Assembly (NCBI GenBank): GCA_028554795.2
Contig: CM068826.1
Coordinates: forward strand, 100,592,846-100,656,845
DNA: 64,000 bases
From: Sinohyriopsis cumingii
Lineage: Eukaryota > Mollusca > Bivalvia > Unionida > Unionidae
Direction: 5' to 3'
Below the pieces are notes generated by a model. The model worked only from the letters and a program-made list of their open reading frames with translations, was not told where the DNA came from and searched no databases. The translations under genes were made by a program, and so were the position numbers. Of the stretch, positions 1 to 64,000 are shown one piece after another. Position 1 is the stretch's first letter, and every line of letters starts with the position of its first letter.

Positions 1-2
1 CA

Positions 3-113
3 CCAGAAATAATTAATGAAGCGGCTGATATTTGTCAGCGACTATTTCGCGGCGGCATCATGGATACTCACATCTATCGAGAACTTATTGATGAACTCGT
101 CGACAGCGATTAG
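3..113 (+). CDS. C-terminal end of an unidentified gene (partial)
   Basis: An open frame enters from the left edge and ends at TAG 111-113, giving 36 residues rich in acidic and hydrophobic positions and ending in VDSD. It uses the same strand and codon style as the genes that follow, and the next ATG is only 20 bases after the stop, so it is very likely the tail of the upstream gene of the same element. The fragment is too short to name. A packaging ATPase is one possibility by general gene content, but nothing in these residues shows it. Confidence 0.6.
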   Translation, partial: PEIINEAADICQRLFRGGIMDTHIYRELIDELVDSD

Positions 114-133
114 AGAAATAACAATTAAATAGC

Positions 134-562
134 ATGATAGTACACAATTCTCATCGTAGACCAGTCATGGTCAGGGTGGTAAATTCACGAGTACCCGTTT
201 ACAAAATGACTTATGGAAATGGATTAGGCGATGTTGTTCAGAGTTTATTTGCGAGAATGGCACCTAAAGCAATACCGATCGCAAAACAATTATCGATGAA
301 AGCCATTGATGTTATTAAAGATAAAGCTACTGGCGCTGTTGGTAGCGCTGCCGGTAAAGCATTCACGGCGATCAAGGACAGACTAGCACGATTAATACGC
401 AGAAAACCTCCGCCGGTAAAATTATCAGCCACCGCAGACATGCCAGCAAATGTCGGCAAAGTAATAAATGAAGCCGCAAATCAAAAACTAGCAGCGCTGA
501 TAAATCCTGAACAAATAAATACAAGTTTGATTGCGGGAAGTGGTCTTCGTTTTAGACGATAA
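134..562 (+). CDS. Small basic minor virion-type protein
   Basis: A 142-residue protein with Arg-rich ends (RRPVMVRVV near the N terminus, GLRFRR at the C terminus) and a central alanine/glycine-rich amphipathic stretch (about residues 28-90), beginning GNGLGDVVQSLF. Adenovirus and Polinton-group minor core or membrane-active proteins (pX/pVI-like) often have this composition, but there is no diagnostic motif, so the role is inferred from composition and from its place directly before the capsid gene. Its stop lies 13 bases before the preferred capsid start. Likely acts inside the particle; DNA binding or membrane interaction cannot be told apart here. Confidence 0.6.
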   Translation: MIVHNSHRRPVMVRVVNSRVPVYKMTYGNGLGDVVQSLFARMAPKAIPIAKQLSMKAIDVIKDKATGAVGSAAGKAFTAIKDRLARLIRRKPPPVKLSATADMPANVGKVINEAANQKLAALINPEQINTSLIAGSGLRFRR

Positions 563-575
563 CTTCTATAATAAA

Positions 576-1970
576 ATGTTTAAACGGGAATCCGACCCAG
601 CATTCGACATAGACGAACCGGTCCTTAAAAATGAATCAGTGCGTGATTATCAGTATTATTCTTATGACGCACGAGAACCAAACAGACGAGGACGAATTGA
701 ACTTCAGGTTCAGGATACAAGTAGATATTTCCTGCCTGCTGAAGCATTTATTGAAATAGAAGGTGAAATTAAAAAAACAGATAACACAGACTACAATGCT
801 GCATTTAAAATCGGTTTTGTCAATAACGGAATTATGGCCTTGTTTGATAGTGCTATCTACATGATTGATGGAAAAAATATTGAATCAGTTCAGAAGGATG
901 TCGATGTTGCTACAACAATAATTAGTCTAGCGAGATATTCTGATGATTATACAAGATCAGCTGGTCCATCAATGATGTTTGCCAAGGACACTTCTAATCA
1001 TCCTAACGATGATCAGTACAATATTAGACGACCAAGAAATAATGCCAATCACGCTGACGCTGATGTGTGGCCGGTGGTTCATGATGCTAACGCAAATTTT
1101 AATTTAGGTTTCGCCGCGCGTAAATTAATGTTGAGCGGGGATAGTAGAAAATTTTCTTGTGCGATTCCGCTGTCTCATATCTTTGGATTTTGCCGAGATG
1201 TCAGAAAGGTAATTTTCGGAGCAAAACATACAGTCGTGCTTGTTAAAAAAGGGGACGACAATGATGCGCTATGGCGAGAAGCTGGTGCTGGTGCTGGTGA
1301 TGCTGGTAAAGTATTAATAACAAAACTATCACTGTGGATGCCGGTAATGACTCCTGCAATTGCCGAAGAACAGCGACTGCTTTCTTTTATGGATCAAGGT
1401 GGTAAAACACTGCTATCGTGGCTTACAACAACCACAGATAGTATTCAAAGTACCATCAATGGTTTATTCACATGGCATATAGCATCACAGCAGGAAGTTG
1501 CAGCGCCGCGACATATTTTCATTGCTCTTCAAAATACTGCACGAGTAAACTCACAAACACATTCGCATATGATATTTGATCAACTTGGTATCACTGACGT
1601 TTCTCTGAGAATAAACGGACATCAGGAACCATCCGAGAACATAATGCTAAATTTTGGTAATAATCATGTTGCACGTGCATATCAACGATTGACGAAATAT
1701 CTAGCGCGCGATCTAAACATCGACACTGGTTTGCAAATATCACAATTGGATTTTACCACTCGTTATCCAATCTATGACTTCTCGCTGCAGCATCTTGATT
1801 TAACCAGACAGTCTGTCGTTGACATTCACTTTCGGGCTATCGTGAATAGAGACGTAGGAGCTATAGCTAATTACAGAGCAATCGCGGTCATACTTTCCGA
1901 TAAAGCAATGTTACTTGAAGGTGCTGGCGGCCGAATGAGAGTCATCGATGTCCCAGTAGAAAACTTGTAG
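576..1970 (+). CDS. Double jelly-roll major capsid protein
   Basis: A protein of 464 residues from ATG 576. The frame is open further upstream but without an ATG. It matches the Polinton/adintovirus major capsid family as I know it: an N terminus of the FD-x-DEPVL type followed by QYYSYD, a mid-protein segment with IPLSHIFGFC then VIFGAKHTVVLVKK, and a C-terminal jelly roll ending in HFRAIVNRDVGAIANYRAIAV. The length is typical. It would form the hexon-like capsomer of an icosahedral shell. The gene has no internal stop. A GAAAAC/GTTTTC inverted repeat brackets its stop codon. Identification is by family pattern; no structure was computed. Confidence 0.88.
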   Translation: MFKRESDPAFDIDEPVLKNESVRDYQYYSYDAREPNRRGRIELQVQDTSRYFLPAEAFIEIEGEIKKTDNTDYNAAFKIGFVNNGIMALFDSAIYMIDGKNIESVQKDVDVATTIISLARYSDDYTRSAGPSMMFAKDTSNHPNDDQYNIRRPRNNANHADADVWPVVHDANANFNLGFAARKLMLSGDSRKFSCAIPLSHIFGFCRDVRKVIFGAKHTVVLVKKGDDNDALWREAGAGAGDAGKVLITKLSLWMPVMTPAIAEEQRLLSFMDQGGKTLLSWLTTTTDSIQSTINGLFTWHIASQQEVAAPRHIFIALQNTARVNSQTHSHMIFDQLGITDVSLRINGHQEPSENIMLNFGNNHVARAYQRLTKYLARDLNIDTGLQISQLDFTTRYPIYDFSLQHLDLTRQSVVDIHFRAIVNRDVGAIANYRAIAVILSDKAMLLEGAGGRMRVIDVPVENL

Positions 1971-2017
1971 GTTTTCCGAAAATATGTAACAATTAGATCA
2001 ATCTCATATTAAATAAA

Positions 2018-2461
2018 ATGTCATACAGTCATGTTAATGTCACTCTGACTCCGGGTCAGGTGAAGAAATTACAATCGAAGAACGCGAGCACATGTGGGAC
2101 AACAATAACACTAAAACACGATCAGCTAGCGGGTGGTCCAAACAAACTGTCATTAACTAAAACTCAGCTAAAACATTTCAATAAAGCGAAACAAGCAACG
2201 ACTGGAGTTCGACTTGATCTCTCTCCGGCAGCTATCAAAGATATGGTTAAAACCGGTGGTATATTTCCTCTTCTCGCCGCGATACCAGCGTTGATAGCTG
2301 CTGCTGCTCCCGCAGTCGCAAAAGCAGCCGCGTTAGGAGCTGTTGGAACCGCTGCTGGAATGGCACTAAAGAAAGTCACAGGAAAAGGATATCGAAAAAA
2401 AACGGGCCGAGGTCTCAGACTTCCAGGAACTTCGCCATCATGGTACCCAAAAAGGTTCTAA
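2018..2461 (+). CDS. Small virion-type protein with hydrophobic segment and basic tail
   Basis: 147 residues. The N-terminal half is polar with VTLTPGQVKKLQ and LSLTKTQLKHFNKAK; a strongly hydrophobic Ala-rich stretch runs from about residue 85 to 120 (GGIFPLLAAIPALIAAAAP), and the tail is very basic (KGYRKKTGRGLR). This polar/hydrophobic/basic order is common in small proteins beside the capsid gene of Polinton-group elements and recalls adenovirus minor capsid or membrane-lytic proteins. The function is inferred, not shown. It overlaps the protease gene by 22 bases if that gene starts at 2440, an arrangement typical of compact viral genomes. Confidence 0.65.
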   Translation: MSYSHVNVTLTPGQVKKLQSKNASTCGTTITLKHDQLAGGPNKLSLTKTQLKHFNKAKQATTGVRLDLSPAAIKDMVKTGGIFPLLAAIPALIAAAAPAVAKAAALGAVGTAAGMALKKVTGKGYRKKTGRGLRLPGTSPSWYPKRF

Positions 2462-2901
2462 GTGTTTTCACACCAATGTCAAATTTTGATTTACTTGATG
2501 CCGCTAATCGATTACGCGTAAAACATTTCAGAGGTGTCTTTATGCGAGATCAATTACCAGCCCGACCGAATAATCCAGAAACCGGAATTATTAATCTTGA
2601 TAACAGCGATGGTCCAGGAACTCACTGGGTTGCTTACGCGATCGATCCACGTGGAATTATATATTTCGATTCGTACGGGCTAGCACCGCCAGTTGAGTTT
2701 CTTCGATATACAAAAAACATCCCCCTGACAGGTAAGATTTGGTACTCAACGCTGCCAACACAAACATTAACTGATCCTCCAATATGCGGTCATGAAGTAT
2801 TAAATGTTCTTGATGCAATCTCAAAATCAGCGAGTTCTCCTCACAAAGTCGTGCATGAATATACTGCAAATTTAAATAATCCTGTAACTAATAATGGTTG
2901 A
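2440..2901 (+). CDS. Adenain-type (Ulp1-like) virion maturation protease
   Basis: 153 residues from ATG 2440; a second ATG at 2476 (MSNFDLLDAANRL) is an equally good start and avoids the overlap. The layout of adenovirus-type cysteine proteases is visible: LRVKHFRGVFMRDQLP, then His62 in GTHWVAY, Asp77 in IYFDSYG, Gln108 as a plausible oxyanion residue and Cys116 in PICGHEVLN. All three catalytic positions are present in the usual order, so the protein looks active. It should process virion precursor proteins during assembly. It lies between virion-type genes, as expected for this group. Confidence 0.88.
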   Translation: MVPKKVLSVFTPMSNFDLLDAANRLRVKHFRGVFMRDQLPARPNNPETGIINLDNSDGPGTHWVAYAIDPRGIIYFDSYGLAPPVEFLRYTKNIPLTGKIWYSTLPTQTLTDPPICGHEVLNVLDAISKSASSPHKVVHEYTANLNNPVTNNG

Positions 2902-4003
2902 TATTTACGGAAGATCAAGGAGAACAGCGGAGGAAAAAAAAGTTTTCGACGAATCAAAGTATGCGACTAAAGATGAAATTGATAATCTTTTAACGTGAAC
3001 CGGGATAGACCCAGATGAGGTTGTTATTTTTCAAGATCGACATGGCAAGCTAAAAACCAGTAACATTAAGTGGAATGACATAATTCGCAGGGTTATTGGA
3101 GCTACCACGGACAACATCGTTGTATTCACTGACAGCGGCAGAATCAGAGATTCGTCGATATCAATTGCAGCTCTCCGAGATGATATGCAAAAACTTGCAC
3201 TAGCCCGTGTAGCGAAGACCGGTGATACAATGACAGGTGAACTCAATCTCGGCAACAACAAAATAACCGCGTTAGCGATTCCAACCTCGAACGAAGACGC
3301 AGCAAACAAACAATATGTAGACACCATTGACGGTAAACTAACCACGTTGCGGGTAGAGTATGATGTTCACGTGGGCGCGTTTACAAGACTTCGAAGAAAC
3401 TTCGCAAAAACTGATGAGGCCGTGGATAAGTTCTTTGGGGTTCCTCCAGTCATCGACATGAAACTTTCTGAAATCAAAGAAAAACTTACTGGTAACGCCA
3501 GCGAAGTCAACAAGATTAATACCCGGTTAGGTGTAGTCAGAACAGAAAAAAGTTTTTCAGATCAAATCCAGATAATAGAAAATAACATTAACACGATCAA
3601 ACAAACACAGCAAAACATCGTAGCGGGAATTCCTGAGATCGTTAACAAAACCAGTCTGATTAAAGTCCCCACTGGAGTTACCCCCGGGCATATCACCAAC
3701 ATAACATACACGGTATCATCGGGATTCGCAACATGGTCCCGACAAAATAATACTATCAAATATACAGCAACAGCCTTTGGCGTGTATAGACTGTCTGTGT
3801 TTTCCGCCGCTAAGTTTGAAATATTCACAACATATCCCTGGAGACATTCCACTGACAAATATTCCGGGGTTGTGACTGTAATATTAAACAGCGGCACCGA
3901 AGAAACATTTATACTGGAAGCCGCAGACAGGAAATTAACCGCAACATCTTACTGGTCGTGTTTGGAATTTGTAGCTGAAACGCCTCAATTGGTTACCCTG
4001 TGA
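2894..4003 (+). pseudogene. Fibre-like attachment protein gene with one in-frame TGA
   Basis: The frame opens at ATG 2894, overlapping the end of the protease gene, and is broken once, by TGA at 2996-2998 after 34 codons. It then stays open to TGA 4001-4003. The downstream part alone is at least 272 residues from ATG 3185. It contains the GDTMTGELNLGNNKITAL and DAANKQYVD signatures known from phage and Polinton-type fibre shafts, a heptad-like middle, and a C-terminal beta-rich domain like a trimeric knob. Likely role: host attachment. The stop may be decay (CGA to TGA), readthrough, or a sequencing error; a shorter protein from an internal ATG is also possible. Confidence 0.75.
2996..2998 (+). 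other. In-frame TGA in the fibre-like gene
   Basis: TGA between ACG and ACC is the only interruption in this 1.1-kb frame. TGA is also the true stop of this gene and of the small genes ending at 6227 and 6509, so a general reassignment of TGA is not supported. Confidence 0.9.
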
Positions 4004-4013
4004 TTTAATCACA
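3999..4013 (+). terminator. Perfect palindrome over the fibre gene stop codon
   Basis: TGTGATT, one T, AATCACA: a 7-bp stem with the stop TGA inside it, 16 bases before the next ATG. It may act in 3' end formation, by analogy with hairpin-directed transcript ends in some large DNA viruses. That role is inference. Confidence 0.4.
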
Positions 4014-4028
4014 ACGTAAATTAATAAA

Positions 4029-4613
4029 ATGCCATCGATAACCCTCGAAGAATCTTCAACGATAGATGCTCAACGGCACAGATACAATCAAGTACGTGAA
4101 TACCAATCAGAGTTAAAAACTATCATTGACGAGTGTACGGTAAAAGTAAAAAAATATCGACGACGAGTAACCGTGTTAGATGTGTTAGTGTATTCTGTTT
4201 CTGCCATGGTAGCATCAACCGGAGTATTATTATCAGCGTTGACTCCGGTTACCGCGGCGATTGCCGCCACCATTGCGGTGTCAGCGACAACTACGGTTGC
4301 CGGTGTCGCTAGTATCATCGCGAAAAAAATATCATCTTGCGCCGGCGACAAACTCCGCGAATACACAACTAAATTAGAACTTACTCAGCGGTGTTATTCA
4401 AAACTTTCTAACGCGTTATCGGAATCCGTCGCTGACAGCAATATATCCACGGCGGAGTTCACCGAGCTCACCAAGATATATGAGGATTTAAAAACATCAC
4501 TGATAAATAATGACAGAACCACTTCAGCATCGAGCTTTACTCGACATAGCCGCAAATACAACTCCGGTAAAAACATCAATGATAACAATATCTTCGACGC
4601 AACCAGAGTTTAA
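4029..4613 (+). CDS. Membrane protein with a hydrophobic hairpin between helical arms
   Basis: 194 residues. The N-terminal arm (about 10-47) is charged and helix-prone, ending in KKYRRR. Two adjacent hydrophobic segments follow at about 48-72 and 73-98, rich in Ala, Val and Thr. The C-terminal half is again helical and polar. This fits a membrane-anchored hairpin protein with cytosolic or virion-internal coiled-coil arms. I recognise the architecture from Polinton-group elements but cannot name a family. The gene overlaps the penton-like gene by 104 bases in another frame, so translation of the two may be coupled or leaky. Confidence 0.65.
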   Translation: MPSITLEESSTIDAQRHRYNQVREYQSELKTIIDECTVKVKKYRRRVTVLDVLVYSVSAMVASTGVLLSALTPVTAAIAATIAVSATTTVAGVASIIAKKISSCAGDKLREYTTKLELTQRCYSKLSNALSESVADSNISTAEFTELTKIYEDLKTSLINNDRTTSASSFTRHSRKYNSGKNINDNNIFDATRV

Positions 4614-5931
4614 TATTAATTTTCCAACTGCAATTCCAGTAAAAGAAATCGCGTTGGCACAATTACGAGTATATCACAGTTGGCCCAACATCAGGTCGAC
4701 ATCATTTCACGGACAATCGCCGAATAATTCATTTGTATTTTCGTATCAGAATAACCCTGACGGCACCCCCGACTGGAACATCATTGCGTTACCCACTGGG
4801 AGTTATCAGATCGAAGAAATCAACAAAGAAATACAGCGTCAAATGAAGCGTATCACCACCAAGGAAGCAAAAATATCAATAATCGCACACAAGCCAACGT
4901 TGTCAACGATCATCGAAGTCGCTTCACCGGGTTACCACGTAGACATTTATAATAGTTCAATCAGAACAGTATTAGGATGGCCTGAAAATCCACCACCGAC
5001 ACCACCGATACCACCAGAACCTAAAAAGTCTGATTATATCACTGACGCGCAGTCATATCATGAAACTACACCGTCATACAAACAACATCTTGATAATATA
5101 AAACTTGCGACGCTGGGCAACCTGATTAACTTCTATGAAGATGGCAGCGATATCATGTGGGTTTTTATTTATGCAGCAGATAGAGGATTTAATATCCGCG
5201 GGAGCGAAATTAATGAATATTTTAGAATTATTAATAAATTACATAAAACACATCTAGTGTATCTACGGCAACGCTTCCGAGAACATCTTGGAAACATTTC
5301 CGATTCACGCAGCGAAATTATTAAACAAATTGAGATATTAAATCAACTTGCCTACGATATGGAGTATATTAACCAGCGAGCAATTCAAACAGTGGTTGAC
5401 AGTAAACCCGGTGAACGATGACAATTTCTCGATAAGTACTCGCTGACCGAAGCTGAACTACCCAATTTTAAATTACCAGGATACGTTTCCCCGGTCATCT
5501 TACGAAAACACGTCACTGATATCATCGATGAATACTTCGATGACATACTTGACCAACACAAGCGAATACTACCACAACCAACTATCCTCAGACACGATAA
5601 TTCCACAGCGGGTGATGGCCGGCATATTTCTCCGGGGATCGTAAATATCACTGATGTCGTCGTGGTCAATCTTGTGTGTGACGCAATCGACGGTAGTTAC
5701 AACACAGACACAACAGTATCAAATCAAGCCCAGCAAGGGTTTATACTATATTCATTTACTCCTAAAGAACCACCTGGATTTTTGATTATACAAGAGCCAA
5801 TCAATCCAGTATTTCTGCAGTGTCTGAATCCAACGCTGACAAGGATGAATTTTAAAGTCACTGACCAACAGGGTAGACTTTTGGACCTGAGAAATGAAAC
5901 TATTAGTATTAATTTGCTGGTAAAGTCGTAA
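4510..5931 (+). pseudogene. Penton-like minor capsid protein gene with one in-frame TGA
   Basis: One frame runs from ATG 4510 to TAA 5929-5931 and is broken only by TGA at 5419-5421. The first part (303 residues) shows the Polinton/adintovirus penton pattern: an N-terminal jelly-roll strand series (INFPTAIPVKEIALAQL, then LPTGSYQIEEINKEIQRQM, then SIRTVLGWPEN). The last part has FILYSFTPKEPPG and KVTDQQGRLLDLRNETISI, the usual C-terminal half of the same fold. Between the halves is an unusually long polar, helix-rich insertion of about 220 residues; the TGA lies in it. Likely vertex capsomer beneath the fibre. A functional product would need readthrough or an intact allele. Confidence 0.78.
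5419..5421 (+). other. In-frame TGA in the penton-like gene
   Basis: CGA TGA CAA inside the insertion between the two jelly-roll halves; about 170 further codons stay open in the same frame. Same stop type and isolation as the fibre gene lesion. Confidence 0.9.
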
Positions 5932-5948
5932 AAATACGAAGTATTTTT
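5930..5948 (+). terminator. Hairpin at the end of the penton-like gene
   Basis: AAAAATAC, GAA, GTATTTTT: a perfect 8-bp stem with a 3-base loop that starts inside the stop codon. A 3' end signal is possible; this is inferred from position and from similar palindromes at neighbouring genes. Confidence 0.45.
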
Positions 5949-5996
5949 CAAGGACTTTCATCGTAGACTTTCAATTAATAATATCATATCATAATA

Positions 5997-6227
5997 ATGT
6001 CACAAAAATCTTCGAATTTCCGGAAGTGCGATGATGACGAAGATGTCTCTGACAGTGATTTTGTTGTCAGTGATGAAGATGTCTCTGACAGTGACAGTGA
6101 AACACAAAGTGTTTCCAGCGATGAAACAGAGAGTGTTTCCGATTACACTGACAGCGACGACGATGATAGCCCGGTGGGAAACATCACCATCAGCGACAGC
6201 ACTGTCATAATAAATTATATTAAATGA
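5997..6227 (+). CDS. Small acidic Ser/Asp-rich protein
   Basis: 76 residues, dominated by Asp, Ser and Glu in SD/DSD repeats (DEDVSDSD occurs twice) with a short hydrophobic C-terminal tail (STVIINYIK). It looks like a disordered, phosphorylatable acidic protein. No family is recognised. The repeated GATGAAGATGTCTCTGACAG unit (6041-6060 and 6074-6093) shows recent internal duplication. It lies 66 bases after the penton stop, same strand. It could be a low-complexity chance ORF, but its codon style and position favour a real gene. Confidence 0.5.
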   Translation: MSQKSSNFRKCDDDEDVSDSDFVVSDEDVSDSDSETQSVSSDETESVSDYTDSDDDDSPVGNITISDSTVIINYIK

Positions 6228-6245
6228 TGAAAAAAAATATAGCAA

Positions 6246-6509
6246 ATGTATCAACACGTGAGATGTTCCATCGTTGACAAGCGCGCGCTTGAAGAATTCA
6301 TCCGAAAATTATTTACCGGAAACCATTTCCCGGGTTATGTTAAAATAATCATCGATAAGTACGGCAATGATGATTTTTTACTGACAGAATTTCAGCTGAA
6401 GCAATTCCGCGAAAACAATATCACGATGATTACTTGTGACGCAGACCAAATCCTCATTTATGTTCACTCGTGCATTTCACGGGACCATCTTGATAAAATG
6501 CTGCAGTGA
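6246..6509 (+). CDS. Small protein of unknown function
   Basis: 87 residues with ordinary globular composition (VDKRALEEFIRKLF near the start, a C-terminal HSCISRDHLDKML). No motif is recognised. It follows the acidic ORF by 18 bases on the same strand and is followed at once by a perfect hairpin, like other genes of this element, which supports it being real. It is the last rightward gene before the repeat array. Confidence 0.5.
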   Translation: MYQHVRCSIVDKRALEEFIRKLFTGNHFPGYVKIIIDKYGNDDFLLTEFQLKQFRENNITMITCDADQILIYVHSCISRDHLDKMLQ

Positions 6510-6525
6510 AAATCCTTAGGATTTT
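6509..6525 (+). terminator. Hairpin at the end of the 87-residue gene
   Basis: AAAATCC, TTA, GGATTTT: a perfect 7-bp stem starting on the last base of the stop codon, followed by an AT-rich run. Confidence 0.45.
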
Positions 6526-6605
6526 TAAAAATGTCAAAGACATTTCCAGAAATTCTTTGAAAATATTTTACTTTATATATATTTTTTTTACCACTGACAA
6601 TTTCG

Positions 6606-7130
6606 CTGATTTCATAGGGGTAATTGCTAGTAAAAATCAACAAAACAGTCCAAAGTCGCAGATTTGATAGGGTAATTGCTAGTAAAAATCAACAAAATAG
6701 TCCAAAGTCGCAGATTTGATAGGGTAATTGATAGTAAAAATTAACAAAACAGTCCAAAGTGCTCATTCCGTAGGGGTATTTGCTAGTAAAATCCAGTGAA
6801 ATCGTGCAGTTTGTATAAATTTCATATAATAATTATTTCACTGCGGGATTTTATGTTTTCTTATAGTATTTTTCTGCAATAGTCCAAAGTCGCAGATTTG
6901 ATAGGGTATTTGCTAGTAAAAATGATAAAAACAGTCCAAAGTCACAGATTTTATAGGGTATTTGCTAGTAAAAATTAACAAAACAGTCCAAAGTGCTCAT
7001 TTTGATAGGGTAATTGCTAGTAAAAATTAACAAAACAGACCAAAGTCACGGATTTGATAGGGTAATTGCTAGTAAAAATTAACAAAACAGACCAAAGTCA
7101 CGGATTTGATAGGGTATTTTGCTATGAAAA
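6606..7130. repeat. Tandem array of a 54-bp repeat
   Basis: About nine imperfect copies of a unit containing ATAGGGTAATTGCTAGTAAA and ACAAAACAGTCCAAAGTCGC, with a period close to 54 bases. The array is interrupted once (about 6795-6880) by unrelated AT-rich sequence. Copies alternate between TCGCAGATTTGATAGGG and TGCTCATT variants. It sits between the rightward and leftward gene blocks, where both transcription units converge, so it may be an insulator, a replication or packaging region, or only a minisatellite. Confidence 0.85.
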
Positions 7131-7302
7131 TCAACAACCGGGGACAGTTGCAGAATTTTATTATAATATAATTTTTTTCACTGACAGTTTTCACTGGTAT
7201 TTGCTAGTAGCAACCAGAAAAATCGGACAGTTGCACAATTTGGACAGTAAAAAAAAGTAATATTTTTTTTTACTTTCGATTTCACTTCCAAGTAAAATGC
7301 AA
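7131..7302. other. AT-rich spacer with hairpin
   Basis: No ORF of note. A long palindrome AGTAAAAAAAA / TTTTTTTTTACT (about 7246-7276) lies just beyond the end of the leftward gene and may help end its transcript. Confidence 0.4.
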
Positions 7303-7761
7303 TCAAGGTGAGGTATTTACTTCTGAAAATCCTAAAGGATTTTCGTGACTGACTTCGTCATCTGTGACGAAGCTATCATTGACTTCAAAATTCTCTGGAT
7401 TTTCATCATTGACAGCGTCAGCGGACATACAATGCTTTAATTTCCTGACCCGATTATTAATTATCTTCTTTGTTTCATACTCGGCTGCCAGTGCCAGCCT
7501 GATCTTTTCGATTGCACGAGACAGTGGAACAAATTCATTTATTTGTGCCTCCGCTACGCTGGCTAGCGATTTATACAAATTATTTTGAATCATCTTTATG
7601 AATCGATATTGAGCAGGAAGAATATAACGCCCTGCACATTTAGCTTCATATAATGATTCAAAATCAGACAGAATAGTTTCAACATTTAGTAATATATTAA
7701 ATCCTTGTTTTTCTAATTTTTTAATAGCATCAATCACATTATTGATATTTTCTTGATTCAT
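7303..7761 (-). CDS. Unknown helical protein with acidic tail
   Basis: 152 residues from the ATG at 7761 (MNQENINNVIDAIKKLEKQG). The frame is open further upstream, but that part is AT-rich and without typical coding composition. The body is predicted helical (LSDFESLYEAKCAGRYILP, then EAQINEFVPLSRAIEKIRLAL) and the last 40 residues are acidic with repeated ENP and EVN motifs. The C-terminal codons contain a perfect GAAAATCC/GGATTTTC hairpin (7325-7344). First leftward gene after the repeat array. No family is recognised. Confidence 0.6.
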   Translation of the reverse strand: MNQENINNVIDAIKKLEKQGFNILLNVETILSDFESLYEAKCAGRYILPAQYRFIKMIQNNLYKSLASVAEAQINEFVPLSRAIEKIRLALAAEYETKKIINNRVRKLKHCMSADAVNDENPENFEVNDSFVTDDEVSHENPLGFSEVNTSP

Positions 7762-7999
7762 ATTTATATATATTTTTATATATTTAAAATAAAAAAACAT
7801 CACATCTCCTTGAGCTTCTAGCTTATCATATGATAACCTACCAAACTCAGGAGGGAGCGGAAACACTACCCCCAATGAGCTCCTAAACTATCAAATAACA
7901 GTCTAGAAAGCCCAGAAGGTGTGTTTGCGAACGACGAGACATTCCCCATTTGTGAACCTCCTAGCTTACCATTTGATATCCTAGCAAGGCTCATATGGG

Positions 8000-8275
8000 G
8001 ACAACACATAACATATAACTTATCCTAGTACTTAATTCTAACTTATCTTAAGACGGCACAAACACATAGTATTTACAATATTTACAGTAGAAGCATATTT
8101 ACAGCAGTTGTATACAGTAGAAGCATATTTACAGCAGTTGTTATTTACAATATTTACAATTGAATATATAACTTATCCTAGGACGGTACAAACATATAAC
8201 TTAATTCTAACTTATCCTAGGACGGTACAAACATATAACTTAATTCTAACTGATCCTAGGACGGTACAAACATCG
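8000..8275. repeat. 39-bp tandem repeats
   Basis: Units containing CTTATCCTAGGACGGTACAA and acatataacttaattctaa repeat with a 39-base period: three good copies at about 8172-8271 and one or two degenerate copies from 8000. Because 39 is a multiple of three, the array gives a spurious repetitive ORF on the + strand. Confidence 0.75.
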
Positions 8276-8296
8276 ATGCGGGGTGATATTCTACGT

Positions 8297-8395
8297 CCAA
8301 CAAAGTTGCACCCCCACCCTGAAATCAATCCCGTTTGGGGTAAAAGATTACCCCGGAACGGGGCGATAACGGAGAAACTTGTGCAACTTCGTTGG
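8297..8395. other. Large imperfect inverted repeat (cruciform or RNA fold)
   Basis: Outer arms CCAACAAAGTTGCAC (8297-8311) and GTGCAACTTCGTTGG (8381-8395) pair at 14 of 15 positions. Inner arms GGGGTAA (8337-8343) and TTACCCC (8348-8354) pair perfectly around a 4-base loop, with further CCCGTT/AACGGG pairing. The segment is clearly more GC-rich than its surroundings. It could be a structured RNA, an origin-type cruciform or a recombined end. Confidence 0.55.
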
Positions 8396-8767
8396 GTTTC
8401 GAAACCCCAATATATTATTCGGACGATATTGTATATAAACTGACTGATACCTGAAAGTTCAGAAATAGCTCAGCGTGATTTGTTTAAAACGTATTTTCTT
8501 AAATATGATCGTGTGGAAAATACGGATGAACCATAAACCAGAACAAGTGTAATAAAATAAAGATATTGTCTGTGAAAAAAAAGATAAATACGCGTTTACT
8601 CCTTGATTTCATCAAGGGATAAAATCATTCTTGACGCTGTCACGGATAAAATAAAGGGAAGTTATTTACTTCCTTGTACAGAAAATCGTCTGCTGTTACC
8701 TGTCAAGGTGACAACGGGGAAATAATTGACTTCAACGACGAAGGATTTTCACACAGTCACTGCAGAG

Positions 8768-9265
8768 TTATCTAACATAAGAAAATATAACCTTCTGATT
8801 ATTATATGTTTTTGACAACGCGGATTTAATTATTTTTTCTGCGACTTTTCGTACTGAAGCCCTACAAATACCAAAATGCTTGCCAGCTGCATATGTCGAT
8901 TGAAATATTATTTCTTCATTTGTATTTAAATTTATAGATACAACCTTCTTGGCTCTTTTATTGTTACGGCCAGTATTACCAGCCCTACAATTTTCACTCT
9001 GCGTCACAGCTCTCAGATTGGATAAATTATTATTAAGTTTCTGTCCATCAATGTGATCAATTACAAGACCGTCTTTGATTTCTCCTCGGAAACACTCGAA
9101 CACGAACTTGTGGTTATAATAGTTTTTACCCCCAGCCCTAAATTTTAGATAACCAGAATTATTAACAGCACCAACTGGTTTTTTCAATCTGTGATGTCTG
9201 ACTATTCCCTCGCGAGATGCTTCATAACTTCTAATGGTTGGATGTCGAACAAATTCTTGGCTCAT
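8768..9265 (-). CDS. HNH endonuclease with NUMOD-like C-terminal domain
   Basis: 165 residues. The centre carries the HNH_3-type signature: YNHKFVFECFRG leading to VIDHIDGQKLNNNLSNLRAV and TQSEN, with Asp70-His71, Asn80 and Asn92 as likely metal/catalytic positions. Residues 105-145 (VVSINLNTNEEIIFQSTYAA then FGICRASVRKVAE) resemble a NUMOD1-type helix-turn-helix DNA-binding module. Such enzymes are free-standing homing endonucleases in phages and large DNA viruses and spread by cutting cognate sites. The ORF is intact. It is not inside a recognisable intron, so it is probably a free-standing homing gene carried by the viral element. Confidence 0.85.
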   Translation of the reverse strand: MSQEFVRHPTIRSYEASREGIVRHHRLKKPVGAVNNSGYLKFRAGGKNYYNHKFVFECFRGEIKDGLVIDHIDGQKLNNNLSNLRAVTQSENCRAGNTGRNNKRAKKVVSINLNTNEEIIFQSTYAAGKHFGICRASVRKVAEKIIKSALSKTYNNQKVIFSYVR

Positions 9266-9290
9266 TTATATAATAATATATTTGTCTAAT

Positions 9291-9572
9291 TTATAATTTG
9301 TCCGAAAACTTAGTTATATAATCACTCTCGGATTTCAGCGCGTCTCCGTTATTTTTTTTATTGCAATATCGCTTGAGTTCCCGGTATCGTTTCCTCCCGC
9401 ATCCCGCACATAATTGTGTTTTACCCCTGACGCCAATGCCACATCGCAGGCATGGCATGGGTCCTGTGCTTCCTCGTTTGATGCTTTGTATATGTTCACC
9501 GCAGAATTCCTTCCTGCAGGACTTACCACAGACTGTTACGGATCCAACTTTTAACCACTTGCAGTTATTCAT
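9291..9572 (-). CDS. Small Cys-rich zinc-ribbon-like protein
   Basis: 93 residues from ATG 9572 ([19 protein letters not shown]). The frame continues upstream only through an AT microsatellite, which gives an artefactual Ile-Tyr run, so this start is preferred. Cysteines come in pairs: [20 protein letters not shown] and LCAGCG, enough for two zinc sites, then a basic helix ([12 protein letters not shown]). This suggests a nucleic-acid-binding protein. I have a weak memory of similar short proteins in Polinton-like elements but cannot name a family. Its stop lies 25 bases before the start of the HNH gene on the same strand. Confidence 0.6.
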
Positions 9573-9573
9573 T

Positions 9574-9575
<2 letters not shown>

Positions 9576-9657
<82 letters not shown>
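9576..9657. repeat. (AT)n microsatellite
   Basis: About 82 bases of uninterrupted AT dinucleotide immediately upstream of the Cys-rich gene start, occupying its likely promoter. Confidence 0.95.
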
Positions 9658-9659
<2 letters not shown>

Positions 9660-9660
<1 letters not shown>

Positions 9661-10060
9661 GTTTTAGGTGCGTTGTGGGCAGTCATCCCGAAAGTGGGTT
9701 TACGGGAAGGACATGATATAGTTTACATTTCAAATCAAAATACATATACATAGGTTGTATTTCTTACATAGTAATTATGTATATGTTGAAAATAAGTATA
9801 TACACTTATGTTATAGTCCTATTCATGTTTTCGGTTCGTGGGCAGATATATATATTTCATGGGCAGTTTTGACCTTTAGGTTGAAGATGACAAAGTAACT
9901 GCCCAAAAATACGTTCACGAAGAACAAACATATAGCATTCTGCCCGTGAATACGGTCACGGGAACAATATATAGCGTACTGCCCACGAATACGTTCACAA
10001 GTAACAAATATATAGCATGACTTTCCGGTGTGCGCGCGCAAAATGGTTGTCAAGACACGA
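9660..10060. repeat. 40-bp repeats at the right edge of the viral element
   Basis: Three copies of a unit starting CTGCCC..GAATACG.TCACG (starts 9899, 9940 and 9979), each ending in AACA.ATATATAGC. Inverted half copies occur to the left (GTTCGTGGGCAG near 9836). This may mark the right terminal region of the element, but no partner terminal repeat is in the window. Confidence 0.55.
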
Positions 10061-13000
10061 CGATAAACATTAATCTATTAAAGCATCCTTTGCAATGGCC
10101 AGCGTACATATAGCGGACGTGAGGTTCGTTTTTCACAGCTTGTTTGAAATAAATGGATGATTATATATCCAGTGTAACAACTTGTCTTGACAGCTTATGG
10201 ATGCTAATGTTTGACATTTATTGTGAAGATGATTGTTCACTGCTTGTTGATGAATTCGTAGCTTCTGTTAATCGATGCTATAGCTCAATTTAACTGTCAT
10301 ACACTGATATGTTTAAGTCTGCTTGCACAGTTAACTATGCAGAGTTATGGAAATATAACAAATTGGTTTTAATAACTTTCAGAGTTTGTTTTACTATTAC
10401 TCAATATTTGTTTCAAGTACTATAAAGGCTGTGATAGGTTGGGTGGCTTAGATTACAAATCAGGCCCTTCTCACTTGGGGGGGTGGGGGGTGGGTACTGC
10501 CCATTATGAATATTACTGGTCCTAGATGTCCAACCTGATATTTATGACATATAGGTTCAACATCTTACTGCCAGCAGAAATGGTGTTCTGTAGTATTTTT
10601 CCCAGTCAATAGTTTATGGATATATTATGTCATGTACTATGCTTGTTTAATTCTCTCATCTCAGTTCTGACGTTACCATTGAATGCTATAATGTTCCCAG
10701 ACATCCGGTATTCTTGGTTATTAAAATTATATATATACACAGATAACTGAAGGTGAGTTCTCATTATTCCCTAACAATTGTAATTAGTGGGGCTGTAGCA
10801 ATTGATGGTCTGAGAATTCAAGTTAACTGGTTCAAAACTTGGGTAAACAACAAACTGTTTTCTTCCTTTGACAGGCATCATAAAGTTTTGCATCTTTGTC
10901 TCTCTGATGACTGTGGTACACAAGTTACAGACTTTGCCTTAGAATGAGCCTGATTTTTGATACTTGTTACTGAATGGGGTGGGGTAGGGAAGTAACAAAA
11001 TTATTAAAGGTGGAATGTATGCAAACCATGCTGGAAATAGATATGTGCCAGCAACTGCAACATGTAAGCTTCAATCAATTTGGAAACTATAAGCTTTATC
11101 CTGTAAATATTAACAGTTCACACCCTGTATAAAAGGTGATTTTGTGTTTGATTAACTGGAACTGTTAATTTATTATGTTAAGGAATTTATTGTTTTAACC
11201 CTAGTAAATGTAATATAATTAGGTCAAAAGTTCCAGTTTGTTTATTGTTTCCAGAGTTGATTATTGTAACTGGAAGAACCTGTTTCTAAGTGTTAAATGA
11301 AACGAAAGAGATATTGTTTACTCAAGTGATATAAAATAAAAGTTTAAAATGAACTGAAAGAAATATTGTTTATTCAAGTGATACAAAATAAATGCAAAAG
11401 TGTATATTCATTAAGAAGTGTATTGTCAATTGCAAATAAATGAAGATTTATCTTATTTTGTTCTTTACTTGTGTACAAAATTATACCTGGATTGGGCAAT
11501 AATTACTTGGACTCCATTTGGAAAAGAAAAATCTATATGTCCTAAATACCTAATGTTCATATCATAATGCTCTTTTAATGGATGATTATGCTTTTCAGCT
11601 GACGTTACCATATTGCCAAGTGAACTAATAGTATGGCCTTCGGTGTGGCCCACTAATCACATTTGTAAATGAATTATGCATACAATAGAGAAATAGCTCT
11701 TAAAATATCTTATGAGTTGAACAATATGTGTACAGAAATAAACATGAAGCAAATCTTTGAACTTGTATGCCACACATGCAAGTGAATTGGTGGTTTTCAT
11801 ATGTAACTTGTGTACTCTTATGGCTTTTGTCTATATTACTTTTAGCCATTTCTATTCACACACCAGAACACAACCTTTTTTGTCTGATTCAGGTACTAAT
11901 GCAAAACTTATTTCAGCTGTAACTGAAGTATACAGAATTTTTCCTGACGTTGAGGCCTACTGTGTAGACAGTATAGCTGTAAGTCATCAAATCAAATGGA
12001 AGACAACAGTGTGCAGTTGAAGAAAATGATATATACCCAGTACCATTTAGAGTTATCTTAAAGAAAAGTCACAATGCACACTGATACAAGTAGTTTTAGA
12101 AAATGCATTTGTTCCACATACATTTTAACTTAACCCAAAAGTTCAGTCTCTTGCCTAAAATTCAATCAGATGTATGCATTTATTCCATAAAACACAAAGA
12201 TATAATGAACCAAATCATTTTCATTATTGAGTTAGGTAGTAGGCTATGTTAAAGAGTGCAATCACTTTATCGATTTTTTTTTCCATTACATTTTTATTTA
12301 TTATAAAATGACATTTCTTAGTGGAGTGCTAGCAACTGTAACTTGAGGAATATTTTGTACATGCTGGCCTAAGTGTCATGAATATACTGTGCTACATTTT
12401 GCTTTATTAGGTATAATACTATCATGAGACTTGCTTGATTAAATCCTGAATTTGTCAGTTACACTTACAAGTCCACTGGTAGAATTTAAAATCTGTGACA
12501 GTTTGGGAACTTTTTTTGCAGTAACTGCAAATCACTTTGCCTTCACAGTCAATGAATTCAAGCCATTGATAATTGTCAAACCATTGTGACTGAAAATGTG
12601 ATTGTCTCTTAGTTGTGTCCTATTTGATAATTTTGCTGCCACAGAGTCTGGATTGTGTCTCTGAAGAAATAGTTCATCTAGACTCTGTTGCAGTATTACA
12701 TTTTATATGTTCAATTTAATGAATTTTCTTTCTTTGAATCATTCTTATGTCATAACTTGCGAAAATAGTTTAGTTAACAATATTTATTCAAACAGAAAAG
12801 ATAACCTCACTTGACAAATCATCCTACTAAAGTGATCATGGCATACACTTTTATCTTTGAAATTCAAATATTGCCCACTCGTTAATTAACATAACTAATA
12901 TTGCACATTGAAGGTGATCATATGTATCATCAGTTTTAAAAAAATAAAGACATAATACTATCATTTAATCACTGCATACAGGAAACAGACACTTGTGTCT

Positions 13001-14640
13001 GTAAAATGCCTTTCATTGGATTACTTTGGTTTATTAAAACCAAACAGCAATCCACTCAGGATTTTCTAGGATAGATACAGAGAATATATTATGGTCATTC
13101 AGAACGCTATCAATACATCAGACCAGATTGTTTTTATTATTATTTAGGCAAAATAACTTAGTAAGTCAGATGGCAAACATGAGGATGGTGATAGGTTATG
13201 TGGAATTTGCATTGAATCATCTGATCCCAGAAGATTTGATACAATGTCACTGGCTGTGGTAATCATCAAGTGCAGTTGCACGGCACCATAAGACTTATCA
13301 AGATACCATAAGCTAGAAAGATGAAGAAAAAGAAAAACGATGACCCAAAGACAAATCCTGCAAACTGTGTGCAAAAATGATTCCACAGATTATAGATGAA
13401 AACTTTACTATATTTAGCTTCAAGATATTAATAAATTCGGATTACTTCCTCCAGTCTGCTACAGTAATTCATGCCCATTGCACTCATAAATTGATTATAG
13501 TCCTTGCAGTATTTTGTGTGGGCCACAATATTTTAATTGATGCAGCTGATGCTCCATTCTTCAGTTCAGTGTTGATTCAAACATAGCAATGTCCCTTTGG
13601 GATGTGTGCATAAATAAAGAATGCCTGTCCCTTCATTACCACACTTGTTGAATTTATCGTGTCTCTCTGAAAACTGTACCATGTGAGAAAGAATTTTATA
13701 AACAAAATGGACATAAGTATTGCTAGACATATACTCAGACCTGAGACTTCATAAAAGACTGCTTACTTGTGAGGCATTATTAGTGCTAGGGCTTGAGGTA
13801 ATAACTTGCTATATGTTTGGTAAGGCAAAATAAGGGGCCTTATGACTTAAATTGAAACTGTGAAAAAACAAAAGGTTCAAATGCAATAAACTTTTGTTTT
13901 TCCTCATTTGTTATATTACAGTGCCATGAAAGGTCATTTCTTTTATCTTTTTAATCCCTTGCCAATTTTAAGTCATCATCACTAACCAAGTCTCTAAATC
14001 AATTCTTGGCATATTTAGCTAAAATGGTGTCTACTGTTCCATTATATCATTGATTGTTTAGCTTGCTTGTATGGAGCTTAACACCATTTTTCAGGACATC
14101 ATAGACTTTACATGGCAGCCAACATATTTATTGGAAGAAATCAACACACATAACGCTACTGGCAAGCTTTCTCATATACACACATTGGTTGGACTAGAGA
14201 GAGTTGATTAGTGATGTGTATGCCTAGACCATTCTATAATCCAGGGCCCCATGATTGAATACAGCTTAAAGAAATTAACCCTAATTCAATTTCCTTGTTG
14301 CATTTAAATCATAACACCCACCATGCAAAGTGACACATGTCTCAAGATTTTCAAATTTGTATATGTTTTGCAACTTTTAATTCTGAGTTGATGCATGTGG
14401 ATGTGGAAATTCAGTTACTGAATACTTAGCTACTTATATAAGGAGCTCTCACACTGGTAAAAGCATGCAGTTGGGATTGTATTTGCAAGAGGGCAATTAA
14501 TTGTTCAAAATACTGTTTTAGCTAACTACATATGCGAAGGGTTGATGTATAAAAAAGAGGATCAAGAAATCCTAGCTGGTAAAGATAATTGTATCCAACT
14601 TGACAGAAAGTGAGAAGGCCTTTTAATTTTGTACAGCAGT
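10061..14640. other. AT-rich DNA without recognisable genes
   Basis: No ORF here has family signals and stops are dense in all frames. Minor features are a G-rich run (10477-10494) and a two-copy 57-bp duplication around 11295-11395 (GATATTGTTTACTCAAGTGAT). It could contain introns or intergenic host DNA; no exon could be supported. Confidence 0.5.
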
Positions 14641-14649
14641 TTCATTAAG

Positions 14650-15150
14650 GAACCAACTATAATACCATTAGAAGTTTATGAGCAGCAAAAACCACATTTA
14701 GGACCAACTAGACATCAAAACCATATGCATAGTTCCATTTACAGCCAACCAGACATCAAATAGGTCATCTAGTGAAAGCACAATGTCAAAATGACCAGCC
14801 ATCTAGGAGAAGTAGCAAGGAAGGGGTTTTCCAGATGCCCATTAAAACAGCCATATTGGAGGTTAGATTGGCACTATTTTCATTTACGTCCAACTAGACA
14901 TAAGAAGTCTTTCACTGATATGACGATTCATTCAGGAGAAGTAGTTATACCAAGATTTTCAGGATGGCCACATTGGTGGCCTTATAGGATGTCTGTACAG
15001 CACCATAATTCTCATTCAGGACCTGCTAGACATCAACATAAGTATTTTGTACACATGTTGACACGCTGACACAATTATCCATTCAGAAGTAGCGATAAAA
15101 AGTTTCTTAATATGGCTACTGTGGCAACCACATTGTATGTGTGAGTGGCA
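14650..15150. repeat. Degenerate minisatellite, period about 140 bp
   Basis: Three diverged units, each with a CATTCAGGAGAAGTAG-like start followed by a TTTTCCAGATGGCCAC-like part (14800-14865, 14930-14990, 15080-15135), separated by CCAACTAGACAT-containing segments. An ORF through part of it is repetitive and not a gene. Confidence 0.6.
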
Positions 15151-16484
15151 CCATCTTGTTTTTTCTTCCAGATATTTTCACACAAATATCATATTTAAAG
15201 ATAACATGAATTCATACAAGATCTTGTCAGTTTATTTCGTAACAGATTTTTCCCTCATATTAATATAATCTTTTGAAAACATTTATACATTATAGTTCTA
15301 GAAATTTTTCATGCTCTCAGAAACTATTAAAATCACAGCAGAAAGTGTTATGTTATATCTTTATTCAGCACTGAAAAATATTTATGAACTCTTAAAGTTT
15401 TTTCCCCTATATTAACTTAATTTAATGAAGATTTTCAGACTATAACCTTTCCATTGGATTTGTTTTTTCAAACATGGCGTAAAAAGTATGTTATAGTAAC
15501 CAATTTTTACATTGCCTTCACCATTGCAGAAATCTCTATAATCAATTTCCTAGTAAAGAAAAGCCAAGAAAATAAATGGACAGTTAATATTCACTTCAGG
15601 ATCACAGACCTGAGGCAAATATGTCATTGTTAAATCAAACATTTTTATTGTTTCCTTAGACCTAAATATATATATATACTTGCTGTTACTCTAAACGAAG
15701 GCTGGTGATCCAGTTGATAACCTTTTGGGGGTTTTAAGGATGTCTTTAAAATTAAGGCCTTAAAAATGTTGAGATCTTATATTAAAAATGACAATTTGAG
15801 CCTTGCAGATTCATGTCCACAGGTGCCCAAATAAAAAAAAAAGGGGGGGGGGGTGCAAGGGGCAAGCTTGTTGGTGTGTTATAAAATAACTGACTTATCA
15901 TCGGTGTGCTGACAGGTGATGTGTAATTAAATCACTGTTGTAATATTAATAATGAGTGAGTCTGCACAAAGGAATTTCATACAGCTAAACTAGCTCAACA
16001 ACTAGAGGCAATTAAGAAATATATCCACATTCGTGATTCTGTCAAATGGCAGATACAACAGCATCAGGAAGCTCAAGTGGCATTTACAGAAGGTAAAGAG
16101 CCGCTATATTTGTTATCTTTTTAGGGATGTGCTTGGATTTTGCCCTCAAGCTGGAGCAGTCATAGGATATATAATAAATCGCCACGGTCGGAATTTATCC
16201 CCAAGCTGGGGTAATCGATGGGTAAAGTCTTATCCACAGTCGGGGTTTTATTCAAGCTTCAGGTGCAAGTTTTTGTGCATCTCCATGCCCTTGCATAAAA
16301 CACAGTTACACATTTTTTTATATAGATATTTTTCAGTTGTAGACAGGAATAATAAGTATTTGCGAGTGTTTGAAATGAATGGGTTCATTATGAATTGAGT
16401 GGCACTACATTTCAAAAGCAAAATTGGATTGAAATGCAAGAACTGTAGTACGGAATTAGTGTTGGTTCTGGATCGTAGAATGGA
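15151..16484. other. AT-rich DNA without recognisable genes
   Basis: Nothing supported. A poly-A/poly-G tract lies at 15833-15853, and two short CCC-AAGCTGG/AGTCGGGG-like repeats occur at 16143-16250. Confidence 0.5.
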
Positions 16485-16805
16485 ATTGTGTGTGTGTGAT
16501 TGGATTTTTAACGTAGCTTGAATAATTTTTCAGTCATATTGCTACGATGTCTGCAGTGTGGCAGTTTATAGTGATGTATAGCACTGGGGCATCATGCTGC
16601 AAACATGTAGTATGATGTTGCACCCAGTCACATTATCCTGACACCAGGCCGATCAGTCCTAACACTAACCTCTTAATGCTGAGCGTCTAGCGAGGTAGCT
16701 GTTAATACCATTTTTGTAAGTCTTTGGTATGACTTGGCTGGGGTTTGAACCCATGACCTCCCGCTTCTGAGGCGGACGCTCTAACCACTAGGACACCGGA
16801 GTGGT
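16485..16805 (-). mobile_element. tRNA-derived SINE, full-length copy
   Basis: Read leftward from about 16805, the head has Pol III promoter boxes: box A within AGTGGTTAGAGCGTCCGCCT and box B GGTTCAAACCC. A body shared with two other copies in this window follows, including GTGTCAGGATAATGTGACTG, and the element ends in a TG-repeat tail near 16490. The conserved body may place it in the MetaSINE-like superfamily; that assignment is from memory and uncertain. Confidence 0.85.
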
Positions 16806-18206
16806 CAGAATGGAATTGTAACAATTACAATGGAAGCAATTTGTATTATGCTTGTTGGGGCATTCCTCACTGATGGCTGTCAGTGACATCATCATGGGAA
16901 TGTGTAACAGCCACATTTTGTAAGAACAAGGTGTAGTTGGTGAACAATACAGACACTTTTCTGCCATTTCCACTGGCATCATCTCATATGATGTTATTTA
17001 AAAAAACTTCCTACAACATACTCACAACATATAAAACCTATATGCAAATCTGATGAAAGCTGCTTGTGTTTCTGAAACACATATTCCATACTGGTGGCAA
17101 GAATGTCCAAATCTACATTACAAAAATGAAAACATTACCATCCATCTAGGAGTTGCAAATGTATGAAATCCTCTTGTTGGGTAGTTTTACTAACAGGCTT
17201 TACAGCAGGGCCTTCCATTAGATTTAAATGTGGCAGGTAAGTTGACAAAGTAGGGTGGGGGGTTGGGGGGACCTACCCCAATGGGGATAATTCATTTTTT
17301 TTTTAAAGTAGCATGGTGTAAAGTAAAAGTAGATGGGCTGATAAGGAATCCACTGAATTTACAGACTAAAGGTTCAGACATTCGTTTTTAAGAGAAAAAT
17401 GAAAGAAGGAAACAATACAACAGATATTTTAATATGACTTTAATGTTTATTTTCTAGATTTAATTAAGATTATGAATCAGAATCAGTCTCCAACTCCACT
17501 GTAAAGTTTATCTATTACTTCTTCTGCTCAGGCACCTGCAAATTAAAACAAAATTGTAATGCTTAAATAAAGTCATATCATCTCAGCACTAGTTACATAT
17601 GCAGAAGTCATGTTAATCAGCATTATAAAAATGTATGAAATTTTCTTCACTGCACTTGTGCTTCCCTTACTATCGTTAAGCCATGATACAAGATAACTTT
17701 GCACTTACTTGTCATTTCTGGCAAGTGGATGGTGCAATCAATTTGCACAAAGATGAATTTATTTCATCCAAATATTTCATGTGAATAAAAATTCCAAATG
17801 GAGGCACTTGTCCGATCAGACAAGATATATGCATATTGTAGTTAGCTGGACTCTAGCTCTGATAGTCCTGGGCAATAGGATAAGCTGATTTTGTTATCAG
17901 TTTAGAAATGCATCCGCTTTGCAAATACTATGCTTTAAAAGACGAAACTGAATCCAATATTGATGAAATAAGAGTCATTTGGATTACCTTGTTTTTTATC
18001 ATTCTGCGTTGGTTGGGTGCATATTTGAGGGTCTCTGATATGGTCTCTTCCATTCCATTTGCCTTTGCTTTGCCATTAGTTTTCAAGCAGGCTTCTGCAT
18101 GAGTAATACAATGTTTTAAAATAAGTTTCACAACAAAGGATGCATTGCATTTTTCTAAATGCCAGCAATAATCAATGGAATATTTTTAAAACATGTACTT
18201 TGAAAT
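16806..18206. other. AT-rich DNA without recognisable genes
   Basis: Nothing supported. A GT/G-rich run lies at 17253-17270. Confidence 0.5.
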
Positions 18207-19172
18207 GTGTCTCAAGTTACTTTATCAATTCATTTAAAAATCTCTGGCAAGTCACATGAAAAACACAATTTAAATCAAGCCATACTTACTTATCAAAGAC
18301 TTTCTCATTCACATCCTTTACCTCACACAATAAATATCAGCAACACCAACATTAAATTCACACAATCAGTACAAAACCTAGGTGTTACTCTGGACAGTAC
18401 TCTCACATTGCACCAACATGTCATGAACATATGCAAGGCTGCGTATCTTGAGCTGAGACCCATCAGCTCCATTCTCAGATATCTTTCAGTTGATGCCACT
18501 AAAACACTTGTGTGTTCATTACTACTTTCAAGACTGGACTATGGTAACTCAATTCTGTCTGGTTCATCTTAATATCTACTGCAGAGACTTCAAAAAGTTC
18601 AAAACATAGCTGCTTGGATCATACTTAGAGTACCACAATCAGAGCACACCTCCCCGCTGCTCTGTACCCAACACTGGCTATCCATTCGATCCAGAATCAA
18701 ACACAACATTAGTTCTCTGTGCTACGTTTCACTGACAGACTCTAGTCCAACATACCTATCCGACCTCACCTATGTGTACACACAAGCAAGATACTTACAC
18801 TCCTCTTCCGACAATCATATACTCATTATTCTCACTATGAAAACAAAGTCACATGGACAGCATTCTTTTGCATACCAGGGCCCAGCAACATGGAATGAAT
18901 TGCCCACTGAACTTAGACACAAAGACGCAGTGATCCCATTCAAGAGTGCTCTCAAAACTACTTATTCTGACTACAAAAACAAACTTAATGACTTAATAAT
19001 GTTAACTACCTTAAATATTCTCAGCATGTTTTTTATGTTTTCTAATTTCATGGTGTTTGTTTTTGTAATCATATCATTGTGTATGTTTTTATGTTGTCTA
19101 ATGTTGCAAAGCGCTTAGAGCTTCTAAAGATTAGGCGCTATACAAAGTCCTCATTATTATTATTATTATATT
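18207..19172 (+). mobile_element. 3' fragment of an L2/CR1-like LINE
   Basis: The remnant of the reverse transcriptase C-terminal region is clear despite stops and frameshifts: VQNLGVTLDSTLTLHQHV, SRLDYGNSILSG, then LLQRLQKVQNIAAW, and a final QHSFAYQGPATWNELPTELR. The copy is 5' truncated and ends with GGCGCTATACAAAGT and a (TTA)n tail at 19155-19172. This 3' end type, a short CGCTATA motif plus microsatellite, is characteristic of L2/CR1-group elements. Not active. Confidence 0.88.
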
Positions 19173-19690
19173 TAGCTTGGATGAATATTTTTTAAATCAG
19201 TGGCCATAACTAAAAAATGGGATTTTGTTTTATGATCATAAAAGTATGTTGGACACCATCCATGATGTACAATGCTGTCTGACATTTCTATGCACCTAAG
19301 GTTTCCATCTCAAATATTAAAGCAAAATGCATACCGAATTTGACAGATTGATGAAAATAAAAAAAAGCCAATGCTTACCATTTGAAAAGAGGCAATTGTC
19401 ACTAGAATATTCTATTCAAAATGATATTAATTTTGGACACAGGGGATACCACCCCCATGTTTTCCTGACTCGTGATATGTCGGCCTATTCTGTGCACAGC
19501 TTTAAAAGATGTAATGTTTATCCATCGAGCTATAGAAATGAAATACATTTACTGTAGACTGTTTCTGTCAGCAGTTAAGTTGAGTAATTAGGTCAGGTTT
19601 ATAGCTAGTTTACAAAATTCAATGTAGAATGCCAATAAATGACAAGATGTATTTTTGCAAACTAAAGTGATCTTGAAAAAAGATTAGTAA
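19173..19690. other. Spacer without recognisable genes
   Basis: One 76-codon + strand ORF (19327-19557) has no family signal and is not called. Confidence 0.4.
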
Positions 19691-19693
19691 AGT

Positions 19694-20164
19694 TTAACAT
19701 TTTATAAAAAATAAGCTATTATGTGGAAAAGAAACAACAATGAAATAGGATGCAATGTGTTTACGTCTAGTTTTGGAAGGTACCGTCTCTAAGGTACCGT
19801 CATAATTGTACCGTAGTTTAATGGGTGGAAAGGCCATTGAAAGGTAAGGGCAGTGCGGAGACCATCGAGTATGTTCCAGAATAGCTGAATCTTTGTAGAT
19901 ACATAGATCCATTCGTAACTTCAGTCCGCAAGCGAAACACTGTACTTCGTATCCCAATCCTGACTCGGGTCCGAAGTAGACAAATCCTGTTCTAGCTAAA
20001 ACATACGAAGAAGGTAATCCTTCCCTATCCGTAGGCCATTTTTGAAACATGTCCAATCGACGGGCACAATCACAATAGTCGGGTAAGAAGACTGGAAAAT
20101 GGTAGGGTTTGAACTTGGAGTTCTCACTGGATTTCTCACTCGATTCTTGCTGCGGCGAAGTCAT
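19694..20164 (-). CDS. BIR-domain (IAP-like) protein
   Basis: 156 residues from ATG 20164. One BIR domain spans about residues 34-110: RRLDMFQKWP, then LARTGFVYFG, then the zinc ligands Cys76, Cys79, His98 and Cys105 (CFACG ... LEHTRWSPHC). The spacing C-x2-C-x18-H-x6-C fits the family. The usual Trp after the second Cys is absent (LRMDL). There is no RING or second BIR in the frame; the tail ends in hydrophobic residues of doubtful origin. BIR proteins block caspases or act in cell division; viral copies delay host cell death. It lies directly downstream of the polymerase and is open although the polymerase is riddled with lesions. Confidence 0.82.
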   Translation of the reverse strand: MTSPQQESSEKSSENSKFKPYHFPVFLPDYCDCARRLDMFQKWPTDREGLPSSYVLARTGFVYFGPESGLGYEVQCFACGLKLRMDLCIYKDSAILEHTRWSPHCPYLSMAFPPIKLRYNYDGTLETVPSKTRRKHIASYFIVVSFPHNSLFFIKC

Positions 20165-20179
20165 CCTTCTGGTGGGTGG

Positions 20180-23100
20180 CTATCCTCTTACAACCAATGT
20201 TTTATACCGACATGTCCATACGGCAAAGTAAAGTGGGTGGGAAGCCGCACTCGCTTCTGCTACACGATTTGATAGACTTTTTCCAAGGGTCGACTGACGA
20301 TGTGGTGTGTGGGTAAACGTACAATCTTGTTGGGTTGATAGGTGGTCACTATCTCTAGACTGCAAGGCTTCTTTCAATATGCCAAAGTTGACCACTCGAC
20401 TGGTACGATAATTCAGAGTAAGTCCTTTCACTTTACACTTCGTGTGCACTTCTCCTTGTTTGGCCCAGTATTCGTAGCCGTAATTTTTGGGACCACCACT
20501 AACGAAACTTAGAATCTTGTCATCGGGGTGCTTGTCTGTCCAGGCTCCTAAACGGTCTCCTTCGATGTCAGGGTGCTGTTGACTCGGGTGATCGATATAA
20601 ATGCAACTGTCCATGTCAAAGTACAAGACACGTTCCCCTAACAGTTCTAAAGCTTCGTACAATTTTAAGCGAGCATGAGCTGTCATGTAAGCTGCAATGA
20701 TGACATTTCCAAAGGGGTCATCTTCTACAAAGTTCAGATCTTCTTCGTAATTCACCAAGATCAAATCCTCACGAACGACGTCCACGTGTTTCATGAATTT
20801 GGCTTTGTCGTGAATCATCTGAAAGTAGCGGGAAGGTTCGGTCAAATACTCCGTCTTGGGTAAACACGGTCATTGTGCCATTTTACCCCACAAGCAATTT
20901 AACATCACTTTGGCAAACGATCGCCTGCCTTCGTTTTTCTCAATGTGATCTGAAGTAATGCCTTCTTGTGCCCAGAATTTCTCTCTGAATGTCTTTTGGT
21001 CTTCGGGAGTGTGACACCAGGACAGATAGCCACTGGCTTCTTGCTCATTTTCAAAAAGGCATCCACGTAGTCTGCGAAAATGCCTTTCTGCGTGGGGTCA
21101 CCCTTGTGGAATTATTGTGTCTTGGGAAAGTGGCAAATTTCGTACACTTCTAACAGTTGGTATCCCATGTTCAGAGCTTCGAACAATTCTACGCTGACCC
21201 ATGTCCCCGTCAAGGCCCGTTCTTCCTGGGTGTGATGACAAGGTTGATCTTGGTTGCACGTTTCAGCACAAGTACGGCACAAAGGAAACATAAGTTTGCT
21301 TTGGCAATGGCGAGGTAAGACGGGATGGTATAGGTTCGTGGGAGGCAAAACTTTGCACTTGATCAAGCCTTCGTATTGTCGAATGTTTTTTAGGTCGATG
21401 TGTTCGGTGAACAATTGTGGGTGCCCTGCAGGAAAGCAACAATATTTGCACACGTAGGGATACAGTGAACACACATCCAAGTATATGATTTCTTCTCCTT
21501 TCTCTTCGTCAGCTTGGTACAGCAAACAGGTGGCATTGGTCCTTCCTCCGTACAAACTATTACTTGGGTTCAGGGGGTCCATGAACTGGTAACTTTCCAT
21601 GAGGCGTTTAAACTCGGGATCGGTGTTCAAACGGTGATTGTATTTGTGTTCCCACATTTCCACCACTTGGTATCCTTCCTGTTCTAACTTTAGGCGTGGC
21701 TGACAAATGGCCTGGTACAAGTCTTCCATGGTTCGTTGTAAGAACTGATTTTTAGTGCCGCGGTCAGGGTAACAGACGGGACATCCGTGAAATAAGCAAC
21801 CGTTAAACTCGTACATGATCTTGGGGTTTTCTAAGTCCCAGCCATTGACCGAATGCATTCCGATGATCTTTCGCCCTGTCCGTTGCGGGCATGCTGAATC
21901 CATTTGTCTTCCTTGTCGCACAAGTAATGCAACCAGCATGGGGCTTTGACCGAGTATTGACGTTTGACATAGTTGGTCGTTTGAGGACTGATGACAGCCA
22001 CAGTGTTTTCAAGCATGAATCGTTGTCGGTAGACTAAGGAACACGCTTTGGCAATGGTGCAAGCCTCTTTTAAATGATCAACCCCTCCGTGTTCCATGAA
22101 CAGTTCTCGAAATTTTCCACAGCATCGCCGTAAAATGTCCATGTCGGAACGACGATACTTTAGCATTTCTTCCTGAAAGTCGAAAGGGTCGGAGGCGTGA
22201 GCCTGGTACCAAGCGTAGAAAGTTTCTCGTTCGGTACGCATGTTGTCAGGGTCGTAATAGTGAGCCTGAGGCAAATGGGGTAGAACGGCGTGTTGATTGG
22301 CTTCTGTATTGAAAAAGTGTGGAAAGTACCCTTTAGCCATTTCTGTCATTCCAAACATTTTAGGCATTCGACTCAAAGGCATGGCTAAGTAGCTCATCGA
22401 ATCTTTAAACTGCACTTGTCCCACTTGCATGAAAATGATTTTGGCTCCGTTCAAAGTGATTTTAGGACGCTCGATGCGACGTTCCGTATAACATCTCAAA
22501 AGAAACTGTCCATCATATCCGGAGAAATTGTGAGCCATCACCGTGGCATGACAATGACAATCTCCATAATAATGTTCGATGTCCTCTTGGCTCCACGTCT
22601 TGTCGATGGGGTCTAAGACCCATTGTGTGAAATCGGCTAGTGTGTTCGGTCCTTGAAAGATTTTTTCATGCCCTCCAGGAATCTTACTGCAGTGAGGGCA
22701 ATAACTCAAGATAGGTTCTTGAATCACTTCTCGCACGCTCGATGAGCCACGCAGAAATTAGGAATGTGAATACTGATCTCTTGCATGCATTCGAAATCGA
22801 AAAAGATGAAATTGCCTTTCTTCTTCTTGTGACCATCCTCTTTCTCTGGTTGGGATTGGTATTTTTGTATGTAGCATTGGTGTTCCAAGTCCACAATGCA
22901 GTGACAAATGTGACATTTTTTCTTTCCTGAACATACGTGTGCCTTGGTACTGTTGATACATAGACCTTGTCCACACATTGGGCACAATCTCAGGAGTTGA
23001 CAAGCACATTTCTTCTGTGAACCTTGCATCTTCAGATGTTGTTGGTAACAGGCAGGGCTGACAAATGTGCGCAGACAAGCAGGACAATGCACTGGTTCTT

Positions 23101-24137
23101 GCCCTTCGCTCAGACAGGGTTGAGAGGCCAAACATCCTGAGCATTTCGATCCACAATGTTTGTGTTGCTCTCGATTATTATAACCATCATAAGTCACATT
23201 TCTCACAGTAATATTTGTATCCCAGGAATCCAGTGATAGTGGTAATGGTATCGAAATGGTCATCGTGATGATAGAGGTGAATGTATTTTCCATCCTTAAA
23301 GTCTTTCCCTCGAAACAACAGAGACCCGCGCACTTCTTGAGGGTGCACTTTCAAGGTGTATCGTGGAGCTAGGGCATCTTGCAATTTTTGCATCTCAGGA
23401 ATGCCACAGGATGTGTCTTTGGACAGGCATGCTTGTTGTAACAGAAGTTCTGCTTCATTTCGTTGTTTGGCTCGGTTCGATTTTCGAATGTTCTCCCAGG
23501 CTCTTTTCCATTCTACCGTGTCGTTCTTGTCGGCATAGGTTCATCCCACCACGATGGCTCGGGCTAAACACATGTGGTCTTGAAAATTGTTAATTTGGAC
23601 AAGACTTGTTTTGGTAATGCGAAGGTTGTTGACCAATAAGGTCTTTCTGCATTGTCCGGTCCCTTGAGGAGGAGAGACGTGGGTCATGTCCAGTGTGGCT
23701 TTTCCATCGGTGATGTCAAACTGGTCATTAGATTGTTGCACGTGTTGAATCTTGTCCATGACTTTGGAAGTGGTCAATTCTGCAGGGCTGCTAAACTCGA
23801 TCCAAACAGGGGATTTCAAGCCGTCATGTTGTATGGAAAGTCTCAAGCGATCATCTTCTTTGGGTTGACATTGTCGCTTGAGTGTGGTGAGCAAAGAATC
23901 CCACATGTCGGTGATGAACCCTTTTGCTTTCTCTAACAGTACTTCAGACTTGAAATCTTTAAACTTCACTGTGTATTTGTAAGCCGTAGTTCTAAATTTT
24001 CTAGAGGGACGCTTTTCCGTCTCTCGAATGTCATAGTACTTTTCAGGGTTGACTAAGGGTGGTAAACTTTGTTTAGAGGGTTTGGATTCTGGTTCACTCA
24101 TGTCCTCTTCAAAATAACTGGCATGAATTTGTGCCAA
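20180..24137 (-). pseudogene. pPolB: Protein-primed family B DNA polymerase, multiply broken
   Basis: All main motifs of a Polinton/adintovirus polymerase are present in order over about 3.96 kb. They are an N-terminal domain ending NFQDHMCLARAIVV, a Cys-rich zinc region, Exo I FFDFE (near 22795), Exo II NFSGYDG (near 22520), Exo III RRSDMDIL (near 22150), motif A LDVCSLYPYV (near 21475), motif B MLNCLWGK (near 20890) and motif C YFDMDSCIY (near 20610). It cannot be read through: TGA stops at 23543-23541 and 20872-20870, and frame changes near 23200, 22735, 21880, 21100 and 20265. There is no good ATG at the start; candidates are 24101, or one further upstream that is followed by a TGA. It would replicate the viral genome from a terminal protein. 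Confidence 0.88.
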
Positions 24138-24271
24138 GACTTCAGCCCTAGTACGAGGCGATAGATCACGTTTCTGCCTCTTACTTTCTTCTTCTTTCTT
24201 CTCAAATGAATTGGATCATTTCATCTCGATAGCAAAAAGTCAAATGACTAAAGTTTAAACACCATGGATTA

Positions 24272-24304
24272 ATTTATAGTCATAGCAGACCAGCGTATAT
24301 AAAG
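24272..24304. promoter_or_regulatory. Divergent TATA boxes between polymerase and zinc-knuckle genes
   Basis: TATATAAAG (24296-24304) points right, 54 bases before the zinc-knuckle ATG. TATAAAT on the minus strand (24278-24272) points towards the polymerase. The intergenic space is short, as in a compact bidirectional viral promoter. Confidence 0.6.
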
Positions 24305-24357
24305 GGTATGTGTCTTGTCCTTTCACTATTCATTTCACTCTCAAACTGAGCACAACA

Positions 24358-24815
24358 ATGGAAGAGACTACCAAGATTGAACGTTTCATCAGAGCTTTGC
24401 GAGGGGTCATTAGAAAATTCTCTTCAGACCAGCCGAGGGACTACTCTCCTTCCTTTCAAGATAAAAGTCAAGATACTTGCTATATCTGTCAGAAGAAAGG
24501 GCATTGGTCTTCAGAGTGTCCAGACCGTCAAAAAAGAAAAAAAAAGGGGTTAGAAGAGACAAAAGTCAAGATACCTGTTATTATTGTCAAGAAAAAGGAC
24601 ATTGGTCACCAGACTGCCCAAAAAAGAAACAAGAGGAGTCAGAAGAAGAGAGGGATTCTTCAGAGGAAGAGGAAGAAGAAGAGGAAGAAAACAGACAGGT
24701 GAAGAAAAAGAAACAGGAGAAGAAAAGAAGGGAAGAAAGTGAGGAGGAAGAGGAGGAAAAGACTATGACGGTGAAGAAATTAAAAAAACAGAGAGTGAAC
24801 AATGAGACAGAATAA
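24358..24815 (+). pseudogene. Two-zinc-knuckle basic/acidic protein, one frameshift
   Basis: From ATG 24358 the frame encodes MEETTKIERFIRALRG and a CCHC knuckle (CYICQKKGHWSSEC). A second, nearly identical knuckle (CYYCQEKGHWSPDC), followed by long Glu/Lys runs and the stop at 24815, is in another frame. Two near-identical segments 98 bases apart show a duplication; 99 would keep frame, so one base has been lost between the knuckles, probably in the A runs at 24530-24545. The CCHC knuckle is the nucleic-acid-binding type of retroviral nucleocapsid and cellular RNA-binding proteins. It is divergent from the polymerase gene. It may be a simple mutation or a slippage site. Confidence 0.7.
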
Positions 24816-24873
24816 GTCTATGAACTTTTTAAAGTGCTCTGTTGTGAATTGTGAATTGTAAATATTTATAAAA

Positions 24874-24879
24874 GAATAA
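24874..24879 (+). terminator. Poly(A) signal of the zinc-knuckle gene
   Basis: AATAAA about 60 bases after the stop at 24815. This gene uses ordinary polyadenylation signals, unlike the neighbouring pair with histone-type ends. Confidence 0.5.
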
Positions 24880-25010
24880 ATTAATTATAAAAGGTAAGTG
24901 TCTTTGGGTTTTGATTTTAAAATAAGAACCTACACTCACGCACACTCATACACAGACAGGTACTATTGGGTAAAATGTTTTTTTTTAGTTATTGGCAATT
25001 GAAAGCCTAT

Positions 25011-25023
25011 CTCTTTTCGAGAG
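25011..25023 (-). promoter_or_regulatory. Histone downstream element-like purine motif (leftward gene)
   Basis: CTCTCGAAAAGAG on the minus strand, beginning about 9 bases after the stem-loop at 25032-25047. The purine core GAAAAGA could pair with the U7 snRNA 5' end. The same motif at the same distance follows the rightward stem-loop. Confidence 0.6.
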
Positions 25024-25031
25024 ACGTGGAT

Positions 25032-25047
25032 GGCCCTGAAAAGGGCC
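25032..25047 (-). terminator. Histone-type 3' stem-loop (leftward gene)
   Basis: Minus strand GGCCCTTTTCAGGGCC: a 6-bp stem and 4-base TTTC loop, preceded by AAAA and followed by ATCCA. It conforms to the metazoan replication-dependent histone mRNA stem-loop consensus (GGYYYU, HHUH, ARRRCC). It lies about 155 bases after the stop of the leftward ORF, within the range for histone 3' UTRs. Confidence 0.8.
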
Positions 25048-25202
25048 TTTTTTGGTGTAAGGGGTGAGTTTAAACAATCAACTTTAACTGTCTTTAGCCT
25101 TTGCCATGGCCAAGGCCTACTTCTGGACTGCGTACTGTTGATGATGATTTCGTTGAAATCACTAAGGATGGTGCAGTAGGCGTAGTCACAGGGTTGGAGT
25201 GT

Positions 25203-25634
25203 TTAGCTTGGGAAGGTCGTATTCTCTTCGGCCGTAATAAAGAAGTCTGATACATCTGTTTCAGACTTCTTAACTAAAATGTCTAACAGTACCGTGACCG
25301 TTTGATTTTGACACCCTTGTTTCTTTGCTGCTGCGTCTTCTTCTTCTTGTTTTTTTCTTACCTCTTCTTCTTGCTGCTGTTGCTGTAGGAGAAAAGCTTG
25401 TTCCGCTTCCTTTTGCTGTTGTATAAATTTCTCCAATTCTTCTTTCTGTCTCTGTCTAAAATTTTCCATGTGCGGTAATGAAGGAGAAGGTGACGAAGGT
25501 TCAGGAACAAATTCTTGCAAGGTAAAAAAATCCACAAAATCCCAATTCACCTCTTCTGAAAGTAAGTCTGGGTTCCCTTGGGTAGTCTCCACCATCAGTG
25601 CACCCAAACTGATCGTTTTCTGAGTTTCCGTCAT
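25203..25634 (-). CDS. Coiled-coil Gln/Glu-rich protein with histone-type 3' end
   Basis: 143 residues from MTETQKTISLGALMV (ATG 25634); an ATG 11 codons upstream is also in frame. The N-terminal part is acidic and hydrophobic (VNWDFVDFFTLQEFVPEP), followed by a strongly helical Gln/Glu/Lys segment (about 62-107, QRQKEELEKFIQQQKEAEQA) like a coiled coil, then LLDILVKKSETDVSDFFI. The ORF is intact. It is not a histone and no family is recognised. It is driven by the leftward half of a bidirectional promoter and ends in a histone-type stem-loop, so cell-cycle-coupled mRNA without a poly(A) tail is the obvious hypothesis. Confidence 0.6.
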   Translation of the reverse strand: MTETQKTISLGALMVETTQGNPDLLSEEVNWDFVDFFTLQEFVPEPSSPSPSLPHMENFRQRQKEELEKFIQQQKEAEQAFLLQQQQQEEEVRKKQEEEDAAAKKQGCQNQTVTVLLDILVKKSETDVSDFFITAEENTTFPS

Positions 25635-25682
25635 GTTGAAAAACTGTCGCTTAGATTGACTACGCACAGGCGCTAGCGAATC

Positions 25683-25809
25683 TATATAGACTATGTGACG
25701 TCACAGACTGCTCTCTTCGGATTGGACGTGGGCTGACTGAATTTTGTAACGCGTGTTTGGATTGGTCAACAAACTCAATCCGTTTCAATCCTTCCTCCCC
25801 CTATAAATA
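25683..25809. promoter_or_regulatory. Bidirectional promoter with CRE, CCAAT and two TATA boxes
   Basis: A leftward TATATA (25683-25688), a perfect CRE palindrome GTGACGTCAC (25695-25704), two inverted CCAAT boxes ATTGG (25721-25725 and 25761-25765) and a rightward TATAAATA (25802-25809). The layout closely resembles the shared promoter of divergent metazoan histone gene pairs. Confidence 0.7.
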
Positions 25810-25854
25810 AGTACAGTTCACTGCATTCCTTCACCTGTTACTCAGCACCCCAAC

Positions 25855-26100
25855 ATGTGGACCGATGTACAATCTTCAACGCTTGTGTCTTCGATGATGT
25901 TCCGGACGGACATATCAATGTATGTCCGATCCAACTGGACAGTTATCCACAGGACAGACACCAGCCTGTGGATGCGAAGAATCTTATGTGGAGCATCAAG
26001 GATGCCTCAAAAGAGTCTTAATCTATGGTCCTGCAGTCAGGCACAGCCTAAGGTCAAGAAGAAGATGTCACAGATGCCCTTTATGTTAAGGGTATATTAA
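25855..26100 (+). CDS. Uncertain small ORF with histone-type 3' end
   Basis: A transcript from the rightward TATA would reach ATG 25855 and an 81-codon ORF ending at 26100 (basic, Met/Ser-rich). The other two frames are also unusually open. One runs to the stop at 26021 and contains IFNACVFDDVPDGHINVCP; the other runs from ATG 25922 to 26089 and ends in a basic Cys-rich tail (LRSRRRCHRCPLC). The real coding frame cannot be decided, and a frameshifted gene using two frames is likely. None resembles a histone. The stop of any version lies 13-90 bases before the stem-loop, as in histone mRNAs. Confidence 0.35.
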   Translation: MWTDVQSSTLVSSMMFRTDISMYVRSNWTVIHRTDTSLWMRRILCGASRMPQKSLNLWSCSQAQPKVKKKMSQMPFMLRVY

Positions 26101-26112
26101 CATAAAACCAAA

Positions 26113-26128
26113 GGCCCTTTTCAGGGCC
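26113..26128 (+). terminator. Histone-type 3' stem-loop (rightward gene)
   Basis: GGCCCTTTTCAGGGCC preceded by ACCAAA and followed by ATTCC: a perfect match to the metazoan histone stem-loop consensus, including the CCAAA flank. A purine element CTCTCGAAAAGAT (26138-26150) begins 9 bases downstream, matching the leftward copy. About 55 bases from the stem-loop to CTTTCAATTGCC are shared between the two 3' ends, in opposite orientation. Confidence 0.82.
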
Positions 26129-26180
26129 ATTCCTATCTCTCGAAAAGATCTTGACTTTCAATTGCCTACCCCTTTTTTTA

Positions 26181-26530
26181 TTTTTTTGTTTAAAAAAATA
26201 ATAAAAAAATAGAGACCCCTCCCTGTTTCAATTTTCGCCTGTTCCATTTTCATAGACCCATCAGGTCGGGACCTTATTAAAATAGGGTCCCGACCCTGTT
26301 CCATTTCCCCTAGTCCCAAGACAGTCCCACGATTTATTCCCCATGTTCAATTTCCCTTGTCCCTAGAGTGAATAGTTTTTTTTCTTTCTCCCATGTTAAA
26401 TTCCCCTTGTCCCTAGAATGGATATTTTTTTTTTTCTCCCATGTTAAATTACATAGTCCCCAGAGTGGATATACCCTTTTTAACATGGAAGTTCCCTAGT
26501 CCCTAGACCGTCCCTATTCACTACTACCAT
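26181..26530. repeat. Hairpin and tandem repeats beyond the viral block
   Basis: A perfect 10-bp inverted repeat GGTCGGGACC / GGTCCCGACC (26264-26273 and 26286-26295, 12-base loop) is followed by four units of roughly 45-55 bases containing CCATGTTAAATTCCCCTTGT and CCCTAGAGTGGATA-like parts (26330-26515), with T-runs between. Function unknown; it may be an end region of the viral block. Confidence 0.65.
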
Positions 26531-27394
26531 TGTCATTACCAGCCTGAAACCAAATTTAATGCCATTTGTATAAATTCATTTCAAATAAATATTATGATAT
26601 AGTTGAAGTGTAAAGTCAAGCAAGTATTCTGTTTGCAGATTTTACATTTTAGATATTATAGTAAAGTCATATTTTCTCTTGTTTAGTAAACTTTATTGCA
26701 ACTGGTTCCAAAATAGTAAATCTTATTTAATGTTCATTCACCAGAATAGGTATTAATACAATCCCGAATTAACTGTATGGTACTAAAATATACCCTGATC
26801 TTGTGTGAGATTGTAATATACAGAACTATACCTCAAGACAACAATAATATATTGAATTTATATTGTATCAAGACTGTCATGGTTATGAACTCCAACTTTA
26901 TTCAGGTTTTTTCATAATAAATGATCATCTTGTGCTATGGTTGAAAAGAAATCAAAGTTCAGTTTAACTCCATTCTCTCCACATTTGTAAGTTGTTAAGA
27001 GGCATACTCATCCTCAGTGTTATAGTAAAATGTAATCTTATTTGGATCAATCTTGGTGGTGTAATATATGAATGGAGAAAGAATATTATCATCCAGATTA
27101 AAATATGTTTTATTCAGACTCTACTAAAATTTTTAGTTGGATATGGGTTACGGAGCCTGATGTGTACGAACAAAGCAATGTGTACCATGACCTTTTTAAT
27201 TTAACGTTTTAAACTCCTGCAGAAGAAAGAGATTTTTTAGATCCATTAATCTGTATTAACAAAAACATTTCTTCAGTATGATTTTCAATTACTTAGTATT
27301 GACAAAACTCATATTTTAAAGTTGTTGTTTTTTTGTGTTTGGTTTGGCCTTTTATGGTAAACCAACACAAGTAAGTTATTTAGTGCCAAGGCAC
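26531..27394. other. AT-rich DNA without recognisable genes
   Basis: Nothing supported on either strand. Confidence 0.5.
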
Positions 27395-27525
27395 TTTAAG
27401 TATAGTGCCTTGCCCAAGGACACACCATGGTAGCTAACCCAGGTTGGTCTGATGGTAGAATTTGAACCTACCTTATTTCACAGGTCCAGAAAGCTAACCA
27501 CTGAGCCACTACAGCTCCCCATCTT
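27395..27525 (-). mobile_element. tRNA-derived SINE fragment, second family
   Basis: Read leftward: a tRNA-like head (GTGGCTCAGTGGTTAGC for box A, GGTTCAAATTCT for a decayed box B), then ACCATGGTGTGTCCTTGGGC and AAGGCACT. The body differs from that of the SINE family at 16485, 48225 and 60990. Confidence 0.7.
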
Positions 27526-29283
27526 ATAGTGGAATGCTGGTATACTTTATGATCAAGAAGGATGGGTTGGGGTATGCATGTTGCATCTGAAAAAAGTGAT
27601 GGAATTTTTGTTTACATAATATTTTAGTCATACAATATGAATCATTTTCTATAGATTTAAGATGTATCAGATCAAGTTAAGAAAAATCATATATTCTGTT
27701 TCCTGGGAATGTACTAAAATTCACTGTTATTGTTTGATTTTTTGGTAGTAAGCTTACTTGGTATTTTTTTCTTTTTAACTTGAATACCTAATTTGTTAAC
27801 ATCCTATTCTAAATCTTCAGAGTTCTGTCTATTAAGTGACAACTGTTGATACATGTAGGGAAGTTTTTGTTTATATCTTTTGATTTTTGTGATTCTGGAA
27901 GTTGCAGTATTTGTTGTTGTATTATAACCATTTCAGTAATTTAATGAATGCAGAGTATACTGCTCTATAAATGAAATTTAAGTGAAAATAATGTAAAAGT
28001 ATGTTTCACTGCAAATATAAATTGTTTAAAATAATATATCATTTATCATATGACTATTCAATTGTGGTAACTAGTATTCCATCCAATATCTATATATTAA
28101 AATATGTCTTTTCATACAGCTGGTGATCATTTAGATACAAGTCCAATTGAACATAATCAAATTATCAATGCAGGTGTTTTTATTAGTAGTAGTATTGCAA
28201 GTATAAGTGTTAGTATTAAGATTTCATATACAGGTATGATAAGTGTATCATAATGTTTAAATGATGCTCCTTGTTACAACATAAAATATGTTCATTGAAA
28301 CAAATGGTTCACTGGTAAATTGGCAGCAAAGGTCTTCACTGAATTATGTTGCATAAACTATTTTACAATAAAACATATATGATGCATCTCAATTATGATG
28401 AATGTGAGGAGAAGGATTAATAATAATGCAATTTAAGTTATCTTCATAACATAAGTTCTAGCAGATGTGTAATTTTTATGTGGTTCATCATCAGTTTGAA
28501 ACTGGTCTGTGATTTCTGGATCTGGACATACCTGGTCCCCTGCTGTTGTGCTGCTATGGTCTTTACAGTTCATTAGGATATCAGTTACACTTGGTTTACA
28601 TTTAGAACCCCATGGGATGGAATGCCCAGTTTGAAACTGAGAGAATGGTTAATTATCCATAATATAACTCCTGCAGTTATTATTAGGTTTGATATCAAGG
28701 TCTTTCTTTAAAAGCTTTTCAACTCAGGTTCTGTTCTACCATACAGATAAATGAAGTCAAATTCAAGGCTTTCAGATTTGTCCAGTTTGTTTCATGTGTT
28801 GCGGCAGACAGACTGTATATTGCCACTGTACCATATAAATATCAGTGCTTAGTCTGCTCTCAGTTGCTGTGGTTTGATTAGTTACAAGTGTCATCACATG
28901 TGACTAATTATTGACCAATGTAATGAAACTTGTATAATTAGAAGGCTGTATTTAAAAACTCTAAAGATCTTAAAAAGAAAATTGGATCGGGGTAAGTAAA
29001 ACCTTTTACTTTGACCATTTGGCTAGAAAATAATTTTCAATAAGTTTAAATTGGATAATAGTAATATAATAATTAATTACACAAATCAGAATAAAAGCTA
29101 TTTGCATATCCCCTTACAGCTGTTGCTTTTTCATAGTACTAAGTAGAATAAAGTATAGTTAAGACAGATAGCTTTAAGCTAGAATTAAACTCAAATAAAT
29201 TGCAAGAAATCAAAACAAACCCAGGATTAAAACTAAAGAAATATCCCGTCATATATACCTTACATCAAATAAAGAAACTCAAG
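27526..29283. other. AT-rich DNA; right part may be the LINE 5' UTR
   Basis: No gene is supported. The last 200-300 bases before 29284 may belong to the LINE that follows, but its 5' end could not be fixed. Confidence 0.45.
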
Positions 29284-30629
29284 ATGGATAACAACAAAAT
29301 TAATGTCACATCATCAAATAGTTATCTCAGCTGCCTGGTCAACCTAAAGGCAGATAAACTAAGGCAAACTTACTCCGAAGCAGTCTCATCCCCCCTAAGA
29401 GAAAAACGACAGATACAGTTCTTAACGCCAATTTTCAACTCGACCCCAACTGACTCGATGAGTAGACTCTACCTGTCACCAAGCGTAAACGAGAATGTGG
29501 ACAATCTACCGAGTAACCGCAAAACTACATCCGACATGAGTACCCAAACTGAGGAACAATACTCAACAAGCACAAAAACAACCCAGACCACGCTGGTTAA
29601 AAACACTAGCAGCCAGGGGACTCAAACTGAGAACCTACTAGATGAAACAGAACGCCCTCACCCTACCACAAATAAAGCAGTCACACACGACTCAACAAAA
29701 GGTAAGAATAATAGGAAAACCAAATCCCAAATACCAGTTAGAAAGAATAAGGAACACACTAACTGTCAGAATACAAGACCCAGCAAGCCGGTTATGGAAA
29801 CAAAGTCAGCTAAAGAGACAAACACCAGGGGAAAAAAGACCAGTCTGCAAAATATCCAAAACAAGAAACACCCCGCTGAACTGACTCTCTTCATCAAGGG
29901 AGTAAATTCCAAAATAACGAAGTTAGCCTTTAAAACCATAGCATGGCAATTGAACAAACATCACCAAGGAGAATTCACGCTTAAAAGCACTAGAGACGAC
30001 TTGCTGATAATCAAATGCACCACTGAACAACAGATTGCCAAATATATGGAAATTGAAAGAATAGGCCAAATAAATGTTCAGGTCACTAGACACAACAGAA
30101 CAAAACAACACATAGACCCAAACCCCCCAAAAACACACAACAAAGGAGTCATATACGTATCAACTCAAAATAAAACCAATGAAATAGTAGACTACATAAG
30201 GAGTAAAGGACAGGAAGTAGAGAAAGCAATCCGCCTAAAAACAAGAAGGGGAAAGGATAGCACTGCAGTGGTACTCTTTTTTAAGGGCGCCACCCCAGAA
30301 ACTATCAAAATAGCCGAAAAACTCGAGGCTAAAAAATTTTTGCTTTCAAAAACAAACCACGGTTCTGTGGCAACTGCAAAAATTGGGGGCATTACTCTAA
30401 GAGTTGCGGAAACCTATTCCGGTGCAATCAATGTGGTCTTCACCACCCAGACCGGAAAACATGTAGCGCCACCAATCAGCACTGCGCTAACTGTAGTGGT
30501 AACCACAAACCAAACCACGCAGAATGCCCCAGGGCTCTTAGAGAAGCCCTAATAGTCGAATATATGATCTCCCATGGGGTAAACTATAAGCAGGCCAAAA
30601 CAAAAATCAGGATACCAAAAACAAAATAA
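29284..30629 (+). pseudogene. LINE ORF1 (gag-like) with C-terminal zinc knuckles, frameshifted
   Basis: From ATG 29284 the frame encodes a Thr/Gln/Lys-rich N-terminal part and an RRM-like middle (LTLFIKGVNSKITKLAFKTI). Near 30340-30355 the reading frame changes by one base; in the new frame are three CCHC knuckles (CGNCKNWGHYSKSC, CNQCGLHHPDRKTC, CANCSGNHKPNHAEC) and a stop at 30629. ORF1 proteins of this type bind the element RNA. A single-base loss in the AAAAAATTTTTGCTTTC stretch explains the break. Confidence 0.82.
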
Positions 30630-30716
30630 ATAGGTAGCACCCTCACTGGTAGGAAACACGCATAAAACGAAAACAACAGTAAATTAAACAAACTATTAAG
30701 ACTTTTTGCACTAGAG

Positions 30717-33700
30717 ATGGATTCCAGAGCAGAAATCAAAATATGGCAATGGAATGCATGCGGCCTTAGGGCCCACGCTGACCAACTAAATAACAAAATA
30801 CTTGAACAGGAAAGAAAACCAGATGTTATATGCATACAGGAAACCCACCTAAATGATACCTCACGTATCCCAAACATCATAGGCTACAACACCAAATACC
30901 TAAAGCATCGATCCCCCACAGCAAGAGGAGGGGGGTTAGCAACCTTTGTTAGAGATGGAATTACATCAGAAATGCATAAATTAACAGATAGTAGACCGCC
31001 CAATGACTTCGAAATACAGATAGTCAAAATAACCGCTCAAACTAAGCAGGTACTAATCGTTAACCTCTATGAAACAAATGAGCAGCGCAATTTAAGTGCA
31101 GACGAAACAATCAAAATGATTAAAGACTGTGGAGAATGGGTGGTAATATGCGGGGACTTCAATGCGCACAATGAACTATGGGGGAGTCAAAAGACGGACA
31201 TTAAAGGAAAAATTGTTGAAAAATGGGCACAAAAATGCAACTTAGTTTTTCTAAACAACGGAATGCACACCCGGATAGATGACAGAACAGGCCACACATC
31301 AGCAATAGACCTATCTCTATGCACACCAAGATTAACAGGCATTTCTGATTGGCAAGTTGATGAAAGCGACCCTATGGGAAGTGACCATTACCTTATAAAT
31401 ATAGAAATACAAATTAGAATACCTCAAAATAAAGCGTCCTTCACACCAAGATGGAAATACGAACAGGCCAACTGGATTAGGTTCAAACAGATAGGTGACT
31501 CAATCGACCCAGAAACCATATATCACCGGGACATTGACACCTTTAATGACAAATTAATAGAAACCATTAACACAATGGCCCAAGAAACAATTCCTAAAAC
31601 TAAAGGAGTAGCACCCAAACCCACGGTGCCCTGGTGGAATAATGAATGTAAAATAGCAATTAAAGAGAAAAAAAGAGCTCTAAACAAATTCAAAAGAACT
31701 AAAAATAATAGGGACTTTAACTACTACAAGGAAAAGGAAAAAACTGCCAAACAAACTATTATGATAGCTAAACAAAACTCATGGAGAGAATTCTGCTCAA
31801 AACTAGATATTAACACAAAATCGAAGGAGGTGTGGCAAAGAATTAAAAAAATGAGAGGCAAAACTAAATCAATAACCCCCAACATACCTGGACAAAACAA
31901 CAAACATAAGGCAGAATTATTCGCAAACTATTTCGCCAACATGTGTAGCAATACCAACTTAGAGGATAAGTTTAAAAATCATAAAAGGCAATTTGAGGAA
32001 AGCAACTCTGACAACATAAAGGAAGCAGGAAATAATGACGGCCCACTAAACCTTCCGTTTACAGAAGCCGAATGGAGAAAGGCCCTCGCCGGCAAAAAGA
32101 CCACATCCCCCGGGGAGGATACTTTGGGGTATGAAATGTACAAGAACCTACCCAAAAAACTTGTCACAATTGCACTTAACCTCATTAATAAAATATGGGA
32201 AACCGGTACCATACCTATAAGATGGAAAAAGGCAGTAGTGGTCCCGATTCTTAAGCCTGGAAAACCCTCAAGCGATATAAAATCATACAGGCCCATATCA
32301 CTAACAGACAATATATGTAAAATAATGGAAACTATGGTAAACAACAGGCTGAAATACCATTTAGAAAGCAAAGGACTATTAGCTAATACACAGAGCGGGT
32401 TTCGCAACTACCGAAGCACAATAGACCAACTCATGAGACTAGAAACCGCTGTCAAATTAGCATCTAGAGAAAAATTTTAAAAATCCAGATATGTTACAGC
32501 CATCTTCTTAGACATGGAAAAAGCATATGATCTAATGTGGACTAAGGGACTGATAAGTAAACTTAAACCATACAGAATAACTGGCAATATATACAAATTT
32601 ATTGCTAACTTCCTAACCGATAGAAAGATACAAGTCAGACTAGGACAAGACTACTCCGAACGATACAAACTGGAAAATGGCACGCCACAATGAAGCGTAA
32701 TCAGCCCAACTTTATTTAATATAATGATAAACGACCTGGAAACAGCGGTAAAACCCAACCACCTTGACTTATCCCAATTCGCCGTATGGAAAACTGGCAA
32801 CCCAGCCAGCAGAGAAACGACCAAGCACTTACAAAAAGGACTAAACGATATAGGAAATTGGACAGATAAATGGGGATTTAAATTGTCACCTCTAAAAACA
32901 GTAGGCATAGTTTTCAATCCGGGAGGTGGCCACCCCCCACCCACTCCAAACTTAACCCTAAAGGGGGTACCCATCAAATTCGAAAAACAAGCGACACTCC
33001 TAGATATGGTATTCGACCACGAACTCACGTGGGCAGCTCATATCCAAGAACTCGTAACGAAGTGCAAACGAGACATCAACCTCCACAGAAACCTCAGAGG
33101 GGTGAATTGGGGGGTTGATCAAAAAACACTCGTTACCCTATATAAAGCACTTATAAGAGCAAAATTGGACTACGGTTGCCAGGTATATGGAGCGGCGAAC
33201 GCCACGTTACTAAAGAAACTAGACACAGTCCAATCAAAAGCGCTAAGGGTATGCACCGGCGTCCTAAATGGTACCCCCACACAAGATATCTTAATAATAG
33301 TAGGAGAACCCCCGCTAGACCTAAGGCGGAAGGAATTGATGCTGCGATACTCGACTCGAATATCAATACACCAACCCAACCACCTCACGCTACAAGCCCT
33401 CTTAGCATGCGACAAACCATTCGATACAAAAGGAAAAAATAAAAAAATACCTAGTGGGAAAATAATTATAGAATTAAAAAGGAAATTTCAAATCGCAAAT
33501 ATCAACCCAGAAAAAATAAGGTACTACCCAGACCCCCCGTGGACCTGTCCCACACCACAAATAGATCTTAGCTTACGTAAACTAGGACAAAAACAAAATG
33601 ACCCGATAGGACTAAGAGCATCAATACTAACGTACATTGACAACAAATACGAGACATACACGCAAATCTTCGCAGATGGATCAAAAACCAAAAATCCAAA

Positions 33701-34528
33701 TAAAACTGCAGCAGGGATAGTGATCCCAAAATTAGATGTCGCCGTTGGAAAAAGACTCCCAGACCAATGCGCTATATACACGGTAGAATTCATGGCAATA
33801 CTAATGGCATTAACATACGTCAAAACATACCCCACAACTAAGGCAGTCATTCTAAGCGACTCTTACAGTGTACTACAATCGTTAGCAACAGACCAATCCA
33901 AGAGCAGACCTAATATGATTAATCATGCAAGATCGCTACTTAAAGAGATTGAAAAAAACAACAAACACGTTGAATTCGTATGGATACCCTCTCACATCCA
34001 TAATCCCAGGCAATGACAAAGCAGATGCAGAAGCAAAAAACGCCACAAACGAACCAAAAGCCCAAAATATAGCATACAGCGTCACTGAAATCAATAACAT
34101 GGGACAAGATCAATGACATGTGGCAAGAGCTATGGGAAAAATCGGATGCAAACAGTCTAATACACACGATGATGAAAAAAGTAAGTAGAAAAGTCGAAAG
34201 TCCGACCTTCAAAAATCCATACGATATAACAATAATAAATAGAATAAGAACAGGTAAAACACTATTGGCAGGATGCGCAGGGAAACACATAAAAAGGGGA
34301 CCAACCGAAAACTGCCCCTACTGCCCAACTCCAGAAACAATCGCACACTTAATAAATATATGCCCCAAATACAACCAGGAAAGGGCCGAACTAAAATCTC
34401 AACAGGAACAAATAGGAGAACGGTGGACATACCCGGAGTTACTTGTGGCAAAAAACAATAACATAGGAATGACCTATAATAACATCATGACATTCATTAA
34501 CAAAATAGGCAAAAGGGGACAAATCTAA
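30717..34528 (+). pseudogene. LINE ORF2: endonuclease, reverse transcriptase, RNase H
   Basis: APE endonuclease motifs come first (IWQWNACGL, CIQETHL, GDFNAHNELWGS, SDHYLINI). Reverse transcriptase motifs follow (PILKPGKPSSDIKSYRPIS, then FLDMEKAYD), then RNase H (FADGSKTKNP, VEFMAILMAL, ILSDSYS, PGNDKADAEAK) and a C-terminal CCHC (CPYCPTPETIAHLINICP). Lesions: TAA 32478-32480, TGA 32691-32693 (in the GTPQG motif), and frame changes near 33995 and 34100. The catalytic FADD box is gone: the sequence reads QFAVWKTGN (32775-32801) where DD should follow FA. The reverse transcriptase could not work even if the stops were read through. Confidence 0.9.
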
Positions 34529-34616
34529 ACCGAATGAAGGGTTGGGTATAAAGAGAGACCATGTAAAGAAATTAAAACCAATAAACCTAAAAGATCGAAC
34601 CAAAAAAGAAAAAAAC

Positions 34617-35050
34617 CAATCAAAATATTACAAATCACTGTTTGGGAATTGTGACGGCCGGCTCGGGCTAGTGGGTTCACAGACTGACACCGCCGCTCAT
34701 AACCCGAACAATAAAAACCAGATAAGGACGAATATTACAAAATCACTGTTTTGGAATTATAATGGCATGCTAGGCCCCGTAGGTTCAAAAAAAAAAAAAA
34801 AAAAAAAAGAAAAAAAGGAAAAAAAAAAAAAAAACAAAAAACAAAAATAAAAATATTAAAAAGTAAATCAAAGACCAGTCAAAATATTACAAATCACTGT
34901 TTGGGAATTGTGACGGCCAGCTCGGTATCGTGGGTTCACAGACTGGCACAGCCGATCATAACCCGAACAATAAAAACCAGATAAGGACAAAATATTACAA
35001 AATCACTGTTTCGGAATTATAACGGCATGCTAGGTCCCGTAGGATCAAAA
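34617..35050 (+). repeat. Duplicated LINE 3' UTR
   Basis: A unit of about 170 bases (ATTACAAATCACTGTTTGGG, then GTGACGGCC, TTCACAGACTG and ACCCGAACAATAAAAACCAG) occurs twice (34625-34787 and 34885-35047), each ending in a long A-rich run. Within each unit the ATTACAAAATCACTGTTT..GGAATT motif is itself repeated, giving four half-units. Confidence 0.8.
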
Positions 35051-38000
35051 AAAAATAAAAAAAATATAAAAAAATAAAAATAAAAAAAATATACATTAAA
35101 ATAAATCACAAATAGCTAAGCTAAACAAAAATAACAGGTAAATAGCCAAGTGGTCAAAGCGAAGGGAAACAAAGGCAATCAAACCACCTCCCTCGAAGAA
35201 AACATCTCACGGCGAACATGGCAGTATCAAAAGGACGAGAAGACCAAAATAGAAACGGACACGGGATAAGGCAGAAAGAGCTGAAATAAAGAAGAGCAGG
35301 AAAAGGCACAGGATGAAGTTAAACGTCCTAAGGCAGTAAAAGAAGAAAGAACAGGACACTTGCAGACCTTGGGGAATGAAGGCAGAAACAATGAAAAGAG
35401 TATGCCTCAAATAATCAAACCACCCCCACCCCCCAGTATGAAAAGAATTGCCTTCCCGAAATCAAACAAAAGAAATAAGGCCACCCCCCCCACATCTACT
35501 TATAAGTGTGAATGAGAAAGTGAGCGTGAATGTGTGTTGTCGGGATATGTGGGAAAAGCAGAAAAACGAACAAAAATGTCTATAGCCATCACACAAATAT
35601 AGCATACACACTCCCTACCCACCTTTTTTTTCTTTTCTTTTCTTTTTTTTTTTCTTTTTTACAAACAAATTTTACCACATAGGGCTTTCATTCTGACCCA
35701 CGAAAGCCCTCTTTTGACCAACAACTTACTGGCCCTGAAACACACTGATTGGTTTAAAGCCACACGTACGAAATACTTAACCAAATTGAGATCTCCAAAA
35801 CAAAATAAAGGGCTACTAAAAGCCTACTAGATGTGAAAAAATTTTCGGAAAATTCAAGTACGCAAAGTACACAAAATTTAATAGACCTTACAAAAGATAG
35901 GAAAATTCACAACTCGGGAATATCTGAAGCGTATGTGACAATCACATGTTTGGCAAGATAGTACAGGAATAGCCCAATAAATATAGGGAACTGGGCATTG
36001 ATTGCAACGAAAATTTCATAATACTGCTGCTGGTGTGCTTCGGTTACTGCCTGAAATGAGAGAGGAAGGAGATGCAGGATGCAGAAACAGACCACCAACG
36101 GAGTACAACGATGGAGAAGGTTGCAGCGATGAGAGCCTGGGCGGGACCTTTTGGGGCACCTGGGCTTCGGCTTGCTTGCTTGGGGGCATTGTATAAGTTA
36201 ATCGCTAAATTCAAAAAGTACACAAACGTGTACAAACTAAACAGTCGCACATACCGAAAGGTGCACGTGACTTTAATCCAATGAATGAATGAAATGTGTG
36301 CTAGAGGGTAGGGTTAGCAGTTATACTCCCAATTATGTTTGTGATGAGCAAAAGCAGCTGCACAAATTTGAGCTTTTAGTTTGGTTCTGGTAGGGTCAAA
36401 GGATGCAGGTACATTTTGCATTCATTTTTTACTAGAAATAGCTATTTTCAATATTTTTCTGTGACAAGGCAACTAAAAGAATCAGTATGTGCCTTATGCA
36501 TGAATAAAGTTCACTAGTACTATAACAAATTAGCATACTTTTCATCACCCCTCTACCATCAAGATTTTTTTATATTTACCTCTGTAGCAGACACAAATAA
36601 AAGTCGGCAGCTCATTTGCAGACTAAGTTACGCATATGATCTCCAATGCTCATCTAACTGTGACAGGCAGTCACCAACAAGCCAACCTATTTCCATGCCT
36701 AACTCAAAGTAAATCTGAACCACATTATAGATTTAGCTTATGTGTAAATTTATAAATGCTAGGCTTGTGATAATTAGGTTCATGCCTTCTACCTTAAAAA
36801 TTAGAGGGATGTCAAAATACGAAACTATCCAGTGAGACCTATGATGTTAATTTTAATCCCTATGGGATTTGTGACATAAAAAACCCAAATGCTTTATGTA
36901 TTAAAAGGTAACTAATGGGGGCAGGATCTGCAGTGAATCAATGGTTAGTATGCTAGACTCCTGATAAAAATGTTTGTGTTAAAATCCTGTTATCAAGTCA
37001 ACCAGGTTACCTACTGCAATGTACCCTTGCCTTACTCCAATTCCTTCAGTACTCAGTAAACAACTAGTGTTGCTGTATATAACAAAACCAGTCCATATTG
37101 ATTTTACATATTTTACTAAATCCTGACAAAAATAATTCTCTAAATAAAGAATGATTAATATGTGATGGTCTCACATGTAATCAAACTCTTCCAAGCTTTT
37201 AATGATATGAACCGATTTATCAATGTTTATCAAATTTGCATGAAAAACTATTTCTTATTTGTCATCAAATATGTTCAATGTTTTGATCATATAAGCATTT
37301 CTGCTACATTAGATCAAAATAATCTTTTTGTCAGAAATAGAGCCCTTATAGTATTTGCAAGGTCAACCAATCAGATGCAGAATTTGAGTTTAATATGAAT
37401 GAATATTTTTTTTACAAAATTGCTCTTTTGCTATATCTTGATGAGATAAATCTATTCACCAAGTCTGATGAAATTAATGAGAAATAGTTTTAAGAGCAGT
37501 AGCAAGAATGGCTAGTGAGATGTAGAACCACCACATTATATGCATAGATTTTGCTTATAGCCTCAGACATACAAGCAAATAATTAAACAAGTCAGATCTA
37601 AATTGGATCATAAACACTGTTGTGCAAATCATAAGAAACTCTGCCAATCAGATGCAAGGTCACTTCACTACCATACCTTTATCACACTCATAATAAGCAT
37701 CATTGTGAAACTTGACTCTATAAGCCCAATGGCCAAGCATGATCAAACTTGAATCAGCAGTAGTGGTTATAACCTCATGTATTTGTATGCATCTTCACTT
37801 CTTCAATCTAGATCTCATTTATATAAGCATGTATTCTACGTTTAGTAAAAACTGCACTACATGTATAAATATTGCATGCGGTGGTAACATACTCAGATGA
37901 AAGATCACCTTATTATTATTAATGGTTAACACTCATCAAACTTCAAGGACAACTTAATGATTTTAGCCTATATTGTGGAAGTATGGCTTTTAGGCTGGTT

Positions 38001-38483
38001 AAAAAACTCAACTAATCTTATACATGATCACATGTATATACTTGGATTTTGCTCATTATTAGATTTATCCAAGATGTTGATTTAAGCCCAAAACCAAGTT
38101 TTATATAAACAAATTGATCAGAACTATGGACTCCAAAGTAACTAATTTCTTACTGTTGAAAGACAGAAGGGGATGTGAAATAAATAACACACTCTGGACC
38201 ATTACATAAACCCACTTAGCCTTTTGACCAGTTGAGATAAAATATCAACAATAATGTTAAATAAGATTGATAAATTATGTTTTCTCACATTACCTCTAGC
38301 CCTTTTCAACATGGATGGTATTTTTCTTCCACATATGTCAGCTCTTAATTAGTGGCCCTTTCCCATCATGAATGTTGTAGGTGAAACTCTCAGAATTAGG
38401 CTTTTTAATTTATATCTGTAGAAGAAAAAAACTATTGGTCTGCATATATCAATGTCACCATTTCTGTATTAGATTAAAATACC

Positions 38484-38523
<40 letters not shown>

Positions 38524-40085
38524 ATTTTAGAATTTAAGCAAACTTGTCTCCATGTGTTTATTTTAAAACTGATGATGATAACACATAACAGGTTCAATGG
38601 ATAAAATGTTATTTCTTACTTCTTACAACTGCTCATTATATCTGAATTTACATTCAATGTTTGTTTTAATTAACATATTTGGGATATTGGGCAAATTATT
38701 TATTTTGTAGTTTATCATTATATCATTTACCAGTCTTTTATCATTCAAATATGTAATATAGTACCATTATACTGACTTCATATTCTATATGATATCCCAG
38801 CAATACATATTAAGCAGATAAGTGCAAATAAAAATGTTCAGAATGTAAAATTTACTCCAAGCTCAAAGAAGATCAGCAAAAGATAATATCCAACAAATTA
38901 CCAAACAAAAAGCCAAGTTAACGCAGTTACCTTTATTATGACGTCTCCAACACCAACGGTACTGTACAGCTACGTCTTCTGAGTTTTACCGTCATCTTGT
39001 CTTTCAAACCAGAATTAATTTCTTGAGCTCTTACAAAATGAAGAAACTTTTAAATACTATAATTTAAGCAGCTTCTTTACATGCCATCAGATAAATTATG
39101 GCACAGTGTTATGTCTGTCAGCAAAACGCAACTTCACATTTGGACGGCGCGCTGTGTGGGCATCGCCGACACAGCAACTGACATGAATTCTCTATTAGCA
39201 GACAATGATTCGGAATAAATCCTTCGCAAATCTAACATTCTCGATTTTTCATAGTTCCACTTTTCATTGTTGCATCTGTTTGATTGTACAATTGCTAATG
39301 ATGTTCAATGAATCAACTTCAATTCATCTGCTGTCTGAAATCCCGGTTCAGTTGGTATTTTCTTCCGCGCATGATGCCGTGTAAATAAAAGATACGGTCG
39401 ACATTCAAAGTGGTTTAGGTTAATTTATTATTTTTCTTTATTAAGGTCATTTGCAGAAAGTGTTTCGCTAGGGTGAGAAAAAAATATAACAAAAAGAAAA
39501 CTTTCTTTTCCAACGCTAATACTGTATATATTTCAATTTGTGATTGATGCTATAAATAAAAAAAAATGATAATAAAGCATTTTAGCACGTGGCTTCGGCA
39601 CGGCACTCGTTTTTGTGGGTTTTTTAAAATGTTGTTAGTGTTGTTTTGGGGTTGTTTTTTGTGTGTGTACCACACTAAAAAACATACCAGGTATTAGGCC
39701 TAACGTAGGAAAAGAAATTATCCTCTATTTATTACTATTCTTACTGTCAAATGACGCAAAAGTGATCAAATTGCTATTAAGATTTTGTTTTGTATAACAC
39801 TTACCGCTCGTTTTCCTCGAGATAAAGCAGCCACTTCAAAATGATTATAAAATCTGTGACAGATGAAAAACGTGGTTTAAATAATTCGTAATCGCCTGCC
39901 TTAAAATACTGTAGGAATTTGCTAATGTATTTCATGGCCCTCGTTTGAATAGATACCAACGATCATGTATATCGACCAAATTTTGTATATTCCTGCCCAC
40001 AATCATGTATTTTGTATTAAACCGTATATTACACGAGCGCTCTGTGGCAAACTCGGGGGGGGGGGGGGGGGGTCTCTATTATACC
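35051..40085. other. AT-rich DNA without established genes
   Basis: An A/G-rich stretch (35050-35500) resembles LINE 3' UTR. A T-rich tract lies at 35626-35660. Around 36000-36290 two overlapping + frames are open (one includes RAWAGPFGAPGLRLACLGAL) and end before a TGAA repeat; this may be a LINE 3' piece. A possible minus-strand exon with a donor-like AAG|GTAACT lies near 38935-39000. From 36300 to 38850 nothing is supported. Confidence 0.4.
38488..38520. repeat. (TG)n microsatellite
   Basis: Uninterrupted TG dinucleotide. Confidence 0.95.
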
Positions 40086-40294
40086 CAGAGGCGTAGCTAT
40101 GATATTTTGCGCCCGGGGACGAACTATAAAATTGGCGCCCCAGCCCCCTCTCCGTTTAATCACATTTTTGAATATTACCCTTGTTTACTTATTATAATGT
40201 AACGTTGTAAGCCTCATTTTGGCGCCCCTGTACCTTGGCGCCCGGGGACATATGTACTCCCCTTCCCCCCCCCCCCCCCCCCGCTACGCCTCTG
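40086..40294. mobile_element. hAT-type MITE, 209 bp, with 8-bp target duplication
   Basis: Terminal inverted repeats CAGAGGCGTAGCT and GCTACGCCTCTG. Perfect 8-bp duplication ATTATACC on both sides (40078-40085 and 40295-40302). CAG-GGCG-type ends with 8-bp duplications are the hallmark of hAT elements. The interior is noncoding, with repeated GGCGCCC-GGGGAC and a long C run. Confidence 0.93.
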
Positions 40295-40455
40295 ATTATA
40301 CCTGCTGTATCAGTTGAGAAATATATTGAACAGATCAGGCCCCAATACTCTCGCTCTGAAAAACATTAAAATAATTATATGCAGAATATCGGTAGGTCTC
40401 CCTCTTGCCGAAAATGTCAGCACCATATATATTTTGCAAGTAATGTAATGGGTAT

Positions 40456-40458
<3 letters not shown>

Positions 40459-40494
<36 letters not shown>
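40459..40494. repeat. (AC)n microsatellite
   Basis: Uninterrupted AC dinucleotide just outside the LINE 3' end. Confidence 0.95.
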
Positions 40495-40495
<1 letters not shown>

Positions 40496-41780
40496 TTTTG
40501 GGAGTGGGGGGGGGGCAACGGACAGATGCCCCCATTTCCCAAAAAAAATAAAAAGTATTTTATATTTGTGTATTTCCCCCTCAGATGTGTTCTACGTTTT
40601 ATTAAAACAAAATTTTATATAAAAAATTTAGTTTTTAGAATTTTTGATGGGGTATTTATGTTTCCATAGTGTTATCTAAAGGGTTGTTCGTCCGAGTCTG
40701 GTTTCCCTCACCTTGCTCGAAGTTCATTCCCTTGAAATGTTTTGTAACCTTTGCTATATGTCGCCTAGGTCTCAGTGTTTGCTATATGTAATGGTGTTAT
40801 ATTGTGTGTATGCTATATTTTCTTTATGTTTGAGACAGCAAGTATAGATCAAATATCTTTCCCAGTTGTATTTCTTCCTTTATGATGTTATATTGTATCT
40901 TTTAATTTGTTTTATGGTTTTCTAATTTTGACGATGGAATGGTGTACTATTTAGACTTTGTTTAAAAAAAATAATTTCCTATTTTATTATTCGAGTGATA
41001 ATATGTGTCGTTCCTCATAATAGTCTTTAAAGATGTTGATAGGTAGGTTACGCTCGATCCAAGGTTCACGCTTCTTTATTCTCTATGTGTTTTTCCTGGG
41101 TCGCGTTAGGCCTCCTTTATTTAGTTTATCTGATTATGCTTTATTGAAAGATCCAAACGTATTTATGAGACCACATTATTCTATAGTGGTCAACCATGCA
41201 GTGCGGGAGAAGTTAGTAGGGTTTTAAACTAAGTGTTATACAGTATGTATTTGTGTCTTTATTTTGTCTGTTTATGTTCTACATTGGGTGTTTTCAAAGA
41301 CTCATGATGGGCCTATGCACTTCACTGAGCCCTGTGACTTAGCCCCATGATGTCATCGCCATTTACTTCCCCATTATATTTTCCCTGTATCCCTTCCTAT
41401 ATATGTCTTTAGAATTTTCTTTCAGAGAAAGAAGAAAAAAAATTAAATTACAAAATTCTTTTATTTTTTTCTTTCTTCCTTTCTTCCCTTTTCTCTTTTA
41501 AAAAAAAAAGTTATATGGGTTTCTTTGAAATATTTGAAATAGAATTTGAAATTTTCTTTGAAATATGGCTGTTGTGGGGTGCGAGGAGGGGGTATGGGTA
41601 TGGCATCAGCTCGCAATTGCGCTACGCGACCCTTCGGTCTGTAATACCTATTCCTCCCTCCCCCTCTCTCCCCCAATTCCAACATCAATTGCGTTATATC
41701 AACCTGACGGTAAGTATCTATTCGTCGTAAGACGTACTGAGTTCTTGTTGTGGTTAATATTCTTATTTTTACCACGTATC

Positions 41781-42900
41781 TTATTTAAAAATCTTTATCA
41801 CCTGTCCACAGGATATCATCGTAGTTACTATATAGTCTATACATTTTAGAACGATTTTGTTTTCGTAGTCTAAATCTATGAATAAAATGTTATTTTTGTT
41901 ATACTTATATTTTTTGCAAATTTTCATTATTAACTTTATCCTATTATGTTTAGATTTATCACATTGGACAATCGTATGTAGTTTGGTGAAGTTCGCTGTT
42001 TTACATAAAGGGCATTTCGGCATTATCCTCAGCATACGATGTTTGATTGTTTCTTCGCCTGTTAGCCAGGTGTTGTGCAGGTATTTAAAAATTATACTTT
42101 GTGTTTTGACAGATCTTATTTTCCCCAATTTTTCCAATTTTTTGTCCAATTTACCCCCTCAGTTGTCCTGCTCTACTCTACATTTTATATTTTTGGTTAC
42201 CTCCTCCCTAATCCAAGCGTGACTTTTACTTATTAAATTTTGCATAAATCTGTTTTGTCTCTATATTTTAAAATTAGTTCTCATATGTTTGCGTGGCACT
42301 TCGATTTTTTTATATTAATTTGTTATTTTTGTATATCTCTGGTCGGTTTCTCAAGGTGAAGCCGAACCAGTAGATGTACGGTGCTTCTCACGCTGTAGCC
42401 GGGTCTGAGTGCATTTTTTTTTAATCTATTGATTATGTTAGTTAATTATAGTAGTAGAGGGCTCGGCAACCCCAAGCCCCCTCTACTTTTGGCCCTATAT
42501 AATGTCTCTTTTTTACATGATGCATTTTATGATTCCATATATAATCTATTATTTCGTTGTCTGTTTTGTTTAAAATTGTATTATCCATATCTATGGATTT
42601 AATTATGTAGTTAATATTTGAGTATAAATAAGTCTTGGCCACTTGGGCCCGCTCCATGATAGGTAATGGCGCCATGGCCAGATTTTCACATTTTCTCTTA
42701 TTTTATTGATAATATGTTCATAATTTTCTACAGCTTCTTTTTTTTATTACCAAAGTAAACCCCTAGAGCCTTTACAGTGTCTCTCAGTAAGTGTGTGTGT
42801 GTGGGGGGGGGGGGGGGCGATAATCCAGGGTGGTTGCCCCTCCAGTTAACTATTTTTAAGATTTCGTGCTTGTTGTGGTTTATTTTGGAACCCGACGCTT
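41781..42900 (-). pseudogene. LINE C-terminal region: thumb and CCHC
   Basis: From the right: SGSKINHNKHEILKI and VKALGVYFGN (near 42760-42890), then MERAQVAKTYLYSNINYIIK and IIDYIWNHKMHHVKKRHYIG (42442-42675), then RIMPKCPLCKTANFTKLHT with VQCDKSKHNR (41781-42149), a CCHC of the LINE C-terminal type. This is the usual order after the polymerase core of Tx1/L1-group elements. Small frameshifts separate the parts. Confidence 0.8.
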
Positions 42901-42999
42901 ATAGCATTTCCCCTCTCTTATAAAGATGTTGCAATCATATGCATGTTAGAGCATTTTTTAATTCTTTTTTAGGTTTGGTATTTGTATGCCTTGTATAAT

Positions 43000-43273
43000 C
43001 AGGGGCGGATTAAGGCTCACTGGTGCCCTAAGCACTGACAAATCTTGGCGCGCCCCTCTTTTCCACGTACACCTGAGAAGATAACCCTAGGGTGTACCAT
43101 GATCAAGAAACAGAACATCATGATCAATTTGCACTAGTTGTATCAGTTTTTTTTACAAATCTTCATTCTTTTTTCTTTCTTTCTTTTCACCCTTTTCTCA
43201 ACTTTGTGGTGCCCACTTTGGCCCTGGTGTCCTATGCACGTGCTTAGTCTGCTTAATGGTTAATACGCCCCTG
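43000..43273. mobile_element. hAT-type MITE, 274 bp, inside the LINE
   Basis: Ends CAGGGGCGGATTAA and TTAATACGCCCCTG are inverted repeats of the hAT type. Flanks CTTGTATA (42990-42997) and CTTGCACA (43274-43281) are a decayed 8-bp duplication. Skipping the insert joins LINE codons for NPDVQ to GIQIPN, as expected for this reverse transcriptase. Confidence 0.82.
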
Positions 43274-43409
43274 CTTGCACATCTGGGTTGTTTCTTATCG
43301 TGTGACGTAGGATTTATATTGCCATTACGTATTCTAGCATTGATAGTGGACATCCTTGTATCACTGATCGTTGTATTTCAAATTCTTTCGTGCATTTCCC
43401 GTTTAATTA
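43274..43409 (-). pseudogene. LINE reverse transcriptase piece with the QGCPLS motif
   Basis: Leftward frame KCTKEFEIQRSVIQGCPLSM, then LEYVMAI and RNNPDVQ: motif B of the reverse transcriptase, stranded between the DNA transposon and the MITE. It pairs with motif A beyond the transposon (near 45900). Confidence 0.8.
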
Positions 43410-43671
43410 CACTGGTCAACAGTGAAATCATTACTGACTTGAAAAGGCCCTAATCTGTAGTATTTTGGTGTGCCGAACACGAATATAACCGTGAAAAATT
43501 TGTATTGGCTCTCGTTTTGAAGATATTCATATACCTCATTTTCTATGTTTCACTGTGTAAATTTCTCCAGTAGGACTGCAGCAACATCCGGAATAATGAT
43601 GTAACATTGCATAATACCATCATGCTCACATCATCCACAGTTGATTGCATCATTTTCTGATGCAATGCAAT

Positions 43672-43790
43672 ACTAATGCCATGCGGCTGCTGAAGTAAGT
43701 TGACGTCAGCAGTGTACTATACATGTGTAGGCCTATTATACTAATGCCAGGCGGCTGCTGAAGCTGACGTAAGCAGTGTACTATATAAAG
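43672..43790 (+). promoter_or_regulatory. Duplicated CRE element and TATA box of the transposon gene
   Basis: Two copies of CTAATGCCA-GCGGCTGCTGAAG, each followed by a CRE or CRE-like core (TGACGTCA 43701-43708; TGACGTAA 43765-43772) and AGCAGTGTACTATA. The second runs into TATATAAAG (43782-43790), 114 bases before the preferred ATG. Confidence 0.6.
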
Positions 43791-43903
43791 CCCAATCAGA
43801 TAGGTTCAGCATTTAAAATATTTTAGACGTTGTGCGAGACAGTTCAAGCTACTGTTACATAAAACTTATTATTTTATCCATTTACGTACAAAAAAGAACA
43901 GTA

Positions 43904-45592
43904 ATGCCTCGAAAGTGTGTTAATACCGCGGACAATTTTTGCTATATTTGTGGGGAAGTGACATTTGCCAACCAGAAGAAAAGTATCAATTCTCAAGTGA
44001 AGAAGGCATATCATCTTTACTTCGGATGCAAGGTTGGTGACCAAGACAAGCCTTGGGCTCCGCATATATGCTGTGCTACATGTACAACACAGCTTTCACA
44101 GTGGTTGAATTGCAAAAGGTCATCAATGCCGTTTGCAGTCCCAATGGTGTGGAGAGAGCCAAGCAACCACCTAAATGACTGTTACTTCTGCTTGGTTCCT
44201 CCTCTTTCCGGCGGAATAACGAAGCGAAAGAAGTCGAGAATAGTCTACCCAAACATTCCGTCTGCATTGAGACCAGTTCCACATGGTGAGGGACTTCCTA
44301 TTCCAGAACCTCCAGCAGAATATTCTCTTGATTCATCTGACGAAGACAAAGGTGAGTCGACCTGTTCTTCTCCTGGTCCATCAGCATGCAGTGATCCAGA
44401 TTTTCACTGTGGTGCATCATCAACCCCACACAGAATAACACAGGAAGAACTAAATGACCTGATTCGTGATTTGGACTTATCAAAGAACAAGGCAGAATTG
44501 CTAGGATCAAGACTCCAACAATGGAATCTTCTAGAAGAAGATGTCACAATTACTGCATATCGAAAGCGCCACCAGCAATTGGAGCCTTTCTTCAGAAAGG
44601 AAAGTAATCTGATATTCTGTTCCGATATTGAGGGCCTCATGAATGCTTTAAAAATCACTCATGACCCACAAGAATGGAGACTATTTGTGGAGTCTTCGAA
44701 ACTGAGTCTCAAGGCTGTGCTTTTGCACAATGGAAACATTCTTCCATCTATTCCAGTAGCGTATGCTGTCCACATGAAAGAGACATACGATAACTTAAGG
44801 CAGCTACTGAATTCCATTGAGTATAACAAGTACAGCTGGCACCTCTGTGGTGATTTGAAGGTAGTTGCCCTTTTAATGGGACTGCAGCAAGGATATACAA
44901 AATACATGTGTTTCTTATGCGAGTGGGATAGCCGAGCAAGGGAAATGCACTACATGAGGAAGGAATGGACTCACAGGCAGAATGTAGCCATTGGAGAGAA
45001 GAATATCCAACACCCAGCTCTGGTTGAGGCTCAGAAAATCTTGCTACCACCCCTTCACATCAAACTAGGTTTAATGAAGAACTTCGTGAAAGCCATTGAC
45101 CGGACTTTGCCAGCATTCCGATACCTGCATGAAAAATTCCCTCGACTCAACGAAGCAAAGATTAAAGAGGGAGTTTTTGTGGGTCCTCAGATTCGAGAGC
45201 TTTTCAAAGATGACCGGTTCAACAACTTGCTGGAAGGTGACGCGAAACAAGCATGGAATGCTTTTCGCCTAGTTTCTACAAACTTCCTCGGAAATGTTAG
45301 GGCAGAAAACTATAAGGAACTAGTAGAAGACATGTTGATGAAGTATAAGAAACTTGGCTGCAATATGTCTCTAAAGATTCACTTCCTTCATTCCCATTTG
45401 GATTTCTTTCCTAGCAACTGTGGTATTGTTAGTGATGAACACGGCGAACGTTTTCATCAAGATATCGCAACAATGGAACAAAGATACCAGGGAAAATGGT
45501 CCACTACAATGCTGGCTGACTACTGCTGGACACTCCTCAGAGATGCTCCCGAACAGCTGTACAAGAGACAGGCGAAGAAATCTAAGATGTAG
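43904..45592 (+). CDS. Putative transposase, 562 residues, family unassigned
   Basis: Start at ATG 43904 (MPRKCVNTAD); the frame is open upstream without an ATG. The N terminus has CxxC pairs (Cys13/16, Cys57/60) around KPWAPHICCATC, like a ZAD-type zinc DNA-binding module, then Cys93/96. A Ser/Asp-rich linker follows (140-170). The core has LFVESSKLSLKAVLLHNG (260-277), CGDLKVV with Asp317, the pair Cys336/Cys339 (CFLCEWDSRAR), HIKLGLMKNFVKA (385-397), and HFLHSHLDFFP with DEHGERFHQD (493-520). A D...D...E layout with CxxC between is plausible (Asp317, Glu515), but the first candidate position, 263, is Glu. I recall proteins with these motifs in insects and cnidarians without a named function. 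Confidence 0.72.
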   Translation: MPRKCVNTADNFCYICGEVTFANQKKSINSQVKKAYHLYFGCKVGDQDKPWAPHICCATCTTQLSQWLNCKRSSMPFAVPMVWREPSNHLNDCYFCLVPPLSGGITKRKKSRIVYPNIPSALRPVPHGEGLPIPEPPAEYSLDSSDEDKGESTCSSPGPSACSDPDFHCGASSTPHRITQEELNDLIRDLDLSKNKAELLGSRLQQWNLLEEDVTITAYRKRHQQLEPFFRKESNLIFCSDIEGLMNALKITHDPQEWRLFVESSKLSLKAVLLHNGNILPSIPVAYAVHMKETYDNLRQLLNSIEYNKYSWHLCGDLKVVALLMGLQQGYTKYMCFLCEWDSRAREMHYMRKEWTHRQNVAIGEKNIQHPALVEAQKILLPPLHIKLGLMKNFVKAIDRTLPAFRYLHEKFPRLNEAKIKEGVFVGPQIRELFKDDRFNNLLEGDAKQAWNAFRLVSTNFLGNVRAENYKELVEDMLMKYKKLGCNMSLKIHFLHSHLDFFPSNCGIVSDEHGERFHQDIATMEQRYQGKWSTTMLADYCWTLLRDAPEQLYKRQAKKSKM

Positions 45593-45812
45593 TCAATGAC
45601 TTGATTTTTTATAGGTAGGCTATTACAGTTGACCTTTTACTATTGGAATGCATTTCGTTATGTAAACATTAATTTCTTGCAGATTACAAAAAAACTAGAG
45701 CCAATTTTGCAATTTGACTGTCATATTCGTGTTCAGCACATAAAAATTGATAAGAATTGACTAATTTTATTTCAGTAACATGACTTTTGTAAAAATTTGT
45801 TGTCCAGTGTTA

Positions 45813-46707
45813 TCCCAGTGTGTAGGATTTTGGTCCATTTTGGAAATTGGGTCCGAAACCAAATTTTTTAAAAACATTCTTTATACAGTTTTGTTCAAAT
45901 CAGTCGAAAGCTTTCTCCTGGTCGAAGAGTACCATAGCACTCATCATACCAGTTTCATTTATGTAGTTAATTATAGTTTTAATATTTAAAATATTGTTTT
46001 GTATATCCCTCCACCACAAGTTTGATTTACATTAATTATCTTGTTTATCCTACCCTTTACTGTATTTGTTAAAATCCTACTTAAAATCTTATAGTCCGTG
46101 TTTAAAAGTGATATAGGCCTCCAGTTTTTAATCTCGTCTCTATTCCCTTTCCCTTTGTATATAATTGTGATAACTCCCTCCCTCATAGATTTAGTCATTT
46201 TATTTTTACTTAAAACTATATTATTATACAAAGCGTTTAAGATCGGCGTCAGTTCACCGTGGAACTTTTGGTAGAATTCCACGATGAGTCCATCTTTCCC
46301 TGGTGACTTTTGTGAGTGTTGATATACTTTTTGTGATTTCTTCATCTGAGATGACATCATCACATTGGTCTCTATGTACTGCTGATGTCATCTCACAGTC
46401 GACATTTTTTAAGTAGCTGTCGATTGTGCTGAAGTATATGTTCTGTGTGGTGTGTGGTGTATAGTTCTTTATAATATTTGGAAATATTATTTAGGATATC
46501 TTCTTTTACAGTATGGGTTACATTGTTTATTTTGATATTGTTTAAAATTGTATCACCCCCTTTTCTAAATTCTTCTCGCTTATATACGTTTTTTGCCTCG
46601 TTGTAGATCTCTGTAAATTTTCCCGCCCTTATTATTCTCCCCTGATTTTCGTCTTCTTCAACGATTTTAATTTTGTCTGTCAATCGTTTTTTTTTTTCTT
46701 TCTCCAT
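45813..46707 (-). pseudogene. LINE reverse transcriptase N-terminal pieces
   Basis: Leftward: a charged linker (46393-46707, FRKGGDTILNNIKINN), then SPGKDGLIVEFYQKFHGEL, MREGVITIIYKGKGN and NWRPISLLNTDYKILSRIL (45986-46363), then motif A (VLFDQEKAFD) and FGFGPNFQN near 45830-45920 after a frame change. RPISLLNTDYKIL is characteristic of the Tx1/L1 group. The right-hand target site of the DNA transposon is at the left end of this piece. Confidence 0.85.
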
Positions 46708-47283
46708 CGTCGTTTGTTGTTTTGCTTAGTTCTAATTTGAGTTCGTGTTTGTCTTTTTCTTCTGGGGTTTTTCCGCCCTCTATTTGAGTACTGAATATTT
46801 ATTTCTTTTATTTTGTTTTTTAAAACATCCCAATCAATTATTATATTAATATTTTCTTCATTTTTGACGGTTTCAATTTCTTTTTTTAATTATTATTTCG
46901 ACATATTCTTTGTCATTTAAAATCTTATTATTTAGTTTCCATAGTCCTGACCCACATTTTTCTATTTTTTTCATTTTTAGGTCAATAGTGAGCATGAAAT
47001 GGTCTGATAGCTTTTGGTTGGTTATTGCAGTATTAATATATATTAATGGATCATAAAAATTTCCGTAAAATTTATCAATCCTGCTAGACTGGTTTAATTT
47101 ATAGTTACCCAGTTGAAATCTCCCCCTATGATTAGATTTTCCATCGAATATTGTTGTAGGTAGGTGTATAAGTTTTCTTTAAAATTAGTTTCTTATTTCT
47201 ATTAGCTGGCATGTACACATTTATAATATGCCAATTAAACATTTTAACACGTAGCAACCGTCCCTTAAAAAATTTCCCCCTCC

Positions 47284-47535
47284 TCAAACCTTTCCCAGCT
47301 TTTTAAAAATATTATTGTTGCAACCAACTCTAATATCATTATTTGCAAAATTGTTGCATATCTTTATTGCGTTAAGTTTGTCTTCTACTAAAATTTCGAA
47401 CTCTGGCTTAATTCTATAGTGTGTTTCTTGTATCATTATTACACCAAAGTTTGTTTCTTTGGCTACTTTGTCTGCTTTCGCTTTGTCTATCCCATTGCTG
47501 TTGATAGTAGCGATCCGGAAATTTGTTTCTTCCAT
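47284..47535 (-). pseudogene. LINE endonuclease start
   Basis: 83 residues from MEETNFRIATINSNGIDKAK: the APE endonuclease N terminus (IATINSNGI, then IMIQETHYRIKP). The rest of the endonuclease (46710-47280) is scattered over several frames with deletions, so this ORF2 was not recently active. Confidence 0.75.
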
Positions 47536-48224
47536 TTTTGCTTTACTCCCAGGTGCCGCATCACTTTTATATAGAATTTAATTGTATATATTTCAGTTAA
47601 AGTTATTATATTCCATTTGTTTTTGTACACACACACCAACACGCTCGACAAAGAGCGCTTGAGTAATATACAGTTTGATACATCCTACATGGTAGTGGGC
47701 AGGAATACATATATAGGTCGTTATCCTTCTCGACCGAAGTAGTAACATTGTTCCAATGCTAACACTCGACGTCCTCGATTTGTGCTTCATCGTATTTGCA
47801 GTCTATACACTTAAAGTTACAATGGAAAAGTGTACATGAACATATTTATACCATAGACAGAGCCTTGAAGTACTACTTTTTTCGGTCTAAAACTGTCCCA
47901 AAAAAAAAGAAAAAAAACCCAGCATGTAATAGTTCATTTCGATACAGTTGCACAGAGCATTTGACGTTCATTTTGATGTCAATATATATTGATATCGATT
48001 AAGTGCGATTTGTTTTCAAAGCTGCTTTATTGCTGGTAGTGCTTCTGTTTTCAAGTTCGATATATAATATACCCATGGAGCAGTAGTAATACAGAAATCA
48101 GAACAACAACCATCATCATCATCATCGGGAGTATTATTATCGTATATGTTGGTCACATCGATGATCATTAATAAAAAGCGGTTGAAATATGAACAATATT
48201 CCATCTCTTCAAATAGCAAATAAC
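47536..48224. other. Spacer without recognisable genes
   Basis: Nothing supported. A short CATCATCAT run lies at 48112-48126. Confidence 0.45.
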
Positions 48225-48550
48225 TAAGCAAAGTGTGTGTGTGTGTGTGTGTGTGTGTAATTTTTAACGTAGCTTTAAAAAAAAATGCAATCATATCGCT
48301 ACCATGTCTGCATTGTGACAGTTTATAATGATGTCTAGCAATGTGGCATCATGCCACAAACATACAGCATTTTGTCCCACCCAGTCACATTATCCTCACA
48401 CCAATATCTTAATGATGGGCGCCAAAAGAGGCAGCTGCTAGTACCATTTTTATGTCTTTAGTGTGATTCGGCAGGGGTTTGAATCCGCGACCTCTCGCAT
48501 CCAAGGCGGACGCTCTGTACAGACACTGCACCACCTGAGCGATCGCTTAG
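48225..48550 (-). mobile_element. tRNA-derived SINE, second copy
   Basis: Same family as 16485-16805: a leftward head with GAGCGTCCGCCTTGGATGCG and box B GGATTCAAACCCC, a shared body (GTGAGGATAATGTGACTGGG, here with small deletions) and a (GT)n tail at 48234-48258. It is followed on the right by about 100 bases also found right of the third copy. Confidence 0.85.
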
Positions 48551-48690
48551 CAAAGAATGTACGATACTGTTTCCTGTTGTTCATAACAACTCGACCTGGA
48601 GACCCACCTGACGGAAAATGAAAGCGCATTATAACGTTATAATATACGAATCCGGAATTTTTTTTGATTATTATAATTTTCAAGAAAGTT
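48551..48690. repeat. Junction segment shared with 61198-61330
   Basis: AAAGAATGTACGATACTG, AACTCGACCTGGAGAC and GCGCATTATAA occur in the same order right of both SINE copies and before both satellite arrays, so SINE, junction and array form one duplicated or mobile composite. Confidence 0.75.
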
Positions 48691-48988
48691 AGTGCCTTTT
48701 AGCATTTGACAAAGTGTGCTTGCAGTTGCATACTAAGGGGAGGGGGAGTTTACAACATACTTCGATGCTGACTACTGATTTGAAGCATAAAATTAAAACT
48801 AAACAACAGCATAACATGTTTATATATCTTATTAAATACGTCTTCATTTGTCTTTCCGTGCGCCAAAATGCCTTCCTACACGAACATGTTCCATATAGGT
48901 AAATAAGTTGTACCAATCGTAAACAACCACCGATTTCGACATATATGATATCAATTTATAGGTTTCTCATCAGTTTAAATCGATCTGT

Positions 48989-49022
<34 letters not shown>

Positions 49023-51690
49023 ATTAAAAAAAATGTGTGAAAATGAATAATAAAAAAGTTGCTATTTGCGACTCATTGTCGCTTGCGACTTTACCGATCT
49101 TCGTATCCTTGATGCTTCCATCCTTCCCGTTTAGGGATGGTAGCACCTACTTGGATGCTAATACTATAGATTTGAAGCATATAATTAAAGCTGTACAACA
49201 GTAAATAATATGTTTATGTATCTTCTTATTAAGTACGTCTTCATAATGTATGTTCGTGCGCCCAATGCCTTCCTCTACGAACGGTTTCGATATACACGAA
49301 TAAGTCATACCAATAGTAAATAAACATCGATTTTGACAAATTTCATATTAATATATAGGTTTCTCATCTGTCTAACTCGATCTGTGCCAACAGACATGTG
49401 TGAACATGCAGAATACAAAAAAGTGTACTTTTTACTGAATATTGGGTTCGACTTTACTGATCTTCATATCCTTGCTACGTTCATATACCGTTCCCGTTCT
49501 GCGATGGTAGCACATACGTCCATGCTAATACTATAGATCTGAAGCATAGAATTAAAGCTGTACATAATTATAAAATATGTGTATGTATCTTATTAAGCAC
49601 GTCTTTATCTGTCTTTCCGTGTGCCTACATCTGACCTATACAAAAGTTTTCCATATGGGCGAATAAGTCATACCAATCGCAAAGAACGATTTTGACACGT
49701 TTGATATCAGTTGATAAATTTTTATCAGTCTAAATAGATCTGTGCCAATATAAATGGGTGAAAATGCAAAATAGAAAAGTTGGTATTTTTCACTCAGTAT
49801 CGCTTGCAACGTTACCGATCATCGTATCCTTGCTACGTCCATCTGCCATTCCCGTTTTGCGATCGTATCACATTTTTTCGATGCTAATTCTATAAACCTG
49901 ACACATATAATAAAAGCTGTTCAACGGTAAATAATGTGTATGCGTCTTATGAAGTACGTCTTCATTTGTACGTCCTTGCGTTTAGTGCCTTCCTAACCGA
50001 ATATTTTCCATATAGGCGAATAAGTCATACCAATCGCAAACAACCAACGATGTTGACAAGTTTGATATCAATTGATACGTTTCTCATGATTCTAAGTCGA
50101 TCTCTGCCAATAGACATGTGTGAAAATGCAAAATAAAAAAGATTGTTCTTTTTACTGAATATCGGGTGCGACATTACCGATCTTCATATCCTTGGTACGT
50201 GAAACTACCATTGCCGTTTTGCGATTGTACCACATATTTCGATACTAATACTACAAATTTGAAGAATATAATTAAAGCTGTACAACAGTAAATAATATGT
50301 GTGTGTATCTTATTAAGTACGTCTTCATTTGTCTGTCTTTTCTCCTAATGTCTTCTATACGATCGTTTAACAAACAGGTGAATAAGTCATTACAATAGTA
50401 ATAAACACCGATTTAGCAAAATTTGATATCAATTGTTAGGTTTCTCGTCAGTCTAAATCGATATGTGCCAACAGAAATGTGTGAAAATGAAAATAAAATA
50501 GTTTGTATTTTTGACTCGATATCGGTTGCGACTTATACGTGCCTCTACCATTGCAGTTTGCCACGGTACCACATATTTCAATTTTAATATTATAGATCTC
50601 AAACATATAAGGAAAGCTATACAACAATATATAATATGTGTATGCATCTTATAAAGTACATCTTTGTGTGTCTGTATGTCCGCTCAATGTCTTCCTCAAT
50701 GAGCGTTTTCCATATAGGCAAATAAGTTATAACATTAGTAATTTTTTAAAAACGCGATTTAGACGAATTTGATATCAATTGATAGGTTTCTCATCAGTCT
50801 AAATTGATCTGTGAAATATATAAATGTGTGAAAATGCAAGTAAAAAAGTTGATATTTTTTACTTGGTGTCGCTTGCGATATTACGGATCATCAACGGATC
50901 ATCATATTCTATATTCTACCTACGTGCCTCTACCCTTGCCGCTTTGAGATGGTACCATATAATTCGATGATAATCATTTGAATGTTAGTGCTCCTAGATC
51001 TTTACAACACGAACGTTTATCTTAGAGTCGAATAAGTCATACCAATCGTAAGCACACACAGATTTTGACAAATCTGGTATTATTTGGTAGGTTTCTCATC
51101 AGTCTAAATTGATCTATGCCTACAGAAATGTGTGAAAATGCAACCTAGAAAAGTTTATATATTTTACCCAGTATCCTTTGCGACTTTACCATTACCAATC
51201 TTCATATCCTTGTTACGTGCCTCTAGTATTGCTGTTTTGCGATGGTATCACATACCTCGATGCTGATACTAGTGATATGAAGCATATACTTAAGCAATAA
51301 AACAGTAAAAATTATGTGTATGTATCTTATTAAGTACATCTTCATTTCTCTGTCCGTGCGCCTATATCCTTGCAACATGATCGTTTTCTATAAGGCTAAA
51401 TATGTCATGTTAATCGTAAAAAAAGCTACAAAGATTTGGACCTATTTGATATCCAGTCATTGGTTTCTCATTAGTCTAAAACGACCCGTGTCAATATAAA
51501 TGTGTGAAAATGCTACCTTGAAAGTTGCCTTTTTTGTCTCGGTATTGCTTGCGACTTACCGATCTTCATATCTTTGCTACCCGCTTCTACCCTTGCCGTT
51601 TTTTGATGGTTTGTATATAACCAAATAAGTCATGCCAATTGTAAAGAACCACCGATGTTAACACATTTGATATTAGTTTATAGGTTTCTC
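48691..51690. repeat. Satellite array 1, monomer about 365 bp
   Basis: About eight diverged monomers. Each contains GATGCTAATACTATAGATTT-GAAGCATATAATTAAAGC, TATCTTATTAAGTACGTCTT, CCATATAGG-GAATAAGTCAT, GGTTTCTCATCAGTCTAAAT and CGACTTTACCGATCTTCATA. Landmark repeats begin near 48757, 49151, 49520, 49880, 50240, 50575, 50965 and 51258. A poly-A insertion (48988-49020) sits in the first monomer. Short ORFs here are by-products. Confidence 0.88.
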
Positions 51691-51980
51691 ATCCTCCAAA
51701 TCTTTCTGTTTTTAAGAAACGTTTTTCTAATTCAACTAACGGGTCATCACGCTAAAATTACGCTACTGACAAATGTCACCTTAATATCCTACATACTAAA
51801 CTTAGACAAGCAGGTAGTCTCCTGAAATCCGACCTTTACATGGTGAATTTAATTAACTCTTTCACGTGTGCATGTGCTTATGATAATGAAGAAGTTGAAC
51901 ACTTTGTCTATTGCCCCTTACCTAATGCCAAAGATCCCAGCTCTTTCGCTCTACCTTTCAATACACTTCTTGGTTAAGTC
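51690..51980 (+). mobile_element. LINE 3' fragment, rightward
   Basis: PPNLSVFKKRFSNSTNGSS, a stop, then LRQAGSLLKSDLYMVNLINS with CACAYDNEEVEHFVYCP: the end of a reverse transcriptase ORF and its CCHC-type tail. The first 57 bases are an inverted copy of 52044-52100. Confidence 0.7.
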
Positions 51981-52043
51981 TAGATTTATCATTGAAAAGT
52001 GACGTGACTACTCACTTACAATAAGATGTCTTTCTGCTTGTGT

Positions 52044-52360
52044 GATGACCCGTTAGTTAAATTAGAGAAACGTTTCTTAAAAATAGAAAGATTTGGAGGA
52101 TTTCGGATATCATCAGGCAGAGAGTTCTAAAGACGAATCGTATATGGTAAAAGGTCGTGTGAAAATATAAAGTTTGGTTGAGATTGGTGTGATACTTTGA
52201 GAGTAACGTAGACGATAATTAGATGCCTCATATCTCCTTTGTGGAAGAAGTTCGTTTAAATAGTTAGGTACTTGAGTATTTATAATCGAATACATAATGC
52301 ATAATCTCTTCCTTTTCCTTCGTTGTGCAAACCAAGCAGTTTCCGCATAAAGAGACTATC
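52044..52360 (-). mobile_element. LINE 3' fragment, leftward, same family
   Basis: Leftward frame YSIINTQVPNYLNELLPQRR, then ASNYRLRYSQSITPI, followed by a broken NPPNLSIFKKRFSNLTNGSS. It is the same family as the rightward fragment; the two face each other and share the 57-base segment. Confidence 0.7.
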
Positions 52361-52994
52361 TAGAAGAATTAATGGGTATAGATCTGGAACGATCCGTGCA
52401 TCTTCCATCTGATTTTCCCCCCTTTATTCTGATCTTTCCGAATCTTCAATAGAACAATTATCCCAGACTCCAGAAGTATATTCTAAGGTTGGACTTATGA
52501 ATAGTGTATATAATTTAGCTGAAGTCAACAATTAGTCTGCATTTAGACGGTAGTGTTTTATCTCCTTTCTTATACATCGGTATGTCATACGCTAGCTTGC
52601 ATTGTGTTAGGAACACGCTGGCTGGGAGTGATTTATTTAAATGTATTTGCAATGGAACATACATTTCTTCAACTATACTTGTACAAGTTTATTACTTATT
52701 GGATTGGTTCCAGCGGTTTTGTTTAGGTCAAGACTAGTTACTACATCTATAATTTCTTGTTTATATATAATGATGGCAGAAATAAAAGTTTCATTTCTAA
52801 CTTCAAAATGCGGTAACTGTTTATCATAATTTTTTAAACGTGTAACATATCAAACTTCCGAGTTCAACAGGTCGCACTTCTCCTGATCACTTGTTGCAAA
52901 TTTAGATGATCATTTCGTACGTTTCAGTGGAGGTAATAGGTTCCATGTCTTTGTAGAATGTACTTGTTATCTCATTATTTTCCAATAAGGTCGA
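52361..52994. other. Spacer without recognisable genes
   Basis: Its left part may continue the leftward LINE fragment with frame breaks. Nothing else is supported. Confidence 0.4.
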
Positions 52995-53085
52995 GGATTT
53001 GATCCGATGGCAGGGGTTGAACCTGCATCCTTTCGGTCGCAGGTCTGAGACGCTAACCACTGAGCCAATGTTGCTCCTCTTAAGA
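52995..53085 (-). mobile_element. tRNA-like SINE head
   Basis: Leftward ATTGGCTCAGTGGTTAGCG (box A) and GGTTCAACCCC (box B). The acceptor arms do not pair, so it is a SINE head or tRNA pseudogene rather than a tRNA gene. Confidence 0.6.
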
Positions 53086-55539
53086 TTAATATACCCATAT
53101 GATATTTTCCAGTATCATACGTAACTATATGATACGTTTAATAACACCCAGTAACTCAGCACATGCCGGCATGACGACATATGAATTGAAGGTGTAATGA
53201 CGAATGCAATTTAAAGTCAATTATGTAACCTATTTTTATGCTTTTTATTGAATATCATTTCTGTCATGTGATACACATAACATAATCTTACATTTAAGTT
53301 TATTTAAAATGAAATTTATGAAATTCGTTAAATAGTTTCAATCTTTTGCGACTCTCGTGAAAAGATCCTTCATTGCTGTTCATGTAATTTTACATGTCAT
53401 TATATTTCTTTATTGATTTGCACTTTGGTTACAAAAGAGACAACTTTTGCAATTTAAAACTTATTTCATCTATACTACACTAGTATAGCTCATGAAATGA
53501 AGGCAGTTTACTTGGCCTCTAATTCATCTATAGGGAATGATACCTGCGGGAGACTGCTCTATCTGACCAGTGTGTAACTATGGAAACGGTAATTTAGTGA
53601 CCTCTTCTCCAGCCTCGAGCTTTAGGTTAAGACTGAAATTCGCTGTCTTATGTAATGTTCTGTATCTGTAGTTTAAAGCTGGGAGAATTATACAAAGAGA
53701 ATAGCAAGTAAACCCTTCTGTAAATGGAGCAAACTCGCACTTTTACACTGTAAAACTAATTTATCTTACAATCATTTATGAATAATTAAAAATTACTGAG
53801 TAGTAACTAAGAATATATAAATTCTTTAGATGGAGACCCAAATTTCATTTTTTAAATTATCGTATTTTTATGTTTACTTTCCAGATACATTTTTAAAAAA
53901 ATTCTCAAGAAAATATGAAATCTGACAAAAGATAACGAAAGTCTTATTATTTTGATTTTTTGTAAAGAGCAAAGAAAGAAAACTATTAATGACATAAGCT
54001 TTCATCATGACATATACACACTAGCCTCCACAGAAGTACCTTTATGACAGTACGGTTAAAATAGAAATAAATATGCATATACAGTTGTAAACTTTCCCGA
54101 TTTATGACTAAACATTTATACTGTGATAGGGTATTCTTAGTAAGTAAAATGTGTATTATACAATGAATGAATAGGAGGTATTCGATGAATGGACTGGACG
54201 CATTTCAGGTGCAGTGGCTACTCAAGATTATTTACTGATGCACAAACTAGTTATAGTTGTCATTCTGGTTGTCATTCCAGGGATACTGACAGTCAGTGAT
54301 TTCCACCTTGTAAAATCTTTCCTCTAGGGCGGACAATAATAATAGTTTCTGAAGCTGATTTTATTAGCAATGGTTTGCAAAATAACAACAAATATCCTTG
54401 TGTTTTATCAACTCATTATGGTTCCGCTGCTTTGGTAGAACAAAAAGGAATGTTCTTTATTGTTTTATGAATTTTATGCCCTGTGACAATGGCCAACATT
54501 TTGTAGGTCACGATCACTTTGGCATAAACTTATTTTATGCATGGCAGTTGGAAACTACGAAAATCTTCTTAGAGGCGAGCTGTATAATCGGCAGTTACAT
54601 TGTTATTCTGAAAGAGTTCTGATAACTAAATAAATAAGTAAATAAATAAAAACACCATCTTTTATCATTAAAAGTTGCCAAGTGTTGTTTATACATTGTA
54701 CGTGGCGTAATTCGTAAGTTTACTCGGCATATTTTCAACTCGGTAACGCCTGGTAACGGTCATACTTTTACCTAAATATGTGGGTCCTTTGAGAGCATCG
54801 TAAATGTATGGAGGAAAAGAAATAATTGTATTTTATGCTCATCTCAAAAGATTTGTTTGTATTTCTGCGAAATAGTCATGCCTAACCAGATAATAGCACA
54901 GACCCCCCCCCCCATTGTAACTACAAAGCCTTGAGCAAGTGCGAAGTTACCAGTTAATTTTATTGTTTGTTTCTATTTTTCAAGTTGTCTTCGTGTGTGC
55001 GCGCGTAAATTGAAAGCTTGTTATTACCAGTCAATATCGTCAATCATATTTGCTCCATTATTCCATGCAGATAAGAAAGGAACTAATTTTGTGTTGAATT
55101 TGTGCCCCCCCCCCATCCCACCCCGCCCCGGCACGGTACAATAAACAAACACTTGATTGAAAATAAAATAAAAGAAACTAACCTTGCATTGTTATAATGT
55201 ATTCCTTCTTTTTTCATCATGCGAAATTTACAGAACAAAATATATCAACGAACTCCGTAAATGTAGCGGATGTCGGCATGCGTATGCATCCTTACTGTGT
55301 GTGTATCGCTAATGTCAGATAAAAAAAATATCGCAAAAGAGACGAAAATATCACCAGATTGCTTGAAGGCGCCTGCCATTCACGCATGATAAGTTTCAAG
55401 GTGCAAACGGACCAAGATTATATTGTATCCAGGTTAACTATACGACGATATCTCGCAAATAAAAAAAAAAAATCATTATTTTAAAGAACATACAATGTGA
55501 GTGCAAATGATAATCTTTCGCAGGTACGAGTTACGAAAG
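53086..55539. other. AT-rich DNA without recognisable genes
   Basis: Nothing supported on either strand. C-runs lie at 54904-54913 and 55106-55114. Confidence 0.5.
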
Positions 55540-56210
55540 TATCGGGGGGGGGGGGGGCACCAGACAGATGACCCCCACCACATAAAAAATAAAGTGTTTT
55601 CATGTACTCTTGTATACCCCAAGATGTGTGTGCTTGTTTAAAGTTTAAAAAAGGAATTTTGATCAAACTTTTAGTTTATAATTAGTCCTAGTGTTTTCTA
55701 AAGGGTAGTAGTCTGAAACATGGGTCTTATTCCCATTTTCAGATTTCATATCCTTGATTTTTAGTGATCTTTGTCAAGAATTTTCTATGTTCCGTGTATG
55801 CTATGTGTATCAATGCTATGGTGTGTGTATGCTATATAGTCTGTGTGTAGGGACAGCAATACTATGTCAAATTTGTCTCTGTTGTCTTAATATATATTTT
55901 TCTATGGACTTTTCAAATTTATTTGTTTGTCCTGGTATAAATTTAGTTGCTTTTGAATTAATTTGCAATTTAGAATTCCGGCGAGATGAACGGTATACTA
56001 CCATTTGAAATTAAAATAAAACCTTTTGTTTTATGTGATTGACTATGGTGTGGTGTTTCTCACATTAAAGTCTATTTTCAAAATGAGGTAGGCTGTATTC
56101 GAGTCAGGGTCCGCACTTTCTTTCTTTATTTATTTGTGTTTCTCCCGATTCGAGTTAGGCCTCCTCTCTAGTATTTAATTTATAATGTAAAAGAAGTAAA
56201 TATCCAACCC
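55540..56210 (-). mobile_element. Tx1/L1-like LINE 3' UTR fragment, leftward
   Basis: Noncoding sequence similar to 40500-41130. It shares the GGTGCCCCCC-type end, repeated TATGCTATAT/GTGTGTATGC motifs and GAGTTAGGCCTCCT near the right. There is no coding part. Confidence 0.7.
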
Positions 56211-56255
56211 AAAACCCCTTAGGAAGCTTTATACATTTACTGGTTTGGTTTTAGC

Positions 56256-58033
56256 ATGAAAAACATAAGTGACATCTACAAAAATAATAAACTGGTAAAA
56301 AGACTAGAAACAACAAGGACCTTTAGAAGTATAAAGGAACTTTTATGTAAATATAGGGAAAATGAGGAACTTTGGGGAATTGAAACTAAGGAAACATATA
56401 ATTGGATAAGGGAAAATTTAACCTCTAAAATTAAAAATAAAGTAGAGGAGGAAATATCTCGGTTAATTGGGACAGACCTTAGAGGTACTGGACCAACATC
56501 GGCTCTCCAAAAATACAAAGCTTGATATTCAAATATCTACACGACATATGCATACATGTAAATTATCTCATGTGCAAATGTGCGAACTTCACAAAATATC
56601 ATGCGATGGCACAGTGCGAGTTTAGGAAACAAGACAGGATACAATTAATTATGGAGATATCCAAGAAATAAAAATACAGAAGAAACCAAGTTTTATATCA
56701 AGACGGCAACTTTAACAAAACTTTAATAGGAAAAATAACAGATAACATAACTAAAACCATGATGGCGTGTGACCAAGTCATAAACATAAAAAAAATGAAT
56801 AGGCAAATTTTTTTGTAATCCTTTCAAATTAATTAGAAAAAAGAACTTCTAGGAAGATTTGTGAATGGGAGGGACGGGGCTGCAAAGGGTGAAAAGAAGG
56901 GGAGGGAGATGGGGCAATGGATAATCTCCCCTTAAAGGGGACCATCACAAAGTGAACCCTTGCCCTCATACCCCCACCCCGGATTGGAATCTGCTGTAGC
57001 CGCCACCCTTTTAGATTCTTATAAATTTTCCTAAACAGCTTCAGTTTCTTTTTATTATCCATTACAATTAAAATTAAATAATTAAATAGACTTTAATTAT
57101 ATTACGTAAACTATCACAAATCCTAATTATCGGGACAGAGAAACTATATGGGAAAAGAACGAGATAATGACGTCATGGGGCTATGAAAGAGTCGGGAAAA
57201 ACACCTCATATAGGAAACTTTACATACATACACGAAAACAAAGGATCTAATAAGTCTCTCTTCTAATTCTATTTGCTCAAAATGTGCAGCTGTCGCACTG
57301 CACGGTAAATCCCCACCGTGTGTGTGTATGTGTGTGTGTGTGTGTGTGTGGGAAGAACAACCATTTTTAGAGATTTTGGCAGAAATCCAATAAATAATTT
57401 GAGACGGCCTAACTCTAGGTGGGAGAAATACAAGCAAATAAAAATGTGTATGGACTCCAACTCGAGTACAGCGGATTTCAATTTACAAATCCAATATGTG
57501 AATAATGACACAATATATTTGCACACAGAACACATTAAGTTTTTTTTTTCTTAATTAAATTATAATACACCGTTACTTAGCCAAAATTCAAAAATATATT
57601 AAATAAATAAAAATAAACCTTTTCTTGATCCGATTATAAGGTCCTAAGATTACTGGGGAGATTTGGGAAAAAATAAAGGCTATCCCAACATGGAAGCAAA
57701 ATATAGCATACACAAACTATAGCATATATATATATAGCACACACGGGATATAGGCGACCTCTAGCCAAGGTCAACCAAGAGTATAGGGAAGGGATTTCAA
57801 GTCAGGTGATGGAAAGATGGAAACCTATTCGGAAAAACAACCCTATAGATAAAACTAGGTTTTAAAAGAAATACCCCGTTAAAAAGGAGAATTAAATTTT
57901 TTTGACCTAAATTCTTTTGCATAATATAAAACATACAACACATGGGGGGGGGGGATAAATACACATAAAACACTATAATTTTTTGGAAAAGTGGGGTGGG
58001 GGGTCTGTCTGGTGCCGGCCCCCCCCCCCCCAG
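56256..58033 (+). mobile_element. Tx1/L1-like LINE C terminus and 3' UTR, rightward
   Basis: 89 open codons (KNISDIYKNNKLVKRLETTR onwards) run into CKCANFTKYHAMAQC in another frame, the same CCHC tail as in the leftward copy (CKTANFTKLHTIVQC). A 3' UTR with TATAGCATACA motifs and a (GT)n run (57316-57350) ends at GTCTGGTGCCGGCCCCCC. It lies head-to-head with the fragment at 55540-56210. Confidence 0.75.
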
Positions 58034-60989
58034 TACTTCGTCTTGTGGGGATAAATGTACGTCATTTCCTGCTGGCGTCCTCTATAGGTGGAAAATCGTA
58101 TCTAAGTAACAGTGATGTATACTTTTATTTCGAGAAATTAAATTATTTTTTCTGTACACTTTATAGGTTTTTTTTGGTTCTTTTTGTTCAAGTATAACTA
58201 CTTTTAATCATGTTATGCAAATCTGATGTATAAAGAAAAATGTTGGTGCATGGCCGGTAACTTTTATACGTCATGGCAACGGAAAATAAATTCCGCGCAT
58301 GCGCATTTTGTGTGGGAGCACCAAAAAAAACCCCACACAAAAACAAGCAATTTACTAAAACAAGCCATTACGTGAGAACTTGGCCTGAAAAGAGCAAATA
58401 TAGGTACTATAAAATATTGCTAGTCTCGGATTTGACAAGCCTTAGTTTTTTATGCTGATGAAACATTTTTCAGTAGAATTTTTTTTCCTACAGTTTAAAT
58501 GCCTAATTTTACTGTTTATAATCATACATGTTCAAATGTACTGGTCACATATAACAATATCGTCGAAGTATTAACTGATACCATGCTGGATTTATATAGA
58601 ATGTCTAAATAATCATAAAACTAAAGGTGTAATTGATTATAACCAATATATATTTTTTGCAATAACAAGATAATGAGATCCGAACATTGACCAAACAGTA
58701 CTTAGAGAAATTCAATATCGATTAGTTCATCCTCAACCTCCAACTGATATACTTTATTGCAAGGGGTAAATGGTACCGTATTGAAAGACGTGTTAGGATA
58801 AAAGATACCGTTGTTAAAGAATATCCTGACCGACTGAGATCTTAACATCGTACATCATAGCTGCAAACAGTGCAAGCCAATATACACATTTGCATTATGC
58901 TCACGCAAGAAATATTGTATCAACCAAATGGGTTTCTTGACCGAGCGATGTCAAGCCCTTGCGCGAATCCCGCTACGAGTCATAGGTTTCCCCGATTCAA
59001 AGGAATCCTGTACAACTACTTCTGCAAACTGGAAAGTCCAACGCGTCCAATCTATCAGTAATGTTACTCTAATTAATACATGACCACAAATCCCAACTTC
59101 CCAATTGTATGTCAATGTCACAACTGCAAAGCTTCTCTTCGTTAACTTTCCGTAACTTACCGCCAGTATTTCACGCCGTGAAACTATACAACTCAACAAC
59201 CTAATACAGGGAACCGTTTTTACTACGCCACCTTAGGCCTTTTAAATCATGATTTTTAGCTTCATTTCGCCTGTAACTTTGTAACATATTTACCACCACA
59301 GCAACAATAAATGGCGCCCGCCGACGGCGGAACAGTCCTTTTCTGTTGATTCCATTGTATAATTTACCAATCTCCAGTCATAAATACTGCACCTGGAGTC
59401 ACACGATCAATTCACGCAATTAGATTTGAATAGGGACTACTGAGTGACAGGGATACTCATGCGGCTCTTACCTGAATTCACCAAAAGTAAACCATGTCAT
59501 CTTGAAACTCACTTACACTTCACTCCGTAACGTTTGCCCCTAGTAATTGGCTAATTATTTTGGTCTAAAGACTATAATCCCAGCACCGACTTCCCATATT
59601 CAAGCAAGTATATAAGGAATCCTTAAAATGGAGAGCGGTAAACAAATGCGCATACTCCAAAATATATTACAATATTATACATACCTTGGAATTTTATTAA
59701 CTATTTTTGTTTACATATTTTCATTGTACTCGTGGATGGGTAATGTGATTTTGCGTTCTGCCTTGCTTATAAAATGTATTGTCTTTGGTCAACAAAAGTT
59801 GATTTAGAGAGGATAAGAAAAGAAGTTTTGTTAAACGATGATGGAATTAAATAAACACTGGGGACAATATCGTACGTTGCACATAAATCGCAGAGATTAA
59901 TTGAGATTTTGCTTAACGGTCAATCAGTCCGCACTCGAAGTAGGGAAATAAGCGAATAGTGCAAAAGCCGACCATTGTCTGATAATCGACGTACATCTGC
60001 CACAGCCATATATTGTAAAAATCCCATTACTACAGGTAAAAAAGAATTAACTACAACTGCTTCTTTGGGGCGTCATGTGTGACCAGTGTATATTAGTACT
60101 GTTTTAGAAAAATATTGCGACAAACCAAAGTAAAGAAAACAGTCACTTTTATCAATCAGTCCATATCGTTTTACAAATTATACTGAATAACTGACTTCAG
60201 TAGAACTCAGAAGAATGTATTCCTGTAAGCACATCACGATTGCGGTGTTTGTACATTTATATAAAGTGGGATCATTTTACAAGCAAAGTATACATTTAAA
60301 AATTAACACTACAAATGAGACAACGCTTAAGTACATACGGATTATAATCGTGAGATGGCAAAGAATGGTTCATATGTTGAGAGGTAACCAATACACCAAC
60401 AAAATAAGAGTTTGTAAGAACATCTTATTTCCTTCTTAGATATACTTAGCCATAATGCAAATTGTTTCCTAATATGAAACATGTAAACATATTCCGACCA
60501 TGCTGGAAACAAAAATAGTAAATTTAATTTAGTTCAGCGTAAACTGTAAGTTAGTTCTTTCCTTTTGGCATGGTGTCTGAATAAAAAAGTATATTTCTCA
60601 AATTTGCTAACCACTACACTGTCATTATGTAATTAGATACCTAATTGATGTACCATGGTTGTATACATATATCTATACATATATATAGTTTTGTGGACAT
60701 GTACGGTTGAATAATACCATCCCGTGTTTGTGTAGGGAAATGCGTACATCACAATCGCACTCGTAAATTTGAATCAATACCATCTCATGAATGGTTAGGG
60801 GCCGTCCATTTAGTATGTACGCATAGAGGGGTGGGGTGGGGGTAACCCAAATGCATAGGCTTGAGCATGGAGGTATACTGATAATATATGTACGCATTTA
60901 AGGGGGGGGGGCGCTGAAACCTCGAAAATAAGTTGTATAATACGTAACCTGTTCGACTTGGTTCAGTAGGCTTTTGCATTTTAGCGGAC
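58034..60989. other. DNA without established genes; possible exon and promoter
   Basis: At 58273 an ATG opens 61 codons (MATENKFRACAFC onwards) with a donor-like AG|GTACTA near 58402, upstream of which lies CRE-like TACGTCA; this could be a first exon. The ORF contains an NRF1-like CGCGCATGCGCA. At 59311-59330 a CpG-rich ATGGCGCCCGCC segment may be a promoter. Neither is proved. Confidence 0.3.
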
Positions 60990-61200
60990 ATAAGACAAAC
61001 TTGTCCCACCCAGTCACACTATCCTGACACCAGGCCGACTAATCCGAACACTAACCTCTTAATGATCGGCACCAAAAGAGGCAGCTGCTAGTACCATTTT
61101 TATGTCTTTAGTATGATTCGGCCGGGGTTTGAATACGCGACCCCTCGCATCCGAGGCGGACGCTCTATAGACACATTGCACCATCGGAGAAGTCGCTTAG
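60990..61200 (-). mobile_element. tRNA-derived SINE, third copy, 3' truncated
   Basis: Leftward head GAGCGTCCGCCTCGGATGCG with a box B-like GTATTCAAACCCC, and a body with GGTGTCAGGATAGTGTGACT; the (TG)n tail is missing. It is followed on the right by the junction segment and satellite array 2. Confidence 0.82.
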
Positions 61201-61319
61201 TAAAGAATGTACGATACTGGTTCCTGTTTTTCATGACAACTCGACCTGGAGACCTACCTGATGGAAAATGAAGGCGCATTATAAGGTTATAATATACGAG
61301 TCCATAAATACATAAATAT

Positions 61320-63030
61320 TTTTAAATTATAATTTTCGAGCAATTAGTGTCTCTTAGCATTTAACAAAGTCTGCTTGCAGTAGCGTACTAAGGGGAGGGG
61401 GGTTACAACATACTTCGATGCTAATACTACTGATTTCAAGCATAAAATTAAAGCTAAACAACAGCATATAACATGTTTACATATATTATTAAGTACGTCT
61501 TCATTTGTCTTTCCGTGCGCCAAATACCTTCCAACACAAAGATTTTCCATATAGGTAAATTAGTTGTACCAATCTTAAACAACCATATATTTCGACATAT
61601 ATAATATCAATGTATAGGTTCCTCATCAGTTTAAATCGATCTGTGCCAAAAAAAGTCGAGAAAATTAATAATAAAAAAGTTGGTATTTATGACTCATTAT
61701 TGCTTGCGACTTTACCGATCTTCATATCCTTGATATGTGCATCTACCCTTCCCGTTTTGCAATAGTAGCACATACTTGGATGCTAATACTATAGATTTGA
61801 AGCATATAATTTAAGATGTACAACATTAAATAATATGTGTATGTATCTTATTAAGTACGGTTTCATATGTCTGTTTGTGCACCCGATGCCTTCCTATCCG
61901 AACGGTTTCCATATAGGTGAATAATTTATACCAATAGTAAACAAACACAGCTTTTGACAAATTTCATATTAATATATAGGTTCTCATCTGCCTAAATCGA
62001 TTTGTGCCAATAGACGTGTGTGAAAATACAAAATAAAAAAGTTCCACTTTTTACGGAATATCGGGTGCGACTTTACCGATCTTCATATGCTTGCTACTTT
62101 AATACACCCTTCCCGTTTTGTGATTGTAGCACATACTTCGATGCTAATATTAGAGATCTGAAGTATAGAATTAAAACTATACAATATTATAAAATGTGTG
62201 TATATATCTTAATAAGCACGTCTTTATTTGTCTGTCCGTGCGCCTAGATCCGACCTATACGAAAGTTTTTCATATGGGCGAATAAGTCATAACAATCGCA
62301 AAAACAACGGTTTTGACACATTTGATATCAGATGACAAATTTGATTTTAATTGATATGTTTCTAATCATACTAAATCGATCTGTGCCAATAGACATGTGT
62401 GAAAATGCAAAATAGAAGGTTTTGTTCTTTTTACTGAATATCGGGTGCGACTTTACCGATCTGCATATCCTTGCTACGTGAATCTACCATTGCCGTTTTG
62501 CGATCGTACTACATATTTCGATGCTATTGCTATATATCTAAAGCATATAATTAAAGCCGTACAACTGTAAATAGTATGTGTATGTATCTTATTAAGTATA
62601 TCTTCCTTTGTCTGTCATTTCGCCTAATGTCTTCATATACGATCGTTTTCCATACAGGTGAATAACTCATAACAATAGTAAATAAACCCCGATTTTGACA
62701 AATTTGATATAAATTGATAGGTTTCGCATCAGTCTAAATCGATCTGTGATAGTAGAAATGTAAGAAAATGCAATATGAAAGTTTTGGTATATTTGACTCT
62801 GTATCGCTTGTGAATTTAACAATCTTCATAACCTTGATACGTGCATCTTCCATTGCCGTTTGTCTCGGTATCACACACTTCAATGTTTATAGTATAAATC
62901 TGAAGCATACAAGGAGAGCTATACAACAGTATATAATATGTGTATGAATCTTATTAAATACATCTTGATGTGTCTGTATGTCCGCCCAATGTCTTCCACA
63001 GCGAGCGTTTTCCATATTGTGTATTGTTCC
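61320..63030. repeat. Satellite array 2, monomer about 365 bp
   Basis: About five monomers of the same family as array 1 (landmarks near 61415, 61778, 62140, 62520, 62880), in the same orientation and preceded by the same SINE and junction. Confidence 0.88.
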
Positions 63031-64000
63031 ACTTCCTATTTTTACACTACCTAATTTTGACCTAGTTTAATAAACACCCATTTCTACAGAGGACACATCT
63101 GTCGCAGCCTCGACATTTTTTTACACTTATCAGCATTGAGTCACTCGGACAAAAAGATTTGTCAAAAGTCATATCATTATTATTAATGAAGTGAAACAAG
63201 GACACATACGATGAAAAAAATAATACATTTCTCCAATTCACTTTTTTCCAACCAGGAAGTCCTCTTAAAATCTTTACCAACTATTCTGACAAGGCAAATA
63301 CAATTCGTTCCATACCAATCATCCAGTCTGCTACTCAACATGTGTTAGCTATGTGACTCACAGCTGATAACTGCATCTCCATCACCATTTTAGAATTGTG
63401 TTTTGTGTTTTACGTGAATATGTCATTACTGATTTTCTGAGGTGGTTCTTGGGTATTTTACTTTGGAGTAATGAACATGAAACACACGTTTATGGTATAT
63501 TTCATAAATAAATCAGCATCCTCTACATTACTGCTAATTTAAATAAAATTACGTGTATTACTATTAGGATGTTTCTCTCAAAAATAGGCAATTTTACTTT
63601 AATAGTAAATTTTCAAACGTCCATTAAACTAATCTTGATATTTAACTTATTTTGACAAATTAATTCTTTCTAAATGTCTTCTGTCTCCTATTATTTGCAC
63701 TATTAGAGAAATAAGTTATGAAGTATGCAAAACAGTTTTGTACCTTAAACAGTACATGTACATTAAAGAATTGGGGTTCTGCATATTCACAATGCCATTT
63801 AATTATTGCAAGGATGTTGTACACTAAATCCAGTATTCTTTTATTATAAGTAAACAATTGTATTATTATACCATCATGATTTTCCCCCAATTTTATTCTT
63901 TCAGCTTTTCCAACAAAATATCTGTTCCAAAACAAATTTTTTGATAAATATAGGAACAAATTCTGAGTAAACACCATTTTTCTTTTGTTGTCGTTGTTAA
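63031..64000. other. AT-rich DNA without recognisable genes
   Basis: A leftward 72-codon ORF (63062-63280) contains a Cys cluster (KKCRGCDRCVLCRNGC) but no identifiable family; it may be a fragment of a retroelement protein. Nothing else is supported. Confidence 0.35.

What the first reader, a model, noticed from the sequence alone, without database searches (positions are those of the whole stretch)
25011..26150. Two non-histone genes of a viral block end in histone mRNA stem-loops
Both ends of a divergent gene pair carry GGCCCTTTTCAGGGCC in the correct orientation, with A-rich 5' flanks and a CTCTCGAAAAGA purine element 9 bases downstream: the full signal for U7-dependent, tail-less histone mRNA 3' ends. 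The space between has CRE, two CCAAT and two TATA boxes, as in divergent histone pairs, yet neither ORF is a histone. Either a virus captured a histone-pair chassis to express its own genes in S phase, or a host histone pair was gutted and refilled. I know of no described Polinton-group element doing this.
Basis: partly seen in the sequence, partly recalled or inferred. Interest (0 to 1): 0.87.

Follow-up and report, generated by a model that had tools for sequence, protein, structure and literature searches.

The report
Virus genes with histone-type mRNA ends
A virus-like DNA family in an animal genome ends several of its own, non-histone genes with the stem-loop signal that animals use for histone messages, which suggests that it borrows the histone RNA machinery to make messages without a poly(A) tail.

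Summary
Two identical GGCCCTTTTCAGGGCC hairpins face outward at 25047-25032(-) and 26113-26128(+); Rfam Histone3 gives 35.2 and 33.5 bits (gathering 34), each with AAAAG at +14. The host's H3 and H4 genes, elsewhere, share the stem and AAAAGA at +14. Neither ORF here is a histone. The block lies beside viral-type PolB, CCHC and BIR genes and has at least 40 near-identical copies, so it is no gutted host pair. I opened 68 of 75 listed Histone3 hits: all 68 are genes of this element family. Five protein types carry the signal; the four tested show purifying selection (median dN/dS 0.13-0.46). Partner genes not chosen by the hairpin carry it too: 8 of 8 and 15 of 20, some with compensated A-U pairs. 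Best reading: a PolB-bearing, virus-like DNA lineage uses SLBP/U7 processing for several of its genes. Tail-less RNA and S-phase expression are inferred; the U7 search did not complete; no capsid or integrase was found in the ORFs scanned. Ten literature searches, with capped listings, showed no precedent.

The parts
25032..25047 (-). histone-type 3' stem-loop of the left gene
   Evidence: Rfam RF00032 35.2 bits over 25007-25052; fold; one per strand in 20 of 20 young copies read, the window's own included
25012..25023 (-). CTCTCGAAAAGA downstream element (U7-type), AAAAG at +14 from the stem
   Evidence: host H3 and H4 have AAAAGA at the same +14
25203..25634 (-). left ORF, 143 aa; shorter version of a 190-aa protein of relatives (acidic N-terminus, coiled middle, basic C-terminus)
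   Evidence: 150 of 150 scored genome hits cover all 143 aa, 149 without stops; 19 metagenome homologues of the 190-aa form, 56-91% identity
25094..25255 (-). separate 53-aa frame that resembles the C-terminal part of the relatives' 190-aa protein; the left gene is thus broken or truncated in this copy
25635..25854 (.). divergent promoter region: TATATA 25683, CRE 25696, ATTGG/CCAAT 25721 and 25761, TATAAATA 25802
   Evidence: 85-92% identical among four diverged copies, against 76-85% for the small ORF and 91-96% for the N-part of the large ORF
25855..26100 (+). right ORF, 81 aa; relatives have an open 76-77-aa frame (MWTTVESST...) with another C-terminus
   Evidence: median dN/dS 0.13 among 23 relatives; two metagenome homologues, 82-83%
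26113..26128 (+). histone-type 3' stem-loop of the right gene
   Evidence: 33.5 bits over 26108-26153; fold
26137..26148 (+). CTCTCGAAAAGA downstream element (U7-type), AAAAG at +14
24994..25050 (.). left arm of the 57-nt inverted repeat that holds stem-loop, downstream element and TTTCAATTGCC
26110..26166 (.). right arm of the same inverted repeat
24358..24702 (+). CCHC zinc-knuckle gene beside the pair, also beside it in relative L003
   Evidence: Pfam zf-CCHC 1.5e-06, L003 1.3e-11
20180..24101 (-). region of a viral/organellar-type DNA polymerase B gene, in several frames (not intact)
   Evidence: DNA_pol_B_2 1.9e-16 and 7.8e-13 for 21112-21939 and 21831-22538; 90-92% DNA match to PolB arms around L003
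19694..20164 (-). BIR (inhibitor of apoptosis) gene
   Evidence: Pfam BIR 2.1e-12
9661..64000 (.). ~55-kb amplified unit carrying the block, between (TA)n tracts; its right end lies past the window, at about window-equivalent 64.8 kb
   Evidence: sampled comparison of the C3 and C7 copies; 22-bp terminal inverted repeat, 86%

Best explanation
A lineage of PolB-bearing, virus-like DNA elements has taken up the animal histone 3'-end signal and uses it on several of its own non-histone genes. As RNA, each hairpin would be bound by SLBP, the AAAAGAGAT-type element would pair with U7 snRNA, and the transcript would be cut just past the hairpin, giving messages without a poly(A) tail, made chiefly in S phase, when the element's DNA could also be copied. 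Shown by sequence: complete signals in the right orientation and register, the same register as the host's own H3 and H4, on five protein types, kept in diverged copies and in partner genes not chosen by the hairpin. Inferred: SLBP/U7 processing, absence of poly(A), S-phase timing, and that the carrier is or was an infectious virus. The copy in this window is a partly decayed example carried along in a young, highly amplified unit of about 55 kb.
For: Both hairpins. Host H3 and H4 share the stem and the +14 element; host stop-to-stem is 28 nt (H3) and 27 nt (H4), against 18-25 nt in 15 of 20 element loci. 68 of 68 opened Histone3 hits (of 75 listed) are element genes. Partner genes not selected by the hairpin: 8 of 8 with 44 of 48 pairs kept, 4 of 8 with a compensated A-T outer pair (two of the eight were located by eye); 12 of 14 class I and 3 of 6 class II. 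AAAAG at +14 in 60 of 60 selected loci; AAAAGA at +14 in 14 of 15 and at +15 in 1 of 15 partner genes. Coding constraint: median dN/dS 0.13 (77 aa), 0.46 (190 aa, C-part), 0.21 and 0.27 (two class II types). Metagenome relatives; the frames of P0023 and P0009 read on through residues that fit the hairpin. PolB, CCHC and BIR beside the pair here and in L003.
Against: No RNA evidence. The U7 search (RF00066) was asked eleven times (first, last) and never answered. One of the two window hairpins is just under Rfam's gathering score. The 68 opened hits were chosen by the hairpin model, whose 46 positions reach into the downstream element; one search scored 75 of 589,472 candidates and lists no host H3/H4 hairpin, so it is no census. 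In one search, 5 of 20 partner stretches show no hairpin within two mismatches in the expected orientation. In L002 the small gene's hairpin is followed by an A-run and no AAAAG element, and that gene's downstream region aligns at only 58-80% among four copies. The window copy's two ORFs are shifted relative to relatives. No capsid or integrase was found in the ORFs scanned, and class II loci were not tied to viral genes. Selection on the 190-aa gene is weak at the divergence available (0.41-0.70 in five pairs).
Confidence: 0.77

Rival explanations
1. The hairpins are a relict or hitchhiking 3' cassette: once copied from a histone gene and spread by recombination, no longer used, with transcripts ending at ordinary poly(A) sites downstream.
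For: A stretch of about 57-95 nt around the signal, including TTTCAATTGCC past it, recurs on unrelated genes, as a copied cassette would. AATAAA-type motifs lie 87 and 163 nt past the start of the right hairpin. In L002 one downstream element is degenerate.
Against: Compensated A-U pairs occur; stop-to-stem spacing is 18-25 nt in 15 of 20 loci; the downstream element keeps the host's +14 register. On the left gene's strand there is no AATAAA or ATTAAA in the 740 nt searched, which reach about 130 nt past the hairpin.
Confidence: 0.12
2. A host histone gene pair was gutted and refilled at this site.
For: Divergent promoter with TATA, CCAAT and CRE, and histone-type ends at both sides.
Against: At least 40 near-identical dispersed copies of the block; viral-type neighbours; host histones are in ~8.3-kb tandem arrays, and DNA similarity to three such loci is limited to about 40 nt of the signal plus short weak matches.
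Confidence: 0.02
3. The hairpins act as DNA: recombination, inversion or replication sites of the element, not RNA signals.
For: The pair is flanked by inverted repeats and sits in the opposite orientation between two PolB arms in L003.
Against: In the loci read the hairpins lie in sense orientation at gene 3' ends, with oriented flanks and a +14 element; class II genes are in tandem, not inverted; the host uses the same signal on H3 and H4.
Confidence: 0.04
4. The signal is real and used, but the carrier is a transposon or host gene family rather than a virus; the PolB, BIR and CCHC genes are neighbours by chance or by capture.
For: No capsid or integrase in the 18 of 22 unit ORFs of 100 aa or more that were given to Pfam or in the L102/L103 ORFs given to it; PolB frames are broken; the young unit behaves as a large mobile element with 22-bp inverted ends in (TA)n.
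Against: PolB, CCHC and BIR recur beside the pair in L003 at 84-92% DNA identity to the window; homologues appear on separate metagenome contigs.
Confidence: 0.2

Closest known systems
Replication-dependent histone mRNA 3' end (Rfam RF00032; SLBP and U7 snRNP)
   Same: 6-bp stem with 4-nt loop, A-rich 5' side, purine element at +14 as in the host's own H3 and H4, short stop-to-stem distance
   Different: carried by five non-histone protein types of a virus-like element; loop TTTC where host H3/H4 have TTTT; U7 pairing and RNA ends untested
Adintoviruses / Polinton-Maverick group (as described in PMC11071296, passages read)
   Same: PolB of viral/organellar type; zinc-finger proteins
   Different: no capsid or integrase found with it in the ORFs scanned; 'stem-loop' has 0 occurrences in the main text of PMC11071296
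Histoid genes of adomaviruses and tailtomaviruses (PMC11071296, passages)
   Same: animal-associated DNA viruses with a histone connection
   Different: there the protein is histone-like; here only the mRNA end is

Membership tests
histone-type 3' end (RF00032) | score at or above Rfam gathering 34 | tested here: inconclusive
   left 35.2 met, right 33.5 just under; the 75 listed genome hits are over it
histone-type 3' end (RF00032) | 6-bp stem, 4-nt pyrimidine-rich loop, A-rich 5' flank | tested here: met
histone-type 3' end (RF00032) | purine element at the host's spacing | tested here: met
   AAAAG at +14 on both window genes; host H3 and H4 have AAAAGA at +14
histone-type 3' end (RF00032) | pairing with host U7 snRNA | not tested
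   RF00066 search of the genome did not complete
histone-type 3' end (RF00032) | mRNA ends just past the stem without poly(A) | not testable with these tools
   no RNA data here
replication-dependent histone gene | encodes a histone | tested here: not met
   no Pfam histone for window and relatives' ORFs; no histone match by tblastn in the 40 loci tested
adintovirus | type B DNA polymerase of the viral kind | tested here: met
   DNA_pol_B_2 in pieces of the window and of L102/L103
adintovirus | OTU-like domain at the PolB N-terminus | tested here: inconclusive
   no OTU match in Pfam for the N-terminal pieces; Pfam may miss it
adintovirus | hexon (double jelly-roll) capsid protein | tested here: inconclusive
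   none among the unit ORFs scanned (18 of 22 of 100 aa or more); the DJR gene at 576-1970 lies outside the amplified unit
adintovirus | retrovirus-like integrase with chromodomain | tested here: inconclusive
   none in the ORFs scanned; not every ORF and no whole relative was scanned

The most novel reading that the evidence does not exclude
An animal DNA virus lineage has put five of its own gene types under the histone mRNA regime: tail-less, SLBP-bound messages made by U7 processing, timed to S phase and destroyed when replication stops. These would be non-histone protein-coding messages in animals with histone-type ends, and a viral way to couple its genes to host DNA replication without poly(A).
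Probability: 0.6. Interest if true: 0.93.

Novelty: new variant of a known kind. Interest (0 to 1): 0.86.

Why it matters
[quoted passage not shown] I saw the start of its abstract). If these element genes are processed the same way, that rule has an exception, and one present in many copies. It would be a viral route to S-phase-coupled expression, would explain why such transcripts are missed by poly(A) libraries, and would give natural non-histone substrates for SLBP and U7. It is directly testable with existing RNA methods.

Tried and rejected
Gutted host histone pair: rejected after the host histone arrays were found. Chance hairpins: rejected. DJR capsid block at 134-5421 as part of the same unit: rejected, because the C7 copy diverges at the (TA)n near 9600. 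Relatives in viral contigs: a profile scan with A1 confirmed none, and two hairpin patterns found none. Pfam on the element proteins: no match over a curated cut-off, apart from the CCHC, BIR and PolB genes. Structure prediction never ran.

Literature: ten searches of an open-licence library. I saw the listings, which are capped (for instance 20 of 4,454 papers), and abstract starts; passages only of PMC11071296 (12 of 23 places) and PMC6210712. Nothing in these listings describes viral or other non-histone genes with histone-type 3' ends. The adintovirus founding paper was not held. In the clam of PMC6210712 all histone mRNAs had the stem-loop but purine elements were seen in only four (passage).

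Full report
WHAT IS THERE. Two perfect GGCCCTTTTCAGGGCC hairpins lie at 25032-25047(-) and 26113-26128(+), the only two matches in 64 kb even with three mismatches allowed; 2 of 100 shuffles had two or more such matches. A Markov null gives 0.028 consensus hairpins per window; 5 of 1969 simulated windows had two or more, none with a purine element. Rfam Histone3 scores 35.2 bits on the left and 33.5 on the right, just under the gathering score of 34. Both fold as a 6-bp stem with a 4-nt loop. Each has an A-rich 5' flank, CTCTCGAAAAGA from the ninth base on and AAAAG at +14. They sit in a 57-nt inverted repeat. Between them are two outward ORFs and a 220-bp promoter region with two TATA motifs, a CRE and two CCAAT boxes.

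HOST CONTROL. The window lies in an unnamed 2.9-Gb genome, G000. Its histone genes form tandem arrays with a period of about 8.3 kb (150 of 662 candidates scored). In the three loci read, H3 and H4 each end in GGCCCTTTTTAGGGCC, followed by AAAAGA at +14 (the H4 offset of 3 printed is an earlier AAAAG in ACAAAAAGAAC, and AAAAGA itself is at +14 in the printed sequence). Stop-to-stem is 28 nt for H3 (the value 252 came from a wrong frame) and 27 nt for H4. So the element's 3' signal has the host's stem and the host's register, with one loop difference. DNA similarity between element and these loci is confined to about 40 nt of the signal, with otherwise only short weak matches. The H3 and H4 seen are in tandem, so a divergent histone chassis is not shown; I did not see host H2A or H2B.

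THE SIGNAL IS A FAMILY FEATURE. A genome search with Histone3 listed 75 hits over the cut-off (of 14 control genomes one gave a match, under the cut-off). It scored only 75 of 589,472 first candidates and lists no host H3/H4 hairpin, so it is no census. I opened 68 of the 75: L001-L008, L082-L101 and L124-L163. All 68 are genes of this element family. The histone tblastn was run on 40 of them and found none; the other 28 were assigned by ORF and DNA match. Class I loci have the divergent pair (190 aa and 76-77 aa). Class II loci have tandem genes, a 94-150-aa protein and then one of two lysine/glutamate-rich proteins, each followed by its own hairpin. In the 20 loci the stop-to-stem distance is 18-25 nt in 15 and 43-95 nt in 5, where frames look shifted.

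UNSELECTED SAMPLES. Because those hits were picked by the hairpin, I looked at partner genes that were not. In L001-L008, 8 of 8 partners have the hairpin (six found by pattern, two located by eye), with 44 of 48 pairs kept and four with a compensated A-T outer pair. For 20 further loci I fetched 501 nt at the expected partner site: 12 of 14 class I have it within two mismatches in the expected orientation; L106 has one in the opposite orientation and L110 none. Class II: 3 of 6; from neighbouring motifs the other three stretches seem to start just past the site (my reading, not computed). Random 501-nt stretches of the window mostly give 6-8 mismatches (1845 of 2000). AAAAGA follows at +14 in 14 of the 15 partners with a hairpin and at +15 in one. 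In the 60 selected loci L082-L101 and L124-L163 AAAAG is at +14 in 60 of 60, while positions just before it vary more; the Rfam model reaches into this part, so that count is not free of selection. Against: in L002 the small gene's hairpin is followed by an A-run without the element, and among four copies the region past that gene's hairpin aligns at only 58-80%.

THE GENES ARE REAL. Median pairwise dN/dS is 0.13 for the 77-aa gene (23 sequences), 0.46 for the C-part of the 190-aa gene (19), 0.21 (10) and 0.27 (7) for the two class II types. The 190-aa value rests on low divergence, and five earlier pairs gave 0.41-0.70. The 190-aa protein has 19 metagenome homologues at 56-91% identity, a class II protein two at 53-56%, the 77-aa protein two at 82-83%. 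P0022 and P0008 have the same source label and contig length, 1455, so may be the pair on one contig. The frames of P0023 and P0009 read on into residues that fit the hairpin and its downstream element; by my back-reading the P0009 version would carry one stem mismatch. No Pfam family fits these proteins over its cut-off. In the window copy both genes are shifted in frame relative to relatives; this copy is partly decayed.

PROMOTER. The intergenic region is 85-92% identical among window, L002, L003 and L007. That is more than the small ORF (76-85%) but less than the N-part of the large ORF (91-96%), so it is not exceptional. L002 has lost one TATA and L003 one base of the CRE.

THE CARRIER. 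Beside the pair lie a CCHC gene, a PolB region in several frames and a BIR gene. L003, 84-87% identical at the pair, has the pair between two PolB arms facing away from each other, with CCHC and BIR genes. Forty full-length copies of the 1.18-kb block were scored, all rounding to 100%, from 7128 candidates; 20 of them, the window's own included, match over 4.2 kb at 99.4-100%. The window copy belongs to a unit of about 55 kb, from about 9661 to window-equivalent 64.8 kb, between (TA)n tracts with a 22-bp inverted end at 86%. This extent rests on sampled comparison of two copies, with six copies compared to about 37 kb on the right. 150 of 150 scored hits of the 143-aa protein are full length, 149 without a stop. 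Adintovirus membership is not established: no capsid or integrase was found in the ORFs scanned (18 of 22 unit ORFs of 100 aa or more), and the DJR capsid gene at 576-1970 lies outside the unit.

HOW IT PROBABLY WORKS. Inferred from the known histone pathway (recalled; also abstract starts of PMC9756948 and PMC6303110): SLBP binds the hairpin, U7 snRNP the AAAAGAGAT-type element, and the message is cut just past the stem without poly(A). For a DNA element this would couple expression to S phase and make RNA that needs no poly(A) tail. A 3' cassette of about 57-95 nt shared by unrelated genes suggests one capture, then spread among the element's genes. None of these steps is shown here. The U7 search was asked eleven times and not answered (listed in Tried and rejected).

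NOVELTY. Ten literature searches of an open-licence library, with capped listings, showed no viral or other non-histone gene with this 3' end; subscription journals are mostly missing there. The mechanism is known, these users of it are not, so I call it a new variant of a known kind.

Noticed in passing
window 9661 to beyond 64000: A ~55-kb mobile unit with near-identical copies, 22-bp inverted ends with TGGGCAG-type repeats, inserted in (TA)n tracts; it holds a LINE-like block (29284-34016) and a 562-aa ORF without Pfam match. What moves it is unknown.
   Followed up: partly
window 134-5421: Seven open frames including a double jelly-roll capsid protein and a weak adenovirus-type protease match: a second, separate virus-like insertion left of the unit.
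   Followed up: partly
L102, L003, L103: Head-to-head arrangement: two PolB/CCHC/BIR arms, 94-97% alike, around one stem-loop gene pair, as in a dimer or long inverted repeat; the pair is inverted relative to the window.
   Followed up: partly
L124 and L125 (C8, 9.7 kb apart): Two stem-loop genes of the same subfamily in the same orientation 9.7 kb apart, perhaps a local tandem copy.
   Followed up: no
window 26308-26514: Repeats of the type CATGTTCAATTCCCCTTGTCCCTAGA downstream of the right hairpin, also downstream of class II hairpins (L004): perhaps the element's terminal region.
   Followed up: no
window 7303-9265: An HNH endonuclease gene (8768-9265) and a 165-aa ORF without clear family beside the capsid block.
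   Followed up: no
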